DNA of 64,000 nucleotides from Hydrogenimonas sp. SS33 (lineage in GTDB: Bacteria; Campylobacterota; Campylobacteria; Campylobacterales; Hydrogenimonadaceae). Under the pieces are notes generated by a model. That model was given only the letters and a program-made list of their open reading frames with translations, had not been told where the DNA came from and did no database searches. The stretch lies in assembly GCF_040436365.1 (NCBI RefSeq), contig NZ_AP026369.1:1489501-1553500 (forward strand). Direction: 5' to 3'. Of this stretch, positions 1 through 64,000 are shown piece by piece. Position numbers and translations under genes: made by a program. Position 1 is the stretch's first letter; the number at the start of each line of letters is the position of its first letter.

Positions 1-376
1 CCAGGGAAACGGGAAGAAAAGGCATCCATCCGAGAATATAATCTCTTCCCTCACCGCTATAGAGTACTATGCCGAAAAGGCCCATCAAAACCAGGCTGGC
101 CAATACTGCGGCACGGACCAGGTTATGGGTACGGTTCAGGTCCACATAGGCAAGCACGATCGCACAAAGTGCAAAGATTTCGGAACGATAGAGGATGTCC
201 GGAAGATGAAAGAAGGATTTGAGAGAGATGAAGAAGAGCAAAACGGCGCCGATTACGACAAGAATGGCATTGATCACCGCGGCTTTTATCGCCTTCTCGT
301 TATCCGGCCATTCCGTATCGGGAAGCAGCAGCTGATTCAATACTCCCGCCCTTTCCGATACGCCCCTTTCCGCCAT
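1..376 (-). CDS. Partial membrane protein (N-terminal 125 residues)
   Basis: An open frame starts with ATG at 376, one base after the murE stop, and runs off the left edge, so it is probably the last visible gene of the nfu-TPR-murE operon. The visible part begins with about 30 polar residues and then has at least three hydrophobic segments (one reads AAVINAILVVIGAVLLFF), which indicates an inner-membrane protein. No catalytic motif is visible. A membrane-anchored signalling enzyme such as a diguanylate cyclase is possible, but only a guess. Confidence 0.6.
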   Translation of the reverse strand, partial: MAERGVSERAGVLNQLLLPDTEWPDNEKAIKAAVINAILVVIGAVLLFFISLKSFFHLPDILYRSEIFALCAIVLAYVDLNRTHNLVRAAVLASLVLMGLFGIVLYSGEGRDYILGWMPFLPVSL

Positions 377-377
377 A

Positions 378-1670
378 CTATCTCTCCCGCGAAAGAATTT
401 CCCGTATGACTTCCCTGTCATCAAAAGGGATTTTCTTTCCCCCTATCTCCTGCCAGGTTTCATCCCCTTTTCCCAACACCAGCAGCGCTTCGCCCTCCTG
501 AAGGTCCGCAAGGGCCCGGCGGATCGCCTCTTTCCGGTCCACGATCCTGACCACCTTCTCCTGCTCTTCGATCCCTTCCGCCATCTGTTCGATGATCACG
601 GCGGGATCTTCGCTTCGGGGGTTGTCGCTGGTCAGGTAGACCTTTTTGGCGACCATCGCCGCCGCCCGGCCCATTTTCGGCCGTTTGGTCGCGTCTCGGT
701 CGCCACCGGCGCCCAGGACGACGCGGATCTCCTTCTCTTTCAGGGAGTCGAGCACCTGCTTGATGCCGTCTTCGGTATGGGCGAAATCGACGATGACGAG
801 GGGGTCGTCGCTCACCTTCTCCATGCGCCCCGCCACGCCGGCGAAATTCTCCGCCGCCTCGGCGATGTCGCCCAGGTCCTCCCCCGTCAGCAGGTGGACC
901 GCCGCCATCGCCGCCGTGATGTTGTAGAGGTTGAAATGGCCCTGCAGCGGTGTTTCGAAGGGGACCACCTCTTCGAAATGTTTCAGCACCCCGCTGACAC
1001 CGCCGCCCAGGGCATAGGCCATCACTTTGTAGGTGGCGGGATTCTCGATGCCGTAGCCATAGGCGTTTTTGGGGTTGAACTGCAGAATATCCTCGTCCCG
1101 GTTGACCAGTTTACGGCTCTCGTCCTGAAAAAAGGCGCTCTTGACGGCCCGGTAGGCTTCGATGCTACCGTGGTAGTCGAGATGGTCGCTCGTGATATTG
1201 GTGTGGATTTTCAGGGAGAAGCCGATCCCCTCGATGCGGTTCTGGTCGATGGCGTGGGAGCTCACCTCCATGACGAAAAATTCGCACCCCCGCTCCCTCG
1301 CCATCGCCATGTGGGCGATGGTAGCGAGAGAGGGGGGCGTCGTCAGGGATTTTCCCTCCACCTTCTCATCGTCGATAAAGAGCCCCCGGGTCCCCTGCAG
1401 CGCCGTCTTGTACCCAAGGTCCAGCAGGAGGGAGTAGATGGCGGCGGCCGTCGTCGTCTTCCCGTTGGTGCCGGTGACGCCCACCACTTCCAGATCCCGC
1501 AGTCCCAGCTCGTCGATGAGCTCGGCGGGGGTGACGAAGGCGGCGCCTCTCTCTTTCGCCTCTGCGGCATAACGTTCATTCAGGCGTGTGGCGAGAAAAC
1601 GGCATGACGGGCCCGCTTCGCGGCTGTCATCGGTCACACATCCGACGTGCCCTTTGAAATCGACGGTCAC
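378..1670 (-). CDS. murE: UDP-N-acetylmuramoyl-L-alanyl-D-glutamate--2,6-diaminopimelate ligase
   Basis: Cytoplasmic Mur ligase that adds meso-diaminopimelate to UDP-MurNAc-L-Ala-D-Glu in peptidoglycan synthesis. The 430-residue protein carries the Mur-ligase P-loop GTNGKTTT at residues 67-74, the central-domain stretch FFVMEVSSHAID, and DNPRSEDP near the C-terminus. In MurE the DNPR form of that last motif selects diaminopimelate rather than lysine. It is shorter than the roughly 495-residue E. coli enzyme, mostly at the N-terminus. Two bases separate it from the upstream TPR gene. The nfu, TPR, murE order is also found in Helicobacter. Confidence 0.96.
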   Translation of the reverse strand: MTVDFKGHVGCVTDDSREAGPSCRFLATRLNERYAAEAKERGAAFVTPAELIDELGLRDLEVVGVTGTNGKTTTAAAIYSLLLDLGYKTALQGTRGLFIDDEKVEGKSLTTPPSLATIAHMAMARERGCEFFVMEVSSHAIDQNRIEGIGFSLKIHTNITSDHLDYHGSIEAYRAVKSAFFQDESRKLVNRDEDILQFNPKNAYGYGIENPATYKVMAYALGGGVSGVLKHFEEVVPFETPLQGHFNLYNITAAMAAVHLLTGEDLGDIAEAAENFAGVAGRMEKVSDDPLVIVDFAHTEDGIKQVLDSLKEKEIRVVLGAGGDRDATKRPKMGRAAAMVAKKVYLTSDNPRSEDPAVIIEQMAEGIEEQEKVVRIVDRKEAIRRALADLQEGEALLVLGKGDETWQEIGGKKIPFDDREVIREILSRER

Positions 1671-1672
1671 CT

Positions 1673-2242
1673 TCAGCCTTTGAGTTTTTCTATCAGATCC
1701 TGGATCTTCTCTTCACCGGGATAGGCCAACGCGGCGCCTTCGATGTAGCGCATCGCCATTTCGTTGAAACCGTTGTCGACCAGCTGCCTGATGAAATCGA
1801 GAAGGTCCTCTTTTTCGCTGATGATCACCCTGGTGGAGAACATGATATCCTCGAAAGCCCGGCGAAAGGAACCCCGCAGCTCGACGAGTTCCTTGAAATC
1901 GCGGTAGTTGATGCCGTTTTCGGGCTCGTCGTTGCCCAAAAGCGTCCCCTCCAGAAGGTCCGAAATCTTTTCAAGCGCCTGGTCCAACGAACCTATCATC
2001 TCTTCGATGATCCGCTCCGCCTCTTCGTTTCCCTCCTCCTTGAGCACCTGGTAATATTCGAAAAGAGCCTGCGCCTCTTCATCGTTTTCCACGGCGATGT
2101 CACTGAGTATGGCGCCGATTCGTGCCTCCTGCAGGTCGGGGTAATCCTTCAGAAGAATCCCGTACTCCCGCATCGCTTCGTCGTAGTCGCCCCGGTAAAA
2201 ATGGTTTTCGGCACGTTCGAGTCTCTTCTCTTTTCTTTTCAT
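1673..2242 (-). CDS. TPR-like conserved protein between nfu and murE
   Basis: A 189-residue acidic, helix-rich cytoplasmic protein without signal peptide or membrane segment. The N-terminal third looks like a tetratricopeptide repeat (NHFYRGDYDEAMREYGILLK, then a second degenerate helix pair), and the C-terminal end has another (GFNEMAMRYIEGAALAYPG). TPR units normally mediate protein contacts. No enzymatic motif is visible. A hypothetical gene at this place between nfu and murE is also known in Helicobacter pylori, so this looks like a vertically inherited lineage gene of unknown function. Confidence 0.8.
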   Translation of the reverse strand: MKRKEKRLERAENHFYRGDYDEAMREYGILLKDYPDLQEARIGAILSDIAVENDEEAQALFEYYQVLKEEGNEEAERIIEEMIGSLDQALEKISDLLEGTLLGNDEPENGINYRDFKELVELRGSFRRAFEDIMFSTRVIISEKEDLLDFIRQLVDNGFNEMAMRYIEGAALAYPGEEKIQDLIEKLKG

Positions 2243-2285
2243 CGGTTTCGCAAAATCCTCTTTTTAAAAATATTATGGTTTTTCA

Positions 2286-2564
2286 TCAGCCCATCTGATC
2301 CCACTGGTTCTCCATGCCCACCGGCACGTTGACCACTTCGATCTCGGGGTGGATATCCATCCGCATCTGCCTCTCCACGCCGTACTTCAGGGTCGAGCCG
2401 CTGCTGGCGCATCCGATGCAGGCTCCCTGGAGCTGGACATAGACTTTGCCGTTCTTGACACCGAGCAGCTTGATATCCCCGCCGTCCAGCGCCAGCGAGG
2501 GACGGATCTTTTCGATGACATTTTCCACTGCCGGATAGAGATCTTCGTCACTGAAAGGTATCAT
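2286..2564 (-). CDS. NifU C-terminal-domain (Nfu-type) Fe-S scaffold protein
   Basis: A 92-residue protein that is essentially one Nfu domain. It has the LALDGGDIKLLGV start of the fold and the paired cysteines CIGCASS, the CxxC that holds a transferable Fe-S cluster at a subunit interface. Nfu proteins hand clusters to target apoproteins. There is no U-type IscU domain, so this is an Nfu carrier rather than a full NifU. It is the first gene behind the promoter at 2612-2640, followed by the TPR gene and murE. Confidence 0.92.
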   Translation of the reverse strand: MIPFSDEDLYPAVENVIEKIRPSLALDGGDIKLLGVKNGKVYVQLQGACIGCASSGSTLKYGVERQMRMDIHPEIEVVNVPVGMENQWDQMG

Positions 2565-2611
2565 GAATATCGTCCTGTTGGATAATTTGGTTAAACCTCT
2601 AAAACAGGGCT

Positions 2612-2640
2612 ATCATAACAAAAAAGTGTCGCTTTGGCAA
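2612..2640 (-). promoter_or_regulatory. Sigma70-type promoter of the nfu-TPR-murE operon
   Basis: On the minus strand TTGCCA (2640-2635) and TATGAT (2617-2612) are separated by exactly 17 bp, 48 bp upstream of the nfu start codon. Seen in sequence; activity is inferred. Confidence 0.7.
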
Positions 2641-2686
2641 CTCGCGGGATGACGAATGGAAAGGGAGTTTGGGGTGTTTGCAGAGT

Positions 2687-2706
2687 GCCGGGGCAAAACC
2701 CCCGGC
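2687..2706 (-). terminator. GC-rich hairpin at the end of the ribosomal superoperon
   Basis: GCCGGGG and CCCCGGC form a 7-bp stem with a 6-nt loop, just downstream of the rplQ stop at 2714. No U-tract follows, so it may stabilise the 3' end or act only partly as a terminator. Confidence 0.5.
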
Positions 2707-2713
2707 GCCGGTA

Positions 2714-3064
2714 TCAGACCAGCTCGATAATCGCCATGTCGGCAGAGTCGCCGCGGCGTTGTCGTGTTTTGATGATGCGGGTGTAACCGCCGTTGCGTTC
2801 CGCATATTTGGGCGCGATCTCTTCGACCAGTTTCTTGGTCGCCTGTTTGTCCTGCAGTTTCGCAAATACCGCGCGGTGCGCGTTGAAATCGCCTGCTTTG
2901 GCTCGGGTTACCATCTTTTCGAAAACGCTGCGAAGCGTCTTCGCCTTGGCGAGCGTGGTCTCGATGCGGCCATGCTCGATCAGTGCGATGGAGAGGTTTT
3001 TCAGCAAAGCAGCGCGATGAGAAGAGGTTCGGCTCAGTTTGCGATATCCATGTCGATGTCTCAT
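2714..3064 (-). CDS. rplQ: Large-subunit ribosomal protein L17 (bL17)
   Basis: The 116-residue protein starts [17 protein letters not shown], the near-invariant bL17 N-terminus that lines the outer rim of the exit tunnel. It is slightly shorter than E. coli L17 (127) because the C-terminal tail is trimmed. It is the promoter-distal gene of the alpha operon, 23 bp after rpoA, and is followed by the hairpin at 2687-2706. Confidence 0.97.
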
Positions 3065-3087
3065 CGTTCAGTCCTTATGTTGTTTCG

Positions 3088-4092
3088 TTATTTCGATGCG
3101 TCGATTTTGTTCTTGAGCTGTTTGGCCGTCTCTTCGTCGATTTCCGTTCCGACGGGGAATCCGGCCTCTTCCAGCTTCGCTTTGATCTCTTCGAGGGATT
3201 TTTTCCCCAGGTTTTTGATCTCTTTGAGTTCGTTTTCGCTCATCAGCACGAGTTCGCCGACATACTTGAGCCCCGCGCGCTCCAGGGAGTTGAAGCTGCG
3301 TGCGCTCAGACCCAGCGTTTCGAGTCCCTGCATCAGCTTCTTGACGACGGGATTTTCCGCCGCCGGCGTCGCCGCTTCCGACTCGACGTCGATGTCGAGG
3401 ATGTTATTGAAAACCGACATCTGCCGGTACATCACCTCGATCGTGTTCTTGAATGCCGTCGCGGGGTCGATCTGTCCGTCAGTTTCGATGTCGAAGACGA
3501 TCTTTTCGTAGTTGGGATTGTCTTCGACCAGCATGTTCTCGATGGTGTAGTTGGCGGCGCGTACCGGCGTGAAGAAGGCGTCCAGCGCGATGTACCCTTC
3601 GGGAAGGGAATCACGCAGCTCTTCGCTGGGTACGTAGCCGATACCCTGGTGAATCAGCAGGCTGAAGTTGAGCTCCGCATCTTCGTTGAGGGTAGCCAGG
3701 AAGCCGTCGGGCGTCACCACTTCGACCTGGTCGTTGTCCAGGTCGGCACCGCGGATCTCCATGGGTCCGCTGAAGCTGTAATTCACCTCCACCTTCTTCT
3801 CGTCCCCTTTGATCTTGAATCGCAGGTTCTTGAGGTTGATGATGAAGACGGCGACATCTTCCAGCATGCCGCGGATCGAATCGAACTCGTGCGATGCCCC
3901 TTCGATCTTCACACCGATCGGCGCGTAGCCGATGGTGCTGCCCAGCAACAGCCGGCGGATCGGATGGGCCAGGGAAACCGCATACCCCGTTTCGAATGGG
4001 TAGGCGACGATGCGCATGCGGTTTTCGCCGGTCTTTTCGATCTCGACCTCGCTCGGCATAAAGGGTGTTGTTTTGATTCGTTTCATGGGCAA
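3088..4092 (-). CDS. rpoA: DNA-directed RNA polymerase subunit alpha
   Basis: A 334-residue alpha subunit. The N-terminal dimerisation and assembly domain (about residues 1-225) contains [20 protein letters not shown]. After an acidic linker (about 230-250) comes the helix-hairpin-helix C-terminal domain, with [18 protein letters not shown] and [17 protein letters not shown], which contacts UP elements and activators. The length is close to the 329 of E. coli. It lies between rpsD and rplQ, the standard alpha-operon order. Confidence 0.98.
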
Positions 4093-4109
4093 CTCGCTTT
4101 GTCTGTTTA

Positions 4110-4736
4110 TTATTTGCTGTAAAGCTCGACGATCAATCGCTCTTCGACGGGGATGACGACCTCTTCACGCTCGGGAATACGGGTGAAGATGCCGAACACT
4201 TTGTCGTGGTCGACGTCGACCCAGGGAGCGATACCGGTCTGGCGTGTCAGCTCCATCGCCCGCTGGATCTGGGGATTGTTTTTGCTCTTTTCGCGAATCT
4301 CGATCTTCTGACCGGGCTTGACCCGGAAAGAGGGGATGTTGACGCGCTTGCCGTCGACCAGTACGTGGCCGTGTGTCACGAGCTGACGCGCAAAAGCGCG
4401 CGTCGTGGCGAATCCCATGCGGTAGACCACATTGTCCAGACGGCGCTCCAGCAGAGCGATCAGATTCTCCCCAGTGTTGCCTTCCATGCGGTTGGCGTCT
4501 TTGAAAAGCCGGCGGAACTGCTTCTCGCCGACACCGTACATATATTTCGCTTTCTGCTTTTCACGAAGCTGCAGGCCGTACTGGCTGATCTTCGTGCGGC
4601 GCTGTCCATGCTGCCCGGGTGCGTAGGGCCGCTTGTCCAGAGCGCTCTTTCCTGCAAGTCTACGTTCGCCTTTGAGTCCGAGACTCACGCCAAGGCGACG
4701 TTCGATTTTTTCTACCGGTCCTCTATATCGTGCCAT
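4110..4736 (-). CDS. rpsD: Small-subunit ribosomal protein S4 (uS4)
   Basis: The 208-residue primary 16S rRNA-binding protein starts [16 protein letters not shown] and carries the S4 RNA-binding domain around [20 protein letters not shown]. In E. coli, S4 also represses its own operon by binding the mRNA leader; no such site was identified here. The N-terminus lacks the Cys zinc finger seen in some bacterial S4 proteins. It follows rpsK by 9 bp. Confidence 0.98.
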
Positions 4737-4745
4737 CTCGTCCCC

Positions 4746-5138
4746 TTATACTCGTCGTCGTTTCGGAGGTCTGCAACCGTTGTGGGGCAGAGGCGTGATG
4801 TCTTTGAACCACATCACGCGGATACCCTCGATTGCGCCTACGCTTTTCACTGCGGTCTCGCGGCCGCTGCCGGGACCCTGTACCTTGATGCCGACCTCTT
4901 TGATGCCGTGTTCCATCGCTTTGGCCATCGCATCTTCCACCGCCTGCTGTGCGGCATAGGGAGTCGATTTCTTGCTGCCTTTGAATCCGAGGGATCCGGC
5001 GCTGCTCCATGCGATGACGTTGCCCGCTTCGTCGGTGACGGTGATGACCGTGTTGTTGTAGGTCGCGCTGATGTAGACCACACCGCGCGCGATATTCTTC
5101 TTGACGATCTTTTTTCTGGTTGCTTTTCGTTTAGCCAC
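4746..5138 (-). CDS. rpsK: Small-subunit ribosomal protein S11 (uS11)
   Basis: The 130-residue platform protein starts [19 protein letters not shown] and has the conserved [20 protein letters not shown], and a C-terminus rich in Arg and Lys ([11 protein letters not shown]). Length matches E. coli (129). It lies 11 bp after rpsM and before rpsD in the alpha operon. Confidence 0.98.
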
Positions 5139-5149
5139 GTCTTCTCTCC

Positions 5150-5518
5150 TTACTTGCTTGCCGCGCCGACGGTTTTACGTTTACCTTTGCGTGTACGCGC
5201 ATTGGTTTTCGTTTTCTGTCCGCGAACCGGAAGACCGCGTCGGTGGCGAAGACCGCGATAGTTGCCCAGGTCCATCAACGCTTTGATGTCCATAGCCACT
5301 TTCTTGCGCAGGTCACCCTCGACCATATAGTTCTGCTGAATTTCGTTACGAATGGCGGCCGCTTCCTCTTCGGTGAGTTCGTGGACACGCTTGTCGTAGC
5401 TGATGCCTGTCGCATCCAGGATCTTTCTGGAAGTGGTCAGGCCGATACCGTAGATGTATGTCAGCGCATACTCCATCCGTTTTTTCTTGGGAAGATCAAC
5501 ACCTGCAATACGTGCCAT
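5150..5518 (-). CDS. rpsM: Small-subunit ribosomal protein S13 (uS13)
   Basis: The 122-residue head protein starts [19 protein letters not shown] and contains [20 protein letters not shown], the basic segment that contacts 16S rRNA and the P-site tRNA. Only 3 bp separate it from rpmJ upstream. With rpmJ it begins the alpha part of the superoperon, downstream of the unusual 600-bp spacer. Confidence 0.98.
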
Positions 5519-5521
5519 CTT

Positions 5522-5635
5522 TTATCCTTGTCTCTGTTTGTGTTTGGGGTTCACACAGATGACGCGAACAATGCCTTTTCGTTTGATGATCTTGCATTTG
5601 TCGCACATCTTCTTGACCGAAGGTCTGACTTTCAT
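5522..5635 (-). CDS. rpmJ: Large-subunit ribosomal protein L36 (bL36)
   Basis: A 37-residue gene. The product starts [20 protein letters not shown] and ends [10 protein letters not shown]. It keeps the CxxC...C...H zinc ligands (C11, C14, C27, H32), so this is the zinc-binding C+ form. The ATG at 5635 follows GGAG on the minus strand. It is the first gene after the noncoding spacer 5636-6233. Confidence 0.95.
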
Positions 5636-6233
5636 TTTTGTCTCCTTGATACGCTTTCCGAACGAAGTCCGGAAAGCTACGATGACTCTGCGTCCGCTTC
5701 GGCAGCGGGCCCGCCACGCTAGCGTGGCTTCGCCGGCTATCGCCGCCGGATCGCTGAAACCTTATATCGAGGCGAATGTCTATCAAGACACTCTATGCTC
5801 GACACCAATGCCGGGCTCACGCGCAGCCAAGCCGCGCTTTTTGCCACCTTGCGTCTTGCCTTATCCCGCGTCTTATGGAGCAAACATGCCGCTGAAAAAT
5901 AGAGCTTTGTTCATTGCACCATCGGATCGCTAAAACGGTTGAAGTCAAGCGCCGTGCAAACATCTTAGCACTACGCGCTCAACACTCAACACAAAAAAGC
6001 GTAGCTTCTACCCACTACCCACTACTAAATGTGCGCAGCGGGTGTCTCACTACCCACTTTTTTCATGCACTGCCCCGACGCTGCCGCACGCTGCGGCAAT
6101 CGCGCCCCTTTTTGTATAGGTTGGGCGAGAAATTCCGGCCCGACCGACCCTTGCATAAGCAGTGCCACTTATGCAAAACTCCTTCATGTAGATGGAAAAG
6201 GGGATGGAATAATACCTTAAGCGAACTTACAGG
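5636..6233. other. Noncoding spacer inside the ribosomal superoperon, rich in inverted repeats
   Basis: About 600 bp between infA and rpmJ, genes that are normally adjacent. No frame has a recognisable product. It holds several perfect or near-perfect inverted repeats: GCTTTCCG/CGGAAAGC at 5653-5677, the 16-bp palindrome GCCACGCTAGCGTGGC at 5713-5728, GCGCaGC/GCcGCGC at 5821-5837 followed by TTTTT, TGCCGCA/TGCGGCA at 6082-6098, and TTGCATAAG/CTTATGCAA at 6151-6176. Short tracts of TACCCAC near 6008-6022 and 6050-6056 match the complement of the GTGGGTA heptamer array at 17001. It may be a degraded insertion or carry an internal promoter and leader. Confidence 0.75.
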
Positions 6234-6452
6234 TTACTTATACCTATAAGTTATTCGTCCCTTGTCGAGGCTGTAGGGTGTCAGTTCCACTTTGACCCTG
6301 TCACCGGGAAGAATGCGGATATAGTGCATGCGCATCTTGCCGGCGATGTGGCAGAGTACCACATGCCCGTTGTCCAGCTCCACCCGGAACGTAGCGTTGG
6401 GAAGCGCTTCGATTACTTTGCCGTCGATCTCTATGACGTCGTCTTTTGCCAT
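6234..6452 (-). CDS. infA: Translation initiation factor IF-1
   Basis: The 72-residue single S1/OB-fold factor starts [19 protein letters not shown] and contains [19 protein letters not shown], which is diagnostic for IF-1. It blocks the ribosomal A site during initiation. The ATG at 6452 was chosen because the product then has exactly the E. coli length; the frame is open further upstream into map but is not IF-1-like there. It lies 13 bp after map with an AAAGGAG ribosome-binding site. Confidence 0.98.
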
Positions 6453-6465
6453 ACTCGTTTCTCCT

Positions 6466-7224
6466 TTAGGGTTGCGATAGTATTTCCGCTTTGCCGCCGA
6501 TGACGGCGACGGTATGCTCGTAGTGGCTGCCCCGCCTGCCGTCTTCGCTGACAACCGACCATTTGTCCTCTTTGATGACCGGTGTGCCGCTCTTTTGACA
6601 GATCATCGGCTCCAGGCAGAAAACCATGCCGTTTTTGATTTTCGGCCCGCTCTTGGGAGATCCGTGCTCGAGGTAGTTCGGAATCTCGGGCTCTTCGTGG
6701 GGTTTGCGCCCGATGCCGTGGCCGCAGAAGCTCAGGAGCGGCTTGAAACCGCGCCCTTCGATGAAGTTCTCCAGCTCCAGGCTCAGCTCCTTGAAGCGCA
6801 GCCCCGGCCGGATGATCTCGATGGCGTGGTAGAGAGCGTCTTTGGCGCAGGCGATGAGCCGCTCGTCCTCTTCCGATATCTCGCCTATCGGCATCGTGAT
6901 GGCGGCATCACCGTACCACCCCTCCACTTCGGTGCCGATATCCAGTCCCAGTATATCCCCCTCTTTCACTTTCGTGTCGTCGGGAATACCGTGGATGATC
7001 ACTTCATTCAGGGAGGTGCAGACAGCCGCCGGAAAGCCGTAGAGCCCCTTGAAGGAGGGGCGTGCCCCTCTGCTTCTGAGGAACGCTTCGCCCATGGCGT
7101 CGATCTCTTTGAGGGTCATGCCGGGTTTGACCGTCTCGCGCAGATATGCGAGGGTCTCCCCGACGATGCGGTTGGCGGTGCGGAGTTTCTCTATTTCGGC
7201 TGGTTTGCGAATCGCGATGGCCAT
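6466..7224 (-). CDS. map: Methionine aminopeptidase, type I
   Basis: Removes N-terminal methionine from nascent chains. The 252-residue protein has the pita-bread metal ligands in context: the Asp pair in [19 protein letters not shown], the His in [17 protein letters not shown], and a downstream Glu in VFCLEPMIC. There is no N-terminal zinc-finger extension, so it is type Ia. It lies between secY (3-bp gap) and infA, the conserved rplO-secY-map-infA arrangement. Confidence 0.97.
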
Positions 7225-7227
7225 CGA

Positions 7228-8490
7228 TCAGAGGCCCACCGCGCTCAGCGTTTCATACTTGCTCATATAGATCTGCGCCTCGATTTTGCGCATCGTATCC
7301 AGAGCGACCTGCACGACAATGAGTACCGCCGTTCCGCCGAAGTAGAAGGGGACCCCCATGCTCTTGACCAGAATCCACGGAAGGGTGGAGATAATGGCCA
7401 GATAGATGGCGCCCCAGAAGGTCAGTCGGCTCGCCACTTCGTTGAGATAATGCGCCGTGCTTTCCCCCGGCCTGACACCGGGAATGAAGCCGCCCTGGCG
7501 TTTCAGGTTGTCGGCGATATCTTTCGCGTTGAAGACGATCGACGCGTAGAAGTAGGCGAAGAAGACGACCAGCAGGAACATCATCAGGTTGAAGGTGTAG
7601 CTGTTGGGGTTCAGGAAATCGGAGATCTTCTGAATGATCGGATTGGTCGACGCCTGGAGGATCGTACTCGGGAACATCAGGATCGCCGAGGCGAAAATGG
7701 GCGGAATGACGCCGCTCAGGTTCACCTTGATCGGGATGTAGTTCATGACCCGCTTCTTCTGGTTCTGCATCATCACCTTCCGGGAGTAGCTGACGGGAAC
7801 CCGCCGCTCACCCAGCTCCACATAGATGATGAAGCCGACCGTGACGATGATGATCGCCAGAATGGCCAGCACCACCAGAAAGTTGAGTTCGCCGGTGTTG
7901 ACCAGGTTGATCGTTCCTCCGATGGCGGTGGGAATGGAGCTGACGATCCCCGCAAAGATGATCAGCGAGATACCGTTGCCCACACCCCGCTGGGTGATCT
8001 GCTCACCGATCCACATCAGCAGCATCGTTCCCGTCAGCATCGAGAAGGCGGCGATGACGATGAAGGAGGTAGAGTCGATCATGATGGCGCTTTCGCCCCC
8101 CTTGCCCGTCAGGCTCTGGAGTCCTATCGAAACGCCCACGGCCTGGATCAGGGTGATGGCGATGGTGGCATACCGGATAATCTGCATATATTTGGTCATG
8201 CCGTCGCGCTCTTTCTTCATCTTGCCCAGTTCGGGGAAGGTGGCGGCGAGAAGTTCCATGATGATCGAAGCGGTGATGTAGGGCATGATGCCCAGGGAGA
8301 TGATGCTCAGACGGCTGATCGCCTTGCCGCTGAACATGTTGAACATGCCCAGGGCGTTGTTGGCGTTGGTGTCGAAAAACTCTTTGATGACGTCGATGTT
8401 GACGCCCGGAACCGGCACATAGGCCAGAATCCGGTACGCCAGCAGAAATCCCAAAGTGATCAGGATTTTGTTGACCAATGACTTAGGCAT
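7228..8490 (-). CDS. secY: Protein translocase channel subunit SecY
   Basis: The 420-residue polytopic membrane protein forms the Sec channel with SecE and SecG. It starts MPKSLVNKILITLGFLLAYR and has the SecY hallmarks VPVPGVN, ALGIMPYITASIIMELL-like segment (here SLGIMPYITASIIMELL) and GIVSSIPTAIGG. Ten membrane segments are expected. It is slightly shorter than the E. coli protein (443). It lies between rplO and map with 2- and 3-bp gaps, as usual in the spc operon. Confidence 0.98.
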   Translation of the reverse strand: MPKSLVNKILITLGFLLAYRILAYVPVPGVNIDVIKEFFDTNANNALGMFNMFSGKAISRLSIISLGIMPYITASIIMELLAATFPELGKMKKERDGMTKYMQIIRYATIAITLIQAVGVSIGLQSLTGKGGESAIMIDSTSFIVIAAFSMLTGTMLLMWIGEQITQRGVGNGISLIIFAGIVSSIPTAIGGTINLVNTGELNFLVVLAILAIIIVTVGFIIYVELGERRVPVSYSRKVMMQNQKKRVMNYIPIKVNLSGVIPPIFASAILMFPSTILQASTNPIIQKISDFLNPNSYTFNLMMFLLVVFFAYFYASIVFNAKDIADNLKRQGGFIPGVRPGESTAHYLNEVASRLTFWGAIYLAIISTLPWILVKSMGVPFYFGGTAVLIVVQVALDTMRKIEAQIYMSKYETLSAVGL

Positions 8491-8492
8491 GG

Positions 8493-8891
8493 TTATTTTC
8501 CGCTGGTCGTGATTCGCTCGTCTTTGATTTTCGCGGCAAGGTCTTTGGCACCTTTGCCGATCAATTTAACGCGCTCGTGTTTACCTTTGATGGTATGGAC
8601 CGTGGCAATGGTCTCCAGGGTGATCTCTTCCAGCTCTGCGACGGCCGGTACGCGCTCGATGTTGATGACGTAGGGCTTGGTGATGTGGGAGCGGAAACCG
8701 ACTTTGGGAAGGCGGCGCTGAATGGGCTGCTGTCCACCCTCGAAGCCGCGCTTCTCCTTGTAGCCGGTACGGGCCTTCTGGCCCTTGTGTCCGCGGGTCG
8801 CGGTCTTACCCATGCCGCTTCCCTGTCCGCGTCCGACACGTTTGCGCTTGCTGGTGCTGCCCTGTGCGTTGGTGAGGTTGTGCAGTGACAT
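8493..8891 (-). CDS. rplO: Large-subunit ribosomal protein L15 (uL15)
   Basis: The 132-residue late-assembly protein starts with a Gly/Arg/Lys-rich tail ([22 protein letters not shown]) that penetrates 23S rRNA, followed by [17 protein letters not shown]. It is shorter than E. coli L15 (144). It precedes secY by 2 bp and follows rpsE by 3 bp. Confidence 0.97.
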
Positions 8892-8894
8892 CGC

Positions 8895-9338
8895 TTATCC
8901 TTTGATTCGGCTCAGGGCTTCAACGGTGGCACGAACGAGGTTGTTCGGGTTGTTGGAGCCCAGTGATTTTGTCAGGATATCCTTGATACCCGCCAGTTCG
9001 ATGACCGGACGTGCCGCGCCACCGGCGATAACTCCCGTACCTTCGGAGGCCGGCTTGAGCAGAATTTTGCTCGAGTTGTACTTGTGCTCGATATCGTGCG
9101 CGATCGTCGATCCCTTGATGTTGACCTTGACGAGGTTCTTGAACGCTTCGTCGATCCCTTTGCGGATCGCGTCGGGAACCTCTTTCGCTTTTCCCATGCC
9201 GTATCCGACGGTGCCGTTACGGTCGCCTACGACCACCAGCGCGGTGAATCGGAAGCGGCGTCCGCCCTTGACGACCTTGGTGACGCGGCCGATGTTGACG
9301 ATGACTTCTTCGAAATCTTCTCTGTTGATGTTTTCCAT
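8895..9338 (-). CDS. rpsE: Small-subunit ribosomal protein S5 (uS5)
   Basis: The 147-residue protein at the mRNA entry site has the double-stranded-RNA-binding N-terminal half ([21 protein letters not shown]) and the C-terminal [19 protein letters not shown]. The start at 9338 ([11 protein letters not shown]) was chosen over an in-frame upstream codon at 9371, because the latter would overlap rplR by 23 bp and add residues foreign to S5. It follows rplR by 10 bp. Confidence 0.95.
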
Positions 9339-9348
9339 TGTTCTACCC

Positions 9349-9705
9349 TTAGACCTTGATTCCGTTTTCACGCAGCGCTTCGGCGAATGCCGCCACGACG
9401 CCGTGATAGATGTAGCCGTTGCGGTCGAAGACGGCTGTCTCCAGACCTTTGGCCTTCATCGCTTCGGCCAGGGCCGCCGCCACTTTGCCCGCCGCCTCTT
9501 TGTTGGCGTTGAGACCCATCTTCCGGCCATCGGCCGCCGCCAGCGTCACACCTTGCGTGTCGTCGATCGCCTGGGCGTAGATGTGCTTGTTGGAACGGAA
9601 AATGGTAACACGGGGTTTTTCGGCCGTACCGAAAATCTTGCCCCGCACACGCGCTTTTCGTTTCGCGCGCTGCAGGTTTTTCTTCATAATCAGTGTTCTA
9701 TTCAT
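9349..9705 (-). CDS. rplR: Large-subunit ribosomal protein L18 (uL18)
   Basis: The 118-residue 5S rRNA-binding protein contains [20 protein letters not shown] and [17 protein letters not shown], typical of L18, and ends in [13 protein letters not shown]. The length matches E. coli (117). The first methionine gives [12 protein letters not shown]; the second, six residues on, is an alternative start. It lies 10 bp after rplF. Confidence 0.96.
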
Positions 9706-9715
9706 TTCTCAACCC

Positions 9716-10249
9716 TTATTTACCTGTTTTACCGGCTTTGCGGAGAATCACTTCGTCCACATACTTCACACCCTTGCCTTTGTAGGGTTCCGGCGGACGG
9801 AAGGCGCGGATTTCCGCTGCGACCTGTCCCACTTTCTGCTTGTCCTGGCCCTTGACCGTGACGATGTTCTTCTCCACCGCGATCTCGATCCCCTCGGGAA
9901 TCTCGTAGTTGACAGGGTGGGAGAAGCCCAGCTGCAGCTCCAGGGTCTTGCCCTTGACCGCGGCACGGTAACCGACCCCGTTGATTTCGAGTTTCTTCTC
10001 GAAGCCCTGGGTCAGGCCGATGATCATATTCTGCGTCAGGGAGCGGTAGGTGCCCCAGAAGGCGCTGCTGGCCTTGTCATCGCCTTTGCGGTGGAAGACG
10101 ACCTGGTTGTCCTTCACTTCCACATCGACGCGTCCGTGGGTATCGAGACGCTTGACATCTTTACCTTTGGAAACGACAACTTCTGTACCCTCGACCTTCA
10201 CTTCGACGCCGGCCGGGATATCAATCGGTTTCTTTCCTATACGTGACAT
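9716..10249 (-). CDS. rplF: Large-subunit ribosomal protein L6 (uL6)
   Basis: The start at 10249 gives [17 protein letters not shown] and 177 residues, the same length as E. coli L6; the frame is open for 26 residues upstream, but those overlap rpsH and are not L6-like. The C-terminal half has [15 protein letters not shown]-type and [14 protein letters not shown] motifs, which contact the sarcin-ricin loop region. The rpsH stop lies 10 bp upstream. Confidence 0.97.
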
Positions 10250-10259
10250 GCTTTTTTCC

Positions 10260-10655
10260 TTACCAGATACTGCAGAGAACTTCGCCGCCGATGCCGCGCT
10301 TGTACGCTTCGTCGTTGGCCAGTACACCCTGGGATGTGCTTACGACGATGGTGCCGTAGCCGTTTTTGAATCGTTTGATCTCTTCCTTGCCCTTGTAGAC
10401 GCGGCGTCCGGGCTTGGAGAGACGCTTGATCTCGTTGATGACGCTGCGGCCGTTGTCGTCGTATTTCAGGACGACGTTGATGCTCTTCTTGCCGTCTTTC
10501 TCGACCACTTTGTAGCTCTCAATGTAACCTTTCTCCTGAAAGATCTTCATGATCGCCTCGATCATCTTGCTATACAGAAGTGTGGTCACTTCCAGTCGTC
10601 GCATCGATGCGTTTCTGATACGTGTCAGAGAGTCTGCTATCAGATCGTTCACCAT
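10260..10655 (-). CDS. rpsH: Small-subunit ribosomal protein S8 (uS8)
   Basis: The 131-residue central-domain organiser starts [20 protein letters not shown] and ends with the conserved [25 protein letters not shown] region that binds helix 21 of 16S rRNA. In E. coli, S8 also represses the spc operon through the rplE leader. It lies 9 bp after rpsN. Confidence 0.98.
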
Positions 10656-10664
10656 GCTATCTCC

Positions 10665-10850
10665 TTACCAGCTTGCTTTTTTGACGCCAGGAAGAAGACC
10701 TTCGCTAGCCATTTTGCGCAGGCAGATTCGGCAGATGCCGAAGTCCCTGTACACGGAGTGCGGACGGCCGCAGATGCTGCAGCGCGTATAGGCACGGACT
10801 TTGAATTTGGGTTTTCGCTGTTGCTTGGCAATCATCGATTTTTTAGCCAT
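10665..10850 (-). CDS. rpsN: Small-subunit ribosomal protein S14, zinc-binding type (uS14)
   Basis: The 61-residue protein starts [20 protein letters not shown]. It has two CxxC pairs (CSICGRP and CRICLRK), so it is the short zinc-ribbon S14 rather than the 101-residue zinc-free type. The start at 10850 overlaps the end of rplE by 8 bp, which suggests translational coupling. Confidence 0.96.
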
Positions 10851-11394
10851 TTTGTCGTCCTTTTGCAAAAGGCATACCCAGCTTCTCCAGAAGCGCGAAT
10901 GCCGCTTTGTCGTTGTCGGTCGTCGTGACGATCGTGATGTTCATACCATGGGTCTTGATGATGTTGTCATACTCCACTTCCGGGAAGATCAGCTGCTCGT
11001 CGAGGCCGAAGTTGTAGTTTCCGTGGCCGTCGAAGCCGTTGCGCGATACACCGCGGAAGTCTTTCACCCGCGGAAGCGCGATGCTGATCAGCTTGTCGAG
11101 GAAGTTGTACATCATGTCGCCGCGAAGCGTCACTTTGACACCGACGGGCATCCCCTCGCGCACTTTGAAACCCGCGACGGATTTGCGCGCCGGAACAATG
11201 ACCGCTTTCTGACCGGAGATGATGGTGATGGTATCGGCGATGTTCTGGATCACTTTCGTATCCTTCGCATCGTCGCCGCAGCCGACGCTGATGACGATCT
11301 TCTCCAGCGCGGGGATCTCCATCACATTCTCGATGCCGAGCTCCTCTTTGAGCTGGGGCTTGAGTTCGCTGTATTTCTCTTTGAGTCTCAACAT
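10843..11394 (-). CDS. rplE: Large-subunit ribosomal protein L5 (uL5)
   Basis: The 183-residue 5S rRNA-binding protein that contacts the P-site tRNA. It carries [24 protein letters not shown] and [11 protein letters not shown], both diagnostic. The ATG at 11394 ([10 protein letters not shown]) lies 1 bp after the rplX stop. A GTG three codons upstream is possible but overlaps rplX. Confidence 0.97.
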
Positions 11395-11395
11395 C

Positions 11396-11632
11396 TTATG
11401 CACCTTCTACTTTGCGTACGTTGGAGATGTGGATCGGCATCTCTTTCGTGACGAATCCGCCCTCGGGATTCTGCTCGGTCGGCTTGACCGCTTTCTTGAC
11501 CACTTTGCAGCCGGCGACGATGACGGCATCTTTTTTGGGGAGTACCTGAAGCACTTCCGCCTTTTTGCCCTTGTCGTCACCCGCGATGATCTCGACGGTA
11601 TCGCCCTTTTTGATCTTGAATTTTTTAGCCAT
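11396..11632 (-). CDS. rplX: Large-subunit ribosomal protein L24 (uL24)
   Basis: The 78-residue KOW-domain protein starts [24 protein letters not shown], the assembly-initiator L24 signature, and is shorter than E. coli L24 (104). Its ATG shares a base with the rplN stop codon (TAATG), so the two are probably translationally coupled. Confidence 0.97.
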
Positions 11633-12000
11633 TAGAGTACCTCCGGAGCGAGAGAGACGATCTTCATGAAGTTGGCGTAGCGTACTTCACGGCTGACGGG
11701 CCCGAAGATACGGGTGCCGACCGGCTCTTTCTTGTTGTCCAGGATGACGGCCGCATTGTCGTCGAAGCGGATCAGAGAGCCGTTTTCGCGCTGGATCTCT
11801 TTTTTGGTGCGGACGACGACGGCTTTGACGACCTGTCCCTTTTTCACTTTGCCGTTGGGCAGCGCTTTCTTGACGGAAGCGACGATGACGTCGCCGACGC
11901 TGGCGTACCGGCGCTTGCTGCCCCCCAGGACCTTGATACACATAATCTCTTTCGCGCCGCTGTTGTCGGCGACGTTGAGTCGGGTGAAGCTCTGGATCAT
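11632..12000 (-). CDS. rplN: Large-subunit ribosomal protein L14 (uL14)
   Basis: The start at 12000 gives [18 protein letters not shown] and 122 residues, almost the E. coli length (123); upstream in-frame sequence lies inside rpsQ and is not coding. [13 protein letters not shown] near the C-terminus is diagnostic. It forms an intersubunit bridge. The start overlaps the rpsQ stop by 4 bp. Confidence 0.97.
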
Positions 12001-12254
12001 GATCCCACTCCTCTGCTCACGATCTCTTTGAGGCGGAACGATTTGGTTTTGGAGATGGGCCGGCACTCGATGGCGGAGACCACATCGCCCACGTTGGTTT
12101 CGTTGCGCTCGTCGTGGATGAGATATTTTTTGAATCGTTTGACCGTTTTGTGATAGCGGGGGTGCATGATGCGGCGTTCGACCAGGACGGTCGCCGTCTT
12201 GTCACCCGCTTTTTTTACGACGGTTCCTTGAATGATACGTTTATGAGACGCCAT
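11997..12254 (-). CDS. rpsQ: Small-subunit ribosomal protein S17 (uS17)
   Basis: The 85-residue OB-fold protein starts [20 protein letters not shown] and contains [19 protein letters not shown], the conserved 16S-binding loop. It sits between rpmC and rplN in the usual order and overlaps rplN by 4 bp. Confidence 0.97.
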
Positions 12255-12263
12255 TGTGTTTCC

Positions 12264-12458
12264 TTATGATGCTTTCTTCTGCGCATTGATGGCAGTCTTG
12301 ATGCGCGCGATGTCCTTGCGGCATGCGCGGATCTCGTTCGGATTGGTCAGCTGCATCGTTTTGAGCTTCAGTTTCAGCTCGAACAGCTCCATCTTCTTCT
12401 CTCTCAGCAGTTTTTCGAGTTCTTCGCGACTCTTTTCGGCGATTTCAGTATATTTCAT
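12264..12458 (-). CDS. rpmC: Large-subunit ribosomal protein L29 (uL29)
   Basis: The 64-residue two-helix protein ([20 protein letters not shown], then [18 protein letters not shown]) lies near the tunnel exit. It overlaps the 3' end of rplP by 14 bp. Length matches E. coli (63). Confidence 0.96.
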
Positions 12459-12870
12459 TGCTTGCCTCCTGCGTTACGATTTTGGTCTTGAAAGGCAGCT
12501 TGTGCATCGCCAGAGTCAGCGCTTCCCGCGCCAGCTCTTCGTTGACACCGGCCATTTCGTAGATGATGCGGCCCGGCTTGATATTCATGACCCACCGGTC
12601 GACGGCACCCTTACCTTTACCCATCCGTGTTTCGAGGGGCTTGGCGGTCAGGGGCTTGTCGGGGAAGACGCGGATCCAGACTTTACCGGTACGTTTGACG
12701 TGGCGTGTCATCGCGACCCGCGCCGCTTCGATCTGTCGGCTGTCGATACGGCCGTGTTCGGTGGCCTTGATTCCGATGTTGCCGAAGGCCAGCTGGTTGC
12801 CGCGGTAGGCTTTGCCGCGGTTGCGGCCTTTCTGCTGTTTTCGGTATTTGGTTCTTTTGGGCATCAACAT
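12445..12870 (-). CDS. rplP: Large-subunit ribosomal protein L16 (uL16)
   Basis: The start at 12870 gives [20 protein letters not shown] and 141 residues; upstream in-frame residues belong to the rpsC region and are not L16-like. KTKIV near the C-terminus and the Gly/Lys-rich [18 protein letters not shown] contact 23S rRNA and tRNA at the A site. It lies 2 bp after rpsC. Confidence 0.97.
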
Positions 12871-12872
12871 GA

Positions 12873-13568
12873 TTAACTCCTTCCACGGCGCGGAGCACGG
12901 CGTCCACGCTTCTCTTCGACGGGTTCGGGCTGGATCCCTTTTTGCAGAACCTCGCCTTTGAAGATCCAGACTTTGACACCGATGATCCCGTAGGTCGTAT
13001 AGGCCTGGGCGAATCCGTAGTCGATCTTCGCGCGCAGGGTGTGCAGAGGCACGCGGCCTTCGAGGTACCATTCGGTACGGGACATTTCGGCACCGCCGAG
13101 GCGGCCGGCGACTTGGACTTTGATCCCTTTGACGCCCGCTTTCTGGGCCGCCTGGATCACCTTCTTCATGGCACGGCGGAACGCGACGCGGCGCTCGAGC
13201 TGGGTCGCGATGTTTTCGGCCGCCAGCTGGGCGGAAGCCTGCGGGCGCTTCTCTTCACGGATGTTGAGAGCGACGGGCTTGCCCACCATATTTTGCAGGC
13301 GCGTCTTCAGCTTTTCGATATCGGCGCCCTTCTTGCCGATGATGATGCCGGGACGTGCGGCGACGATCGTGACGCGGACGCGCTTGGCGGTGCGCTCGAT
13401 GATAATGTCGGCGATCCCTGCGTAATAGAGCTCTTTCTTCAGAAACTTGCGGATCTTGTCATCTTCGGCGACGAAGGCCGGTACGCGCTGCCAGTTGGGG
13501 TACCAGCGGGACGACCAGTTGCGGTTGATGCCGAGACGCAGACCTATCGGATTGACTTTCTGACCCAT
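12873..13568 (-). CDS. rpsC: Small-subunit ribosomal protein S3 (uS3)
   Basis: The 231-residue protein at the mRNA entry tunnel starts [18 protein letters not shown] and carries a KH domain ([19 protein letters not shown]) and the C-terminal S3 domain ([20 protein letters not shown]). The tail is very basic ([14 protein letters not shown]). Its first base overlaps the last base of rplV. Confidence 0.98.
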
Positions 13569-13894
13569 TACTTATCCTTCGCTTCAGTAACTTCGACCAT
13601 CACGTGGGATGTCGGTTTCATGATTCGCGACGCACGGCCGCGGGCACGGGGCTTCCAGCGCTTCAGAACGGGGCCCTTGTCGATGCGGCAGGAAGAGACG
13701 ATCACCTCTTCGGGCTCGTAGCCGCCGTTGGCGACCGCGGAGGCGATCACCTTGGAGATCACTTTCGCCGCCTTGTTGGGCATGAACTCCAGGCTGGCCA
13801 GCGCCAGTTCCGCGTTCATTCCCTGAACTTCGCGTGCGATGAGGCGTGCTTTGGTCGGGCTGAGGCGGATGAATTTCAGTGTTGCTTTGCTCAT
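13568..13894 (-). CDS. rplV: Large-subunit ribosomal protein L22 (uL22)
   Basis: The 108-residue exit-tunnel protein contains [20 protein letters not shown] at the start and the hairpin [18 protein letters not shown] that reaches into the tunnel and is the site of macrolide-resistance changes. It lies 10 bp after rpsS and shares a base with rpsC. Confidence 0.97.
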
Positions 13895-13904
13895 GCGCTA
13901 CCCC

Positions 13905-14186
13905 TTACTTCCCGATCTTTTTCTGTACCGAGCCCTTGTGGCCGCGGAACGTGCGTGTCGGAGCGAACTCGCCGAGTTTGTATCCGACGTGGTTCTCCGT
14001 GATGTACACGGGAACGAACTGGCGTCCGTTGTGGACGTTGATGGTCAAACCGATCATCTCCGGGAAGATGGTGCTTCGGCGTGACCAGGTTTTAATCGGT
14101 TTCGTATCACCGGTCTCTTTCGCTTTGAGCACCTTCTTCATCAGATGCTCGTCGATAAAAGGACCTTTTTTAATCGATCTTGCCAT
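13905..14186 (-). CDS. rpsS: Small-subunit ribosomal protein S19 (uS19)
   Basis: The 93-residue head protein starts [19 protein letters not shown] and contains [19 protein letters not shown] and [13 protein letters not shown]-like sequence (here [16 protein letters not shown]). Length equals that of E. coli (92). It lies 14 bp after rplB. Confidence 0.98.
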
Positions 14187-14200
14187 GTCTACCTATCCTC

Positions 14201-15031
14201 TTATTTTTTCTTGCGTCGTGAAATGATCAGTTTGTCGCTGGCTTTCTTACGACGGGTCTTGAAGCCCTTGGTCGGCATACCCCACGGTGTAACGGGATGT
14301 CGTCCGGAGTTGGTCTTGCCTTCACCACCGCCGTGGGGGTGGTCGACCGGGTTCATCGCACTACCGCGGGTCTGGGGACGGATGCCGAGGTGCCGGCTGC
14401 GTCCCGCTTTGCCGATGACCATGTTGGAGAACTCTTCGTTTCCGACGGTTCCGATGGTCGCCATGCACTCACCGAGGATCTTGCGCATTTCGGAGCTGGG
14501 CATGCGGAGAATGACATACTTGTCTTCCCGTCCCATGATCTGGGCGTATCCGCCGGCGCTGCGGACCAGCTGGGCCCCTTTGCCCGGTTTCATCTCGATG
14601 TTGTGCACCAGGGTACCGACCGGAATGTTCTTCAGCTTCATCGCGTTGCCGGGTTTGATGTCCAGGCCGCTCTCGGCCGCCTGAACCTTGTCACCCACCT
14701 TCAGGCCGCTGGGCTGAAGAATGTAGCGCTTGTCGCCGTCGGCGTAGTTGACAAGGCAGATGCGGCAGTTGCGGTACGGATCGTACTCGATGGTCGCCAC
14801 GGTGCCTTCGACGCCGAACTTGTTGCGCTTGAAGTCGATGATGCGATAGAGTTTCTTCGCACCCGCTTCCTTGTGGCGCGACGTGATGCGGCCACGGTTG
14901 TTGCGTCCCGCTTTGGCGGGCAGTTTTTTCAGGAGCTTGCGAACGGTCGGCTTGCTCGTGATGTCACTGCTCTCGATGACGCTCATGAAGCGTCGGCTGG
15001 GAGTGTACGGTTTGAATGTTTTGATTGCCAT
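14201..15031 (-). CDS. rplB: Large-subunit ribosomal protein L2 (uL2)
   Basis: The 276-residue protein at the peptidyl-transferase centre has [18 protein letters not shown] near residue 45 and the highly conserved [17 protein letters not shown], including the histidine loop, near the C-terminus. Length matches E. coli (273). It follows rplW by 10 bp. Confidence 0.98.
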
Positions 15032-15041
15032 GCTCTATCCC

Positions 15042-15323
15042 TTATGCACTCAAGCTCTCGATGTTGGCGCCTTCCGGCAGCTTCACATAGAACTTTTTGA
15101 AATCGGGGCGTTTGCCCTCTTTGCCGCGGAAGCGCTTGACCTTGCCGCTCTGGCGAAGAGAGTTGACTTTCAGCGGGTTGACGCCGAAATACTCTTTGAA
15201 GATCGCCTTGAGCTGGTTCTTGGTGACCTTCGGAGAGGTCTGTACCACGATGATACCCTCTTCCTGAAGGCCCAGCGTCTTCTCCGTATATACGATTGAT
15301 TTGATATCAGTAATATCCGCCAT
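15042..15323 (-). CDS. rplW: Large-subunit ribosomal protein L23 (uL23)
   Basis: The 93-residue tunnel-exit protein provides the docking site for trigger factor and SRP. It has [15 protein letters not shown] and the conserved [20 protein letters not shown]-like region (here [20 protein letters not shown]). One base separates it from rplD. Confidence 0.95.
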
Positions 15324-15324
15324 C

Positions 15325-15939
15325 TCAGCCCTCTTTCGTCAGATTTTCCCAAACCGCTTTCTCGATGACAACCGCGCGATACGCCGCTGCCAGATAGCCG
15401 TTGAGTTCGTTCTCTTCGATCAGATAACAGTTGGGAAGGTTTCTAAATGCCAGGTAGGTCTTGTCGTCGATGAGAGACTTGACCCACAGCGCATCACGCT
15501 CGCCCAGCTTGTTCATCATCGCCGCCGCATCTTTGGTCTTGCCGCTGGCGACCTCGATGGCGTCTACGATGTAGAGTTTGCCGTTGGCCGCTTTTTCGGC
15601 CAAGGCGTGCATCAGCGCCAGGCGCTTCTGCTTTTTGTTCACCTTCTGGTCGTAGTTGCGGTTCGCTTTCGGTCCGAAAGCGACGCCGCCGCCGACGAAG
15701 AGCGGTGAGCGGATGGAGCCGGCGCGGGCGCCGCCGCGGCCCTTCTGGCTCCAGGGTTTCTTGCCGCCGCCGCTGACTGCGGAGCGGTTTTTGCTGTGGG
15801 CGGTGTTGGCGCGCAGTGCGGCCTGATACGCCTTGACATATAAATATAGGTTGTGCGGGCTCGCTTCGAGGAAGTTCGCGGGAACTTCCGCCTCACCCGC
15901 TTTTTCCAGTTGTTCGTTCAAAACTGTAGCCGTACTCAT
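15325..15939 (-). CDS. rplD: Large-subunit ribosomal protein L4 (uL4)
   Basis: The 204-residue protein contains the tunnel-constriction loop [20 protein letters not shown] and [18 protein letters not shown]. In E. coli, L4 also represses the S10 operon by binding its leader. The start overlaps the rplC stop by 4 bp (ATGA). Confidence 0.97.
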
Positions 15940-16514
15940 TTAGAAATCCTTACACGTCCCATTGCGCCGTTCGGCCCCGGAACCGCACCCTTGACGACAA
16001 GGATCTTGTTCTCGGGATCGAAAGAGACGATCTCGTTTTTTACAGAAACTTTGGCGTTGCCGTACTGTCCGGGCATCTTCTGTCCGGGCTGTACGCGGCC
16101 GGGCCATTCACAGTTACCGATGGAACCGGGTGCACGGTGGAACCGTGAACCGTGGCTTCTCGGACCGCCCGCGAAGTTCCAGCGTTTCATGACACCGGAG
16201 AAACCGCGTCCCTTGCTCGTAAAGGTGCATTTGACCTTTTTCGCTTCGGTAAGGGGCGTCAGGTCGAGGTCGCCGGCTTCGGTGTTGGCCACTTTCAGCG
16301 TCGCGAAGCGGTTGAACTCCGGGCTGAGGCCGTATTTCTTCTGCTGGCCCTCGATCGCCTTGTTGCGTTTCTTGCCGGAAGCGTAGGCGACGATTGCGCG
16401 TCCGTCTTCGGCAACTTCACAGACTTTGATATCCTGTACTTTCAGCAGTGTGACAGGTGTGCTCGGCACACTGATCGTTCGGCTCATGCCGATCTTTTCT
16501 ACGATGAATTCCAT
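15936..16514 (-). CDS. rplC: Large-subunit ribosomal protein L3 (uL3)
   Basis: The 192-residue assembly protein starts [13 protein letters not shown] and contains [20 protein letters not shown] and [20 protein letters not shown], which extend toward the peptidyl-transferase centre. It is slightly shorter than E. coli L3 (209). It follows rpsJ by 3 bp. Confidence 0.97.
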
Positions 16515-16517
16515 CCG

Positions 16518-16835
16518 TTACCCCTTGTTACCCATAGATCGTACTTCGACGTCCACTTCGGGTGCCAGATCGAGTTTCATCAGCGAATCGACGGTATCGG
16601 GTGTCGCAGAGACGATGTCGATCATCCGTGCATGCATCCTGATTTCGAATTGTTCGCGAGAATCTTTGTTGACGTGAGGTGATCTGAGCACCGTATAGCG
16701 CCGGATCTTGGTAGGCATAGGAATTGGGCCGCGAATTTCCGCACCCGTTCGTTTGACTGCTTCTACAATGGCAGCAACTGACCGGTCAAGCACACGATGG
16801 TCGTACGCTTTGAGCTTGAGTCGAATTTTTTCCAT
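16518..16835 (-). CDS. rpsJ: Small-subunit ribosomal protein S10 (uS10)
   Basis: The 105-residue protein starts [20 protein letters not shown] and contains [20 protein letters not shown], the uS10 loop region; it is also the NusE transcription factor. It is the first gene of the superoperon, about 68 bp downstream of the -10 box of the promoter at 16903-16931. Confidence 0.98.
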
Positions 16836-16902
16836 AGGTTTTCCCTTAAAAGAACTTGTTGGAAACCAGGGTTTTCACCCACCAACACTTTTTGGAGCCA
16901 AG

Positions 16903-16931
16903 ATTATACTCAAAACTTTTCCTCACTTCAA
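16903..16931 (-). promoter_or_regulatory. Sigma70 promoter of the S10-spc-alpha superoperon
   Basis: On the minus strand TTGAAG (16931-16926) and TATAAT (16908-16903) are separated by exactly 17 bp. The leader to rpsJ is about 60 nt. Close to consensus, as expected for a ribosomal-protein operon. Confidence 0.8.
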
Positions 16932-16953
16932 GGTTTTTTGGGGATTTCATGAT

Positions 16954-16959
16954 ACAATA
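16954..16959 (+). promoter_or_regulatory. Possible divergent -10 box (TACAAT)
   Basis: TACAAT lies on the plus strand behind a T-rich stretch, the usual Campylobacterota sigma70 context. It would transcribe through the first heptamer cassette toward the ATPase gene. No clear -35 box is visible. Confidence 0.35.
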
Positions 16960-17000
16960 GAGGAAATTTGTTTCCTTTTTGGAAGGAAAAGTAATTGAGA

Positions 17001-17038
17001 GTGGGTAGTGGGTAGTGGGTAGTGGGTAGTGGGTAGTA
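17001..17038. repeat. Heptamer array 1A: GTGGGTA x5
   Basis: Five perfect tandem copies of the 7-mer GTGGGTA, ending in GTA directly before the conserved core. Left arm of composite cassette 1. Confidence 0.95.
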
Positions 17039-17122
17039 TCAGCGAAGCTGATTTTGAATGGGTTGTCAAAGGTTGTCGTCAATTCAATGAAATTTTAAAC
17101 TGCGAATCATTCTCAACGCGCC
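17036..17122 (+). repeat. Conserved core of composite repeat cassette, copy 1
   Basis: An 87-bp core, clearly homologous to 18440-18527. It starts GTATCAGCgaaGCTGATTTT, containing the perfect 6-bp hairpin ATCAGC/GCTGAT, and ends CGAATCATTCTCAACGCGCC. It joins the two heptamer arrays. TTGTCG and TAAACT spaced 17 bp apart inside it could form a weak promoter pointing at the ATPase gene. Confidence 0.85.
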
Positions 17123-17206
17123 CCAATGACCAATGACCAATGACCAATGACCAATGACCAATGACCAATGACCAATGACCAATGACCAATGACCAATGAC
17201 CAATGA
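17123..17206. repeat. Heptamer array 1B: CCAATGA x12
   Basis: Twelve perfect tandem copies of CCAATGA form the right arm of cassette 1. One further isolated copy lies at 17250-17256, just before the ATPase ribosome-binding site. Confidence 0.95.
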
Positions 17207-17271
17207 CCAAAATCTAAAATCAAAAAGGGGCGAAGTCCCGTTCTAACGACCAATGACCGAAAGGCGCACCC

Positions 17272-18345
17272 ATGCACCAACTCGAAGCATTCTACGAATC
17301 GACACCCAAAGCGGTCGGGTTTGTCGAACGGCGTGTCGAAATGCCCTCCCATACAGTCCAGCTCTACGGGCCGCCCAGATCCGGCAAGACGTGGCTGGTC
17401 CTCGACCATCTCTCCAGGGTTCCGAGAAGAAAACGGCTCTATGTCGACCTGCGCGACCTGCGCGTCGACAAAGAGGAGCTGGCCAGGAGTCTGAACCCGT
17501 TCATCCACGCCCAAAAGATCGAAACGGTCGTGCTGGACCATTACGACGGCTCCGTGCCGCTACCCTCCTGCAGGCAGCTCGTCGTCGTCTGCGAGAAGGG
17601 TGAACCGGTGAGACCGCTGATGCCCCTACTGGAACTCAAGAGCCTCGATTTCGAGGAGTATCTCGCCTTCGAACGCCGGCACATCCATCTGGAGCACTCT
17701 TTCTCCCTCTATTTGCGCACCGGGTCGCTCCCGCAGATGGCACAGGTGCACGAAACCCTGCTGACAATGGCGCTTCAGGAGGCGGTCCGATCTATCTTCC
17801 CCCGTGAAAACGAACGGAGCCTTTTCCGTCATCTGGCCCGCCATCTGGGCAAGCAAGTCACCGCCTACCAACTCTACACCCTTATGAAAAAAGAGGGGAA
17901 AATATCGAAAGACTGGCTCTACCGGACGCTGAAATCCTGGGAGGAGCGCGGCATCGTGCAGTGGATTGAGAAGATGGACCACCCCCGCGCCGCCAGGCGG
18001 CTGCTTATCTACGACTTTGCCATGCCCGCCTCCCTCTATTTCGAAAAATCACTGATGGGACAGCTCCTTTCCCTGGCAGGCTCCCATCTGCTGGAAACAA
18101 GCCGGGATATCTACTTCTCCGACCATCTCGATTTTCTTCTTCCCGACGAACACCGGGCGATCCTCGTTTCCCCCTTCTCCAACCACCAGATCGCCGCGCA
18201 AAAAGTTGCAGCCGCCGCAGAAGAGATAGACCGGTACGCCGTTCGGCGCATCACGATTCTCACCATCGCCAACCGTTTCGAATTTACCTTCGAAAAAAAG
18301 CCGGTCCGCGCCGTTCCCTTTTATGAGTGGATTATGGGAGAGTGA
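17272..18345 (+). CDS. AAA-type ATPase with C-terminal winged-helix/DUF4143-like region
   Basis: A 357-residue soluble protein with a Walker A motif GPPRSGKT at residues 33-40 and a Walker B-like VVLDHYD at 86-92, followed by QLVVVCEKG as a possible sensor strand. Residues about 180-240 resemble a winged helix ([19 protein letters not shown]), and the C-terminus looks like the nuclease-like end of AAA_14/DUF4143 ATPases. Its substrate is unknown. GAAAGG upstream of the ATG serves as ribosome-binding site. The gene is bracketed by two direct copies of a composite repeat, and its TGA stop lies in the first GTGAGAA unit of array 2A. It may be part of a mobile cassette or an old resident gene beside rnhB. 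Confidence 0.75.
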
Positions 18346-18439
18346 GAAGTGAGAAGTGAGAAGTGAGAAGTGAGAAGTGAGAAGTGAGAAGTGAGAAGTG
18401 AGAAGTGAGAAGTGAGAAGTGAGAAGTGAGAAGTGAGAA
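18342..18439. repeat. Heptamer array 2A: GTGAGAA x14
   Basis: Fourteen perfect copies of GTGAGAA occupy the place that GTGGGTA occupies in cassette 1. The first unit supplies the stop codon of the ATPase gene. Confidence 0.96.
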
Positions 18440-18527
18440 GTATCAGCAAAGCTGATTTTGTATGTGTTGTCAAGAGTTTGTGTCAATTCTACATAATTTT
18501 AAAACTGCGAATCATTCTCAACGCGCC
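18440..18527 (+). repeat. Conserved core of composite repeat cassette, copy 2
   Basis: An 88-bp core with roughly 80 per cent identity by eye to 17036-17122, including the ATCAGC/GCTGAT hairpin (loop AAA instead of GAA) and the identical 3' end. TTGTCA and TACATA, 17 bp apart, form a possible promoter reading toward rnhB. Confidence 0.88.
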
Positions 18528-18618
18528 CCAATGCCCAATGCCCAATGCCCAATGCCCAATGCCCAATGCCCAATGCCCAATGCCCAATGCCCAATGCCCA
18601 ATGACTAATGCCCAATGA
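18528..18618. repeat. Heptamer array 2B: CCAATGC x10 plus variants
   Basis: Ten perfect CCAATGC units are followed by CCAATGA, CTAATGC and CCAATGA. The unit differs by one base from array 1B. The array ends 29 bp before the rnhB start. Confidence 0.95.
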
Positions 18619-18646
18619 CTAATCTCAATTCCGCTATCATTCCATC

Positions 18647-19210
18647 ATGCAAAACAGTGGAAAACTCTGCGGTATCGACGAAGCGGGGCGGGGGCCGTTG
18701 GCCGGGCCGCTGGTGATGGCGGGGGTCGTTTTAAACGAACCGGTCGACGGGCTGGACGATTCGAAAGCGTTGAGCGAAAAACGGCGGGAAACGTTATACA
18801 TGCGCATTGTCGAGGCCTCCATATGGCATATCGTCTCTTTCGATGCGCAAACCATCGACGAAAAGGGCATCAGCGCCTGCCTCATCGAGGGTTTGAAAGA
18901 GATCATGGCCGCCATACCCGCAGGAAGCTACCTTTTCGACGGCAATACCACCTTCGGCCTGCCCGGATTGCGCTGCCAAATCAAAGCCGACATGCAGATC
19001 CCCGAAGTCTCCGCGGCAAGCATTCTCGCCAAAGTCACAAGAGACCGGATCATGCAGGCGTTGGCGCTACAGTACCCCGCCTACGGCTTCGAGAAACACA
19101 AGGGCTACGGGACCAAAGCTCACGTCGAAGCGATCGCCACGCACGGCCTCTCGCCTGTTCACAGGCGAACCTTCAAAATAAAGTCCCTGCAGCAGCCGTC
19201 GCTTTTTTGA
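18647..19210 (+). CDS. rnhB: Ribonuclease HII
   Basis: Cleaves the RNA strand of RNA-DNA hybrids and excises misincorporated ribonucleotides. The 187-residue protein has the RNase HII signature CGIDEAGRGPLAGPLVMAGV (catalytic Asp-Glu at residues 11-12), DDSKALSEKRRE, and KVTRDRIM with KHKGYGTKAH toward the C-terminus. Length is that of a compact RNase HII. Its promoter region is occupied by repeat cassette 2. Confidence 0.96.
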   Translation: MQNSGKLCGIDEAGRGPLAGPLVMAGVVLNEPVDGLDDSKALSEKRRETLYMRIVEASIWHIVSFDAQTIDEKGISACLIEGLKEIMAAIPAGSYLFDGNTTFGLPGLRCQIKADMQIPEVSAASILAKVTRDRIMQALALQYPAYGFEKHKGYGTKAHVEAIATHGLSPVHRRTFKIKSLQQPSLF

Positions 19211-19222
19211 GGTGCCCTTGAA

Positions 19223-19579
19223 TCACTCCTCTTCAAACATCGAATCGTCGGTCGTGTTGATGTCGAATGCGGTCTCTACGGTTTCGTTGGTATCCAGGTC
19301 GGTCACCTGCACGTGCCATACCCCTTTGGCACGTCCGGGCAGGAAGCGGTAGTCGTAGACCGACCCGTAAAGGGGAGGGATATCGAAGTGGCGTATCCGG
19401 TCATCTTCAGGCGAGGTGGGGGAGATCCAGTGAAACTCGACCCGTTTGCCTGCCGGATTGTCGGAACGGTCCAGGTAGTAGGTGCAGTAGATGCGCTCGT
19501 TCTCTATGTTGCACTGCACATCGGCTCCCAGCAGTGCCACGGCCATCGTCAGAAAAAGCGGGGCAAAAGGTCTCATCAT
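19223..19579 (-). CDS. Secreted hypothetical protein
   Basis: A 118-residue protein with a signal peptide (MMRPFAPLFLTMAVALLGAD) and no membrane segment afterwards, so probably periplasmic. Two cysteines close together (QCNIENERIYC) may form a disulfide. The rest is beta-strand-rich with phrases such as VEFHWISP and WHVQVTD, suggestive of an immunoglobulin-like fold. The tail is acidic. I do not recognise the family. The ATG at 19579, 4 bp after the yjbQ stop, was preferred to an upstream codon inside yjbQ. Confidence 0.65.
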   Translation of the reverse strand: MMRPFAPLFLTMAVALLGADVQCNIENERIYCTYYLDRSDNPAGKRVEFHWISPTSPEDDRIRHFDIPPLYGSVYDYRFLPGRAKGVWHVQVTDLDTNETVETAFDINTTDDSMFEEE

Positions 19580-19583
19580 AGCT

Positions 19584-20015
19584 CTATTGTAGCGCATTTC
19601 CGTAGAGGGTGGCGACGAGGCGCCTCGGTCCGCCGTGGTTGCGTGCTTCGATCAGGTAGATCCCCTGCCACGTCCCCAGCGCCATGCGTCCGCGGGAGAC
19701 GGGGATCGTCAGCTGGCATCCGAAGAGCATCGATTTCAGGTGGGCGGGCATGTCGTCGCTTCCCTCCAGCACATGGGTGAACCGGGGGTAGTTTTCGGGG
19801 ATCAGGTCGTCGATGAAGGTTTCGGTATCGGCCCGGACATCGGGGTCGGCATTCTCGTTAATCGCCAGCCCCGCGCTGGTATGCTGCAGAAAAAGGTGCA
19901 GCAGGCCCGTTTCGTACTCCGCCAGCTGCGGAAGCTGCGCCTCAATCTCCCGCGTCACCAGATGCACCCCCCGCGGCCTGGCTGAAAGCCGGAGCGCAAC
20001 CTGTTCCATTTTCAT
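19584..20015 (-). CDS. yjbQ: YjbQ family (UPF0047) protein
   Basis: A 143-residue protein of the YjbQ/UPF0047 family, with HTSAGLAINENADPDVRAD and GTWQGIYLIEARNHGGPRR, the two conserved family blocks containing His and Asn ligand candidates. Some members show weak thiamine-phosphate synthase activity; the true role is uncertain. The start at 20015 (MKMEQVALRL) lies 4 bp after the purT stop; a second ATG two codons on is an alternative. Confidence 0.9.
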   Translation of the reverse strand: MKMEQVALRLSARPRGVHLVTREIEAQLPQLAEYETGLLHLFLQHTSAGLAINENADPDVRADTETFIDDLIPENYPRFTHVLEGSDDMPAHLKSMLFGCQLTIPVSRGRMALGTWQGIYLIEARNHGGPRRLVATLYGNALQ

Positions 20016-20019
20016 AACT

Positions 20020-21273
20020 CTACCCGAAGAGATATTTGATGACCCGTTTGATGACACACTGGTCATCCTTCTCTTCCCGCACCTCTTCGACCCGGCGTGT
20101 CACGGTTACCCCGTCGTCGATGTAGCCGATGCGCTCCTTCGCTTTGGCCAGGGCTTCGCTTTCGCTGGCCGCCATCGTCAGCACCACCGCCATGCGCCGC
20201 CCTTCGTGGCTTTCGGGTTTACCGAATATCCGCACGAAAGAGTCGGCGGCGAAGAGTTTTTCGTCCACGTTCAAAACCGGCGTCACGCTCTCGTTTTTCG
20301 CCTTATAGGCGGCACTGGCGCCCGGTGTGAAGAAGGTGAAATCCAGAGGCAGCCCCAAAACAGCCCTTAGATGAAGGGCGAATTCGCTCTGGCTCTGGGT
20401 GATGAGGGTGACCATACCGGTGTCGTGGGGGCGCGGGCTCACTTCGGAGAAGTAGACCTCTTCCCCTTTGATGAAGAGTTCGACGCCGAAAATCCCCCGG
20501 CCGCCCAGGCCGTCGGTGATCTTTTTCGCCACCTCCTGCGCCTTCTCCAGCGCCGCGGGGGTCATGAAGGCGGGCTGCCAGCTGAAGATGTAGTCCCCCT
20601 CTTTCTGCTCGTGGGCGATGGGTTCGCAAAAGACCGTCTGCTTCTCGTTGCGGGCGGTCAGGAGCGTAATTTCGTAGTCGAAATCGACAAAGCCCTCCAC
20701 GATCAGTTCGCTGGCATCCCCCCTGGCCTCCTTGGCGATCTCCCAGGAGCGCTCCAGGTCTTCGGCGGTTTTGGCGATGCTCTGGCCGTGGCCCGACGAA
20801 CTCATCACCGGCTTGATGACGCACGGAAACCCCACCTCTTCCGCCGCCGCCTGCAACGCTTCGAAAGAGGAGACGAACCGATAGGGGCTGGTTTTGAGCC
20901 CCAGCTCCTCCGCGGCGAATTTCCGGATATTTTTGCGGTTCATCGTCTTGTTGACCGCTTCGGCGTTGGGGATGACATGAAAACCCTCCTTCTCCGCTTC
21001 AAAAAGGGCATCGATGCTGATCGCCTCGATTTCGGGGAGGATGTAGGTGGGCTGAACCCGACGGATCAGGTCGAGCACCTCCTCTTTGTCTTGCATGTCG
21101 ATCACATGGGCTTCATGGGCGACCTGGTGGGCCGGCGCGTTCGGGTAGCGGTCCACGGCGATCACCTCCAGGCCCAGGCGCTGCGCCTCGATGGCCACCT
21201 CTTTACCGAGCTCTCCGCTGCCCAGCAGCATGATTTTGACGGAATTCGATTTCAGGGGTGCGGGAAAATGCAT
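20020..21273 (-). CDS. purT: Formate-dependent phosphoribosylglycinamide formyltransferase
   Basis: An ATP-grasp enzyme that formylates GAR with formate and ATP in purine synthesis. The 417-residue protein has the N-terminal nucleotide fold ([21 protein letters not shown]), the ATP-binding loop [16 protein letters not shown], and the C-terminal ATP-grasp part [20 protein letters not shown] with [12 protein letters not shown]. Length is close to that of E. coli PurT (392). purN, which does the same step with formyl-tetrahydrofolate, is 2 kb away. Confidence 0.95.
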
Positions 21274-21380
21274 GGCGTATCCTTCTTGGAAACAATCTCT
21301 TTTTGAATGTTGACAACTATATCCAAAAATTCGTTAGATTTCGTTTTGAACGGGGAGGTAGAAAATTTTTGACAAAGAAG

Positions 21381-21405
21381 AAAAAAACTCCGCCTTTGGG
21401 CGGAG
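21381..21405 (-). terminator. Rho-independent terminator of rpsU
   Basis: On the minus strand a 7-bp stem CTCCGCC/GGCGGAG with a 4-nt loop is followed by seven Ts, directly after the rpsU stop at 21412. Confidence 0.85.
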
Positions 21406-21411
21406 CTTTCA

Positions 21412-21624
21412 CTACAGACGCGCTTCGTAGCGTCGCAGCATGAAAAGACGCTTGAGCAGCTTCTTGCGGGCTGCAATCTTCTGCTTTTTGCGCTTTTCGG
21501 TCATCGGTTCGTAGAACCGACGGGCACGAGCCTCCGTGACGATCAGGTTGCGGTCGACCTGCTTCTTGAAGCGGCGATACGCCTCGTCAAAAGACTCGTT
21601 TTCGCGTACGAGGATGCCAGGCAT
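21412..21624 (-). CDS. rpsU: Small-subunit ribosomal protein S21 (bS21)
   Basis: The 70-residue very basic protein starts [19 protein letters not shown] and contains [19 protein letters not shown], typical of S21, which helps base-pairing between mRNA and the 16S 3' end. A strong AAAGGGGGTGAT ribosome-binding region precedes it, TATAAT lies at 21669-21664 on the minus strand, and a terminator follows. It is monocistronic. Confidence 0.96.
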
Positions 21625-21663
21625 ACTGACATCACCCCCTTTCGGTAATTTTTTGCGGCGGGA

Positions 21664-21669
21664 ATTATA
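21664..21669 (-). promoter_or_regulatory. -10 box of rpsU
   Basis: TATAAT on the minus strand, about 40 bp upstream of the rpsU start. No good -35 box is visible. Confidence 0.5.
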
Positions 21670-21721
21670 GCATAGTTTTGATATGATACTTAGTAAGAGA
21701 TATGTATGGACATGGATCCTC

Positions 21722-21816
21722 TTCTCGAAATCAAAGATTTCGAAGCTTTAGGGGGTGCAGGGGACAGCTGTGTCCCCGCCAAAGTATGGGGTTTGCCCAT
21801 ACTTTGCATGACATCA
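21722..21816 (+). repeat. Dispersed three-hairpin repeat, copy 1
   Basis: Homologous to 35014-35131 and 62166-62280. It has hairpin 1 TCGAAATC-aaa-GATTTCGA, hairpin 2 GGGGACA/TGTCCCC and hairpin 3 AAAGTATGGG/CCCATACTTT. It lacks the left terminal TTACG segment of copies 2 and 3. It ends 20 bp before the nnr start codon and so may form part of that mRNA leader. Confidence 0.85.
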
Positions 21817-21835
21817 AACACAATGGAGGTCGGCG

Positions 21836-23245
21836 ATGCAGAAGATTTTCAAGGATTGCTACGGGCTGGACCGGCGCTGCTACGAGAAGTTCGGATTGAC
21901 CGAAGATATCCTGATGGAGCATGCCGCCGACGCGATGGCGCGCCGCATCAACACCCTGGCGAAGGAGAGAAGCCACATTCTCATCGTGGCGGGCCCGGGG
22001 AACAACGGCGCCGACGGCATCACCCTCGCCAGGCTCCTCTACGGCCGCCACGACATCTCTTTGTGCCTCCCCTACGGCGCCAAATCGCAGATGGCGAAGC
22101 TTCAGCTCTCCCGCCTGGAGCAGCTCGGCCTCGAAATCGCCGACGCCCTCCCGCCGGCGGCAGATATCGTCGTCGACGCCCTCTTCGGCGCGGGCCTCTC
22201 CAAGCCGCTGGACGAAACGGCGATCGATCTGCTCGACCGCCTCAACGGCATGGACGGCTACAAAATCGCCTGCGACATCCCCACCGGCATCGACCCCTCC
22301 GGAAACCCCAACCCCATCGCCTTCAAAGCCGATGCCACCGTCACGATGGGGGCGCTGAAGACGGCCCTTTTCAGCGATCACGCCAAACCCTATGTGGGGG
22401 AGATCGAAGTGGCCGACCTGGGGGTGGACCGGCGTGTCTACGAAGACCATACCGACACCTTTTTGCTCGAAGAGACCGATTTCTCGCCTCCGCTGCGCAC
22501 CAACCCCGCATCCCACAAGGGGCACTACGGCCACCTCTGCGTCGTCGCCGGCAGCAAGCGGGGGGCCGCGGTGCTGTGCGGCCTGGCGGGACTGCGCTTC
22601 GGCGCGGGGCTGGTCACCGTCATTTCGGATCACGCCATCGACAATCTCCCCTTCTCCCTGATGCGCAGCGGCTCCCTGCCCGAGACGACCACCGCCGTCG
22701 CCATCGGTATGGGCATGGGGTATGAGTACGACCCCATCCTCGTGGAGTCGGCGATCATCGAACGGGACCTCCCCCTTCTGATGGATGCGGACATGTGTTA
22801 CGTCCCCTGGATCAAGCCGCTGCTGCAGAAGTGTTCCAAAACTGTGGTGACGCCCCACCCCAAAGAGTTCGCCGCCCTGCTCAAAACCCTGGAGATCGAC
22901 GAAGTGAGCGCCACCGATATCCAGCAGGACCGTTTCGGCTGGGCCCGGCGCTTCAGCGACCGCTACCCCGACACGGTGCTCGTGCTCAAAGGGGCCAACA
23001 CCCTCGTCGCCCACGGGGGGATGGTCTACGTCAACCCCCTGGGCACCCCCGTCCTCGCCCAGGCGGGCAGCGGTGACGTTCTCAGCGGGCTCATCGCCTC
23101 CTTGCTGGCGCAGGGGTACACCCCCCTCAATGCCGCCGTCAACGGCACCCTCGCCCACACCCTCGCCGCACGGACCTACCGGGGGGCCGACTTCAGCGCG
23201 ACGGCGGAAGACCTCGTCGAAGGCATCCGGTGGCTCGAAGCATAA
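21836..23245 (+). CDS. nnr: Bifunctional NAD(P)H-hydrate epimerase / ADP- or ATP-dependent dehydratase
   Basis: Repairs hydrated NADH and NADPH. The 469-residue protein is a fusion: the N-terminal YjeF_N epimerase domain (residues about 1-200, with VAGPGNNGADGITLARLL and FKADATVTMGALK) and the C-terminal ribokinase-like dehydratase domain (about 225-469, with NPASHKGHYGHLCVVAGS and LAQAGSGDVLSGLIASLL). The ATG at 21836 follows GGAGG. The 3' end overlaps purN by 16 bp. Confidence 0.94.
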   Translation: MQKIFKDCYGLDRRCYEKFGLTEDILMEHAADAMARRINTLAKERSHILIVAGPGNNGADGITLARLLYGRHDISLCLPYGAKSQMAKLQLSRLEQLGLEIADALPPAADIVVDALFGAGLSKPLDETAIDLLDRLNGMDGYKIACDIPTGIDPSGNPNPIAFKADATVTMGALKTALFSDHAKPYVGEIEVADLGVDRRVYEDHTDTFLLEETDFSPPLRTNPASHKGHYGHLCVVAGSKRGAAVLCGLAGLRFGAGLVTVISDHAIDNLPFSLMRSGSLPETTTAVAIGMGMGYEYDPILVESAIIERDLPLLMDADMCYVPWIKPLLQKCSKTVVTPHPKEFAALLKTLEIDEVSATDIQQDRFGWARRFSDRYPDTVLVLKGANTLVAHGGMVYVNPLGTPVLAQAGSGDVLSGLIASLLAQGYTPLNAAVNGTLAHTLAARTYRGADFSATAEDLVEGIRWLEA

Positions 23246-23820
23246 CCGTCGCCGTCCTCTTCAGCGGGGAGGGGACCAACCTGGAAAATCTGATCCGCCG
23301 CTTTCACGAAAAACGTTTCGGCGACCGGGTCGTGCGCATTGCGGCCCTGACCAACCGCCCTGAAGCGGGAGGCATCGCCCGTGCCGAAAAATACGGCATT
23401 AAACCCGTGATCGTCGACCACAGAGAGTTCGCAACGCGGGAGGCTTTCGACGCCGAACTGGTCGAGCGCCTGGAAGCGATGCAACCGGACCTGGTCGTCA
23501 TGGCGGGGTTCATGCGGATCCTCACCCCCCTCTTCACCTCCCGGATCGAAGCGATCAACCTGCACCCCTCTCTTCTGCCCCTCTTCAAAGGGGCCCGGGC
23601 CATCGAGGAGAGTTTCAGAAGCGGCATGAAGGTGGGCGGCGTGACGGTCCACCGGGTGACCGCGGAGCTCGACGGCGGCGACATCCTCGCCCAGCGATGC
23701 GTTCCCATCGAAGAGGGCGACACCCTGGCGTCGTTCGAAGAGAGGATCCATGCGGCGGAGTACGAACTGCTGCCGGCGGTTATCGCCGACCTGTTGCATC
23801 TCTCCCCCTCACAGGGCTGA
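23230..23820 (+). CDS. purN: Phosphoribosylglycinamide formyltransferase (folate-dependent)
   Basis: Transfers formyl from 10-formyltetrahydrofolate to GAR. The 196-residue protein has the GART fold: SGEGTNLENLI near the start, GFMRILTPLF, INLHPSLLPLFKGARA (catalytic His) and GVTVHRVTAELDGGDILAQ (catalytic Asp). It starts with GTG inside the end of nnr, which suggests translational coupling. It duplicates the function of PurT in this window. Confidence 0.94.
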   Translation: MARSITVAVLFSGEGTNLENLIRRFHEKRFGDRVVRIAALTNRPEAGGIARAEKYGIKPVIVDHREFATREAFDAELVERLEAMQPDLVVMAGFMRILTPLFTSRIEAINLHPSLLPLFKGARAIEESFRSGMKVGGVTVHRVTAELDGGDILAQRCVPIEEGDTLASFEERIHAAEYELLPAVIADLLHLSPSQG

Positions 23821-23832
23821 CCTGCCCGCTCC

Positions 23833-25785
23833 TCACACCTTTTTGGCCCCGCAGAAGCGGATGCCGTGGAATTTGGGCTCGCTGCGGTAGACCACTTCGA
23901 AGCGGACGGAACTCTCTCCGTCGATGGGGCTGTCGAACATGATGACCCCCTGCCGCCCCTTCAGGTCTGCCTCCCGGTTGCAGAAACTTTCGCTCTCCAG
24001 CCCATAGAAAGAGAGCCCCTTTTTGGAGACGTCGAAAATATAGACACGCTCTTTCACGCCGTTGTCGTAGGTGATCGTCGCCCCCACCGGCGGCGATACG
24101 ATGGTCCGGGGCATGACCCGCTTGTTGGTCACCGTCTCGAAGCCGTCGCTGAGCACTTTCAGCTCCGCACTCTCTTCGGAGATCATCGACATGACCGACT
24201 CCACGTTGCGTGTCGTGCGGATGATGGCCCGGTTGCCCTCGCTGACGCTTTCGAGCTTTTCCAGAATCCGCATGAAGGCCTCGTACTCCCGGCCGAACTC
24301 CCCGTCGAAGCGGTGCATCGTTTCGATGGTCCGCTCCTGGGTCGACTCGATGCGCTCGAAGTAGTCGCCCACCCGCTCCGAACTCTCCTGCAGGCGGCCG
24401 AAGAAGGCCTGGGTATTAGAGGCGTTCTCCACCACCCCTTCTATATTTCTGACGATCGACTGGATGATTTTCCGCGTATTTTCGGCATTCTCCATGGAGA
24501 CTTCCGCCAGTTCCCGCACCTTCTCGGCGACGACGGCGAACCCGCGGCCGTGCTCTCCCGCCCTGGCGGCTTCGATGGCGGCGTTGAGGGCGATCAGGTT
24601 GGTTTCGTTGGCGATATCGGAGATGATGTCGATGGTCCGGGAAACATCCTGCGAAAAGCCGCGCAGCTGCTCGATGGCGCCGATCGTGTTTTTCAGGGCA
24701 TCCGCCGCCTGCTCCGTTTCGGAGGCGTTGACCTCCATCTCCCCCTTACCCCGCTTGATGAGCCGGACCGACTCGTCCACATGGGCCATCAGCTCTTCGA
24801 GCTGCTGATGCAGCGTCTGATTCATACGGCCGATCTCTTGGAGGCTTTCCGCCACCTGCTCCACTTCGTCGGTCTGCTTCTCCACCGCTTCGTTGGAACT
24901 TTTGAGGCGCATCAGGCCGTAGGAGGCTTCGAAAGCGACATTTTTCGACTGGCTGACGACTTTCGCGATGACGGGACGGAGCACATCGACCATCTGCTTG
25001 AGGTGCATGAAGAGCTGGTCGATCTCGTTGCGGCTTTTGGGGTCGGTACGGGCATCCTCGCCCAGAATGTCGTCAATGACGAAATGGCCCTTCTCCACCT
25101 TTTTGAAAACCTGAAGGAGCTTGCCCAGCCGCCTGACGATGACCTCCTTGAAGAGCAGGTGGATCACCAGCAGCACCACGGCGATGCTGATGAACCAGTT
25201 CAGGAAGGCGAAGAGGATGTTCTCCTTGAGCGCCTTCTTGTAGTCGCCCAGGTCGATCCGGGCCGCTTCCACCGCGATCACGTCACCCGGTGTCCAGGTG
25301 GGGTGGCAGAGTTTGCAGCGCTTTTCGGCGACGATGGGCCGCGAAAGCATGTAGAAATCTTTCCCCTCGTGGCGAACTTCGCTCTCCAGCTCTCCTCTGT
25401 TGCGGTGCTTCCGGAAGTAGTCGATCGCCTGGGCTTCGAAAGGGAGAGCCAGGTTCTTGGGGTCCATGGGATGCTTGGAGGCCTCTTTGAAAAAGACTTT
25501 ACCCCGGCTGATTTTCGTGAAGCGGTCGAATACCTCGTTCTGGATGATCTGCGGCACCTCCTGGGATTGGCCGGAAAAGAACTTTTCGTTGCGGCTTTCG
25601 AGCAGGACGTCGGCAAAGTTGAGGACACTGGCGGCTTCGCTGTGGAGGTTGTGCCGCAACGCCTTTTTGTTCGCTTCGTACTGGTACCAGTAAATGGCGG
25701 TGGAGATGACGATCATCGCGCCGGCGATGAGAATGGAGAACATCACCGAAAGGGGAAGGCGGCGGATCTTTTCTGGAATGTACAT
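23833..25785 (-). CDS. Methyl-accepting chemotaxis protein with heme-type sensor and C-terminal PilZ domain
   Basis: A 650-residue inner-membrane chemoreceptor. One membrane helix lies at about 12-33, followed by a periplasmic DUF3365/Tll0287-type region (about 40-190) with a c-type heme motif CKLCH at 157-161. A second helix is at about 190-213, then a HAMP region and coiled coil. The signalling tip [35 protein letters not shown] occupies 394-428. The C-terminus has both PilZ hallmarks: RVMPR (RxxxR) at 556-560 and DVSKKG (DxSxxG) at 585-590, so it may bind c-di-GMP. Redox, oxygen or NO input is inferred from the heme motif. Confidence 0.9.
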
Positions 25786-25835
25786 TAAAGTGTGCCTTTG
25801 AAATACCGTTCACAAGTTGTACTCAGCTGTTGAAG

Positions 25836-25841
25836 TATACT
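25836..25841 (+). promoter_or_regulatory. -10 box (TATACT) of the aldo/keto reductase gene
   Basis: TATACT lies 22 bp upstream of the TTG start codon at 25863, in the intergenic region divergent from the chemoreceptor gene. Confidence 0.45.
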
Positions 25842-25862
25842 ATCGGTCAAAAAGGAATTTGC

Positions 25863-27089
25863 TTGACACCTGTCAAACTCGGTTTCGGAACCTACCGGGT
25901 CACCCCCAAAAACCCGGCCCATGTCGAGGCGCTGGGCCTGGCGCTCGAAAAGGGGGTGCGGCTCATCGACACCTCCTCCAACTATACCGGCGGCGATGCG
26001 GAGCGGGCCGTGGCCGAAGCGCTGAAACACTCCTCCGTTCCAAGGGAAGAGGTGACCATCGTCACCAAAGGGGGCTACATCCAGGGGGCTTTACTCGGGC
26101 AGGTCCAAAGGGGGGAGATGGAGGTCTTCGACCTCGTACCCTACCAGGAGGGGTGCTGGCACTCGATCCACTCCGACTTCATCCTCGACCGGATCAACGG
26201 CTCCCTGCAGCGGCTGGAGAGCGGCTATATCGACACCTACCTGCTCCACAACCCCGAATATTTCCTGATGCACACCATCGAAAGCGAAGCGGACGTTCCG
26301 GCGGCGCGAAAGGAGATGGAGCGGCGGCTGCTGGAAGCCTTCATCGCGCTGGAAGAGGCGGTCGAAGCGGGGATGATCCGCAGCTACGGTATCAGTTCCA
26401 ATAGTTTCGCCAAAAGGCCGGACCACCTCCACTTTCTCCCCTATACCCGCCTGCTCGAACTCGCCGAAGAGGCGGCGGCGGAACGGGGAAGAGACCGGCA
26501 CCGTTTCACCACCATAGAGCTGCCGGTCAACCTTCTGGAGCAGGAGGGGCTCAAGTGTGCCGCATGGGCGAAAGCCAACGGCCTCACCACCCTCGCCAAC
26601 CGCCCCCTGAACGCATACGACGAAAAAGGGATGCACCGCCTCGCCGACTACCCGAAACCCGAAGCCTACGAATCGGCGCGCGACGCCCTGCTGCAGGCGG
26701 CCGACACCTACTCCATGAGCGAGCTTCGAAGCACCGTCCTGGACCTGGATGGAATCCGGGAGAAGTTCACATGGCCCGGCGCGGCGGAAGAGGCGCTTTC
26801 ACGCCAGACTGTCCCCTTTATCCAGGGGATCCTCTCCCGGCTGCCCGATGCCTCCGCCAAAGAGGCGGTGATCCCTCTGCTCAACCCCTTTTTGCGAAAC
26901 TACCTGCAGGAGGTCCGCCACCTCTGCTCACAGAAAACCCTCTCCTACCTCAGGGCGAAAGGATTCAAAGAGGCGGCCCGTCCACTGCAGCACTACGCCC
27001 TGCGGTGGCTTCTATCCCGACCTGAAATAGACAGGGTGCTGGTCGGCATGCGTACACCGGCCTATGTGGAGGAACTGCTGGGCAGCTGA
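25863..27089 (+). CDS. Aldo/keto reductase family protein
   Basis: A 408-residue cytoplasmic protein with the AKR barrel start LGFGTYRVTPKNPAHVEAL and GVRLIDTSSNYTGGDAERAV (catalytic Asp-Tyr region), then VTIVTKGG and RSYGISSNSF. It is longer than usual AKRs (about 320) because of an insertion and a C-terminal extension of helical character. A TTG at 25863, six bases after AAGGAA, is taken as start; the frame is open 11 codons further but overlaps the promoter. Substrate unknown. The 3' end overlaps convergent rmuC by 28 bp. Confidence 0.85.
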   Translation: MTPVKLGFGTYRVTPKNPAHVEALGLALEKGVRLIDTSSNYTGGDAERAVAEALKHSSVPREEVTIVTKGGYIQGALLGQVQRGEMEVFDLVPYQEGCWHSIHSDFILDRINGSLQRLESGYIDTYLLHNPEYFLMHTIESEADVPAARKEMERRLLEAFIALEEAVEAGMIRSYGISSNSFAKRPDHLHFLPYTRLLELAEEAAAERGRDRHRFTTIELPVNLLEQEGLKCAAWAKANGLTTLANRPLNAYDEKGMHRLADYPKPEAYESARDALLQAADTYSMSELRSTVLDLDGIREKFTWPGAAEEALSRQTVPFIQGILSRLPDASAKEAVIPLLNPFLRNYLQEVRHLCSQKTLSYLRAKGFKEAARPLQHYALRWLLSRPEIDRVLVGMRTPAYVEELLGS

Positions 27090-28540
27090 CCCTTCCCTTC
27101 CTCCACCCCCGCTTCGTCAGCCAGTTTTTTGGGCATCTGTTTGCTCGCCCTGGCACCCAGCTCCCGGAGCTTCTGGACCTGCCGCACCAGGTTTCCCCTT
27201 CCCTCGTAGAGCTTCTTCCAGGCACCTTCGTAGGTGCGCTGGAGCGTGTCGAGCTGTTTCCCCACCTTCTCCAGCTCCTCGGCGAAGCCGGCGAATTTGT
27301 CGTAGAGCGCCCCCGCCTGCCGGGCGATCTCCAGGGCGTTGCGGTTCTGCCGCTCGTTGCGCCAGGTGTTCTCCACCGCCCGCAGGGCCACCAGCAGCGT
27401 CGTGGGGCTGACGAGGACGATATGTTTGGAAAAAGCCTTGTCGTAAAGGGTCGGGTCACTCTGCAGCGCCAGCATCAGCGCCCCTTCGATCGGCATGAAC
27501 ATGAAGATGAAGTCGAGGGTGTTGATCCCATCAAGCCGGGTGTAGCTCTTGTCCGCCAGCCGGTCGATATGGTTTTTGACCGCTTCCAGGTGGTGACGGG
27601 CGTAGAGTGCCTTCTTCTCTTCATCCTCTTCGTTGACATACCGTTCGTAAGCGACCAGGGAGGTTTTGGCGTCGATGACGATATCCCGTTCGTCGGGAAG
27701 GTGGACGATGACGTCGGGACGGAAACGGCGCCGGTCGCCGTCCTGGAGGCTCACCTCCCGTTCGAACTCCTCCCCCTCTCTCAAGCCCGAGGCTTCCAGC
27801 ACCCGCTCCAGCACCATCTCCCCCCAGACCCCCTGGGTTTTGCTCTCTCCCTTCAAGGCGCGGGTCAGGTTGATGGCATCTTCGCTGATTTTTTGGTTGA
27901 TCGCTTTGAGGTTTCTAATCTCCGACATCAGTGCCGAGACACTCTTCGTCTCTTCGGTATGGACCGCCTCCAGCCGCTTTTTGAACTCGCCCACCTGCTC
28001 CTTCAGAGGATTGAGCACCGCCTCGACCCGCTCTTTCGACAGGTCGCCGAAGCGCCGGCTGTTTTCTTCCATGATGCGGGAAGCGAGCACTTTGAACTCC
28101 TTTTGCATCGCTTCCCTTGCCCCCTTCAGCTCCTCCAGGCGCAGGGCGGTCTGCTTCCGTTCCTCCTCCAACTGGGTCTGCAACCTGGCGATCTCCTGCC
28201 GCAGCGCCCCATTCTCCTCCCTGGCCTGGTCGAGCTCCGCGTCGCTTCTCTCCAGCTCCCTTTCGAAGGTTTTGAGCCGTGTCACCCGCTCCTGCAGGGT
28301 CGCCACCGCCAGCTTCGCCTCCTGCAGCGCCTCGTCCAGAGCCTGCCTCTTCTCTTCCAGGGCCTCGATTTCCGCCCTGTCCGACGCCTCCTGCCGCTGC
28401 GCCGCTTCGCGCAACGCCTCCAGTTCGCTTCTGTAACGCTCCCGCTTTTTCACCGCAACGACGAAAGCGACCATCCCGGCGACCAGAAGGCCTGCCGCGG
28501 CACCTGCGGCGAAATAGAGCCATATCAGGGGAATCTGCAT
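27062..28540 (-). CDS. rmuC: DNA recombination protein RmuC
   Basis: A 492-residue protein with an N-terminal membrane anchor (LIWLYFAAGAAAGLLVAGMVAFVVAV), a long coiled coil (about 35-200), and the RmuC domain: WGEMVLERVLEASGLREGEEF, DVIVHLPDERDIVIDAKTSL with the PD-(D/E)xK-like Asp...DAK, and FMFMPIEGALMLAL. RmuC limits inversions at short inverted repeats, which is noteworthy given the tandem and inverted repeats in this genome. Confidence 0.95.
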   Translation of the reverse strand: MQIPLIWLYFAAGAAAGLLVAGMVAFVVAVKKRERYRSELEALREAAQRQEASDRAEIEALEEKRQALDEALQEAKLAVATLQERVTRLKTFERELERSDAELDQAREENGALRQEIARLQTQLEEERKQTALRLEELKGAREAMQKEFKVLASRIMEENSRRFGDLSKERVEAVLNPLKEQVGEFKKRLEAVHTEETKSVSALMSEIRNLKAINQKISEDAINLTRALKGESKTQGVWGEMVLERVLEASGLREGEEFEREVSLQDGDRRRFRPDVIVHLPDERDIVIDAKTSLVAYERYVNEEDEEKKALYARHHLEAVKNHIDRLADKSYTRLDGINTLDFIFMFMPIEGALMLALQSDPTLYDKAFSKHIVLVSPTTLLVALRAVENTWRNERQNRNALEIARQAGALYDKFAGFAEELEKVGKQLDTLQRTYEGAWKKLYEGRGNLVRQVQKLRELGARASKQMPKKLADEAGVEEGKGQLPSSSST

Positions 28541-28634
28541 AATTATCTCCGGATTTCGTAATGATTTTGACGGGTTTTATGATAGTACGCTTTCGAGACA
28601 GTGTCGTGTCTGCCTGAAAACGGAAAGAAGGGTT

Positions 28635-29114
28635 CTACGAAGATTTGGAAGCGGCCTGGCGCAGCGCCTCTTCCACCACTTTGGTGATTTTTCGCTTCAT
28701 ATCCTCGATTTGGTCGAGCTGCCGCTCGATATTCTCCGCATCGGAAGCCATCTGGGCTTCCAGTTTGCCGATCATCTGCTCCAGTTCGGCGATACGCTGG
28801 TTCAGTTTCTGGTTTACGGTGCGTTCATGCTCCAGCTCCCGCCGCAGGTCTCCCAGATGCTTGAGGCGCTCCAGCAAAGAGGCCTTCTCTACGTACTCCT
28901 GGTTCAGTGTCGACTCAAGCTCTTTGAAGCGGCGCTTGAGCGGACGCAGCTCCTGCTCCAGCTCTTCGTTGGCCTGAAGCAGTTCGTCGATCTCCACCTG
29001 AAACATCGCCTGCCTGCGATCCGCCTTGCTCCGCGCCAATATGTAACCCGCCACGAATGCGATTACCGCGCCGGCACTGATACCCAACAAAAGGAATACG
29101 AACTCTTTACCCAT
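28635..29114 (-). CDS. Membrane-anchored coiled-coil protein
   Basis: A 159-residue protein with a single N-terminal transmembrane helix (FVFLLLGISAGAVIAFVAGYIL) followed by an almost continuous coiled coil to the C-terminus. No enzymatic motif is visible. It resembles the first part of RmuC, which lies just downstream, and could be an accessory or paralogous anchor. I do not recognise the family. Confidence 0.7.
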   Translation of the reverse strand: MGKEFVFLLLGISAGAVIAFVAGYILARSKADRRQAMFQVEIDELLQANEELEQELRPLKRRFKELESTLNQEYVEKASLLERLKHLGDLRRELEHERTVNQKLNQRIAELEQMIGKLEAQMASDAENIERQLDQIEDMKRKITKVVEEALRQAASKSS

Positions 29115-29200
29115 CCAGGATGCCTTGTATAGCTGAATGGGAATATTTTAACATAACTCCACTGTATTGGGTCTGGAACGGAAGATGCTTGAAAAAGCCC

Positions 29201-30136
29201 ATGAACAAATCCCACGACTACGACAAGATCCTGACCCGTCTGACCACCATTCTGCAGCGGCTCTACAACGGCGAAACCCTCTATGTCGGCGAGCTGGCCG
29301 AGGAGTTCAACGTCTCTTCCAAAACGATTCAGCGCGACTTCAACGAGCGCCTCATCCGCTTTCCCGTCGAAAAGTCGGGGCGGGGGTGGCGCATGCAAAA
29401 AGGCCACCGGCTGGAGAAGGTAAGCGACATCGACCATCTGCTGACGCTGCAGATTCTCGAATCGCTGGCCGACGGTGTGGGAAGCCGCTTCGCCCAGCGC
29501 TCCAAAGCGCTGCTGGGCAAACTGAAAAACGACACCCCCTCCGCACTCCAGAGCCACCTTCCCATCGAAGACATTACCTCCCACAGCGACCTTTTCAGAA
29601 CCCTGGAGAAGGCGATCGTCGGCCACAGGAAGATTCTCTTCGACTTTCACGGCAAAGGGCGGACCGTCCATCCCTACCGCATCGTCAATTTCGACGGTTA
29701 CTGGTACCTGCTGGGATACGAGGAGGAGAGCGGCATGGGCAAGAAATACTACATCAAGGAGATGAAGCGGTGCAGCCCCCTCGAGGAGCGCTTTGAACCG
29801 GACGAAACGATCCGAAGCCGCACGGCCGGGGCGCTCAACGCCTGGTTCGACCCCAATAAAGAGCCCTTCGAAATGCGCCTTCTGGCAAAGCCGGCCATCG
29901 TCAAATACCTGCAACGCCGCCCCCTGGGGCCGACCCAGCGCATGGTCGCCAAGCATGCCGACGGAAGCTGCGAAGTCGTTTTGCAGGCCACCACCGAAAG
30001 GGAGGCCCTCGAACTTCTCAAACCATGGCTTCCCGATATGGCGGTTCTCTCCCCCTGCTTTCTTGCAGACGCCTACAAAAACCTTCTCGAAAACGCCCTC
30101 ACCTTTCAAACCGGACACGACGCTGGCCAAAGGTAG
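29201..30136 (+). CDS. WYL-domain transcriptional regulator
   Basis: A 311-residue cytoplasmic regulator with an N-terminal DeoR-like helix-turn-helix (GELAEEFNVSSKTIQRDFNE) and a WYL domain (VHPYRIVNFDGYWYLLGYEE), plus a C-terminal WCX-like extension. WYL domains bind ligands, often nucleic acids or nucleotides, and many regulate DNA-damage or defence genes; no defence genes are adjacent. The ATG at 29201 was chosen over upstream codons that overlap the divergent gene promoter. Confidence 0.88.
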   Translation: MNKSHDYDKILTRLTTILQRLYNGETLYVGELAEEFNVSSKTIQRDFNERLIRFPVEKSGRGWRMQKGHRLEKVSDIDHLLTLQILESLADGVGSRFAQRSKALLGKLKNDTPSALQSHLPIEDITSHSDLFRTLEKAIVGHRKILFDFHGKGRTVHPYRIVNFDGYWYLLGYEEESGMGKKYYIKEMKRCSPLEERFEPDETIRSRTAGALNAWFDPNKEPFEMRLLAKPAIVKYLQRRPLGPTQRMVAKHADGSCEVVLQATTEREALELLKPWLPDMAVLSPCFLADAYKNLLENALTFQTGHDAGQR

Positions 30137-30171
30137 CTCCATAATGGCGGCATCCCATACAAGGAGATGCC

Positions 30172-30450
30172 GTGAAATCCGCCATCCGTTCAAAAAATCC
30201 CGTTTTCGCCGACAAAAGAGCGCTGCTGATGTGGGGAAGTTTCGCCGCCGGCTTTCTCTGGCCGCCATTATTTCTTCTTTTTTTGTGGCTGGGCATCCGG
30301 ACTTTGTGGCGCGAAGCGAAAAGAGAGTATGCACAGGCTGCTTCCTATATGAAAGAAGAGAGCGCCAAAACCCTCGAAGCCTGCGAACGCTGCTTCACCC
30401 CGGCACCGCGGGGAAGGCGGGCCGCGCCCCTCTCCTTCGCCGCCGTCTGA
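30172..30450 (+). CDS. Small single-pass membrane protein
   Basis: A 92-residue hypothetical protein starting with GTG directly after a good AAGGAG site. It has one or two hydrophobic segments (MWGSFAAGFLWPPLFLLFLWLG) and then an amphipathic basic stretch and a cysteine pair (CERC). Nothing indicates a function. It lies between the WYL regulator and the htrA-like gene on the same strand. Confidence 0.5.
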   Translation: MKSAIRSKNPVFADKRALLMWGSFAAGFLWPPLFLLFLWLGIRTLWREAKREYAQAASYMKEESAKTLEACERCFTPAPRGRRAAPLSFAAV

Positions 30451-30489
30451 TGTAATTGCCATGGTATAATCGCTTCAAAAAGGCGCCGC

Positions 30490-31614
30490 ATGAACGACCG
30501 TTTTTTCAGCCGGCTCTTCGCCATGGCTTTTGCCGTCATGCTCCTCATGCTCTTTTGGGAAGCCCTCCCCTTCCTGCGCTCCGCCTTCGTCGCCTTCGAA
30601 GCCCAGCCCCGCCCCGTCACCCCCAGAGGAAGCCTGAGCGAAGAGGAGCGTACCAACATCGAGATCTTCCAGCGCAACAAAAACTCCGTCGTCTACATCG
30701 CCACCGCCAAAGCGGTCATCGACCCCTGGACGCGGAACATCTACAACATTCCCAGGGGAACGGGCTCCGGTTTCGTGTGGGACGAACTGGGGCATATCGT
30801 CACCAACTACCATGTGATCGCCGGGGCGAGCGAAGCGAGGGTACGCCTCAGCGACGGAAGGGACTACCCGGCGGTGCTGGTGGGGGCGTCGAAAAACCAT
30901 GACCTGGCGGTGCTTCGCATCAACGTCCCCTTCAAACCGCCCAAACCCGTGCTCATCGGTACCAGCGCCGACCTGCAGGTGGGCCAGAAAGTCTATGCCA
31001 TCGGCAACCCCTTCGGGCTTGACTGGACCATGACCACCGGGATCGTTTCGGCCCTGCACCGGCAGATGCGCGAAGAGGACGGCGTGATCATCGACAACCT
31101 CATCCAGACCGACGCCGCCATCAACCCCGGCAATTCCGGCGGGCCGCTGCTGGATAGCGCGGGGCGGCTCATCGGCGTCAATACCGCCATCTTCAGCCCC
31201 TCCGGCGCCTATGCGGGCATCGGCTTCGCCATCCCCGTCGATACGGTCAACCGGGTCGTCCCCCAGCTCATCGCCTACGGCCGATACCTGGAGCCCGGCA
31301 TCGGCATTGTCACCGACGAACGGATCAACAGAATCGCCCGGGCAAGGCTGGGATTTGATGGAGTGCTCGTCCTGCGGGTCCGCCCCGGCTCTCCCGCCGC
31401 GCAGGCGGGCCTGCGGGGGGCCACCGTCACACCTGAGGGCACCATCATCCCTGGGGACATCATCGTCGCCGTGGATGGCAAGACAGTCGACAGTGTCGCC
31501 GCGTTCCGAAACATCCTGGACAAGCACGCCGTGGGGGACGCCGTCACCCTCACCATCGCCAGGAACGGGCGGCTCATCAAAAGAAAAGTCATCCTCGAAG
31601 CGGCGGGAGGCTGA
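30490..31614 (+). CDS. HtrA/DegS-like serine protease with PDZ domain
   Basis: A 374-residue envelope protease anchored by an N-terminal helix (AMAFAVMLLMLFWEALPFL), as in DegS, with the catalytic triad His108 (TNYHVIAG), Asp138 (NHDLAVL) and Ser216 (GNSGGPLL). One PDZ domain follows (about 280-370, VRPGSPAAQAGLRGA and GDIIVAVDGKTVDS). It probably acts in periplasmic protein quality control. Its stop nearly abuts the esterase start (1-bp gap), so the two are one operon. Confidence 0.92.
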   Translation: MNDRFFSRLFAMAFAVMLLMLFWEALPFLRSAFVAFEAQPRPVTPRGSLSEEERTNIEIFQRNKNSVVYIATAKAVIDPWTRNIYNIPRGTGSGFVWDELGHIVTNYHVIAGASEARVRLSDGRDYPAVLVGASKNHDLAVLRINVPFKPPKPVLIGTSADLQVGQKVYAIGNPFGLDWTMTTGIVSALHRQMREEDGVIIDNLIQTDAAINPGNSGGPLLDSAGRLIGVNTAIFSPSGAYAGIGFAIPVDTVNRVVPQLIAYGRYLEPGIGIVTDERINRIARARLGFDGVLVLRVRPGSPAAQAGLRGATVTPEGTIIPGDIIVAVDGKTVDSVAAFRNILDKHAVGDAVTLTIARNGRLIKRKVILEAAGG

Positions 31615-31615
31615 G

Positions 31616-32164
31616 ATGGTCCTCTACATCCACGGATTCGCCAGCAGCGGCCTGGGGGCCAAGGCCCGCATCGTGCGGGATTATTTCGGAGAGCGGGCCT
31701 TCGCCCCCAGCCTCTCCCACATTCCCGAACTGGCTGTCGATACGCTCCGGCAGATCGTCGGAAGAACGATCGTTCACGAACCGGTCCGTCTCATCGGCTC
31801 CTCCCTCGGAGGTTTCTACGCCACGGTTTTGGCAGAAACCTACAACCTCAAGGCGGTCATCGTCAACCCCTCCACCCGGCCTTGGGTCACACTGGGTGCC
31901 CATATCGGCATGGTCACCCATTTCCACGACCTGAGCCGTTTCGAATGGACCCGGCAGCACATCACGACACTCAAATCCCTCAACCCCGAAACCATCCATC
32001 CCAAGAACTACCTCCTCATGCTCCAGACCGGAGACGACCTGCTCGACTACCGGATTGCACTGCGGCGCTACGAAGGTGCCCAAACCATCTTGGAAGAGGG
32101 AGGCTCCCACGCCTTCGAAGGCTTCGAAAGACATTTGAAAAGCATTGAAGAATTTTTAGGCTGA
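31616..32164 (+). CDS. YqiA-like alpha/beta hydrolase (esterase)
   Basis: A 182-residue hydrolase starting MVLYIHGFASSGLGAKAR, with the oxyanion-hole HGF and nucleophile elbow GSSLGGFYA of the UPF0227/YqiA family; the C-terminal GGSHAFEGFE supplies the catalytic His. The start at 31616 was chosen because the frame upstream lies inside the protease gene. Physiological substrate unknown. Confidence 0.9.
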   Translation: MVLYIHGFASSGLGAKARIVRDYFGERAFAPSLSHIPELAVDTLRQIVGRTIVHEPVRLIGSSLGGFYATVLAETYNLKAVIVNPSTRPWVTLGAHIGMVTHFHDLSRFEWTRQHITTLKSLNPETIHPKNYLLMLQTGDDLLDYRIALRRYEGAQTILEEGGSHAFEGFERHLKSIEEFLG

Positions 32165-32222
32165 CGCGCAGCTTCTGCACACGTTGAAGAAGAGAATGAA
32201 AAGCTGATTTTGTAGGAAAAAA

Positions 32223-32307
32223 TGGTGCGGACGAGAGGACTTGAACCTCCACACCTTGCGGCACCAGATCCTAAGTCTGGCGTGTCTACCAATTCCACCA
32301 CGTCCGC
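32223..32307 (-). tRNA. tRNA-Leu (anticodon UAG)
   Basis: The minus strand folds as an 85-nt class II tRNA with acceptor GCGGACG/CGTCCGC, encoded CCA, anticodon loop CTTAGGA and a long variable arm. First of five clustered tRNAs. Confidence 0.95.
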
Positions 32308-32335
32308 GGATGGTTTGAAGTCAAATAGTTTGAAG

Positions 32336-32412
32336 TGGCACGCCCATCAGGATTCGAACCTGAGGCCTACGGCTTAGAAGGCCGTTGCTCTATCCAGCTG
32401 AGCTATGGGCGC
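32336..32412 (-). tRNA. tRNA-Arg (anticodon UCU)
   Basis: A 77-nt cloverleaf on the minus strand with encoded CCA, stem ACGGC/GCCGT and loop CTTCTAA. Confidence 0.95.
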
Positions 32413-32430
32413 TCAAGTTTGGAATGACGG

Positions 32431-32507
32431 TGGCGCGCCCGGGAGGAGTCGAACCCCCAGCCTACGGATCCGAAGTCCGTCGCTCTATCCAATTGAGCTA
32501 CGGGCGC
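32431..32507 (-). tRNA. tRNA-Arg (anticodon UCG)
   Basis: A 77-nt cloverleaf on the minus strand with encoded CCA and anticodon loop CTTCGGA between ACGGA and TCCGT. Confidence 0.94.
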
Positions 32508-32556
32508 TTGGGAAAAAATTTTCGTTGGGGATGTTTGCCTGGTTATGAAGTCTGTA

Positions 32557-32634
32557 TGGGGTGGATGATGGGAATCGAACCCACGACCTCCAGAGCCACA
32601 ATCTGGCGCTCTAACCGACTGAGCTACACCCACC
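32557..32634 (-). tRNA. tRNA-His (anticodon GUG)
   Basis: A 78-nt cloverleaf with encoded CCA, loop TTGTGGC between CCAGA and TCTGG, and the extra 5' G that gives the 8-bp acceptor typical of tRNA-His. Confidence 0.95.
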
Positions 32635-32649
32635 ATCTAAGACTTTGCA

Positions 32650-32727
32650 TGGTCGGGGTGAAAGGATTCGAACCTTCGACCCCCTGGTCCCAAACCAGGT
32701 GCGCTAACCAGGCTGCGCTACACCCCG
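32650..32727 (-). tRNA. tRNA-Pro (anticodon UGG)
   Basis: A 78-nt cloverleaf on the minus strand with acceptor CGGGGTG/CACCCCG, encoded CCA and loop TTTGGGA. It is the promoter-proximal tRNA of this cluster. Confidence 0.95.
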
Positions 32728-32782
32728 TCCGAAAAGTGGAATGCAATTATAGACAAATTGCCCAGGGTTGTCAACAAAATGG

Positions 32783-32788
32783 TATAAT
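32783..32788 (+). promoter_or_regulatory. -10 box (TATAAT) of the SNF transporter gene
   Basis: TATAAT, 34 bp before the ATG at 32823, in the gap divergent from the tRNA cluster. No convincing -35 box is visible. Confidence 0.6.
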
Positions 32789-32822
32789 TGCCCCCATTTC
32801 AACGACGAACAAGGGGAGCGAG

Positions 32823-34169
32823 ATGAAGGTCGCACAGTTTAGTCGCATCGGCTTCATCATGGCGGCGGCGGGGTCGGCCGTCGGCCTGGGGAATATCTGG
32901 AAATTTCCCTACATGACGGGGATGTACGGCGGCGGTGCCTTCGTACTGGTCTACCTCATTACCATCACCTTTATCGGTTTTTCGGTGATGGTGGCGGAGA
33001 TGCTCATCGGTGCCCTGGGACGGCGCGATACGGTCGGCAGCTTCGAACGCCTTGCCCCGCCCAACCAGAAAGCCTGGAAATACGCGGGCTTCATGGGCTT
33101 CAACGGGCTCATCATCATGACCTTCTATTCTGTGGTCATCGGCTGGATCTTCTACTACCTCTTCGCCGTTTTTTCCGGACTTCCCACCTCGACCAAAGAG
33201 GCGAAAACCATCTTCGACACACTCGTGGGCCAGCAGGCGGGCATTCAGATCTTCTGGCATACGGTATCGGTCATTATTGTCGGTTACATCGTCTACCGGG
33301 GCATCAAGGGGGGTATCGAAAAGTTCAACCTGATCCTGATGCCCTCACTCCTCATCATTCTTTTCGGACTTCTCGGCTATGCCGCGACTCTCGACGGCTT
33401 TCACAAAGCGTGGAACTTCATGTTCGCCAGCGACTGGAGCAAAATCAACTCCGAAGCGATCGTCCGGGCGGTGGGCCACTCCTTCTTCACCCTCTCACTG
33501 GGAATGGGCGCCATCATGACGTATGCCGCCTCTTTGCCCAAACAGGCCAGCATTACCAAGACCGCTTTCATCGTCACCTTTATGGACACCCTCATCGCCC
33601 TGGTGGCCGGGCTGGTCATCTACTCCTTCCTCTTTCATGAAGGGGCGCCGGCGGCCCAGGGACCCGGCCTGGTCTTCATCTCCCTCCCCGTCGTTCTCTC
33701 CAACTTCGGGACCCTCGGTACCGTGTTGGCCCTGCTCTTTTTCCTGGCCCTGGCCTTCGCCGGCCTCACCTCGGCCATCTCACTGGTGGAGCCGGTGGTG
33801 CAGTATCTGATCGACCGCTTTGACTGGAGCCGGACCAAAGCGGTTGTGGTCACGTCGCTGGTCTACTGGATCGTCGGCATCGGCGCACTGCTCAGCTACA
33901 CGAAAGCGTGGGGCAAACTCTTCTCCGTCGGCGGCAAGCCCCTCTTCGACATCCTGGAGTTTGCGACCGACTCCATTCTCCTGCCTCTGGGCGGGCTGCT
34001 CATCGCCATCTTTGTCGGGTATGTCCTGCCGAAAACGAAGGTCTATGCGGCACTGGAACATGAAATGGGGGAAAAATATTTCGCCGTCTGGCGCTTCAGC
34101 ATCCGCTACATCGCACCGGTAGCGCTGATTTTCATGATGCTGAACCTGTTGGGGATTTTGAAGATTTAA
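32823..34169 (+). CDS. Sodium-dependent transporter, NSS/SNF family
   Basis: A 448-residue integral membrane symporter. It has the NSS signature in TM1 (AAAGSAVGLGNIWKFPYMTG), which forms the substrate and sodium sites, and about eleven hydrophobic segments, as in bacterial MhsT/LeuT-like proteins. It is slightly shorter than LeuT (about 510). Substrate is probably an amino acid or similar amine; it cannot be read from sequence. The ATG at 32823 follows AAGGGGAG. It is monocistronic and convergent with thiG. Confidence 0.92.
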   Translation: MKVAQFSRIGFIMAAAGSAVGLGNIWKFPYMTGMYGGGAFVLVYLITITFIGFSVMVAEMLIGALGRRDTVGSFERLAPPNQKAWKYAGFMGFNGLIIMTFYSVVIGWIFYYLFAVFSGLPTSTKEAKTIFDTLVGQQAGIQIFWHTVSVIIVGYIVYRGIKGGIEKFNLILMPSLLIILFGLLGYAATLDGFHKAWNFMFASDWSKINSEAIVRAVGHSFFTLSLGMGAIMTYAASLPKQASITKTAFIVTFMDTLIALVAGLVIYSFLFHEGAPAAQGPGLVFISLPVVLSNFGTLGTVLALLFFLALAFAGLTSAISLVEPVVQYLIDRFDWSRTKAVVVTSLVYWIVGIGALLSYTKAWGKLFSVGGKPLFDILEFATDSILLPLGGLLIAIFVGYVLPKTKVYAALEHEMGEKYFAVWRFSIRYIAPVALIFMMLNLLGILKI

Positions 34170-34208
34170 GGGCACCTCTAAAGGCCCGGCAAGGGCCCAA
34201 ATGAAAAA

Positions 34209-34988
34209 TCAGAACTGGATCATCCCGTCCGTCGGGCTGGAGGCGGTGGCATAGGGGCGCTTGGGAATGCGGCCCGCCAGATAGCTCATACGTCCGGCGA
34301 TAACCGCGTGCTTCATCGCTTCCGCCATGACGATCGGCTCTTTCGCCTGGGCGATGGCGGTGTTGGTCAGTACCGCATCGGCACCCAGCTCCATCGCCGC
34401 CGCCGCGTCACTCGCCTGGCCGATACCCGCATCGACCACCACGGGCACCTTCACCGCCTCTTTGACGAAAACCACATTGTAGCGGTTCTGTACCCCGAGG
34501 CCGCTGCCGATGGGCGCCGCCAGGGGCATGACCGCCGCGGCTCCCGCCTCTTCGAGACGCTTGGCGATGATGGGATCGTCGTTGGTATAGGCCATGACGG
34601 TGAAACCGTCCTTCGCCAGCACTTCGCACGCCTTGATCGTTTCGATGACGTCGGGGTAGAGGGTTTTCTGGGTATCGCCGATCACTTCGAGTTTAATCAG
34701 GTCGATGCCCGTCGCCTCGCGGGTGAGACGAAAGAGCGTGATCGCCTCTTCCGCGGTCGTGCATCCGGCACTGTTGGGAAGAAACTTGACATCGGTTCCC
34801 TTGAAATAGTCCATCAGATTCTCTTCATCGGGATTGGTGATGTTGACACGGCGCACCGCGACGGTGATCATCTCCGCACCGCTGGCCAGGGTGGCGTCAC
34901 GGGTGGTCTGGAAGTCGGGGTATTTGCCGCTTCCGACAATCAGACGACTGGTAAATTCATATTTTCCGATTTTCAGAATATCGCTCAT
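34209..34988 (-). CDS. thiG: Thiazole synthase
   Basis: Forms the thiazole phosphate moiety of thiamine from deoxyxylulose phosphate, dehydroglycine or iminoacetate and ThiS-thiocarboxylate. The 259-residue TIM barrel has [46 protein letters not shown] and [26 protein letters not shown], all diagnostic of ThiG. No other thi genes are adjacent. AGGAG precedes the ATG. Confidence 0.96.
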
Positions 34989-35013
34989 AAGAGGTTTCTC
35001 CTTGGTATTTGAC

Positions 35014-35131
35014 GTTACGCGAAAGCCGTAGTGTCATCTCGAAATCTTCGACTTCGTAGTTTTAGGGGGTGCAGGGGGAAACTTGTGTCCCCACCAAAGC
35101 GTGGGCTTCGCCCATACCTTGCATAACATCA
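35014..35131 (+). repeat. Dispersed three-hairpin repeat, copy 2
   Basis: Homologous to the repeats at 21722 and 62166. It starts GTTACGCGAAAG and ends TTGCATAACATCA, imperfect inverted ends. Hairpin 3 here is GTGGGC-ttcg-GCCCAT, a changed but still paired stem. It lies in the thiG-hsp20 gap, antisense to both genes. Confidence 0.85.
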
Positions 35132-35193
35132 GTTAGGATGTTAGGAGATTTATAACACAGGGGGACTTGAAGAAAATTGAAAGGCATCAAATA

Positions 35194-35212
35194 GAGCGCC
35201 GCGGGGGCGCTC
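35194..35212 (-). terminator. Hairpin after hsp20
   Basis: A perfect 7-bp stem GAGCGCC/GGCGCTC with a 5-nt loop, 5 bp downstream of the hsp20 stop. Only a short broken T-run follows on the minus strand. Confidence 0.55.
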
Positions 35213-35216
35213 CGGG

Positions 35217-35657
35217 TTACTTGACCGGAATCTCTTTGACTTCGGCCTCTTCTTTTTTCACCTTCGGCAGAGTGATATGCAAAACACCCTCTTGGGTTTT
35301 GGCGTCGATATGCTCGACATCCACATTTTCAGGCAACGAGAAGGTGCGCATGAATTTGCCGTAGGCGGATTCGATTTTGTAGTAATCCTCTTTTTTCACC
35401 TCATCTTTGAACTTGCGTTCACCGGAGATGGTCAGCGTGCGTTTTTCTGGGTCGATATTGACCTTGATATCCTCTTTTTTCACACCGGGAAGATCGACTT
35501 CCACAACATAGGCATTCTCATCTTCTCGGGTATTGACAGAGGGAACGAACGCATTGACCACCTCTTTGTCCGTTTCTGCAGGAACGGACACCGCATTGAG
35601 CAGTCGTTTTTCAAGTTCTCGGATTTCAGCGAAAGGATCGAATCGTGTTACCATCAT
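35217..35657 (-). CDS. Hsp20/alpha-crystallin small heat-shock protein
   Basis: A 146-residue ATP-independent holdase. The alpha-crystallin domain (about 45-135) includes AYVVEVDLPGVKKEDIKV, LTISGERKF and the conserved GVLHITLPK (A-x-x-x-n-G-v-L block), followed by a short C-terminal tail with the I-x-V motif IPVK. The ATG at 35657 lies six bases after a full AAGGAGG, which decides the start over a codon six residues upstream. Its promoter contains an inverted repeat between the -35 and -10 boxes. Confidence 0.94.
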   Translation of the reverse strand: MMVTRFDPFAEIRELEKRLLNAVSVPAETDKEVVNAFVPSVNTREDENAYVVEVDLPGVKKEDIKVNIDPEKRTLTISGERKFKDEVKKEDYYKIESAYGKFMRTFSLPENVDVEHIDAKTQEGVLHITLPKVKKEEAEVKEIPVK

Positions 35658-35685
35658 TTCAGCCTCCTTTTCCATGTTTTTTGGA

Positions 35686-35715
35686 ATTATAGCAAGTTGA
35701 TAGTAACTTTGTCAA
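35686..35715 (-). promoter_or_regulatory. hsp20 promoter with inverted repeat in the spacer
   Basis: On the minus strand TTGACA (35715-35710), an 18-bp spacer and TATAAT (35691-35686), 28 bp upstream of the start codon. The spacer holds the inverted repeat AAGTT-N6-AACTT (35694-35709), a possible repressor site. It matches neither CIRCE nor the HspR HAIR consensus. Confidence 0.7.
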
Positions 35716-35818
35716 GTTTATTTCATTATTTTTTTTATTTTTTACCACATGGCTCCAATCAATAATAGAAAAAAAGGAGATTTGATACAATTTTTCATCA
35801 AAAGTCCGGGGAGGAATC

Positions 35819-36517
35819 ATGGCAACAACATTGATTACGGGGACCGGTTCGGGAATCGGCAGAGCGTTGGCAAAGGCCTGCCTCCAAAGGGGTGACACGG
35901 TGTTTGGCGTCGGGCGCCGCGAGAAAAGCCCCATTGACCATTCCGACTTTCACTATCTGTCTCTCGATCTCCGCCGTCTCGAGCGGATCGAAAAGGTACT
36001 GGGCACCTTTTTGGAAGCTGTTTCCACCCTCGATCTGGTCGTCTTGAATGCGGGGATTCTCGGTGAAATCAAGGAGATGACGGAAACCTCCCTCTATGAG
36101 ATCGAAGAGGTGATGCAGGTCAATGTCTGGGCCAACAAGATCATTCTCGATACCCTGGCGGGGTCACAAAAAACCGTCAGACAGATCGTCGGCATCTCCT
36201 CCGGCGCGGCAGTCAACGGCAGCAAGGGATGGGGCCCTTACTCCCTCTCGAAAGCCTCTTTGAACATGCTTCTGAAACTCTACAGCAGGGAGTTGCCCGA
36301 AACCCATGTCACCGCGCTGGCGCCGGGCGTAGTCGACACGCCGATGGTACGACACATCACCGAAGAGGTGGATGCCGAGCGATTTCCCTCCGCGGCACGG
36401 CTGAAAAAAGGGCCTATACAGAGACCGGAAGAGGCGGCAAAAAGGCTTCTGGATGCTTTCGAAAAGGTGAAAAATGTTGAGAGCGGAAGTTTTCTGGATG
36501 TTCGTTCGATGGAGTGA
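35819..36517 (+). CDS. Short-chain dehydrogenase/reductase
   Basis: A 232-residue classical SDR with the dinucleotide motif TGTGSGIG at residues 7-14, LNAGIL, and the catalytic YSLSK. Typical length. Substrate not determinable. The ATG follows GGGGAGGAA, and GATACAAT near 35785 may be its -10 box. It converges on the SRP RNA gene. Confidence 0.92.
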   Translation: MATTLITGTGSGIGRALAKACLQRGDTVFGVGRREKSPIDHSDFHYLSLDLRRLERIEKVLGTFLEAVSTLDLVVLNAGILGEIKEMTETSLYEIEEVMQVNVWANKIILDTLAGSQKTVRQIVGISSGAAVNGSKGWGPYSLSKASLNMLLKLYSRELPETHVTALAPGVVDTPMVRHITEEVDAERFPSAARLKKGPIQRPEEAAKRLLDAFEKVKNVESGSFLDVRSME

Positions 36518-36540
36518 CGAGGGGAGAAAGACTCCTCTCC

Positions 36541-36626
36541 AGATCCCTGCGGCACCCGGCGAGACAGGGTGGGCTGCTACGTTCCCGTCCTGACCCGGTG
36601 TCCTGCCAAGCCGTTGCACAGGTCTA
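36541..36626 (-). ncRNA. ffs: Small (4.5S-type) signal recognition particle RNA
   Basis: The minus strand contains the SRP domain IV core: GGTCAGG, a stem ACG/CGT closed by a GGAA tetraloop, and AGCAGCCC, in the canonical order. Flanking sequences pair into a long rod (AGACCTGTGC opposite GCAGGGATCT). It binds Ffh for co-translational targeting. The ends are estimated. Downstream a GGAG-rich inverted repeat (about 36519-36540) may be a terminator. Confidence 0.9.
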
Positions 36627-36675
36627 AAGAGGAGCATTCAACCGAAAGGTTCGGCTCAATGCTCATCTTGTATTA

Positions 36676-36765
36676 TGGCAGAGGGGAAGGGATTCGAACC
36701 CTCGGTAGGCGTAAACCTACACACGCGTTCCAGGCGTGCTCCTTCGACCACTCGGACACCCCTCT
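36676..36765 (-). tRNA. tRNA-Ser (anticodon GGA)
   Basis: A 90-nt class II tRNA on the minus strand with acceptor AGAGGGG/CCCCTCT, encoded CCA, loop CTGGAAC and long variable arm. Confidence 0.94.
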
Positions 36766-36790
36766 ATAAAAAATGACGTTTTTCAACCGG

Positions 36791-36878
36791 TGGCCGGGGG
36801 ACAGGGATTCGAACCCTGGGAGGTGTGACCCTCAACGGTTTTCAAGACCGCCGCTTTCGACCACTCAGCCATCCCCCG
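36791..36878 (-). tRNA. tRNA-Ser (anticodon UGA)
   Basis: An 88-nt class II tRNA on the minus strand with acceptor CGGGGGA/TCCCCCG, encoded CCA and loop CTTGAAA. Confidence 0.94.
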
Positions 36879-36901
36879 GTCTCTACTCTGTTTCGGTTAC
36901 C

Positions 36902-36975
36902 TGGAGGCGACACCCGGATTCGAACCGGGGATCAGGGCTTTGCAGGCCCGTGCCTTACCACTTGGCTATGTCGCC
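36902..36975 (-). tRNA. tRNA-Cys (anticodon GCA)
   Basis: A 74-nt tRNA on the minus strand with acceptor GGCGACA/TGTCGCC, discriminator T, encoded CCA, loop CTGCAAA, D-loop GG and T-arm CCCGG-TTCGAAT-CCGGG. All features are canonical. Confidence 0.95.
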
Positions 36976-36994
36976 GTCAAAAGAACAGTGAGAA

Positions 36995-37070
36995 TGGAGG
37001 CGGCACCCGGAATTGAACACGGGGATCACGGCCTTGCGGGGCCGCTGCCTTAACACTTGGCTATGCCGCC
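36995..37070 (-). tRNA. tRNA-Cys-like RNA gene with aberrant anticodon, D and T arms
   Basis: A 76-nt homologue of the adjacent tRNA-Cys, 19 bp away. Acceptor GGCGGCA/TGCCGCC is perfect, differing from tRNA-Cys by a compensatory pair, and CCA is encoded. The anticodon loop has 8 nt (CCCGCAAG) without U33, the D-loop GG is GT, and an extra T interrupts the T-stem (CCCG-T-G before TTCAATT). It is either a tRNA pseudogene or a tRNA used outside translation. Confidence 0.75.
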
Positions 37071-37080
37071 ATCCCGAAAC

Positions 37081-37167
37081 TGGTGCCCGGAGCCGGACTT
37101 GAACCGGCACGAACAAATGTTCGAGGGATTTTAAGTCCCTTGCGTCTACCGATTCCGCCATCCGGGC
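37081..37167 (-). tRNA. tRNA-Leu (anticodon UAA)
   Basis: An 87-nt class II tRNA on the minus strand with acceptor GCCCGGA/TCCGGGC, encoded CCA and loop CTTAAAA. Confidence 0.95.
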
Positions 37168-37220
37168 CGAAAATCGTTAATGTGATGACTTGAGTTATTA
37201 TTGAAAAAACGTCAAAAGGA

Positions 37221-37295
<75 letters not shown>

Positions 37296-37426
37296 ATCTT
37301 TTGGGAGGGGTATTATAGCCCAAAATTTTCTGCTTGTAAAGTTGAATGTGACCAAAAGAGCTCTTTTTCCGCTTCCAAAGGGCTTTTTCGATACAATTGC
37401 ACAAAGTTTGACAGTAAGGAATTCCC

Positions 37427-39106
37427 ATGCGAAGCGACATTATCAAAAAAGGTTTCGAACGGGCACCCCACCGCAGCCTTTTGAGGGCGACGGGCCTGAA
37501 AGACGAGGATTTCGACAAGCCCTTCATCGGTGTGGCCAACAGCTATATCGACATCATTCCCGGCCACTTTTTCCTGCAGGAGTACGGACGTATCGTCAAA
37601 GAGGCGATCCGCGAAGCGGGCGGCGTGCCGTTCGAGTTCAATACCATCGGCGTCGACGACGGCATCGCCATGGGGCATGACGGCATGCTCTACTCCCTGC
37701 CCAGCCGGGAGATCATCGCCGACAGTATCGAAACGGTGATGAACGCCCACAAACTCGATGCGCTCATCTGTATCCCCAACTGCGACAAAATCGTTCCGGG
37801 TATGGTCATGGGAGCCCTGCGGGTCAATGTCCCCACCATTTTCGTCTCCGGCGGCCCCATGCGAGCCGGCCACCTCAAGGACGGCACCCCCATCGACCTG
37901 GCGACGGCGTTCGAAGCGGTCGGCAAGCGGGCCAAAGGGGAGATTTCCGACGAAGAACTCTATGAGATTGAGTGCGAAGCATGCCCCAGCGGCGGCTCCT
38001 GCTCCGGAATGTTCACCGCCAACTCCATGAATACCCTCTGCGAGGCGATGGGTATCGCGCTGCCCGGCAACGGCACGGTTCCGGCCATGACCGAAGAGCG
38101 GATCGAAATGGTCCGCACGGCGGCGAAGCGGATCGTGGAAATGGCCAAAAACGAAGGCCCCAACATCCGGGAGATTCTCGACGAAAAAGCGGTCAACAAC
38201 GCCTTCGTCGTCGATATGGCGATGGGAGGCAGCACCAATACGGTCTTGCATATGATGGCCATCGCCATCGAGGCGGGTGTTGACTACGACCTGAAGAAGA
38301 TCAACGAACTGAGCGACAGGGTTGCCAATATCGCCAAAGTCTCCCCTTCGTTATCGACCGTTCATATGGAAGACATCAACAACGCCGGCGGCGTCAGCGC
38401 CGTCATGAAGGAGATCTCCAAGCGGGGGGACGTTCTGAGGCTCGACGCCATGACCGTCACGGGAGAGACCATCGGCGAACGCATCGCCGACGCCGAAATC
38501 AAAGACACCTCCATCATCCACCCCATCGAAAACCCCTACTCCCAGGTGGGCGGCCTCTCCATTCTCTACGGCAACCTGGCCGAAGAGGGTGCCGTGGTCA
38601 AGAGCGCGGGGATCGCACCCCACATGCGCAGATTCCGCGGGACGGCGGTCTGTTTCGACAGCCAGCCCGAGGCAATCGAGGGGATCATGAAAGGGAAGGT
38701 CAAAGAGGGGGATGTGGTCGTCATCCGCTACGAAGGGCCCAAGGGAGGGCCCGGTATGCAGGAGATGCTGGCCCCCACCAGCCTCATCATGGGCATGGGC
38801 CTGGGAGACAAGGTGGCGCTCATCACCGACGGCCGCTTCAGCGGCGCCACCCACGGCGCCTCCATCGGCCATGTCAGCCCCGAAGCGGCCGAGGGCGGCA
38901 CTATCGGCCTTTTAAGAGACGGAGACATCATCGAACTGGACGTCGACGCCCACATCCTGCGTGTCGACCTCAGTGACGAAGAGCTTGCCAAACGACGTGA
39001 GAACTGGCAGCCGAAGAAGAAGGAGATCGGCAGCAAATGGCTCAAACGCTACAGTCTCCTGGTCTCCAACGCCGCCCACGGCGCGGTTCTCAAGACCGAG
39101 TGCTGA
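37427..39106 (+). CDS. ilvD: Dihydroxy-acid dehydratase
   Basis: Fe-S enzyme of isoleucine, valine and pantothenate synthesis. The 559-residue protein has the cluster-ligand contexts [10 protein letters not shown] and [17 protein letters not shown], and the C-terminal block [21 protein letters not shown]. Length is normal. TACAAT at 37392-37397 is a possible -10 box. The stop at 39106 directly abuts the convergent pglF stop. Confidence 0.97.
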
Positions 39107-40921
39107 TCAGTGCCGCTTCGGCGGCTCCTCCCCCGGGCGGATAAGACGGTCCGCCTCCCTGCGCAGAAACTCCGGAACGATCTTTTTCAAAAGAGTGAGC
39201 TTCTCTTCCCCATTCAGGAGTGTTTCGATATCTTTTCTCAATGCCTCTATCGGATACCGGGTCGATTTGGCCACATAGATCGAATCGTACTTCGTCTTGC
39301 ACTCCGCATCGTCGATCAGAAGCTCCTCGTACAGCTTCTCTCCGGGCCTGAGCCCCGTGAACTCGATTTCGATCTCCTCCTCTTTGCCGTAGAGCAGTAT
39401 CATCTTCTTCGCCAGGTCCACGATTTTGACCGGTTCGCCCATGTCGAGAATGAACAGCTCGCCCCCTTTTGCCATCGCCGCCGCCTGCAGAACGAGCTGG
39501 CACGCTTCGGGGATCAGCATGAAATAGCGGGTAATCTCCGGGTGGGTCACCGTAACCGGCCCCCCTTTTTGTATCTGCTCTTTGAACTTGGGAACGACGC
39601 TTCCGCTGCTTCCGAGCACGTTCCCGAAGCGGACGGAAACGATTTCGGTATCGCCCGATTCCACATTCTGGGCATAGAGTTCCCCGATTCTCTTGGTGGC
39701 CCCCATCACGTTGGTTGGACGTACCGCCTTGTCGCTTGAGATGTTGACCACTTTTTGCACGCCGCAGCTTATCGAAAGGTCGATCACATTCATCACCCCG
39801 ACAAGATTGTTTTCCACGGCATTTTCGACATTGGCTTCACACAGAGGGACATGTTTGTAGGCGGCGGCATGGATGACAATATCGGGCCGGACCTCCTCGA
39901 AGAGCTTCCCCAGTTTCTCCCTGTCGGTCACCGAAAGCAGTTTCGCCGAAGAGCGTTTCGGATCCACCTCTTCGGCAATACGGTAGAGATTGTATTCGGA
40001 ATTGTCGACCATAATCAGCCGGGAGGCACCGAATTCGAGAACCTCCTTGCATATTTCGCCGCCGATACTGCCGCCGGCACCCGTCACGAGGACCTTTTTG
40101 CCCTGCAGGAAGTTGCGGATGGCGTCGATATCGAGGTCTTTGGGTTTGCGCGCCAGCAGATCCTCGATGGCGATATCCTTGAGCGGTTCGTGCCGGTCGG
40201 AAATAAGGGAGACCATTTTGAGATCTTTGATGCCCGCTTTCCCCAGCCGCTCGACAAGGCGGTTGAGCTCTTCGGGAGGGAATGTTGCGGCGACAAGTGC
40301 CGCTTCGATTCCCTCTTTTTCGGTCAGCGACTCTATCTCTTCCAGGGGATGGATCCTGACATTCTCGACGTAGGTTCCCCACTGATTGGGGTCCGCATCC
40401 ACGACAGCAACCGGAAAATAGGGAATATCGCCGCTTGAAGCGCTCTTGATCATTCGAACCGCTTTGGGCGTGGCACCGACGATCAGCGTCTTTCTGTAGC
40501 CGGGAATGCCGGCAGATTCGAGATAGAGGCGTTTGGAAATCCGCAGGGTGCCGGTAAAGAGCAACGAGAGCACGAAATCGATGACAATGGCGCTGCGCGG
40601 CATCGGATTGAACCATGACGAAAAGAGAAGAAAGAGAAAGGCGAAGAGGCCATAGGCTGCAAGATGGGCCAGAAGCAGACGCTTGGCATCTTTCAGACCG
40701 AAAAAACGCCACGAAACGAAATAGATTTTGAAAAAGGAGAATGCCCCGATCTTGCAGAGCATCAACACGCCGTAAATGCGCCAGAAATGGTCAAGAAAAT
40801 GTGAAGGAATGGCAAAGTTGAAACGCAAGGCATAGGCAAGATAGAGGGAGAGGACACCCAAAAGCAGGTCGCCCACAAGAAAAAAGGCGATCCGCCGCCG
40901 GAATGTGGGACGGATCAGCAT
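39107..40921 (-). CDS. pglF: Membrane-bound UDP-GlcNAc 4,6-dehydratase (PglF-type)
   Basis: First enzyme of the bacillosamine pathway, making the 4-keto-6-deoxy sugar from UDP-GlcNAc. The 604-residue protein has four N-terminal membrane helices (FFLVGDLLLGVLSLYLAYAL first), a Rossmann-like domain, and a C-terminal extended SDR domain with VTGAGGSIGGEICKEVLE and LFILDMGEPVKIVDLAKKM. This layout matches C. jejuni PglF and WbpM. The start overlaps pglE by 7 bp. It is the last gene of the glycosylation gene chain. Confidence 0.93.
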   Translation of the reverse strand: MLIRPTFRRRIAFFLVGDLLLGVLSLYLAYALRFNFAIPSHFLDHFWRIYGVLMLCKIGAFSFFKIYFVSWRFFGLKDAKRLLLAHLAAYGLFAFLFLLFSSWFNPMPRSAIVIDFVLSLLFTGTLRISKRLYLESAGIPGYRKTLIVGATPKAVRMIKSASSGDIPYFPVAVVDADPNQWGTYVENVRIHPLEEIESLTEKEGIEAALVAATFPPEELNRLVERLGKAGIKDLKMVSLISDRHEPLKDIAIEDLLARKPKDLDIDAIRNFLQGKKVLVTGAGGSIGGEICKEVLEFGASRLIMVDNSEYNLYRIAEEVDPKRSSAKLLSVTDREKLGKLFEEVRPDIVIHAAAYKHVPLCEANVENAVENNLVGVMNVIDLSISCGVQKVVNISSDKAVRPTNVMGATKRIGELYAQNVESGDTEIVSVRFGNVLGSSGSVVPKFKEQIQKGGPVTVTHPEITRYFMLIPEACQLVLQAAAMAKGGELFILDMGEPVKIVDLAKKMILLYGKEEEIEIEFTGLRPGEKLYEELLIDDAECKTKYDSIYVAKSTRYPIEALRKDIETLLNGEEKLTLLKKIVPEFLRREADRLIRPGEEPPKRH

Positions 40922-42012
40922 ACCGCATCCTTAATCACGGAAACGACCCGCTCCACATCCTCCCGCTCCATGGCGGTACCGCTGGGCAGACAGAGGCCCC
41001 GGGCGAAGAGCTTCTCGCTCATTTCGCCGCCGTAACGGCGGGCATTGCCGAAAAGAGGCTGCAGGTGCATCGGTTTCCAGAGAGGGCGGGATTCGATCGC
41101 CTCTTCCTCCAGGGCCGCCATCACCTTCATCGGATCGGTACGTTCGAAGGTGAGGGTCGTCAGCCAGCGGTTGCCCATCGCGCCTTCGATCTCGGGCATG
41201 AAGGCGATTTCGCCGATCTCTCCCAGGAGCTCCCGATACCAGGCGAAGATCTGCCGCTTCTTACGGATCCGTTCGGGCAATACTTCCATCTGCCCCACCC
41301 CGATGGCCGCCAAAACATTGCTCATGCGGTAGTTGTACCCCAGCTCCTCGTGCTCGTACCAGGGGAAGGGCTCTCTGGCCTGGGTGGCGAGCTTTCTGGC
41401 ATGGGCGATCGCCTCCTCGTCGTCGCTGACCAGCATCCCCCCGCCGCTGGTGGTGATGATCTTGTTGCCGTTGAAGGAGTAGATTCCGAAACGTCCGAAG
41501 GTCCCGGTCTGCCGCCCGTGCAGCGTGGCTCCCAGGCTCTCCGCCGCATCTTCGATCAAGGTCACGCCGTGGGCTTCGCAGATCTCGGCGATCTTGTCGA
41601 CCTTGGCACTCTGGCCGTAGAGATGGGTCAGCACGAAGGCTTTGGGCCGCTCCCGGACGATCGCCTCCTCCACCCGTTTGGGATCGGCGTTCCAGCTCTC
41701 GTCGCAGTCGACGAAAACCGGCTCGGCTCCCTGATAGAGAATCGGGGCCACCGAGCCGATGAAGGTGAAGGTGGAGGCGAGCACCCGGTCCCCCTCCCCC
41801 ACGCCGGCGAGCCGCAGCGCCAGATGGACCGCCGCCGTCGCTGAACTGAGCGCCGCCGCAGCCTTTACCCCGGCGAAGGAAGCGACCGTCCCTTCGAAAC
41901 GATCCACGAAGGCCCCCAGCGGTGCGATGTAGTTGCTCGCGAAAACTTCCTGGATATACCGAAGCTCGTTGCCGCCCATGTGGGGCGGGGAGAGAAAGAG
42001 CTTTTTCTTCAT
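40915..42012 (-). CDS. pglE: UDP-4-keto-sugar aminotransferase (PglE-type)
   Basis: A PLP-dependent DegT/DnrJ/EryC1 aminotransferase of 365 residues that would make UDP-4-amino-4,6-dideoxy-GlcNAc from the PglF product. It begins FLSPPHMGGNELRYIQE, typical of PglE and related enzymes, and the PLP lysine is in FNGNKIITTSGGGM. The ATG at 42012 with AGGAG upstream was chosen over an in-frame codon 18 residues earlier that overlaps pglC. No acetyltransferase (pglD) gene is next to it. Confidence 0.92.
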   Translation of the reverse strand: MKKKLFLSPPHMGGNELRYIQEVFASNYIAPLGAFVDRFEGTVASFAGVKAAAALSSATAAVHLALRLAGVGEGDRVLASTFTFIGSVAPILYQGAEPVFVDCDESWNADPKRVEEAIVRERPKAFVLTHLYGQSAKVDKIAEICEAHGVTLIEDAAESLGATLHGRQTGTFGRFGIYSFNGNKIITTSGGGMLVSDDEEAIAHARKLATQAREPFPWYEHEELGYNYRMSNVLAAIGVGQMEVLPERIRKKRQIFAWYRELLGEIGEIAFMPEIEGAMGNRWLTTLTFERTDPMKVMAALEEEAIESRPLWKPMHLQPLFGNARRYGGEMSEKLFARGLCLPSGTAMEREDVERVVSVIKDAVC

Positions 42013-42611
42013 GCACCGCTCCTGATCGTTCGGTAGATGATTTCGAGATCTTTCACAAACGACCAATGTTTGACATAGGCTTTGTTGATGCGCACCTTGT
42101 CGGGCCAGATCACTTCACGGTTGTAGCGTTCCGGATCTTTCTGCTTCGTCAATATCTCTTCCTCGTTGCGGTATTTGAGTGTCGCGGGGCCGGTAATGCC
42201 GGGCCTGACGGAGAGAACGAGACGGTCTTCCCCTTCCAGGCGGTCGGCGAAACCCGGAACATCGGGCCGCGGGCCGACCAGGCTCATATCTCCGACCAGC
42301 ACGTTAAAAAGCTGCGGAAGCTCGTCGATTTTGGTGCGCCTGAGAAACCTCCCCGATCTGGTAATGCGCACATCATCCGCCGTCGTGACCGTCGTATCGA
42401 CCGAAGAGGAGGGTTTCATCGTTTTGAGCTTGACCACCCTGAAGCGTTTTCCGTCCTTTCCGATTCTCTCCTGCAGAAAAAAGCCGTTGCTGCGGGTTTC
42501 CCAGGAAGCGGCAATCCATCCTGCCGCGATGACGGGCCACAACAGCAGCAACCCCGCCGCGGCCACCCCCACATCGAAACATCTTTTGACGAAACGGTCT
42601 GTGCGCGTCAT
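42009..42611 (-). CDS. pglC: Undecaprenyl-phosphate sugar-1-phosphate transferase (PglC-type)
   Basis: A monotopic phosphoglycosyl transferase of 200 residues that starts the lipid-linked oligosaccharide. The N-terminal re-entrant helix (FDVGVAAAGLLLLWPVIAAG) is followed by RFLRRTKIDELPQLFNVLVG, with the catalytic Asp-Glu dyad, and DMSLVGPRPDVP. The size fits PglC, not the large WbaP type. Overlaps pglE and pglB by 4 bp each. Confidence 0.94.
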   Translation of the reverse strand: MTRTDRFVKRCFDVGVAAAGLLLLWPVIAAGWIAASWETRSNGFFLQERIGKDGKRFRVVKLKTMKPSSSVDTTVTTADDVRITRSGRFLRRTKIDELPQLFNVLVGDMSLVGPRPDVPGFADRLEGEDRLVLSVRPGITGPATLKYRNEEEILTKQKDPERYNREVIWPDKVRINKAYVKHWSFVKDLEIIYRTIRSGA

Positions 42612-44698
42612 AACTTCAGTCGATACACCTTCGCCCAGGGAGAACTTTCGACCAGCTCGAAGAGATCATCGTCATAGTTGCCCAGAACGAAAAGCTGGAC
42701 ATAGAGAGAGTTGTACATCGCCTCATCGACCAGAAGGAAAGTATTGTAGCTTTTCATATAGATCAGGGAGAGCCGGGCTTCGGGATTGATGTTCTGCACC
42801 TGCGTCCGGTTGATACCCCCCCGTACGAGGGCGGTCGTAACGAACCTACGAAGCTGTGTTTTCTTTTTGCCTATCGAAAGCAGCCCGTTCTTTTTGTCGA
42901 GCCTGATGCCGTTGGCGAAGACCAGGGCATCGGGGCTGTTTCTGAACCGGTTCATCTTCAGGAAAAATTTCCGAGGAAGCCGCTCGCCCGTGGTGAGGTC
43001 GAGGTTGCTGAAAACCGCGACGGTGGGGAAGATTTCCAGCATCCGATAGGGAAGATAGAAGAAAATATCACGGCTCTTCGGAGGCAGTTTCACGGGTGAG
43101 GTTTCCCCGAGCCGTGCCAGAAATTCGCGGGGATCGGTCTGGTCTTTCTGTTTGTTCCCGAAAAGGGTGTCCGCAACGACTTTGTATCCCGACGAGACAT
43201 AGGTTTCGACCGCGATACGGCTGAGCCGCGCCGCCTCCAACTGGGAGTCGGTGGTGAGAATTTCGGAAACGATGAAATTGTCGTGGTCGTGCTTTCCTCC
43301 GTCGATCAGTGTATTTTTGTCGGCATAGTACCAGATCGGATAGCCGTAATCCCACCATGTCAGGACATAATCTTTCTCGCTCCCTTTTTTCCTGAGCGCG
43401 TCAAGCAGCGCCACCTCTTTGTTCGTAAAAACCGTAGGAACCCTGTATCCGAGAATATGGGTAATATTGGGCCAAATCGCCAGAAAGGTGAGCAGGGCCA
43501 TCACTCCGAAGCGGGCCTTTTCATTCCGGACAAAACCGGCGACAAGATAGACAAGATAGACCAGGCTGATCGCCGCTACCGGAACGGCATAGACGGTAAA
43601 GCGCAAACCACCCCAGAGTGAAAAGATACCGATACCGATGAGAGGCAGGGAGATAACGAAGGATCGATGGCGCATGATCAGCAGAATGTATCCGATCAGC
43701 GCCGCGAAAAGTCCTGGAACGGAGCCGCTGATTCTTTTGGCCATCAGGTCAAAAGGAATTTTGCCCGCTTCACGTACCGTGGCGTTGACCTGGAAAAAGT
43801 GCAGGCCGCCGCTCTCTTCCCCCCGGATGGCATAGGATGCCACCTTGTGCCAGATGAGAGGGAAAACATCTCCCAGCCAGAGAAAAAGAAGCACCGCCGC
43901 GGCGGCGGCGATCTTCTCCTGCAGCGGATCCGTCCGCTCTTTTTCAAACGCCCAAAAGACTCCCGCTATCAGCAGGACCTTGACGGGCCAATAGATATGA
44001 AAAAGCGCAATCGCGATGATGACGATGGAGCGGTAGGTGAATCGCTCTTTCGGATGGAAAACCACCATATAGAGCATGTACATGATGCCCATGGCATAGA
44101 CGATCGAGAGCCCCTGATCATAAAGAAACGGGTAAAGAATAATCGTTGCCGCCGCCAGAAGCAGATGGGTAGTGTCCTCCTTTTCGATAGACGCAAGCAG
44201 AAAATAGAGAATGAACATGGGCGCCATCGCGGAGAACATATCGGTATCGTAATAGCCCGTCATGGTCCGGTTGTAGTAACTCCACGCGATGGAACCGAGC
44301 AGTGCGGCGAAAAAGCCCATCAGCGTCGAACCGTAGAGCCGTCCTATCAATATAACGGGAATAACGACCAGACTCGAAACCACCGTCGGCATATACAAAA
44401 TGGCGGTATCCAGCGAAACCGGCAGTACTTTTGTCGCCAGCCACGTAAAGAAGGTGGTTGCGGTATACCAGATATCGGGGACTCTCGGGTTGTACTGCAG
44501 AGTTCCGAAAAGCTGTTTCTGTACACCGGAAGCGAAATAGTACCCGTCATTGGTGTTGATCATCAACTGACCGTTCCAGAAAAACTCCGGATGTGTGCCG
44601 GCCCACTGCACCCAGACAAGACGCATGGCGACACTGAAGAGATAGGCGATCAGAATCAGAACGAGGGTCTGCTGACGACCGAGGTTTTCATTTTTCAT
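42608..44698 (-). CDS. pglB: Oligosaccharyltransferase PglB (STT3 family)
   Basis: Transfers a lipid-linked glycan to Asn in D/E-X-N-X-S/T sequons in the periplasm. The 696-residue protein has about 13 membrane helices and a periplasmic C-terminal domain. Catalytic signatures are present: NTNDGYYFASG at about 49-58, YYDTDMF (D-x-D) at 149-155, TVRE in the external loop at 307-310 (the TIxE motif), and WWDYGYP at 448-454 for sequon Ser/Thr recognition. This is close in length to C. jejuni PglB (713). It overlaps the upstream GT2 gene by 11 bp. Confidence 0.97.
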   Translation of the reverse strand: MKNENLGRQQTLVLILIAYLFSVAMRLVWVQWAGTHPEFFWNGQLMINTNDGYYFASGVQKQLFGTLQYNPRVPDIWYTATTFFTWLATKVLPVSLDTAILYMPTVVSSLVVIPVILIGRLYGSTLMGFFAALLGSIAWSYYNRTMTGYYDTDMFSAMAPMFILYFLLASIEKEDTTHLLLAAATIILYPFLYDQGLSIVYAMGIMYMLYMVVFHPKERFTYRSIVIIAIALFHIYWPVKVLLIAGVFWAFEKERTDPLQEKIAAAAAVLLFLWLGDVFPLIWHKVASYAIRGEESGGLHFFQVNATVREAGKIPFDLMAKRISGSVPGLFAALIGYILLIMRHRSFVISLPLIGIGIFSLWGGLRFTVYAVPVAAISLVYLVYLVAGFVRNEKARFGVMALLTFLAIWPNITHILGYRVPTVFTNKEVALLDALRKKGSEKDYVLTWWDYGYPIWYYADKNTLIDGGKHDHDNFIVSEILTTDSQLEAARLSRIAVETYVSSGYKVVADTLFGNKQKDQTDPREFLARLGETSPVKLPPKSRDIFFYLPYRMLEIFPTVAVFSNLDLTTGERLPRKFFLKMNRFRNSPDALVFANGIRLDKKNGLLSIGKKKTQLRRFVTTALVRGGINRTQVQNINPEARLSLIYMKSYNTFLLVDEAMYNSLYVQLFVLGNYDDDLFELVESSPWAKVYRLKL

Positions 44699-45692
44699 GG
44701 CTCTTTTTCCGTTTCTTTGTTATCATCAATTTCAAAACCTCCATTATACCAGCCAACTCACCGATACCATAGGAGAAGTGCAGAACCGCAAAAGCGGCCA
44801 TTTGGGTAAACGGGTCCGTCTTTCGGGCGATCCGGAGGCTTCTGAGGAAGATAGCCGCCGCATAGATCCCTGCAACCGCGAGCGAGACCGCGGCACAGCA
44901 CGGCAGAGGCAGCACGATGCCCAGGATGAGGGCCAGAGGGGCAAAGTGGCGCGGAGAAAGGCTTCGGAAAGTGCCTGTGTAATAGGCGGTCAGCAGATTC
45001 CATTTTCCGTTTTCGAAATTGTTTTTCGCCAAAGATGCGAAATCCTCTCTCGCATAATAGACCGCCTTGATTTCCGGGACGAGAAAGACTTTTCCGCCCT
45101 GCCGGATGAGTCTCTTGTTGAGCTCGATATCCTGGTTGCGGATCAGCCGTTCGTCATACCCCCCGAGTCTGCGCAGCATCTCCATCCGGTAGCAGCCGAA
45201 GGGAACCGTATCCGCCTCCACGGGGCGTCCGACACCTGTTCTGAAAGCGCTTCCCACGCCGAGTTTGTCGCTCAGCACGTTACGTATGGCATGGGCCACG
45301 GGAGTCTCTTTGCGAACCCGGGTTTCGATCACGGCCCCCACATTGTCCGCCCCCAGCGATCTGTGCCACTCGATCAGTTTCCGGAAATAGTCCGTCGGAT
45401 ACTCCGCGTGGGCATCGAGCCGGATCAGATACTCCCCCGTCGCTTCGGCGATTCCCAGGTTCATCGCAACTGGTACGATGCGCCGGGGGTTGTCGATGAG
45501 CCGGATAAAGGGAAATTTCCGATGATACTCTTCCGCAATTTCGCGGGTGGCGTCTTCACTCATTCCGTCAATGAGCAGCACCTCCATCTTCTCCTTCGGA
45601 TAATCCGTCGCCAGAATCGAGTCCAGGCATGTCGCGATGTAGCGCTCCTCATTGTAAAGCGGAACCACTACAGTGATTCTCGGCAAATCCAT
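44688..45692 (-). CDS. Family 2 glycosyltransferase
   Basis: A 334-residue GT-A enzyme starting MDLPRITVVVPLYNEERYI, with the metal-binding region LIRLDAHAEYP and FRTGVGRPVEADTVPFGCYR followed by NQDIELNKRLIRQGG (the E-D-x-E-like acceptor block). Two or three membrane helices near the C-terminus (FAPLALILGIVLPLPCCAAV) anchor it. Probably adds a sugar to the lipid-linked glycan at the inner face. The ATG at 45692 was chosen from homology over an upstream codon inside the GT9 gene. Confidence 0.9.
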   Translation of the reverse strand: MDLPRITVVVPLYNEERYIATCLDSILATDYPKEKMEVLLIDGMSEDATREIAEEYHRKFPFIRLIDNPRRIVPVAMNLGIAEATGEYLIRLDAHAEYPTDYFRKLIEWHRSLGADNVGAVIETRVRKETPVAHAIRNVLSDKLGVGSAFRTGVGRPVEADTVPFGCYRMEMLRRLGGYDERLIRNQDIELNKRLIRQGGKVFLVPEIKAVYYAREDFASLAKNNFENGKWNLLTAYYTGTFRSLSPRHFAPLALILGIVLPLPCCAAVSLAVAGIYAAAIFLRSLRIARKTDPFTQMAAFAVLHFSYGIGELAGIMEVLKLMITKKRKKSHEK

Positions 45693-46564
45693 TCCACCTC
45701 CTCTACCGTCAGATCCCGCAGGCACTCCAGCGTGGTACACCCGATACGATCCGTCGCACTGTCGAAACAGGGACGGCACGAAAGGGCGAGTGAGACCGCC
45801 CGGTTTTGCGGGCCGTAGCCCCCGGTCTCTTTCTCATTGGTCATGCCGTATATCGTCACCGTTTTCTTCTCCAGCCCGTAGGCGATATGCATCAATCCGT
45901 TGTCGTTTCCCACCATCAGATCCATCCCGCCGATCGCGGCGACCGTCTCCTCCAGAGGAAGTCCTCGCACAACCTTGAAGCCTCTGCCCTCAAAAGCCGG
46001 AAGCAGTTCCGGTTCGTCGGGCCCCAGAAAGATCCACGCTTCCCCGCCGAGGCGCTCCGCGAGGCGGGCGAACCTGTGGGCGTCCCAGCGCTTGAAGGCC
46101 TGTTTGCTTCCGCTGCCGGGTGCGTACCCTATGCGGCGGACGGGTAACGCTCCATTCGTTCCCCCCTTCCGTTTCGGGGCATAGACATAGGGTCTGCGTT
46201 CCTGCCGGTCGAGCAGAGGGGCGACCATTTTCAGGTTGACATCGATGCGATGGAGACCGGGGATCTGTGTCGAGGCGAAAAGTCGGGGAATCGCCAGGAG
46301 CTTTTGAAGCTTTTTCGCCTTCTGCGGATTGGCCCCCGCCGTTACTACCAGCGCGTCGTAGCGCCCGAAAAAACGCAACCACTGCCAGGGTTTCGGCACT
46401 ATATAGACTTTGTGCAGGAAAGGGGCTTCCCGGACGATAGCTTCCTGAACGGCCGAGGTCAGCGCCAAATCGACACGGTGGCCGCTCAGCGCCAGAGAAC
46501 GCATCATCGGTGTGGCCATGATCAGATCTCCGATTCCCCAGGGGTGCATGACGAGTATCTTCAT
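45668..46564 (-). CDS. Family 9 glycosyltransferase (heptosyltransferase-like)
   Basis: A 298-residue GT-B enzyme starting MKILVMHPWGIGDLIMATPM, the GT9 N-terminus. The donor site block is MDLMVGNDNGLMHIAYGLEKKTVTIYG. Most GT9 members use ADP-heptose; the donor here is unknown. The C-terminus has CRPCFDSATDRIGCTTLECL, a cysteine cluster also seen in other GT9 proteins. It overlaps the GT2 gene by 25 bp and the GT4 gene by 4 bp. Confidence 0.9.
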   Translation of the reverse strand: MKILVMHPWGIGDLIMATPMMRSLALSGHRVDLALTSAVQEAIVREAPFLHKVYIVPKPWQWLRFFGRYDALVVTAGANPQKAKKLQKLLAIPRLFASTQIPGLHRIDVNLKMVAPLLDRQERRPYVYAPKRKGGTNGALPVRRIGYAPGSGSKQAFKRWDAHRFARLAERLGGEAWIFLGPDEPELLPAFEGRGFKVVRGLPLEETVAAIGGMDLMVGNDNGLMHIAYGLEKKTVTIYGMTNEKETGGYGPQNRAVSLALSCRPCFDSATDRIGCTTLECLRDLTVEEVEWICRESL

Positions 46565-47634
46565 CGGAGAGACTCCTCTATGAAAGCCGTAAGCCGCTCC
46601 CCCTGCTTCTCCCAACTCAGCGGTGTGAAATCATAGGTTATCGGCGATCTATTTTCTTTTTTCATCTCCTCCATCCTTTCGGCAAAGTCCTCGATGGGAG
46701 CGAAATGAACAAAGGGGAGCTTTTTGGCACGCAGGACATCCAGGGGCGTCGAAAGCACCTCGGCTCCCGCCAGGGCATATTCGAGCGCTTTGATCGGATA
46801 GGCGTTGCGGGTGAAGTCATTCAGTTCGAAGGGGATCAGGCCGACATCGATCGTCCTGAAATAGTCACCCACCTCCGCAGGATCTACCGGACCGGCAAAG
46901 CGGATCTTTCCGCCGTAGCGTCGCAGAAGATCCCGGTAGTAGTCACCCCCGTCTCCTCCGACAACCAACATCTCCGTCGTCTCGTCGGCAATGCGGAGGT
47001 AGGCTTCGCAGGCCCGGTCCAATCCGGTCCAGGGGGCCACACCGCCCACGAATCCGAAGACCCGTTTGCCCTGCCAGCCCCACTTCTTTTTCAGCGACTT
47101 CGCCTGCGCGAATTTCTGCAGATCGACCCCGTTTTCGACTACCCGGACACTGGCATTGAATTTTGATGCCTTCTTTTTCAGCGCTTCGCTAACACAGATA
47201 ACAGCTTTGGCGGCTCTCAGATCCTCCTCGACCTTGGCCACACGGGAGGCGCTCAGCCCCAGACGGGGATTGACGGAGAGATGGTCGTCCACAAGATCGT
47301 AGATGACCGGCACCCGGATCGACCCGACGTCAAAGAGCAGTGCGTTAGCATTGACCACCGCATCGAAACGGTAGCGTTCGATCACACGGTTGAGCAGAGC
47401 CGTATTGAACCGGGCGGCCGTCCTTTCGGGCCGCAGCAGCATCGGCATGGACAAACGCCCCTTTTCGATCCCTATGCCCCGAAACAGACTGCCGGCCTGG
47501 GAGCCTATTTTCTCCCCGAGGGTAGCGTTTCGCATCGGCCAGTGCAGAACGGTCTGGCCCGTCACCCGCGCGAACTCATAGACGCGGTTGACGACCCGGG
47601 TATTGGGAACATGGGGGATGAAAAGGAGTTTCAT
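46561..47634 (-). CDS. Family 4-like glycosyltransferase
   Basis: A 357-residue GT-B enzyme. The N-terminal domain has DAVVNANALLFDVGSIRVPVIYD, the C-terminal domain GFVGGVAPWTGLDRACEAYL and the donor-binding region VGLIPFELNDFTRNAYPIKALEYALAGAEVLSTPL (the E-x7-E-like element). Typical GT1/GT4 length. The donor sugar cannot be told. The ATG at 47634 overlaps the flippase stop by 4 bp. Confidence 0.88.
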   Translation of the reverse strand: MKLLFIPHVPNTRVVNRVYEFARVTGQTVLHWPMRNATLGEKIGSQAGSLFRGIGIEKGRLSMPMLLRPERTAARFNTALLNRVIERYRFDAVVNANALLFDVGSIRVPVIYDLVDDHLSVNPRLGLSASRVAKVEEDLRAAKAVICVSEALKKKASKFNASVRVVENGVDLQKFAQAKSLKKKWGWQGKRVFGFVGGVAPWTGLDRACEAYLRIADETTEMLVVGGDGGDYYRDLLRRYGGKIRFAGPVDPAEVGDYFRTIDVGLIPFELNDFTRNAYPIKALEYALAGAEVLSTPLDVLRAKKLPFVHFAPIEDFAERMEEMKKENRSPITYDFTPLSWEKQGERLTAFIEESLR

Positions 47635-48839
47635 GCCAACACCTTTCTCTTTTTGGCGAAAGCCCAAAGGAACATCACGGTATATCCGGCATCCATAGCC
47701 AGAACGATGCTCCTTTCATCGATCCCCGCCCGATAAAAACCCCACAGCGAGAGGAGAAAAGCCAGTGCGCCGGCTGTCCGGATCGCAAGAATGGTCTCGA
47801 AGAGACCGAAGCCTTTGAGAATATTGATACAGTAGGAGGTATAGACGATGAGCGGCAAAAACGGCAGAAGCCAGTTGAGAAGCAGAGCCCCGTGTACATA
47901 GGAAGCGGGGAAAAGCAGACCGATCACCTTCGGCGTCAACGGAAGGGAAAGAAGCAGAAGCACCAGAAAAAGAAGGAGATACTTCCGCAGATTTTTCTCG
48001 ATTCTGAGCACCTCGTCTCCGAGCCCTTCATGGATCAGCCTGGCGACTTCGGGCAATGTATACGCGGATACCGGATGGACAAAAACGGCGATCAGTGCGA
48101 AAAAAATACTCTTGACAACCACCTGATACTCCGCGAGGACATTCAGGTCGCCGTACAGGTTCATCATCAGGATCGAGCTGAGATAGAGTCCGAGCGAGCC
48201 CGCAATCGACGTAGCGGAGGAGAGGGCGGCAATTCGCAAAAACTTTATTTCGGTACTTCGCTCACTTTGACGAAAGGGGATACGGAACATTTCCGGCGAG
48301 CTCATTCGGATATAGAGCGCTTGAAGGAGGAGCTGGAAGAGATAGGCCAGGATCAAAGCATGCATCACGGGAACAAAACGGGAAAGAAGAAAGTAGCTTC
48401 CGACAAGCGCTACCGCCTTGACGCTCTTTTCAAAGAGCATGGAACGATAGTTTCGGAATGCGGCATTCATATAGGAGTAATAGTTTGACCATTGCGAAAA
48501 AAAGAAAAAGAGTATCAGCAGGAACAGGGGAAAAGCCTCATCCCTGTTCATATGCCCGGCGACGAAAAAAAGCGGTACGGCCAGCAAAAAAGAGCTTCCC
48601 CAATAGATTCGCCGCGCGGCCACGGAGACGGCTTCGTACTCCTGAAGTGCAACCATGCGTATCAACGCATCTTTATACCCTGCATAAAAGAGCACGAAAA
48701 GCGAAACGACATCGAGGAGTGTAAAGAAAAGTCCCAGCTTTTCTTTGTCCACCGTATGGGAGAGGTAGAGCTTGAAAAGAAAATTGACCCCCATGACAAC
48801 GATCGTGAGAAGCATCGCCTGGGATATGATACGTTTCAT
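47631..48839 (-). CDS. Wzx-like oligosaccharide flippase
   Basis: A 402-residue protein with about twelve hydrophobic segments of the MOP (Wzx/MATE) type, starting MKRIISQAMLLTIVVMGVNF and including FLRIAALSSATSIAGSLGLYL and VLAEYQVVVKSIFFALIAVF. It would flip the undecaprenyl-linked glycan to the periplasm and so replace the ABC flippase PglK of Campylobacter. The start at 48839 was chosen because upstream in-frame sequence lies in the CDP-alcohol gene. Confidence 0.86.
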   Translation of the reverse strand: MKRIISQAMLLTIVVMGVNFLFKLYLSHTVDKEKLGLFFTLLDVVSLFVLFYAGYKDALIRMVALQEYEAVSVAARRIYWGSSFLLAVPLFFVAGHMNRDEAFPLFLLILFFFFSQWSNYYSYMNAAFRNYRSMLFEKSVKAVALVGSYFLLSRFVPVMHALILAYLFQLLLQALYIRMSSPEMFRIPFRQSERSTEIKFLRIAALSSATSIAGSLGLYLSSILMMNLYGDLNVLAEYQVVVKSIFFALIAVFVHPVSAYTLPEVARLIHEGLGDEVLRIEKNLRKYLLLFLVLLLLSLPLTPKVIGLLFPASYVHGALLLNWLLPFLPLIVYTSYCINILKGFGLFETILAIRTAGALAFLLSLWGFYRAGIDERSIVLAMDAGYTVMFLWAFAKKRKVLA

Positions 48840-49525
48840 CGGAAGGCTAGATAAAATTTGAAAAGTTTGACACTGTAGTTGACAAAGCGGACGGCGACAA
48901 AATAGAGAAGGGCCCACTCCGGCTCTCCCGCCAGAAGGGCGATCGTCGTGACCAGAATCCACTTGTCGTAAAGGGTCATGCGGTCGATGAGCGCGATGAT
49001 CGGCCGAAGCGTCGAACTTCTTTTCTGCAACGAAATCTCTTCGCCCCTCTCTTCTCCGCTCCCTTTTTGCCGCTCCTGGCAAAGGTTTTTTTCCAGGGCG
49101 AAATCGAGAAAAGAGAGTGCGAAAAAAAGCGCCGTCAGATAGAGAGCCTCCGTCTCCCCGGACCGGTGATAGGCGGCGATCCCGAGGGCAAATGCCATCA
49201 AGGTGATGTTCCAGCCGTCCACCAGGCTGTCGAAAAGGGCGCCGAATGTGGAACTCTCCCCTTTGACGCGGGCCCACTGACCGTCCATATTGTCAAAAAG
49301 ATAGAGAAGGCTGAGCATCACGATACCTGCCAGATAGTGGCCGAAGGATACAGTGAGGAAAAATCCGATTCCGAAAAGAAAGGATACGGCGGTAATGGCA
49401 TTGGCACTCAGTTTTCTGTCCTGCAGAAGATAGACGAGACGGGAGGCCGCCTCGTTGAAGATTTTCAGATAAAATCCTCTCCCTTTTTGGGTCTTTCGAA
49501 TCTCTTCCAGCGAATACCGTTTCAT
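48836..49525 (-). CDS. CDP-alcohol phosphotransferase family membrane protein
   Basis: A 229-residue integral membrane enzyme with the complete CDP-OH-P-transferase signature D-x2-D-G-x2-A-R-x8-G-x3-D-x3-D (D78, D81, G82, A85, R86, G95, D99, D103). Such enzymes displace CMP from a CDP-linked substrate with an alcohol. In most cases the substrate is CDP-diacylglycerol. Next to a cytidylyltransferase-type gene and inside a glycan operon, this one may instead use a soluble CDP-alcohol and decorate a glycolipid. No canonical PssA or PgsA sequence is recognised. Overlaps both neighbours by 4 bp. Confidence 0.9.
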   Translation of the reverse strand: MKRYSLEEIRKTQKGRGFYLKIFNEAASRLVYLLQDRKLSANAITAVSFLFGIGFFLTVSFGHYLAGIVMLSLLYLFDNMDGQWARVKGESSTFGALFDSLVDGWNITLMAFALGIAAYHRSGETEALYLTALFFALSFLDFALEKNLCQERQKGSGEERGEEISLQKRSSTLRPIIALIDRMTLYDKWILVTTIALLAGEPEWALLYFVAVRFVNYSVKLFKFYLAFR

Positions 49526-50223
49526 TGCCCTTCCCGCTTCCTGACAAAATCGACCGCATACTCGGCATAGATGTCGTTACTGTCGAAAACCGGTACTCCC
49601 CTGTAGGCTGCAAGGGTATCGGAGAGTGCCAATTCGGTACATCCGAACAGCACCGAATCGATCTTTTCAAGTTTTCTGTAGTGCTCCATATACCCGACCA
49701 GTTTCACGGCCGTCTCCTCCATCCGCTCTTTCTCGTCGAGCTTGGCGGATTCGATCAGGTCGTAAACGAGCGAATTGCCTTTTTCATCCAGATAGACCGT
49801 TCCGGGTAGATAGGGGTCGTATGTTTTTTTGGTGACGGTGACATAACCGCCGAGAACAAGCGTCCTTCTACCCCCGGAGGTTCGGATCCGATCGGCTACG
49901 GCCTGAAGCATGTTCAGCCAGGGAACGGAGATTTCCGGAGCGACCCGCCCGTAAAAATAGTGAACGGAGTTGCAGGGCAACACGACAGCGCAGGCTCCCG
50001 CACGGGCAAGGCGTTCAATCCCCGAGATGATGGCGGGGACGGGATCGGCCTCATGGTAGAGAATATGTCTCGTTCGGCTGGGAATGCGCACATCATTGTC
50101 CAGAATCGTATGGATATGCTCCCAGTCTTTCCGGGCCGGGGTCTTTTCCAATATCTTCCGGTTGAACTCCAGGGCGGCATAGGGCCCCATTCCGCCCAGG
50201 ATACCCAGTATCGCCTCAGCCAT
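49522..50223 (-). CDS. Aspartate/glutamate racemase family protein
   Basis: A 233-residue cofactor-independent racemase of the YgeA/Asp-racemase type, starting MAEAILGILGGMGPYAALEF. Both catalytic cysteines are present: Cys84 in LPCNSVHYF and Cys194 in LFGCTELAL. It would epimerise an amino acid or related acid. Being inside a glycan operon it probably serves glycan decoration rather than MurI function. The ATG at 50223 overlaps the methyltransferase stop by 8 bp. Confidence 0.9.
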   Translation of the reverse strand: MAEAILGILGGMGPYAALEFNRKILEKTPARKDWEHIHTILDNDVRIPSRTRHILYHEADPVPAIISGIERLARAGACAVVLPCNSVHYFYGRVAPEISVPWLNMLQAVADRIRTSGGRRTLVLGGYVTVTKKTYDPYLPGTVYLDEKGNSLVYDLIESAKLDEKERMEETAVKLVGYMEHYRKLEKIDSVLFGCTELALSDTLAAYRGVPVFDSNDIYAEYAVDFVRKREGQ

Positions 50224-50986
50224 CTTCTCTCCTGAAAATGTAATAGTAGTTGACCAGTCTGTTCCTTCCGGGTTTCCAGACAATATCCTTGAAAGCCAGC
50301 AAGCCCGTAGCCGCGGAGGAAATTTTTGGATGCTTCAACAAAGAAGCCATTCCCAGGGGGGCAAGATTTTTTCGCAGTTCACCCACCCGGTAGGCATAGT
50401 TTTGACGGGAACCCAGGTATTTCAAAGAGACAGCTTCGCGGTAATAGGCTTTGTGGCGGTAAAAGACGGGGTACTCCGCATCGCCGGAATATTCCGCTGC
50501 CCGGCTCATGACACTTTCGCGAAGAACCAGCACCCCTCCTTCCCGCAGAATATGCCTCAATCTTTGAAGATACTCCCCGATCTGCGCATCATCCACATAC
50601 ATCAGCACTCCGCCGACATAGACAAAATCGTACCTGCCGTTTTCACTTTCCGCCGACTCGATGAGGTCTTCGTGACGGAACCGGCAATTGGGGGGAAAAT
50701 CCTGCGAAAGGTTTTTTTCTATAATCGTTTTGGAGATATCGATCCCCACCGCCTCTTCGAAATGTGTTGCCAGCACTCTGGTAAACCGTCCGTTTCCGCA
50801 ACCGACATCCAGGGCCCGTCTCCTTGATCCGGGAGAAGAGTTCTTTTCGATAATTCTCTCCAGCTCCCTCTTTTCAAGGGCAAACCTCATATCGGCCAGA
50901 TGCGTGTCATCGTTCAGATACCCACCGTCACTGTATCGCCGATAGGCCTCTTCCCAGAAGTTGCGGACATTCTGACGGTAATTCAT
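50216..50986 (-). CDS. Class I SAM-dependent methyltransferase
   Basis: A 256-residue soluble protein with motif I LDVGCGNGRF at 59-68, the acidic post-I AVGIDIS, and motif YDFVYVGGVLMYVDD. Family and context suggest methylation of a sugar or small-molecule precursor; the target is unknown. Overlaps the nucleotidyltransferase-ParB gene by 4 bp. Confidence 0.85.
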   Translation of the reverse strand: MNYRQNVRNFWEEAYRRYSDGGYLNDDTHLADMRFALEKRELERIIEKNSSPGSRRRALDVGCGNGRFTRVLATHFEEAVGIDISKTIIEKNLSQDFPPNCRFRHEDLIESAESENGRYDFVYVGGVLMYVDDAQIGEYLQRLRHILREGGVLVLRESVMSRAAEYSGDAEYPVFYRHKAYYREAVSLKYLGSRQNYAYRVGELRKNLAPLGMASLLKHPKISSAATGLLAFKDIVWKPGRNRLVNYYYIFRREDG

Positions 50987-51978
50987 TGCTCCATCATCCG
51001 CAATTGCCGCAGCAGGTATTCCCGGGTCTCCTTCTCTTCCTTGAGATACTCCCGGATAATTTCGATCTCTTCATCAATCTCTTCTATATACCCCCGATCC
51101 AGCTCCAGTTCGGTTTCGAGAGAACAGGGTTCTATCAGGCCGTCGATGGAACGTTTCTCTCCCCGTTCCAGCTTTTCCAGCGCGACCGGCCAATCCTCTT
51201 TGCGGAAAGGAAAAAAATGACGGGTCGTTCGGGGAGGGAACAGATCCCCGCTCAAAGCTCTGCGAACCACCTCTTTCTTGGAAATACGGAAATTTTGGTC
51301 TTTGAGAAAGCGGTGTTTGAGATGGTTTCCCACAAATATCGCCTCATCTTCGTAATCCACCAGCACCGCCGGAGCCAGACGGTATCCCTGCTGCATCAGG
51401 TAGGCATACCTGTGCGATCCGTCCAAAACGATACCGTGACGACGATCCACAATCAGGGGTTTCCGTACTTCTCTATCCTTTTCGATCATTTTCGCGATAT
51501 TGAGAAGATGCGTCGGCAATACCCGCTCCAGAGGCCTGAGAGTCCCGATCTCCACGATCTTCCTCTCAACCCGGTACTCTTTTCGCAGAGGAATCTGCTT
51601 TTTCATGCCGATCGCTTCACGGATTTCCGTACCGCTGTAACCCAAACCCTCTGTCCGCGGCACATAGACGGTTTCATACTTTCCTCTGAAATAATCGAGG
51701 ACTTTTTCGTTGCCGGACAGCACGACTTCGACCCCCTCGGGAAGAGTGGCACTCCCCTCTTCCACCACGCCTTTGACAATCGTGGTAGAAATCGTATCGA
51801 AATCTCTGAAAACCTCATCGAAAATCTTTTTCACCTCTTCGGCGGGCATGATACGGGTATCTTCCGTAATACCGACGGTCAGATCCGGATATGCATCCTT
51901 CAGGCGAAGAATCGTCCGCACATGGCCCAGATGGGGCGGTTGGAATTTTCCGAGAAAAATTGCTTTGGAACTATTCAC
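50983..51978 (-). CDS. Cytidylyltransferase-like domain fused to a ParB/Srx-like domain
   Basis: A 331-residue two-domain protein. The N-terminal half (about 1-130) is a nucleotidyltransferase of the cytidylyltransferase/NMNAT class: LGKFQPPHLGH with HxGH at 16-19 and GLGYSGTEIRE, the equivalent of the ISSTxIR motif. The next part (about 140-235) resembles the ParB/sulfiredoxin fold (LIVDRRHGIVLDGSHRYAYLM). Known relatives of this fold include free-serine kinases such as SerK and SbnI. The last 80 residues form a charged coiled coil. I infer phosphorylation then CTP activation of a small alcohol. Overlaps both neighbours. Confidence 0.82.
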   Translation of the reverse strand: MNSSKAIFLGKFQPPHLGHVRTILRLKDAYPDLTVGITEDTRIMPAEEVKKIFDEVFRDFDTISTTIVKGVVEEGSATLPEGVEVVLSGNEKVLDYFRGKYETVYVPRTEGLGYSGTEIREAIGMKKQIPLRKEYRVERKIVEIGTLRPLERVLPTHLLNIAKMIEKDREVRKPLIVDRRHGIVLDGSHRYAYLMQQGYRLAPAVLVDYEDEAIFVGNHLKHRFLKDQNFRISKKEVVRRALSGDLFPPRTTRHFFPFRKEDWPVALEKLERGEKRSIDGLIEPCSLETELELDRGYIEEIDEEIEIIREYLKEEKETREYLLRQLRMMEQ

Positions 51979-53839
51979 TTTTCAACCCTTTTATCCAGTA
52001 GTATCTGTTCATCCGCGGGATCCTTGAAGGAAGCGGATGCTCCAGCGTTTCGACATGCTCTGCATAAATATGCTTTTCGGCAAGTCTCTTTTTCCAGCCG
52101 CCGGCATAATACCAGCGTTCACGGAAAGGATCGTCCCAGGCATACATCCATTTGCCGTTCAGCTCGAAAAACGGCTTGAGCAGCCCCAAACCCGAAACCG
52201 GGTTTCGCTCTCCGATCAGGAGCGTTCCGTTCTTTTTCAAAACGCGCCGGATTTCGGCGAGGGCATCGTCCAAATAGGTATGCTGCAGGACCTCGATCGT
52301 CAAAACGGCATCAAAATACCCCTCTTTGAACGGAATGGCGTAGGCACTTCCCCGACGGACGTTTTCTCCTTCGAAAACGGGATCGACGCCGACGATCTCC
52401 CATGCCGGGTACCGCGTTTTCAAAGCTTCGATGAAGCGTCCTCTGCCGCACCCCAGATCCAGAAACCGTATCTTTTTCTTCTGCCATCCCTTTTTTTGCA
52501 CACACTCATCGATCTTTTCCAGATAGAGCCGCTCCATCGCTCCCAGCTCCTCTCCGGCCACCTCTGCCGGAGCGAACGAAAAAGCATGGGCGACGAAACA
52601 CTCCTGTTCACACAGCGAAGAGGGTTCCCTCTCCCGTCTCAGGATCAGAGCATCGATGAAAAACTTGTTTCCCCAGTTGACGAAATCAAAGGCACCGTAC
52701 CGACCCCAAAAGGGTACGGAAGCGGGAAGGGCACCCCGCAGAACCCCTTCGGCAAAGAGCTGTTTCGGTTTGAGATAGAAAATCGTCACATCTGCCGCTT
52801 CGTTCCATTTCTCATCCGATGTCAACCGCGCAAGCCGGAGAGAGATACCGGCCCATTGGGCCAGGCCGGTCATGCATTTCTGGGGATTGGCGCACCCGAA
52901 ATCTTCATCATACTGGGAGCAGAGTATCTTCTCTTCACGGTTCTGGCGCTTCAAAAGCTGTCCGGCGTTTTTCAGAACCGCTTCGAGGTATCGGGAATCG
53001 CCTTCAAGGGCATAGGCGTCGAGCAGCCCTTCCAGGATATAGACAACCGTATGCAGATAGGCGGGGACCCCTTCGACAAACGAAGCGTGGCGGAAAAAAC
53101 CGTTGGGTTTTTGTTGGGCAAGAACCCATTCCAAATGGCGTCGGGCCACATCGGCGACCGCTTCATCCCCCTGCGCTTTGGCGTACTCCAGCATGGCTGC
53201 CGCCACTCGGCTGTAGTAGGCATGGGGCTGTTTGTTGTAGGCGACACGCCGCCAGCTGCCATCGGCTTCCTGACTATCGGCCAGCCATTTTGCAGCCCTT
53301 TGCGCCGCATCACGGTACCGTACATCCCCGGTTTCGCTCCACAGGCGGTTCAACCCTGTCAAAACCTGCCCCGTATCGAAAGCCATGGGAGCGCCCGAGT
53401 CGATCTCACTGAAACTTCCGTCCCTGTTTTGCACGGAGAGAAGCCACTCCCCGGCTCTGTGCACACTCCTCCTGTAGCGCTCATCCTGGAGCCACTCTCC
53501 CAGATCCAGCAGGGTCGGAATAATATAGCCGCTCGTTTCGATGTAACTCCGGTCCCGTCCGGAAATCAGCGAATACTTTCTGGCATACCCTCCATCTCCG
53601 TTTTGCATCGAAAGCAGCCACTCTCCCGCCGCTTCGGCATGGATCCGATCGTTCCATACTCTCTGGTTCCGCATTGAGGCGAAAGCTTCGAAAGTCATTC
53701 CGGGACGGGTGATTGCGGAGCGCAAGATGCCGTAAAGAGGGTAGATCCGTTCCCTAAAAGCCACGATCGCCCCTTCGAAATTCGTCCGGGCGGAGATTTC
53801 CGCCCCAATCATCGCCGGTTCGGAAACCGCCTTTTGCAA
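51971..53839 (-). CDS. Alpha/alpha-toroid protein fused to a SAM methyltransferase
   Basis: A 622-residue fusion. Residues about 60-400 hold repeats of the terpene-cyclase/glycosidase-like toroid type, such as AGEWLLSMQNGDGGYARKY, AGEWLLSVQNRDGSFSEID and AAKWLADSQEADGSWRRVA. No DxDD or other cyclase acid motif was recognised. Residues about 455-622 are a class I methyltransferase (LDLGCGRGRF at 460-469, VLTIEVLQHTYLDDAL). A CFVAH-containing linker joins them. Function unknown; sugar or lipid modification is likely from context. A TTG start after GGAG is used; an ATG at 53812 is an alternative. Confidence 0.8.
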   Translation of the reverse strand: MQKAVSEPAMIGAEISARTNFEGAIVAFRERIYPLYGILRSAITRPGMTFEAFASMRNQRVWNDRIHAEAAGEWLLSMQNGDGGYARKYSLISGRDRSYIETSGYIIPTLLDLGEWLQDERYRRSVHRAGEWLLSVQNRDGSFSEIDSGAPMAFDTGQVLTGLNRLWSETGDVRYRDAAQRAAKWLADSQEADGSWRRVAYNKQPHAYYSRVAAAMLEYAKAQGDEAVADVARRHLEWVLAQQKPNGFFRHASFVEGVPAYLHTVVYILEGLLDAYALEGDSRYLEAVLKNAGQLLKRQNREEKILCSQYDEDFGCANPQKCMTGLAQWAGISLRLARLTSDEKWNEAADVTIFYLKPKQLFAEGVLRGALPASVPFWGRYGAFDFVNWGNKFFIDALILRREREPSSLCEQECFVAHAFSFAPAEVAGEELGAMERLYLEKIDECVQKKGWQKKKIRFLDLGCGRGRFIEALKTRYPAWEIVGVDPVFEGENVRRGSAYAIPFKEGYFDAVLTIEVLQHTYLDDALAEIRRVLKKNGTLLIGERNPVSGLGLLKPFFELNGKWMYAWDDPFRERWYYAGGWKKRLAEKHIYAEHVETLEHPLPSRIPRMNRYYWIKGLKSE

Positions 53840-53921
53840 CGTTCTCCGGCGCGCTCACGCCTGAGCCGATGTGCCCGGCGATTTCCCGGGCCGGAACTGT
53901 TACGGGGACTCTTCGCATCCG

Positions 53922-55187
53922 TTACAACCTGGCATCGATTTTCGGGCGTTCAAGCAACCCTTTGATGTCGTAAACAACCCGCCGCCCGCTTTTTCCGATA
54001 TTCATTTTCTTGAATGCTTCATGCGCAACGGCCAAAACGACCGCATCGTACCGGTCGGCAAGCCCTTCTTCGAATCGGGGCAGCAGATCGATTCCATACT
54101 CCCTTTTCACCTCCGCCGCATCGGCCCACGGGTCGAAGACATCCACATCGCAACCGAAATCCGCCAACTCCCGAATCACATCTATTACACGGCTGTTACG
54201 GATATCCGGACAGTTTTCCTTGAAGGTGATTCCCAGCACAAGTACTTTGGCACCCTTGATCGTGTGCCCCTTGTGTATCATCAGCTTGACGACCCGGTTC
54301 GCCACATGAACACCCATATTGTCATTGATTCTCCGGCCCGAGAGAATGACTTCCGGATGGTAGCCTATCTCTTTGGCCTTGTAGGTGAGATAGTAGGGAT
54401 CGACACCGATGCAGTGCCCTCCCACCAGACCCGGTTTGAAAGGGAGGAAATTCCATTTGGTCCCTGCGGCGGCCAGTACGTCCAGCGTATCGATCCCGAG
54501 TTTTTCAAAAATGAGGGCCAGTTCGTTGACGAAAGCGATGTTGATGTCCCTTTGGGCGTTTTCTATGACTTTTGCAGCCTCCGCCACCTTTATGCTGGGA
54601 GCCATATGGGTGCCGGCCGTTATGACGGATGCATAGAGGTCATCGATCTTCTTGGCGGTTTCGGGGGTCGAACCGGAGGTGACCTTCGGAATTTTGGTGA
54701 CGGTGTGCTCTTTGTCACCGGGGTTGATGCGTTCGGGCGAATAGCCGCAATAGAAATCTTCATTGAATGTCAAACCGCTCTGTTTTTCGAGAATCGGGAC
54801 GCAAACCTCTTCGGTCGCTCCGGGATAGACCGTGGATTCGTAGATAACGATGTCGTTCGGTTTAAGGACTTTCGCGATGGTTTCACTCGCTTTTTTCAAA
54901 GGAGCAAGATCCGGATTTTTGTGCTCATCGATCGGCGTGGGTACGGTGACGATATAAATATTGCAGTTCCGTATCTCTTCCCTGTCGTCCGTAAACCGCA
55001 TACCGTTTCCGATAGCCTCTCTGACCTGCTCCCAGCTCAATTCCAAAGTGCGGTCATAGCCCTGTCGAAGCTCTTCGACGCGCCGGCGTGCAATATCGAA
55101 ACCGACAACGGGGTATTTGAAGCTGAAGGCATGGGCCAGAGGGAGGCCGACATACCCCAGGCCCACAACGGCGATCTTTTCAGACAT
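53922..55187 (-). CDS. UDP-sugar 6-dehydrogenase (WbpO/TviB type)
   Basis: An NAD-dependent dehydrogenase of 421 residues that oxidises a UDP-hexose or UDP-HexNAc to the uronic acid. Dinucleotide motif [10 protein letters not shown] at residues 7-16, [12 protein letters not shown]-like block (here [15 protein letters not shown]), and the catalytic Cys259 in [14 protein letters not shown]. The last motif is that of the WbpO/TviB (HexNAc) branch rather than of UDP-glucose dehydrogenase, which suggests a HexNAcA product. Overlaps the epimerase gene by 8 bp. Confidence 0.9.
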
Positions 55188-56235
55188 TGTAGAACTTCCG
55201 ATACCACGCTACAAAGTTTTCAATTCCCTCTTCGATCGAGGTGGCGGGTTTGTAGCCAAGATCTTCAATCAGATCGCTGACGTCGGCATAGGTCGCCGGT
55301 ACGTCGCCGGGCTGGATGGGAAGCAGGTTCTTTTTGGCTTTTTTCCCAAGGGCCTTTTCGATCGCTTCGATGAAATCCATCAGTTCGACGGGATTGTTGT
55401 TTCCGATATTGTAGATTTTGTAGGGGGCTTTGGAGCTGCCGGGGTCGGGATGTTTCCCGCTCCAGCCGGGATTGCCCTTGGGCGGATGGTCGATCACCCG
55501 GACAACCCCTTCGGCGATATCGTCGATATAGGTGAAATCCCGCTGCATTTTACCGTAGTTGAATACATCGATGGGGCGATCTTCCAGAATCGCCTTGGTA
55601 AAGAGAAAGAGCGCCATATCGGGCCGTCCCCAGGGGCCGTAGACGGTAAAGAAGCGGAGCCCTGTGGTTGGCAGGTTGTAGAGATGGCTGTAGGTGTGGG
55701 CCATCAGTTCGTTGCTTTTTTTGCTGGCGGCGTAGAGGCTGATGGGGTGGTCGACATTGTCGTGAACCGAAAAGGGCATGGTCTCATTCAGGCCGTAGAC
55801 GCTGGAACTGCTGGCGTAGGCCAGATGTTTCACCCCGGTATGGCGGCACGCCTCCAGAAGGTTGACAAATCCGACAATATTGCTGTCAATATAGGCATGG
55901 GGATTGGTGAGGCTGTAACGCACACCTGCCTGTGCAGCCAGGTTGCAAACGGCATCGAACCTCTCTTTTTCAAAAAGCTCTTCGACAGCTGCCCTGTCTT
56001 CGAGATTGAGCTTGATGAAAGTGTATTTTTCGTATTTGGTGCTTTTGACGGGTTTGGCGTATTCGATCGTCTCATCACCTTCGATTCCGGTCTCTTTCAA
56101 TCTGCCGTATTTGACACGTACGTCATAGTAGTCGTTGATGTTGTCGATTCCGACAACCTCGTCTCCTCTTTCCAGAAGGCGCACGGCAAGGTGAAAGCCG
56201 ATGAATCCGGCGGTGCCTGTTACAAGAATCTTCAT
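55180..56235 (-). CDS. UDP-glucuronate 4-epimerase-type nucleotide-sugar epimerase
   Basis: A 351-residue extended SDR with TGTAGFIG at 6-13, [17 protein letters not shown], which is characteristic of UDP-glucuronate epimerases, and the catalytic YAASK. It would interconvert UDP-uronic acids at C4, fitting the neighbouring dehydrogenase. Length is typical. It begins the glycan gene chain. Confidence 0.9.
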
Positions 56236-56474
56236 TTCACTGTCACTTTCGATTTGATTTTTTCCACAGTCTTGGGACCGATGCCCTTTACCTCATCCAA
56301 CTCCTCGACACGCTTGAATTTCCCATGCTTCTTTCTGTAATCTACAATCGCCTGCGCTTTGACGGGGCCGATGCCTTTCAGTTGTGTCAATGTCTTGACA
56401 TCCGCCGAATTGATATCAATGGATGACCATGACAAAGTTGCCAGAAGAATGAATAGAAATATCTTTTTCATCAT
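56232..56474 (-). CDS. ComEA-like helix-hairpin-helix protein
   Basis: An 80-residue protein with a signal peptide ([18 protein letters not shown]) and two HhH units: [23 protein letters not shown] and [18 protein letters not shown]. Secreted single-HhH proteins of this size bind DNA in the periplasm during natural transformation. The start ATG at 56474 lies after AGG; the next codon is also ATG. It overlaps the epimerase gene by 4 bp. Confidence 0.9.
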
Positions 56475-56547
56475 TATCAACCTGTTCAGTGATAGATAAT
56501 ATTATATCGAAAGCTTGGGAAAGTGCTGAAAAAAAGAGTTTGAAGGA

Positions 56548-56563
56548 CCCGCCCGAAGGCGGG
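56548..56563 (-). terminator. Terminator-like hairpin after rplT
   Basis: CCCGCC/GGCGGG stem with a CGAA/TTCG tetraloop, 8 bp downstream of rplT. The T-tract on the minus strand is broken (TCCTTCAAACTCTTTTTT). Confidence 0.65.
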
Positions 56564-56571
56564 CAAGTGGG

Positions 56572-56928
56572 TTACGCCAGAGCGGCTTTGGACTGCTCGA
56601 CGATTTTGGAGAATGCGGCAGGATTGTTCATTGCCATATCGGCCAGGATCTTGCGATCGAGTTCGATACCGGCTTTTTTCAATCCGTGCATAAAGGTGGA
56701 GTAGTTCATGTCGTTCAGGCGGCACGCGGCGTTGATACGAATGATCCAGAGTTTGCGGAACTCACGCTTTTTCTGTTTACGGTCACGGTAGGCGTAGACC
56801 AGGCTGTGTTCGACCTGTTCTTTCGCTTTTCTGAAATGTTTGCGGCGTCCGCTGTAGAAGCCTTTGGCCAGCTTCAGAATCTTTTTGTGTCGGCGGCGTC
56901 GTACGACACCTGTTTTCACTCTTGGCAT
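56572..56928 (-). CDS. rplT: Large-subunit ribosomal protein L20 (bL20)
   Basis: The 118-residue early-assembly protein starts [20 protein letters not shown] and contains [20 protein letters not shown], typical of bL20. In other bacteria it represses the rpmI-rplT unit by binding its leader. Length equals that of E. coli. It follows rpmI by about 100 bp, an unusually long gap for this pair. Confidence 0.97.
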
Positions 56929-57031
56929 TTTTTTCCTTTCTTTACCTTGGCATCTGTATCGATGTTTCGGTGCCGGATGATCCGGACTTGCCCTTTTTCA
57001 AGGGGAACGCGGGGACTGAATCCGTTTGGAA

Positions 57032-57229
57032 CTATTTCATTCCAAGCATGGTTTTGACGCGTGCTGCATCCACATCCGCCACATACTGGGGATTGCGGAG
57101 TCTGCGCTTGCGCTTCTGGCTCATTTTGGTCAGAATGTGGCTTCGAAACGCGCTTCCGCGTTTGATTTTGCCGCTCTTCTTGACTTTGAAGCGCTTGGCT
57201 GCGCCGCGTACCGTCTTCATTTTCGGCAT
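57032..57229 (-). CDS. rpmI: Large-subunit ribosomal protein L35 (bL35)
   Basis: The 65-residue basic protein starts [20 protein letters not shown]. The ATG at 57229 after GGAGG was chosen over a codon 22 residues upstream. A TATAAT at 57290-57285 on the minus strand and an ACACGG/CCGTGT hairpin lie in its leader. Confidence 0.96.
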
Positions 57230-57284
57230 GAACTTCCTCCTTTGTAAGATCGACACGGAGATTCCGTGTGCAAAACGGGGCGTA

Positions 57285-57290
57285 ATTATA
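57285..57290 (-). promoter_or_regulatory. -10 box (TATAAT) upstream of rpmI
   Basis: TATAAT on the minus strand, 55 bp before the rpmI start, within the infC-rpmI gap. It could give separate transcription of rpmI-rplT. A hairpin at about 57254-57270 lies in the leader and is a candidate L20-binding element. Confidence 0.5.
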
Positions 57291-57341
57291 TCCAAAAAAT
57301 CGGGAAAGCGAAAATTGTGTTGACGTCCGACGGGGTGATCC

Positions 57342-57366
57342 CCCGAATCAAACGGCGGGATTCGGG
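57342..57366 (-). terminator. Hairpin directly after infC
   Basis: A perfect 8-bp stem CCCGAATC/GATTCGGG with a 9-nt loop begins one base after the infC stop. No T-tract follows on the minus strand, so it may attenuate or stabilise rather than terminate. Confidence 0.5.
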
Positions 57367-57900
57367 CTATTTTTTGGCCTGCGGCTCTTTCTTGGGAACG
57401 ACGTACATATTGATATAGCGTCCTTCATGAAAGGGCCCTTTCTCCAGGTCGGCGATATCTTCGACCATCGGCCACACCTTCTTGAGCACTTCGACCCCCG
57501 CTTCGGGATTGGCCATTTCGCGGCCCCGCAGAAAGACGCGGAATTTGACATGCTTGCCCTGCTCCAGGAACTCTCTGGCATGCTTCACTTTGTAGTTGAT
57601 GTCGTTGTCGGCGATTTTGACGGAGAGTTTGATCTCTTTGACTTCGATCTGCTTCTGCTTCTTCTTCGCCTCTTTCTTCTTCTTCTCCTGCTGATACTTG
57701 AATTTGCCGTAATCCATGATTTTCGCCACGGGCGGGTTGGCCTGGGGGGCGATGAGGACCAGGTCCAGCCCCATATCGGCTGCCTTGTTCAGCGCCTCGT
57801 CGCGGCTGACGATCCCGTACTGCGTCCCGTCGTCACCTACCAGGCGCAGCTCCCGCGCCCGGATATCGTCGTTCATGATCACATCGTTTTTCTTACTCAA
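57367..57900 (-). CDS. infC: Translation initiation factor IF-3
   Basis: The 177-residue factor has the N-domain ([23 protein letters not shown]), a long Lys-rich linker helix ([19 protein letters not shown]), and the C-domain ([26 protein letters not shown]). It starts with TTG, overlapping the thrS stop in the TTGA tetranucleotide. IF-3 discriminates against non-AUG starts, so a rare start codon fits autoregulation. Confidence 0.95.
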
Positions 57901-59720
57901 ATTCTGACCTCACTTGTCTGCTCCTTGATGAGTCGGATGAATGCTTCCGCATCCATGTTGCTCTGTTCTCTGCTGCGTCTGTCGCGCACCGCCACACTCT
58001 CTTTTTCGACCTCTTCGTCGCCGATGACGGCGATCATGGGCACCTTCTGTTTTTCCGCCGTGCGGATCCGCTTGGCCAAAGACTCGTTTCTGTCGTAGAT
58101 TTCGCAGTCGATTCCCTCTTCCGCCAGGCGGTTCGCCAACGCTTTCGCATAGGCGGCGTGCTCTTCGGCGATCGGGATGAAGATCACCTGGGTCGGCGCG
58201 ATGAAAATGGGAAACTCGCCGGCGAAATGTTCGGTAAGAATGGCGATGAACCGCTCGAAACTTCCCAGAATCGCCCGGTGGATCATCACGGGGCGCTTGC
58301 GTTCGTTGTCCTCGTCGATATACTCCACTTCGAAGCGTTCCGGCAGGTTGAAGTCGACCTGGATCGTCCCGCACTGCCATTTGCGCCGGAGGGCATCGGT
58401 GATCTTGATATCGATCTTGGGACCGTAGAAGGCGCCGCCCCCCTCGTCGATGCCGTATTCGAATCCGTTTTCGTCCAGCGCCTCTTTGAGCGCGCGCGTC
58501 GCCGTCTCCCAGATTTCATCGCTGCCGATCGCCTTTTCGGGCCGGGTGGAGATCTCCATTTCGTACTCGAATCCGAAAAGCTTCATCACTTTGTCGACAA
58601 ATTCCAGTACCTCGATGACGACCGGCTTGATCTGGTCGGGCCTGCAGAAGATGTGGGCATCGTCCTGGGTGAACTCCCTGACTCTCAAAAGGCCGTGAAG
58701 GACGCCGCTTTGCTCATGGCGGTGGACCACCCCGTACTCGAAGTACTTGAGAGGAAGCTCCCGATAGCTGTGGATCTCTTTTTTGTAGATGAGAATATGG
58801 CCGATGCAGTTCATCGGTTTGAGGCCGTACTCCTGGCCGTCGATCTCGGTGAGGTACATATTCTCGCCGTAGCAGGCGTAGTGGCCGCTGGTGCGCCACA
58901 TATCGGCTTTGAGAATCTCCGGGCCGCGGACCGGCTCGTAGCCGCGCCTGCGGTGGGCTCTCCAGAGAATCTGTTCGATCTTGCTTCGAAGACGCGCCCC
59001 CTTGGGCATCCAGAAGGGCAGCCCCGCGCCCGCCTCCTCGTCAAACATGAAAAGCCCCAGTTCCGCACCCAGTTTCCGGTGGTCCCGCTTCTTGGCCTCT
59101 TCGATCATATTAAGATACTCTTTGAGCGTCTCTTTGTCGGCGAAGGCGATGCCGTAGATGCGGGTGAGCATCTCTTTCGTTTCATCTCCGCCCAGATAGG
59201 CGCCGGCCACCCGGGTCAGTTTGAAGTTGCGCAGAAATTTGGTATTGGGGACGTGGGGGCCGCGGCAGAGGTCTTCGAAATCGCCCTGGCGGTAGATGCA
59301 GAGGCGGTCGTCCTCGATGCGCTTCATCACCTCCTGCTTCAGGTCGTCATCCGCGAATTTCGCCTCTGCTTCGCTCTTGGGAATGCAGTAGCGCTCGATC
59401 GGCATCTTTTTGCCGGCGAGCTTCTGCATCGTCTTTTCGATGCGCTTGAGGTCTTTGTCGCTGATCTTTTCGCCGACTCTGAAATCGTAGTAGAAGCCTT
59501 CGTCCACCACGGGGCCTACGAAAAATTTCGCGTCGGGGTAGAGTTCCTTGATCGCCTGTGCCATCAGGTGGGCGGTCGAGTGGCGTATGACTTCCAGAGC
59601 GTCGGGGGAGTTGTCGAAGTAGATCGGTTCGCAGTCTTCGCAGCCAGTTTCGGCGGCGGTTTGGGTGTCGATGATTTGCCCGTTTTTATCTTTATAGGCA
59701 ATAATCTCTTTCTCTTCCAA
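57897..59720 (-). CDS. thrS: Threonyl-tRNA synthetase
   Basis: Class II synthetase of 607 residues. The N-terminal editing domain includes [20 protein letters not shown] and the zinc and catalytic core has [29 protein letters not shown] (motif 2) and [20 protein letters not shown] (motif 3); the anticodon domain follows. The TGS domain of the 642-residue E. coli enzyme is largely missing, as in other Campylobacterota. Start is TTG with GGAA upstream. It heads the thrS-infC-rpmI-rplT unit. Confidence 0.96.
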
Positions 59721-59837
59721 GCAGTTCCTTGTCGTTGAATGGTTGACGAAAAATCGTCAGGAGTGGGAGTATTATACAGAATTCTTTTATAAAAAATCTT
59801 TTAATCGTGGAAAATCGGGGGTTTTGGAAGAAAAAGA

Positions 59838-59913
59838 TGGTGGCCACGACAGGACTTGAACCTGTGACCACTACCATGTCAAGGTAGTGCTCTACCAACT
59901 GAGCTACGCGACC
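59838..59913 (-). tRNA. tRNA-Val (anticodon GAC)
   Basis: A 76-nt cloverleaf on the minus strand with acceptor GGTCGCG/CGTGGCC (two G-U pairs), encoded CCA, and loop TTGACAT between CTACC and GGTAG. Confidence 0.95.
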
Positions 59914-59951
59914 ACTCGTTTGAAGTAGCGGAATTATACACGGGGTAATAT

Positions 59952-60389
59952 TTATTTTTTCTTAAAATTTAAAATCAGTATCCAGAGAACGGCAAAATCG
60001 ATCGTTACGTCGGCGAAGTTGAAAACGGCGAAATCGAAACCGCAGTGCCAGTCGACATAGTCGACCACGCCGCCGTGCATGAAGCGGTCCGCGATATTGG
60101 AGAGGCCCGCCCCCAGTAGCATCCCCAGCGGCAGGGCGTAGCGCCGCAGATATCCGCCCCGAAGAACAAAGGCGAGCACCCCTCCCAGCAGAAGCAGCTG
60201 GATCCATTTGAGCCAGGGGCCGAGAAAGGCGAACATCGAAAATGCGACGCCTCTGTTGAAGACCAGATGGAGGGAGATACAGCGGCTCTCCCACCGCCAT
60301 CCCGAAAGAAAGAGGTGTTTGACGGCCTGGTCCGCGGCGAAAACCGCTACCAGGGCGGCGAGAAAACCGAGGGTGGATCGAAGCGTCAG
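59952..60389 (-). CDS. lspA: Lipoprotein signal peptidase (signal peptidase II), apparently CTG-initiated
   Basis: The frame encodes a complete 145-residue LspA: ADQAVKH in TM1 (residues 19-25), FNRGVAFSM at 44-52, NIADRF with catalytic Asp101, and FNFADV with Asp127, with four membrane helices. No ATG, GTG or TTG exists upstream of these motifs in frame. The first ATG (codon 52, 60236) would delete TM1 and the DQxxK motif. A CTG at 60389 overlaps the glmM TGA as CTGA and is the most likely start. It cleaves prolipoproteins at the inner membrane. Confidence 0.85.
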
Positions 60390-61723
60390 GAGAGGGCCTT
60401 CTTGAAGAAACGTACCAGCTCCTCCATCCGCTCCTCCACTTTGCGGCGGTTTTTCCCCTCCAGCAGAATGCGGAGCTTGTTTTCGGTGCCGCTGTAACGG
60501 ATCAGGGGGCGGATGCCGTCGCTTTCAACTTTTTTCGTGATATCGGACAGCCCTTCCAGCTCCTCCAGGGGCCTCTTTTCGCCCACTTTCAGATTGACCA
60601 GCTTGCTGGGGTAGAGGGCAAAGGGGTTGAGCGCCTCACTCGCCTTTTTCCCGCTTTTGAGCACCAAAGCGATGGTCTGCAGTGCCGTTACCAGCCCGTC
60701 TCCGGTTTTGGCGTACTCGCCGAAAATGACATGACCGCTCTGCTCTCCCCCCAGAACACAGCGGTTGGCCTTCATCTCCTCCAGGACATACTTGTCTCCC
60801 ACATTGGAGCGGATGAGCCTGATGCCGTGCCTGGAGAGAAAGTCTTCGAATCCCTGGTTGCTCATGACCGTGGCGACGACGCAGTCGTTCTCGAGCTTGC
60901 CCTCCTTTTTGAGGTTGAGAGCCAGCGCGCCGATCAGCTTGTCCCCGTCGACCCGCTCCCCTTTTTCATCCACGACCACCAGCCGGTCGGCATCCCCGTC
61001 GAAAGCGAAACCGATGTCGGCCCGGTATTCGCGCACCTTTTCGCTGAGCTGCTCGGGGTGCATCGCGCCGCAGTTATCGTTGATATTGTAACCGTTGGGT
61101 TTGTTGTTGATGACGATGACATCGGCCCCCAGCTCTTCGAAGACGGTGGGAGCCACCTTGTAGGCCGCCCCGTTGGCCGTATCGAGCACCACCCGCACAT
61201 CATTGAGGGTCATGTCGGTGGGGAAAGAGTTTTTCAGCTGCACGATATAGCGGCCGATGACGTCGTCGATCCGCTTCGAGGAGCCTATCTCCTTGCCCGT
61301 CTTCTGTTCGGCGATAAGCAGCTCCGTATCGAAAAAGTTCTTTTCGATCGCCGCCTCCGCCTCTTCGCCCAGCTTGTCGCCGCGGGCGTCGAAAAATTTG
61401 ATGCCGTTGTCTTCGTAGGGGTTGTGGCTGGCGCTGATCATGATCCCGGCGTCACACCGCATGTTCTCGGTCAGAAACGCGATGGCGGGGGTCGGCATGG
61501 GGCCGATCTGGATGACGTTATAGCCGACGGCGGTCAGGCCGCTTACGAGGGCGTTTTCAATCATATAGCCGCTTCGGCGGGTATCCTTTCCCACAAGGAT
61601 CTTGTTGGTTCTGGCCGTCTTGCGGAAATAGACGCCGGCCGCCATCGCCAGCTTCATGGCGACAAAAGCGTCGAGTTCTCTGCCCGCGAGCCCGCGGACA
61701 CCGTCGGTACCGAAAAGTTTCAT
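60386..61723 (-). CDS. glmM: Phosphoglucosamine mutase
   Basis: Converts glucosamine-6-phosphate to glucosamine-1-phosphate for UDP-GlcNAc, the precursor of peptidoglycan and of the pgl sugar in this window. The 445-residue protein starts [20 protein letters not shown], has the phosphoserine Ser99 in [12 protein letters not shown], the metal loop DGDADRL, and the C-terminal [16 protein letters not shown]. Length equals that of E. coli. Confidence 0.97.
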
Positions 61724-61781
61724 GCTCTTACACCCTTTGCCCGGAATCTTACATTTAATTTAAATTTAATAAATTTTAAGC

Positions 61782-61787
61782 TATGAT
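61782..61787 (+). promoter_or_regulatory. -10 box (TATGAT) of rpsT
   Basis: TATGAT behind a very A/T-rich stretch, 35 bp upstream of the rpsT ATG, in the gap divergent from glmM. Confidence 0.6.
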
Positions 61788-61822
61788 TCCCAAAATTTTT
61801 CCAATGAGAGGGATTATACCAT

Positions 61823-62092
61823 ATGGCACATCACAAATCAGCGATCAAAAGAATCCGTCAGAACGAGAAGCGCCGCATCCGCAACCGCTACTACAAAACG
61901 CGCATCAAAAACCTCACCAAAGCCGTCATTGCGGCGGTAGAAGCCGGTGATGCCGACAAAGCGGCCGAAGCGATGAAGAAAGCCAACCGCGAACTTCACA
62001 AGTTCGTGAGCAAGGGCGTCATCAAGAAAAACACCGCTTCCCGCAAGGTAAGCCGCCTTCAAGCGAAAGTCAACGCGCTCAGCGCCGCCTGA
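61823..62092 (+). CDS. rpsT: Small-subunit ribosomal protein S20 (bS20)
   Basis: The 89-residue helical protein starts [20 protein letters not shown] and contains [21 protein letters not shown], diagnostic of bS20. Monocistronic, with an A/T-rich promoter and a good terminator. Confidence 0.97.
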
Positions 62093-62099
62093 CCCTTCC

Positions 62100-62132
62100 G
62101 CGGCGGGATTGCCGCCGCACTCTTCTTTTATT
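62100..62132 (+). terminator. Rho-independent terminator of rpsT
   Basis: A 7-bp stem GCGGCGG/CCGCCGC with a 5-nt loop is followed by a T-rich tail (TCTTCTTTTATTTT), 7 bp after the rpsT stop. Confidence 0.85.
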
Positions 62133-62165
62133 TTCTTTTTCAACACTTTCTCTTAAAATCGGACC

Positions 62166-62280
62166 TTACGCAAAAGCGTAACGTCCTCTCGAAATCTTCG
62201 ATTTCGAAGCTTTAGGGGGGTGCAGGGGACGGTCAGTCCCCGCCAAAGCATGGGCTTTGCTCATGCTTTGCGTAACATCA
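62166..62280 (+). repeat. Dispersed three-hairpin repeat, copy 3 (most complete)
   Basis: Bounded by TTACGCAAA (62166-62174) and TTTGCGTAA (62268-62276), a perfect 9-bp inverted terminal repeat. Inside are TCGAAATC-ttc-GATTTCGA, GGGGAC-ggtca-GTCCCC and AAAGCATG/CATGCTTT. The right end lies just upstream of the prfA -10 box. Confidence 0.9.
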
Positions 62281-62287
62281 GGTACAA

Positions 62288-62293
62288 TATAAT
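62288..62293 (+). promoter_or_regulatory. -10 box (TATAAT) of prfA
   Basis: TATAAT, 33 bp before the prfA ATG. The matching -35 position falls in the right end of dispersed repeat copy 3 (TTTGCG, 15-16 bp upstream). Confidence 0.6.
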
Positions 62294-62325
62294 ACAAAAC
62301 CGAAACCCAATACAAAGCGTCGACT

Positions 62326-63393
62326 ATGCTCCGTGAAAAACTGCAACCCTTCATCGACCGTTACAACGAAATTACCGGACTCCTCAGTTCGCCCGAAATC
62401 ACCAACGACATCAAGAAGATGACCGAACTCTCCAAAGAGCAGTCGGACCTGGAGCCGCTGGTGGAAAAGGCGAAAGCCTATATCGCCACCGTCGAGGCGA
62501 TCGAGGAGAACCGCTCCCTTCTGGGCGACCCCGAACTCGGAGAACTGGCCGCCGAGGAGCTCAGGGAACTGGAACCGCAGCTTGAGAAGATGAACGAAGA
62601 GATCAAACTGCTGCTCATACCCAAAGACCCCAACGACGACAAAAACATCTATCTGGAGATCCGTGCCGGGACCGGCGGCGACGAAGCGGCCCTCTTCGTG
62701 GGCGATCTCTTCAAAACCTACGTCCGCTACGCCGAAAACAAGGGGTGGAAAATCGCCATCGAAAGCTCCAGCGAAAGCGAGGCGGGAGGGTACAAGGAGA
62801 TTGTCGCCCTCATCAAAGGCGACAGGGTCTACAGCCGCCTCAAGTATGAAGCGGGGACCCACCGTGTCCAGCGCGTTCCGGCGACGGAATCCCAGGGGCG
62901 CATCCATACCTCCGCCGTCACCGTCGCCGTCCTGCCGGAAGTGGAGGATGTGGATGTCCAGATCAACCCGGGCGACCTAAAGATCGACGTCTACCGCTCC
63001 AGCGGCTGCGGCGGACAGTCGGTCAACACGACCGATTCGGCGGTGCGCATCACCCACATCCCCACCGGCATCGTCGTGGCGATGCAGGATGAAAAGTCCC
63101 AGCACAAGAACAAAGAGAAGGCCCTCAAAATCCTTAAGGCCCGGGTCTACGAGAAGTATCTGCAGGAGCAGCTCGCCGCCAGCAGCAGCGAGCGTAAAGC
63201 CCAGGTCGGCTCGGGAGACAGAAGCGAGCGCATCCGTACCTACAACTACCCCCAGAACCGCATTACCGACCACCGTATCGGTCTAACGCTCTACCGTCTC
63301 AACGAGATTATGGAGGGGGGATTGCTCGACGAGATCATCGAACCCCTGATCGCCCACTACCAGGCGGAAGCGATCAAAGAGGCGGGGCTTTAG
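62326..63393 (+). CDS. prfA: Peptide chain release factor 1
   Basis: Recognises UAA and UAG and triggers peptide release. The 355-residue protein has the stop-codon tripeptide PAT at 185-187, which marks RF1 rather than RF2, and the catalytic GGQ at 229-231 in [28 protein letters not shown] and [17 protein letters not shown] are also typical. Length is normal. The promoter lies at the edge of dispersed repeat copy 3. Confidence 0.98.
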
Positions 63394-63397
63394 GGAT

Positions 63398-64000
63398 TTA
63401 AGGGTTGGAGGCAACCGCCCGAAGAGGGTTCAGCAGGCGGTGGGAGAGCATCGCCGTCTCCCTGCCGTGCTGCATGGCGGGGGTTTCGCGATGGTCGTAG
63501 AGGTTGAAATCATTAGAGGCGATCCTTTTTTGCACCATGCGGGTATACTTTTCACGCAGTTCGGAATAGTGCAGCAGATAGGCAGCCGCGACAAAACCGT
63601 CGAAGGGTTTCCCTGCTTTTCTTGCCGCATAGCGGGCTTCACGGAACTCCTGGTAGGCCCAGTGCCGGTTGAGGTTCCGCATATAGGAGGCGACGGATTC
63701 CTCCAATGAGTCGAAAATCCTGATTTTGTGCTTCTTGCCCGGGTCACGATGCTTGGGTATGATGCCCCGCTTACCCCAGGTCCACTCTCCGAAAAGATTG
63801 TTGGCGATGCGGGCGAAGCGGCTTCTGCCCCAGTTGCTCTCGATGGAAGCCTGGGCCAGCACCAGCGACACCGGAATCGTGTCGATGCGCTTGAGGTAGG
63901 CCTCTTTGTCGTACAGATCTTTGATCCGGTAGGTTCTGGCCAGGGCCCCGAGCCGTGCCTGCTCGGCGGGGGTGACGATCTCCCCGCGCTCGAGCTTGGC
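63398..64000 (-). CDS. Bax/FlgJ-like glucosaminidase-domain protein (partial)
   Basis: The C-terminal 200 residues of a gene that begins beyond the right edge; the frame is open to the last base. It has the lytic-domain signature PVSLVLAQASIESNWGRSRFA, with the catalytic Glu of the glucosaminidase family, then ANNLFGEWTW and SLEESVASYMRNLNRHWAYQEFR, as in Bax-type proteins. It probably cleaves peptidoglycan glycan strands. It converges on prfA with a 4-bp gap. Confidence 0.88.
   Translation of the reverse strand, partial: AKLERGEIVTPAEQARLGALARTYRIKDLYDKEAYLKRIDTIPVSLVLAQASIESNWGRSRFARIANNLFGEWTWGKRGIIPKHRDPGKKHKIRIFDSLEESVASYMRNLNRHWAYQEFREARYAARKAGKPFDGFVAAAYLLHYSELREKYTRMVQKRIASNDFNLYDHRETPAMQHGRETAMLSHRLLNPLRAVASNP

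Follow-up and report, generated by a model that had tools for sequence, protein, structure and literature searches.

The flagellin glycans of C. difficile (Type A) and P. aeruginosa (b-type) carry N-methyl- or N,N-dimethyl-threonine attached via a phosphodiester, and are proposed to be made through a CDP-amino acid with a dedicated N-methyltransferase and a CDP-alcohol-type phosphotransferase (PMC10714395, PMC11833859). In both gene sets (CD0240–CD0244 and PA1088–PA1091 of PAO1), the phosphate step belongs to a HAD/ThrH-like phosphotransferase, the activation to an enzyme of the GDP-mannose-pyrophosphorylase fold and the transfer to a TagF-like enzyme; they contain no racemase and act on a flagellin O-glycan. 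The CDP-L-glutamine/MeOPN pathway of C. jejuni is a surface-glycan pathway of the Campylobacterota. This capsule pathway also has a CDP-amino acid as an intermediate (cited in PMC10714395, via its reference 32). It differs from the locus described here in its enzymes, in its use of glutamine and in its phosphoramidate product. No CDP-serine glycan pathway is described in the open-access literature searched.

Here we analyze a gene block of Hydrogenimonas sp. SS33 for which, as for the flagellin systems, a protein glycan with a phosphodiester-linked amino acid, a CDP-amino-acid intermediate, a dedicated N-methyltransferase and a CDP-alcohol-type phosphotransferase are proposed. The N-methyltransferase, cytidylyltransferase and CDP-type phosphotransferase classes are all present in the cluster, from families other than those of Type A and b-type. 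The phosphate step would be carried out by a SerK-GCT fusion, the activation by a GCT-type domain and the transfer by a membrane CDP-OH transferase, although gammaproteobacterial relatives of the module use a TagF-like transferase too; in addition, the block has a racemase and lies in a pglB operon. Neither a ThrH-like HAD phosphotransferase nor a pyrophosphorylase-fold cytidylyltransferase (CD0241 and CD0242 type) was found among the operon genes (39107–56235). Judged by its inferred activities, the module would operate as Type A does, without belonging to that system. A sequence-only reading had proposed that the block is a CDP-alcohol decoration module inside an N-glycosylation operon; we find it supported, computationally only, with the substrate and the acceptor inferred; each of its proposed checks that computation could address was favorable.

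Results

The window, which is the whole stretch of DNA analyzed, comprises 64,000 nt of Hydrogenimonas sp. SS33 (NZ_AP026369.1, 1,489,501–1,553,500; GCF_040436365.1), and its numbering is used for positions. Four module genes on the minus strand encode a bifunctional nucleotidyltransferase/SerK-like fusion (50983–51978; 331 aa, GTG start), a predicted SAM-dependent N-methyltransferase of the phosphobase (phosphoethanolamine) methyltransferase type (50216–50986; 256 aa), a PLP-independent Asp/Glu-type racemase (49522–50223; 233 aa) and an integral membrane CDP-alcohol phosphotransferase, the proposed transfer enzyme (48836–49525; 229 aa). All four open reading frames are intact with boundaries unchanged from the sequence-only reading, the racemase starting at the ATG at 50223. 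They had been described as overlapping by 4–8 bp, and the overlaps measure 4 bp (flippase/phosphotransferase), 4 bp (phosphotransferase/racemase), 8 bp (racemase/methyltransferase), 4 bp (methyltransferase/fusion) and 8 bp (fusion/next gene). That next gene (51971–53839, minus strand; 622 aa) is the first of the block and encodes an alpha/alpha-toroid plus methyltransferase protein of unknown role, which is conserved in Campylobacterales relatives. On the other side, the same strand carries a Wzx-like flippase (47631–48839; 402 aa, Polysacc_synt match below cut-off), glycosyltransferases of the GT4 (46561–47667), GT9 (heptosyltransferase-like; 45668–46615) and GT2 (44688–45692) families, the PglB oligosaccharyltransferase (STT3; 42608–44698), a PglC-like polyprenyl-phosphate sugar-1-phosphate transferase (42009–42611), a PglE/LegC-like aminotransferase (40915–42066) and a PglF-like nucleotide-sugar 4,6-dehydratase (39107–40921). 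The pglB, pglC, pglE-like and pglF-like genes are in the same operon as the module.

The fusion had been read as an HLGH nucleotidyltransferase joined to a ParB/Srx-like domain, and both folds are confirmed by profile, PDB and Foldseek matches. Residues 1 to ~125 form a nucleotidyl(cytidylyl)transferase domain (HLGH at 16–19, RTEG at 108–111), residues ~136–270 form a SerK-like ParB-fold domain whose function as a free-amino-acid kinase is inferred (E151, DGSHR at 186–190, RTTRHFFPF at 250–258), and residues 287–330 form a C-terminal helix. HLGH and RTEG are invariant in an alignment of five fusions. The GCT signature, HxGH and RTEG-(x)-S/T, is satisfied by HLGH and by RTEGLGYSGTEIR at 108–120, which aligns with RTEGISTTKIK of 1coz. 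The alignment with TagD/GCT (CTP:glycerol-3-phosphate cytidylyltransferase) spans the whole domain and pairs the two RTEG motifs; the fusion differs in its ~26% identity (fold alignment), a two-residue insertion after RTEG and a presumed phospho-amino-acid substrate. A nucleotidyltransferase specific for NMN or a lipid precursor, combined with a ParB-like part lacking kinase residues, would have refuted the sequence-only reading. The domain instead shows RTEG, the signature of CTP:glycerol-3-phosphate cytidylyltransferase; its predicted CTP specificity is a motif argument only.

In Foldseek searches, the best match of the fusion is SerK (5x0g), and GCT (1coz) is among the matches of the N-terminal domain. 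PDB matches of the kinase-like domain are 1vk1 and 5x0b. This domain matches the SerK family NF053625 at 3e-14, but in two separate stretches and with only 52.8 of the 380 bits that the cut-off demands, and is therefore termed SerK-like and not a SerK equivalog; the stretch equivalent to SerK residues 100–203 does not align with the fusion. As to kinase residues in the ParB-like part, E151, invariant in the five fusions, aligns with the catalytic Glu30 of SerK in the PDB alignment, a position where the PDB entries show E in wild-type SerK (5x0b) and Q and A in mutants (5x0j, 5x0e). The His of DGSHR is replaced by Tyr in one homologue. SerK, the ADP-dependent free serine kinase of T. kodakarensis, is the best sequence and fold match, yet a distant one. 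Together with SbnI, it has the ParB-fold domain, the catalytic Glu and the DG-x-HR and TTRH segments in common with the fusion, whereas only the fusion joins this domain to a nucleotidyltransferase, and its context is a glycan operon rather than cysteine or siderophore synthesis.

Phosphoethanolamine N-methyltransferases (PMTs) are the family nearest to the methyltransferase, and N-methylation as its function is only inferred. The top four matches of its profile to the PDB are all PMTs (8e-22 to 1e-11), and the next match, a non-PMT, follows at 1e-10; PMTs are also prominent in the fold search, where BioC and FPP methyltransferases are interspersed among them. Compared with PMTs, the enzyme is single-domain and bacterial and has a presumed phosphoserine-type substrate. 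Its relatives elsewhere in the order occur in clusters with an AEP-transaminase-like gene and an NTP transferase, and with a TagF-like gene in three of four, i.e. other sets for the activation of P-linked amines.

The two catalytic cysteines that had been noticed in the racemase (C84 and C195) are invariant across six homologues, in CN(S/T) and GCTE contexts, and are shared with cysteate racemase CuyB and aspartate racemase. Among family matches, cysteate racemase ranks first (5e-44); the enzyme scores above the cut-off of the amino acid racemase subfamily TIGR00035 (128 vs 93.1 bits) but below the CuyB equivalog cut-off of NF052483 (150.9 vs 190 bits). The racemase resembles enzymes that act on substrates with an acidic side chain, a feature of phosphoserine, its presumed substrate by sequence resemblance; a racemase acting on phosphoserine has not been recorded in the literature searched. 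The fused gammaproteobacterial racemases do not have the Arg that aligns with R48 of PhAspR.

The D-x2-D-G-x2-A-R...D-x3-D signature reported for the phosphotransferase is complete (D78-x2-D81-G82-x2-A85-R86-x8-G95-x3-D99-x3-D103) and invariant in three homologues, and the PF01066 score is 47.5 bits (cut-off, 22). Firm grouping with PssA or PgsA would have spoken against the proposal. This identity is rejected: the PssA/PgsA equivalog scores (23.6 vs 107 and 15.9 vs 109 bits) are far below the cut-offs, and a separate PgsA and PssA, both above cut-off, are encoded elsewhere in the genome (G000, 452624 and 1221054), in which the module enzyme is a distinct fourth paralogue.

A contig scan of genomes with the single fusion sequence gave no match, and a two-sequence profile gave ten loci. 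Five of these hold true fusions, one of which, from Wohlfahrtiimonas, is interrupted by ambiguous bases in the draft assembly. The full fusion is kept at 48–57% identity in five organisms of two phyla and is present in only 2 of 399 relatives. A search for the set beside pglB in other genomes had been suggested, and the block occurs with pglB in two other Campylobacterales lineages. A chance arrangement is excluded because the whole block is kept there at 42–57% identity; in three lineages it is linked to pglB, glycosyltransferases and a flippase. In Acinetobacter and Wohlfahrtiimonas, the fusion lies beside a TagF-like (PF04464) CDP-alcohol-type phosphotransferase, a racemase and a methyltransferase, the last two fused in one protein in two of three cases. 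These are protein or surface glycan loci, in which the TagF-like enzyme replaces the membrane CDP-OH transferase and the methyltransferases have weak or no PMT affinity. No fusion was found in viral contigs; plasmids gave only weak ParB-domain matches, adjoining type III PLP enzymes in Agrobacterium. Standalone SerK-like relatives were not found in the order, where the extra matches begin within the nucleotidyltransferase domain and are essentially confined to it.

Discussion

On balance, we favor a four-enzyme route that would lead to a CDP-activated, N-methylated and probably D-configured serine-type amino acid, which would be joined through a phosphodiester to the N-glycan while this is still on its lipid, ahead of transfer by PglB. 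It is based on folds, motifs, catalytic residues, gene order and recurrence, without biochemical data; activity, substrate, methylation state, stereochemistry and acceptor are all inferred. The SerK-like domain would convert free L-serine to O-phosphoserine with ADP or another nucleotide. The two-cysteine racemase may epimerize phosphoserine, which resembles cysteate and aspartate in having an acidic side chain, and the phosphobase-type methyltransferase may methylate the amine, either in phosphoserine or in its CDP ester. Within the same fusion, the GCT-type domain would couple the product to CTP, giving CDP-(N-methyl)serine; the relative order of racemization, methylation and CTP coupling is not fixed. 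Finally, the membrane CDP-alcohol phosphotransferase would release CMP and place the phospho-amino acid on the undecaprenyl-linked glycan. The amino acid activated is most likely serine, which sharpens the sequence-only inference of a small alcohol, and all four enzymes fit a phosphoserine-type substrate. We advance only tentatively, as somewhat short of probable, the stricter claim that one polypeptide takes free serine to CDP-serine (kinase and CTP:phosphoserine cytidylyltransferase) and that some Campylobacterales N-glycans bear racemized N-methylated phosphoserine, added by the membrane CDP-alcohol phosphotransferase on the lipid-linked glycan.

The alternative that survives best, although we consider it unlikely, retains the pathway with threonine or another hydroxy-amino acid, yielding, as in the flagellin Type A glycan, a phosphodiester of N-methyl-threonine or, after the racemase, of allo-threonine. 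Glycans of Type A and of the PAO1 b-type do contain N-methyl and N,N-dimethyl-threonine (PMC10714395, PMC11833859). The relation of the kinase domain to SerK is also only distant. However, SbnI is annotated as an O-phosphoserine synthase. The characterized SerK is likewise specific for serine and rejects threonine and homoserine (PMC5120207).

Less likely again, the ParB-like domain would be a nucleotide-binding regulator or scaffold without kinase activity, the phosphoserine coming from SerC and the fusion being only a CTP:phosphoserine cytidylyltransferase. Phosphoserine is already made in serine biosynthesis, and the domain might be a nucleotide sensor by analogy with one archaeal SerK-like protein that bound CTP and not ATP (PMC12704722); nevertheless, the catalytic Glu and C-terminal TTRH region of SerK are kept, and the full fusion is maintained across two phyla. 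Slighter still is the case for a Kennedy-type lipid pathway, in which the CDP-amino acid goes to a membrane lipid or undecaprenyl phosphate and serves as a novel head group or a donor in the periplasm, while the glycan is modified indirectly or not at all. To our knowledge, the acceptors of CDP-OH phosphotransferases are all lipids or inositol phosphate and none is a glycan, and the best NCBIfam match of the module enzyme is archaetidylinositol phosphate synthase. This pathway is at odds with the separate PssA and PgsA, with the linkage of the block to glycosylation genes in three lineages and with the gammaproteobacterial transferase, which is TagF-like, of a family acting on glycan or glycerol-phosphate chains, and lies in glycan loci. 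A reading of the fusion as an ordinary NMN or pantetheine-phosphate adenylyltransferase, joined to a domain unrelated to it and lying among housekeeping neighbors, is very improbable because of RTEG and the gene context (strict co-conservation with the racemase, methyltransferase and CDP-alcohol-type phosphotransferase, and absence of the fusion from almost all relatives), even though the N-terminal domain is similar in sequence and fold to the ATP-using NMNAT and PPAT, which are equally good Foldseek matches.

The sequence-only reading knew of no described pgl pathway with this combination, and no pgl pathway with this gene set was found in the literature searched; its novelty is partly reduced because flagellin is already known to be decorated with N-methylated phospho-amino acids, via a proposed CDP-amino acid (PMC10714395, PMC11833859). 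According to the route through phosphoserine, CDP-serine or a methylated derivative of it should exist as a real metabolite; the route also gives the ParB/SerK-fold fusion a glycan function and makes it a directly testable candidate for a single protein that takes a free amino acid to its CDP ester. If it is true, CDP-alcohol phosphotransferases would extend to glycan acceptors, and at least two different sets of enzymes would have given rise to phospho-amino-acid decoration of protein glycans, which would reach N-glycans.

Overlapping genes within an N-glycosylation operon

All four genes claimed by the sequence-only reading exist as intact minus-strand reading frames: a CDP-alcohol (CDP-OH) phosphotransferase (48836–49525), a racemase (49522–50223; 233 aa after start-site correction), a methyltransferase (50216–50986), and a fusion protein (50983–51978). 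They lie between a Wzx-like flippase gene downstream (47631–48839, minus strand, start site corrected) and a toroid-methyltransferase gene upstream. The overlaps, proposed to be 4–8 bp, measure 4, 4, 8, 4, and 8 bp from the flippase to the toroid-methyltransferase gene, and these neighbours are therefore probably co-transcribed. The surrounding operon encodes PglB (STT3; NF050801, 2e-162), PglC-like, PglE/LegC-like, and PglF-like proteins, GT2, GT9, and GT4 glycosyltransferases, and the flippase. The toroid-methyltransferase, an alpha/alpha-toroid domain (matching pectate lyase, GH88, prenyltransferase, and squalene-cyclase toroids) joined to a SAM methyltransferase, is conserved in three lineages, with its gene leading the block (window 51971–53839; Sulfurovum MAG locus L005, 8217–10004; G006 MAG locus L004, 1068–2804). 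Further upstream, genes for a TviB-like nucleotide-sugar dehydrogenase and an NAD-dependent epimerase (53922–56235) suggest a uronic acid in the glycan.

Recurrence of the module

The set was sought beside pglB in other genomes and was found in two MAGs, one belonging to another Campylobacterales family (G006) and one to Sulfurovum. Both keep the arrangement pglB, glycosyltransferases, flippase, CDP-OH transferase, racemase, methyltransferase, fusion, and toroid-methyltransferase, at 42–57% identity. The G006 operon is otherwise syntenic but carries a WecA/MraY-like transferase at the place of pglC (L003 9423–10358), so the module may be independent of any one initiating sugar. Just 2 of the 399 genomes sampled from the order encode the fusion, and no other sampled member of the window's genus does, a pattern suggestive of horizontal spread.

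The gammaproteobacterial fusion (~48% identity) directly follows a PF04464 CDP-glycerol-phosphotransferase-like gene and precedes the racemase and methyltransferase, which are separate in Acinetobacter sp. S54 and joined as a single protein of 440 aa in Acinetobacter sp. CFCC 10889 (L009) and Wohlfahrtiimonas populi (L008). The phosphotransferase family differs between the two groups, yet the kinase-cytidylyltransferase fusion, the racemase, the methyltransferase, and some phosphotransferase of the CDP-alcohol type stay together. No other evidence speaks as strongly for a product that is CDP-activated, racemised, and methylated. Type IV pilin-like genes lie near the module in both Acinetobacter loci.

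The fusion protein

Both folds predicted for the fusion were matched by PDB alignments and Foldseek. Residues 1–125 match cytidylyl/adenylyltransferases (PF01467, TIGR00125) and align along their whole length with B. subtilis CTP:glycerol-3-phosphate cytidylyltransferase (GCT), PRTEG included; HLGH and RTEG are invariant across five homologues. GCT/CCT-type cytidylyltransferases are recognised by the signature RTEG-I-S-T-T. The ATP-using NMNAT and PPAT are equally good fold matches in Foldseek.

Residues 136–270 match the free serine kinase SerK (NF053625, 3e-14; PDB 1vk1, 5x0b). The catalytic Glu30 of SerK was located through PDB mutants: PLERV of the fusion lines up with HEQLV of the wild type, HQQLV of E30Q, and HAQLV of E30A, so E151, which is invariant among the homologues, is the Glu30 equivalent. 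TTRHFFPF likewise corresponds to TTRHVLPF of SerK. The AlphaFold2 model has a mean pLDDT of 75.9, with the ParB-like core at about 90 and above, and Foldseek ranks SerK (5x0g) first, followed by nucleotidyltransferases (GCT at rank 16), with SbnI at rank 49. As this part is shorter than SerK and scores far below the family cut-off, it is SerK-like, not proven SerK. ParB/SerK-like domains are also encoded on Agrobacterium plasmids (NZ_CP120216.1 154971–155327; NZ_CP123840.1 75524–75814), next to type III PLP-dependent enzymes, and are perhaps other free-amino-acid kinases.

Racemase, methyltransferase, and phosphotransferase

The racemase exceeds the amino acid racemase subfamily cut-off, with cysteate racemase as best match and aspartate racemase as best PDB match. 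Both catalytic cysteines that had been assigned are invariant in six homologues, as is the Lys aligned with K164 of the aspartate racemase PhAspR; the Arg aligned with R48 is retained in four. Cofactor-free racemases of this kind use amino acids whose side chains are acidic, a description that O-phosphoserine would fit. In the racemase-methyltransferase fusion proteins adjoining the kinase-cytidylyltransferase fusion (L009 11034–12365; L008 11459–12778), the racemase half has both cysteines but no Arg matching R48.

With a four-sequence profile, the best four structural matches of the methyltransferase are all phosphoethanolamine N-methyltransferases (PMTs; 8e-22 to 1e-11), and the next family follows at 1e-10; Foldseek returns many PMT entries interspersed with BioC and FPP methyltransferases. 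The closest relatives in the order that do not belong to this module (E 1e-30 to 1e-50) share FW-x2-AY, DGGYI, RES, and AYYR, among other motifs. Clusters of four relatives contain a 2-aminoethylphosphonate-transaminase-like and an NTP_transferase gene, and three of the four a TagF-like (PF04464) gene; the fourth, L027, adjoins a Stealth-type phosphotransferase. This gene context suggests that the family methylates amines on a nucleotide-activated phosphate or phosphonate. The clusters (L027 7888–10578; L028 5883–10859, L029 6256–10318, and L030 5413–10424, these three with the TagF-like gene) appear to be further sets for P-linked amine decoration, and two methyltransferases of this family are encoded in each of L028 and L030.

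The CDP-OH motif, reported as full, is complete and is conserved without change in three homologues. Since PgsA and PssA, both above their cut-offs, are among three further CDP-OH proteins encoded in the genome, this fourth is free for another role. Its nearest solved structures are AF2299 (1e-9, profile) and an inositol-phosphate enzyme.

A proposed phosphoserine pathway

The four kinds of enzyme all point to phosphoserine, with all chemical steps inferred. Phosphoserine would be made by the SerK-like kinase activity, accepted by the acidic-amino-acid racemase, methylated by the phosphobase-type methyltransferase, whose family uses the decarboxylated analogue of phosphoserine, and converted to CDP-serine by the GCT-type enzyme. 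The CDP-OH enzyme would then add phospho-(N-methyl)serine to the undecaprenyl-linked glycan, ahead of the flippase and PglB steps. Serine is preferred over threonine as the substrate because T. kodakarensis SerK accepts Ser and rejects Thr and homoserine (PMC5120207).

The flagellin glycans of C. difficile (Type A) and P. aeruginosa (b-type) carry N-methyl- and N,N-dimethyl-threonine through a phosphodiester, with CDP-threonine as the proposed intermediate (PMC10714395, PMC11833859). The module follows the same logic, but differs in the families of its kinase and cytidylyltransferase, in its additional racemase, and in its N-glycosylation setting. By description only, without sequence comparison, the gammaproteobacterial TagF-like transferase is of the same family as CD0244, a C. 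difficile Type A glycan gene. The open literature that was searched describes no glycan pathway with CDP-serine. The phospho-amino-acid logic is already known from flagellin glycans; the enzyme families used, the racemase, and the N-glycan setting would be the new elements.
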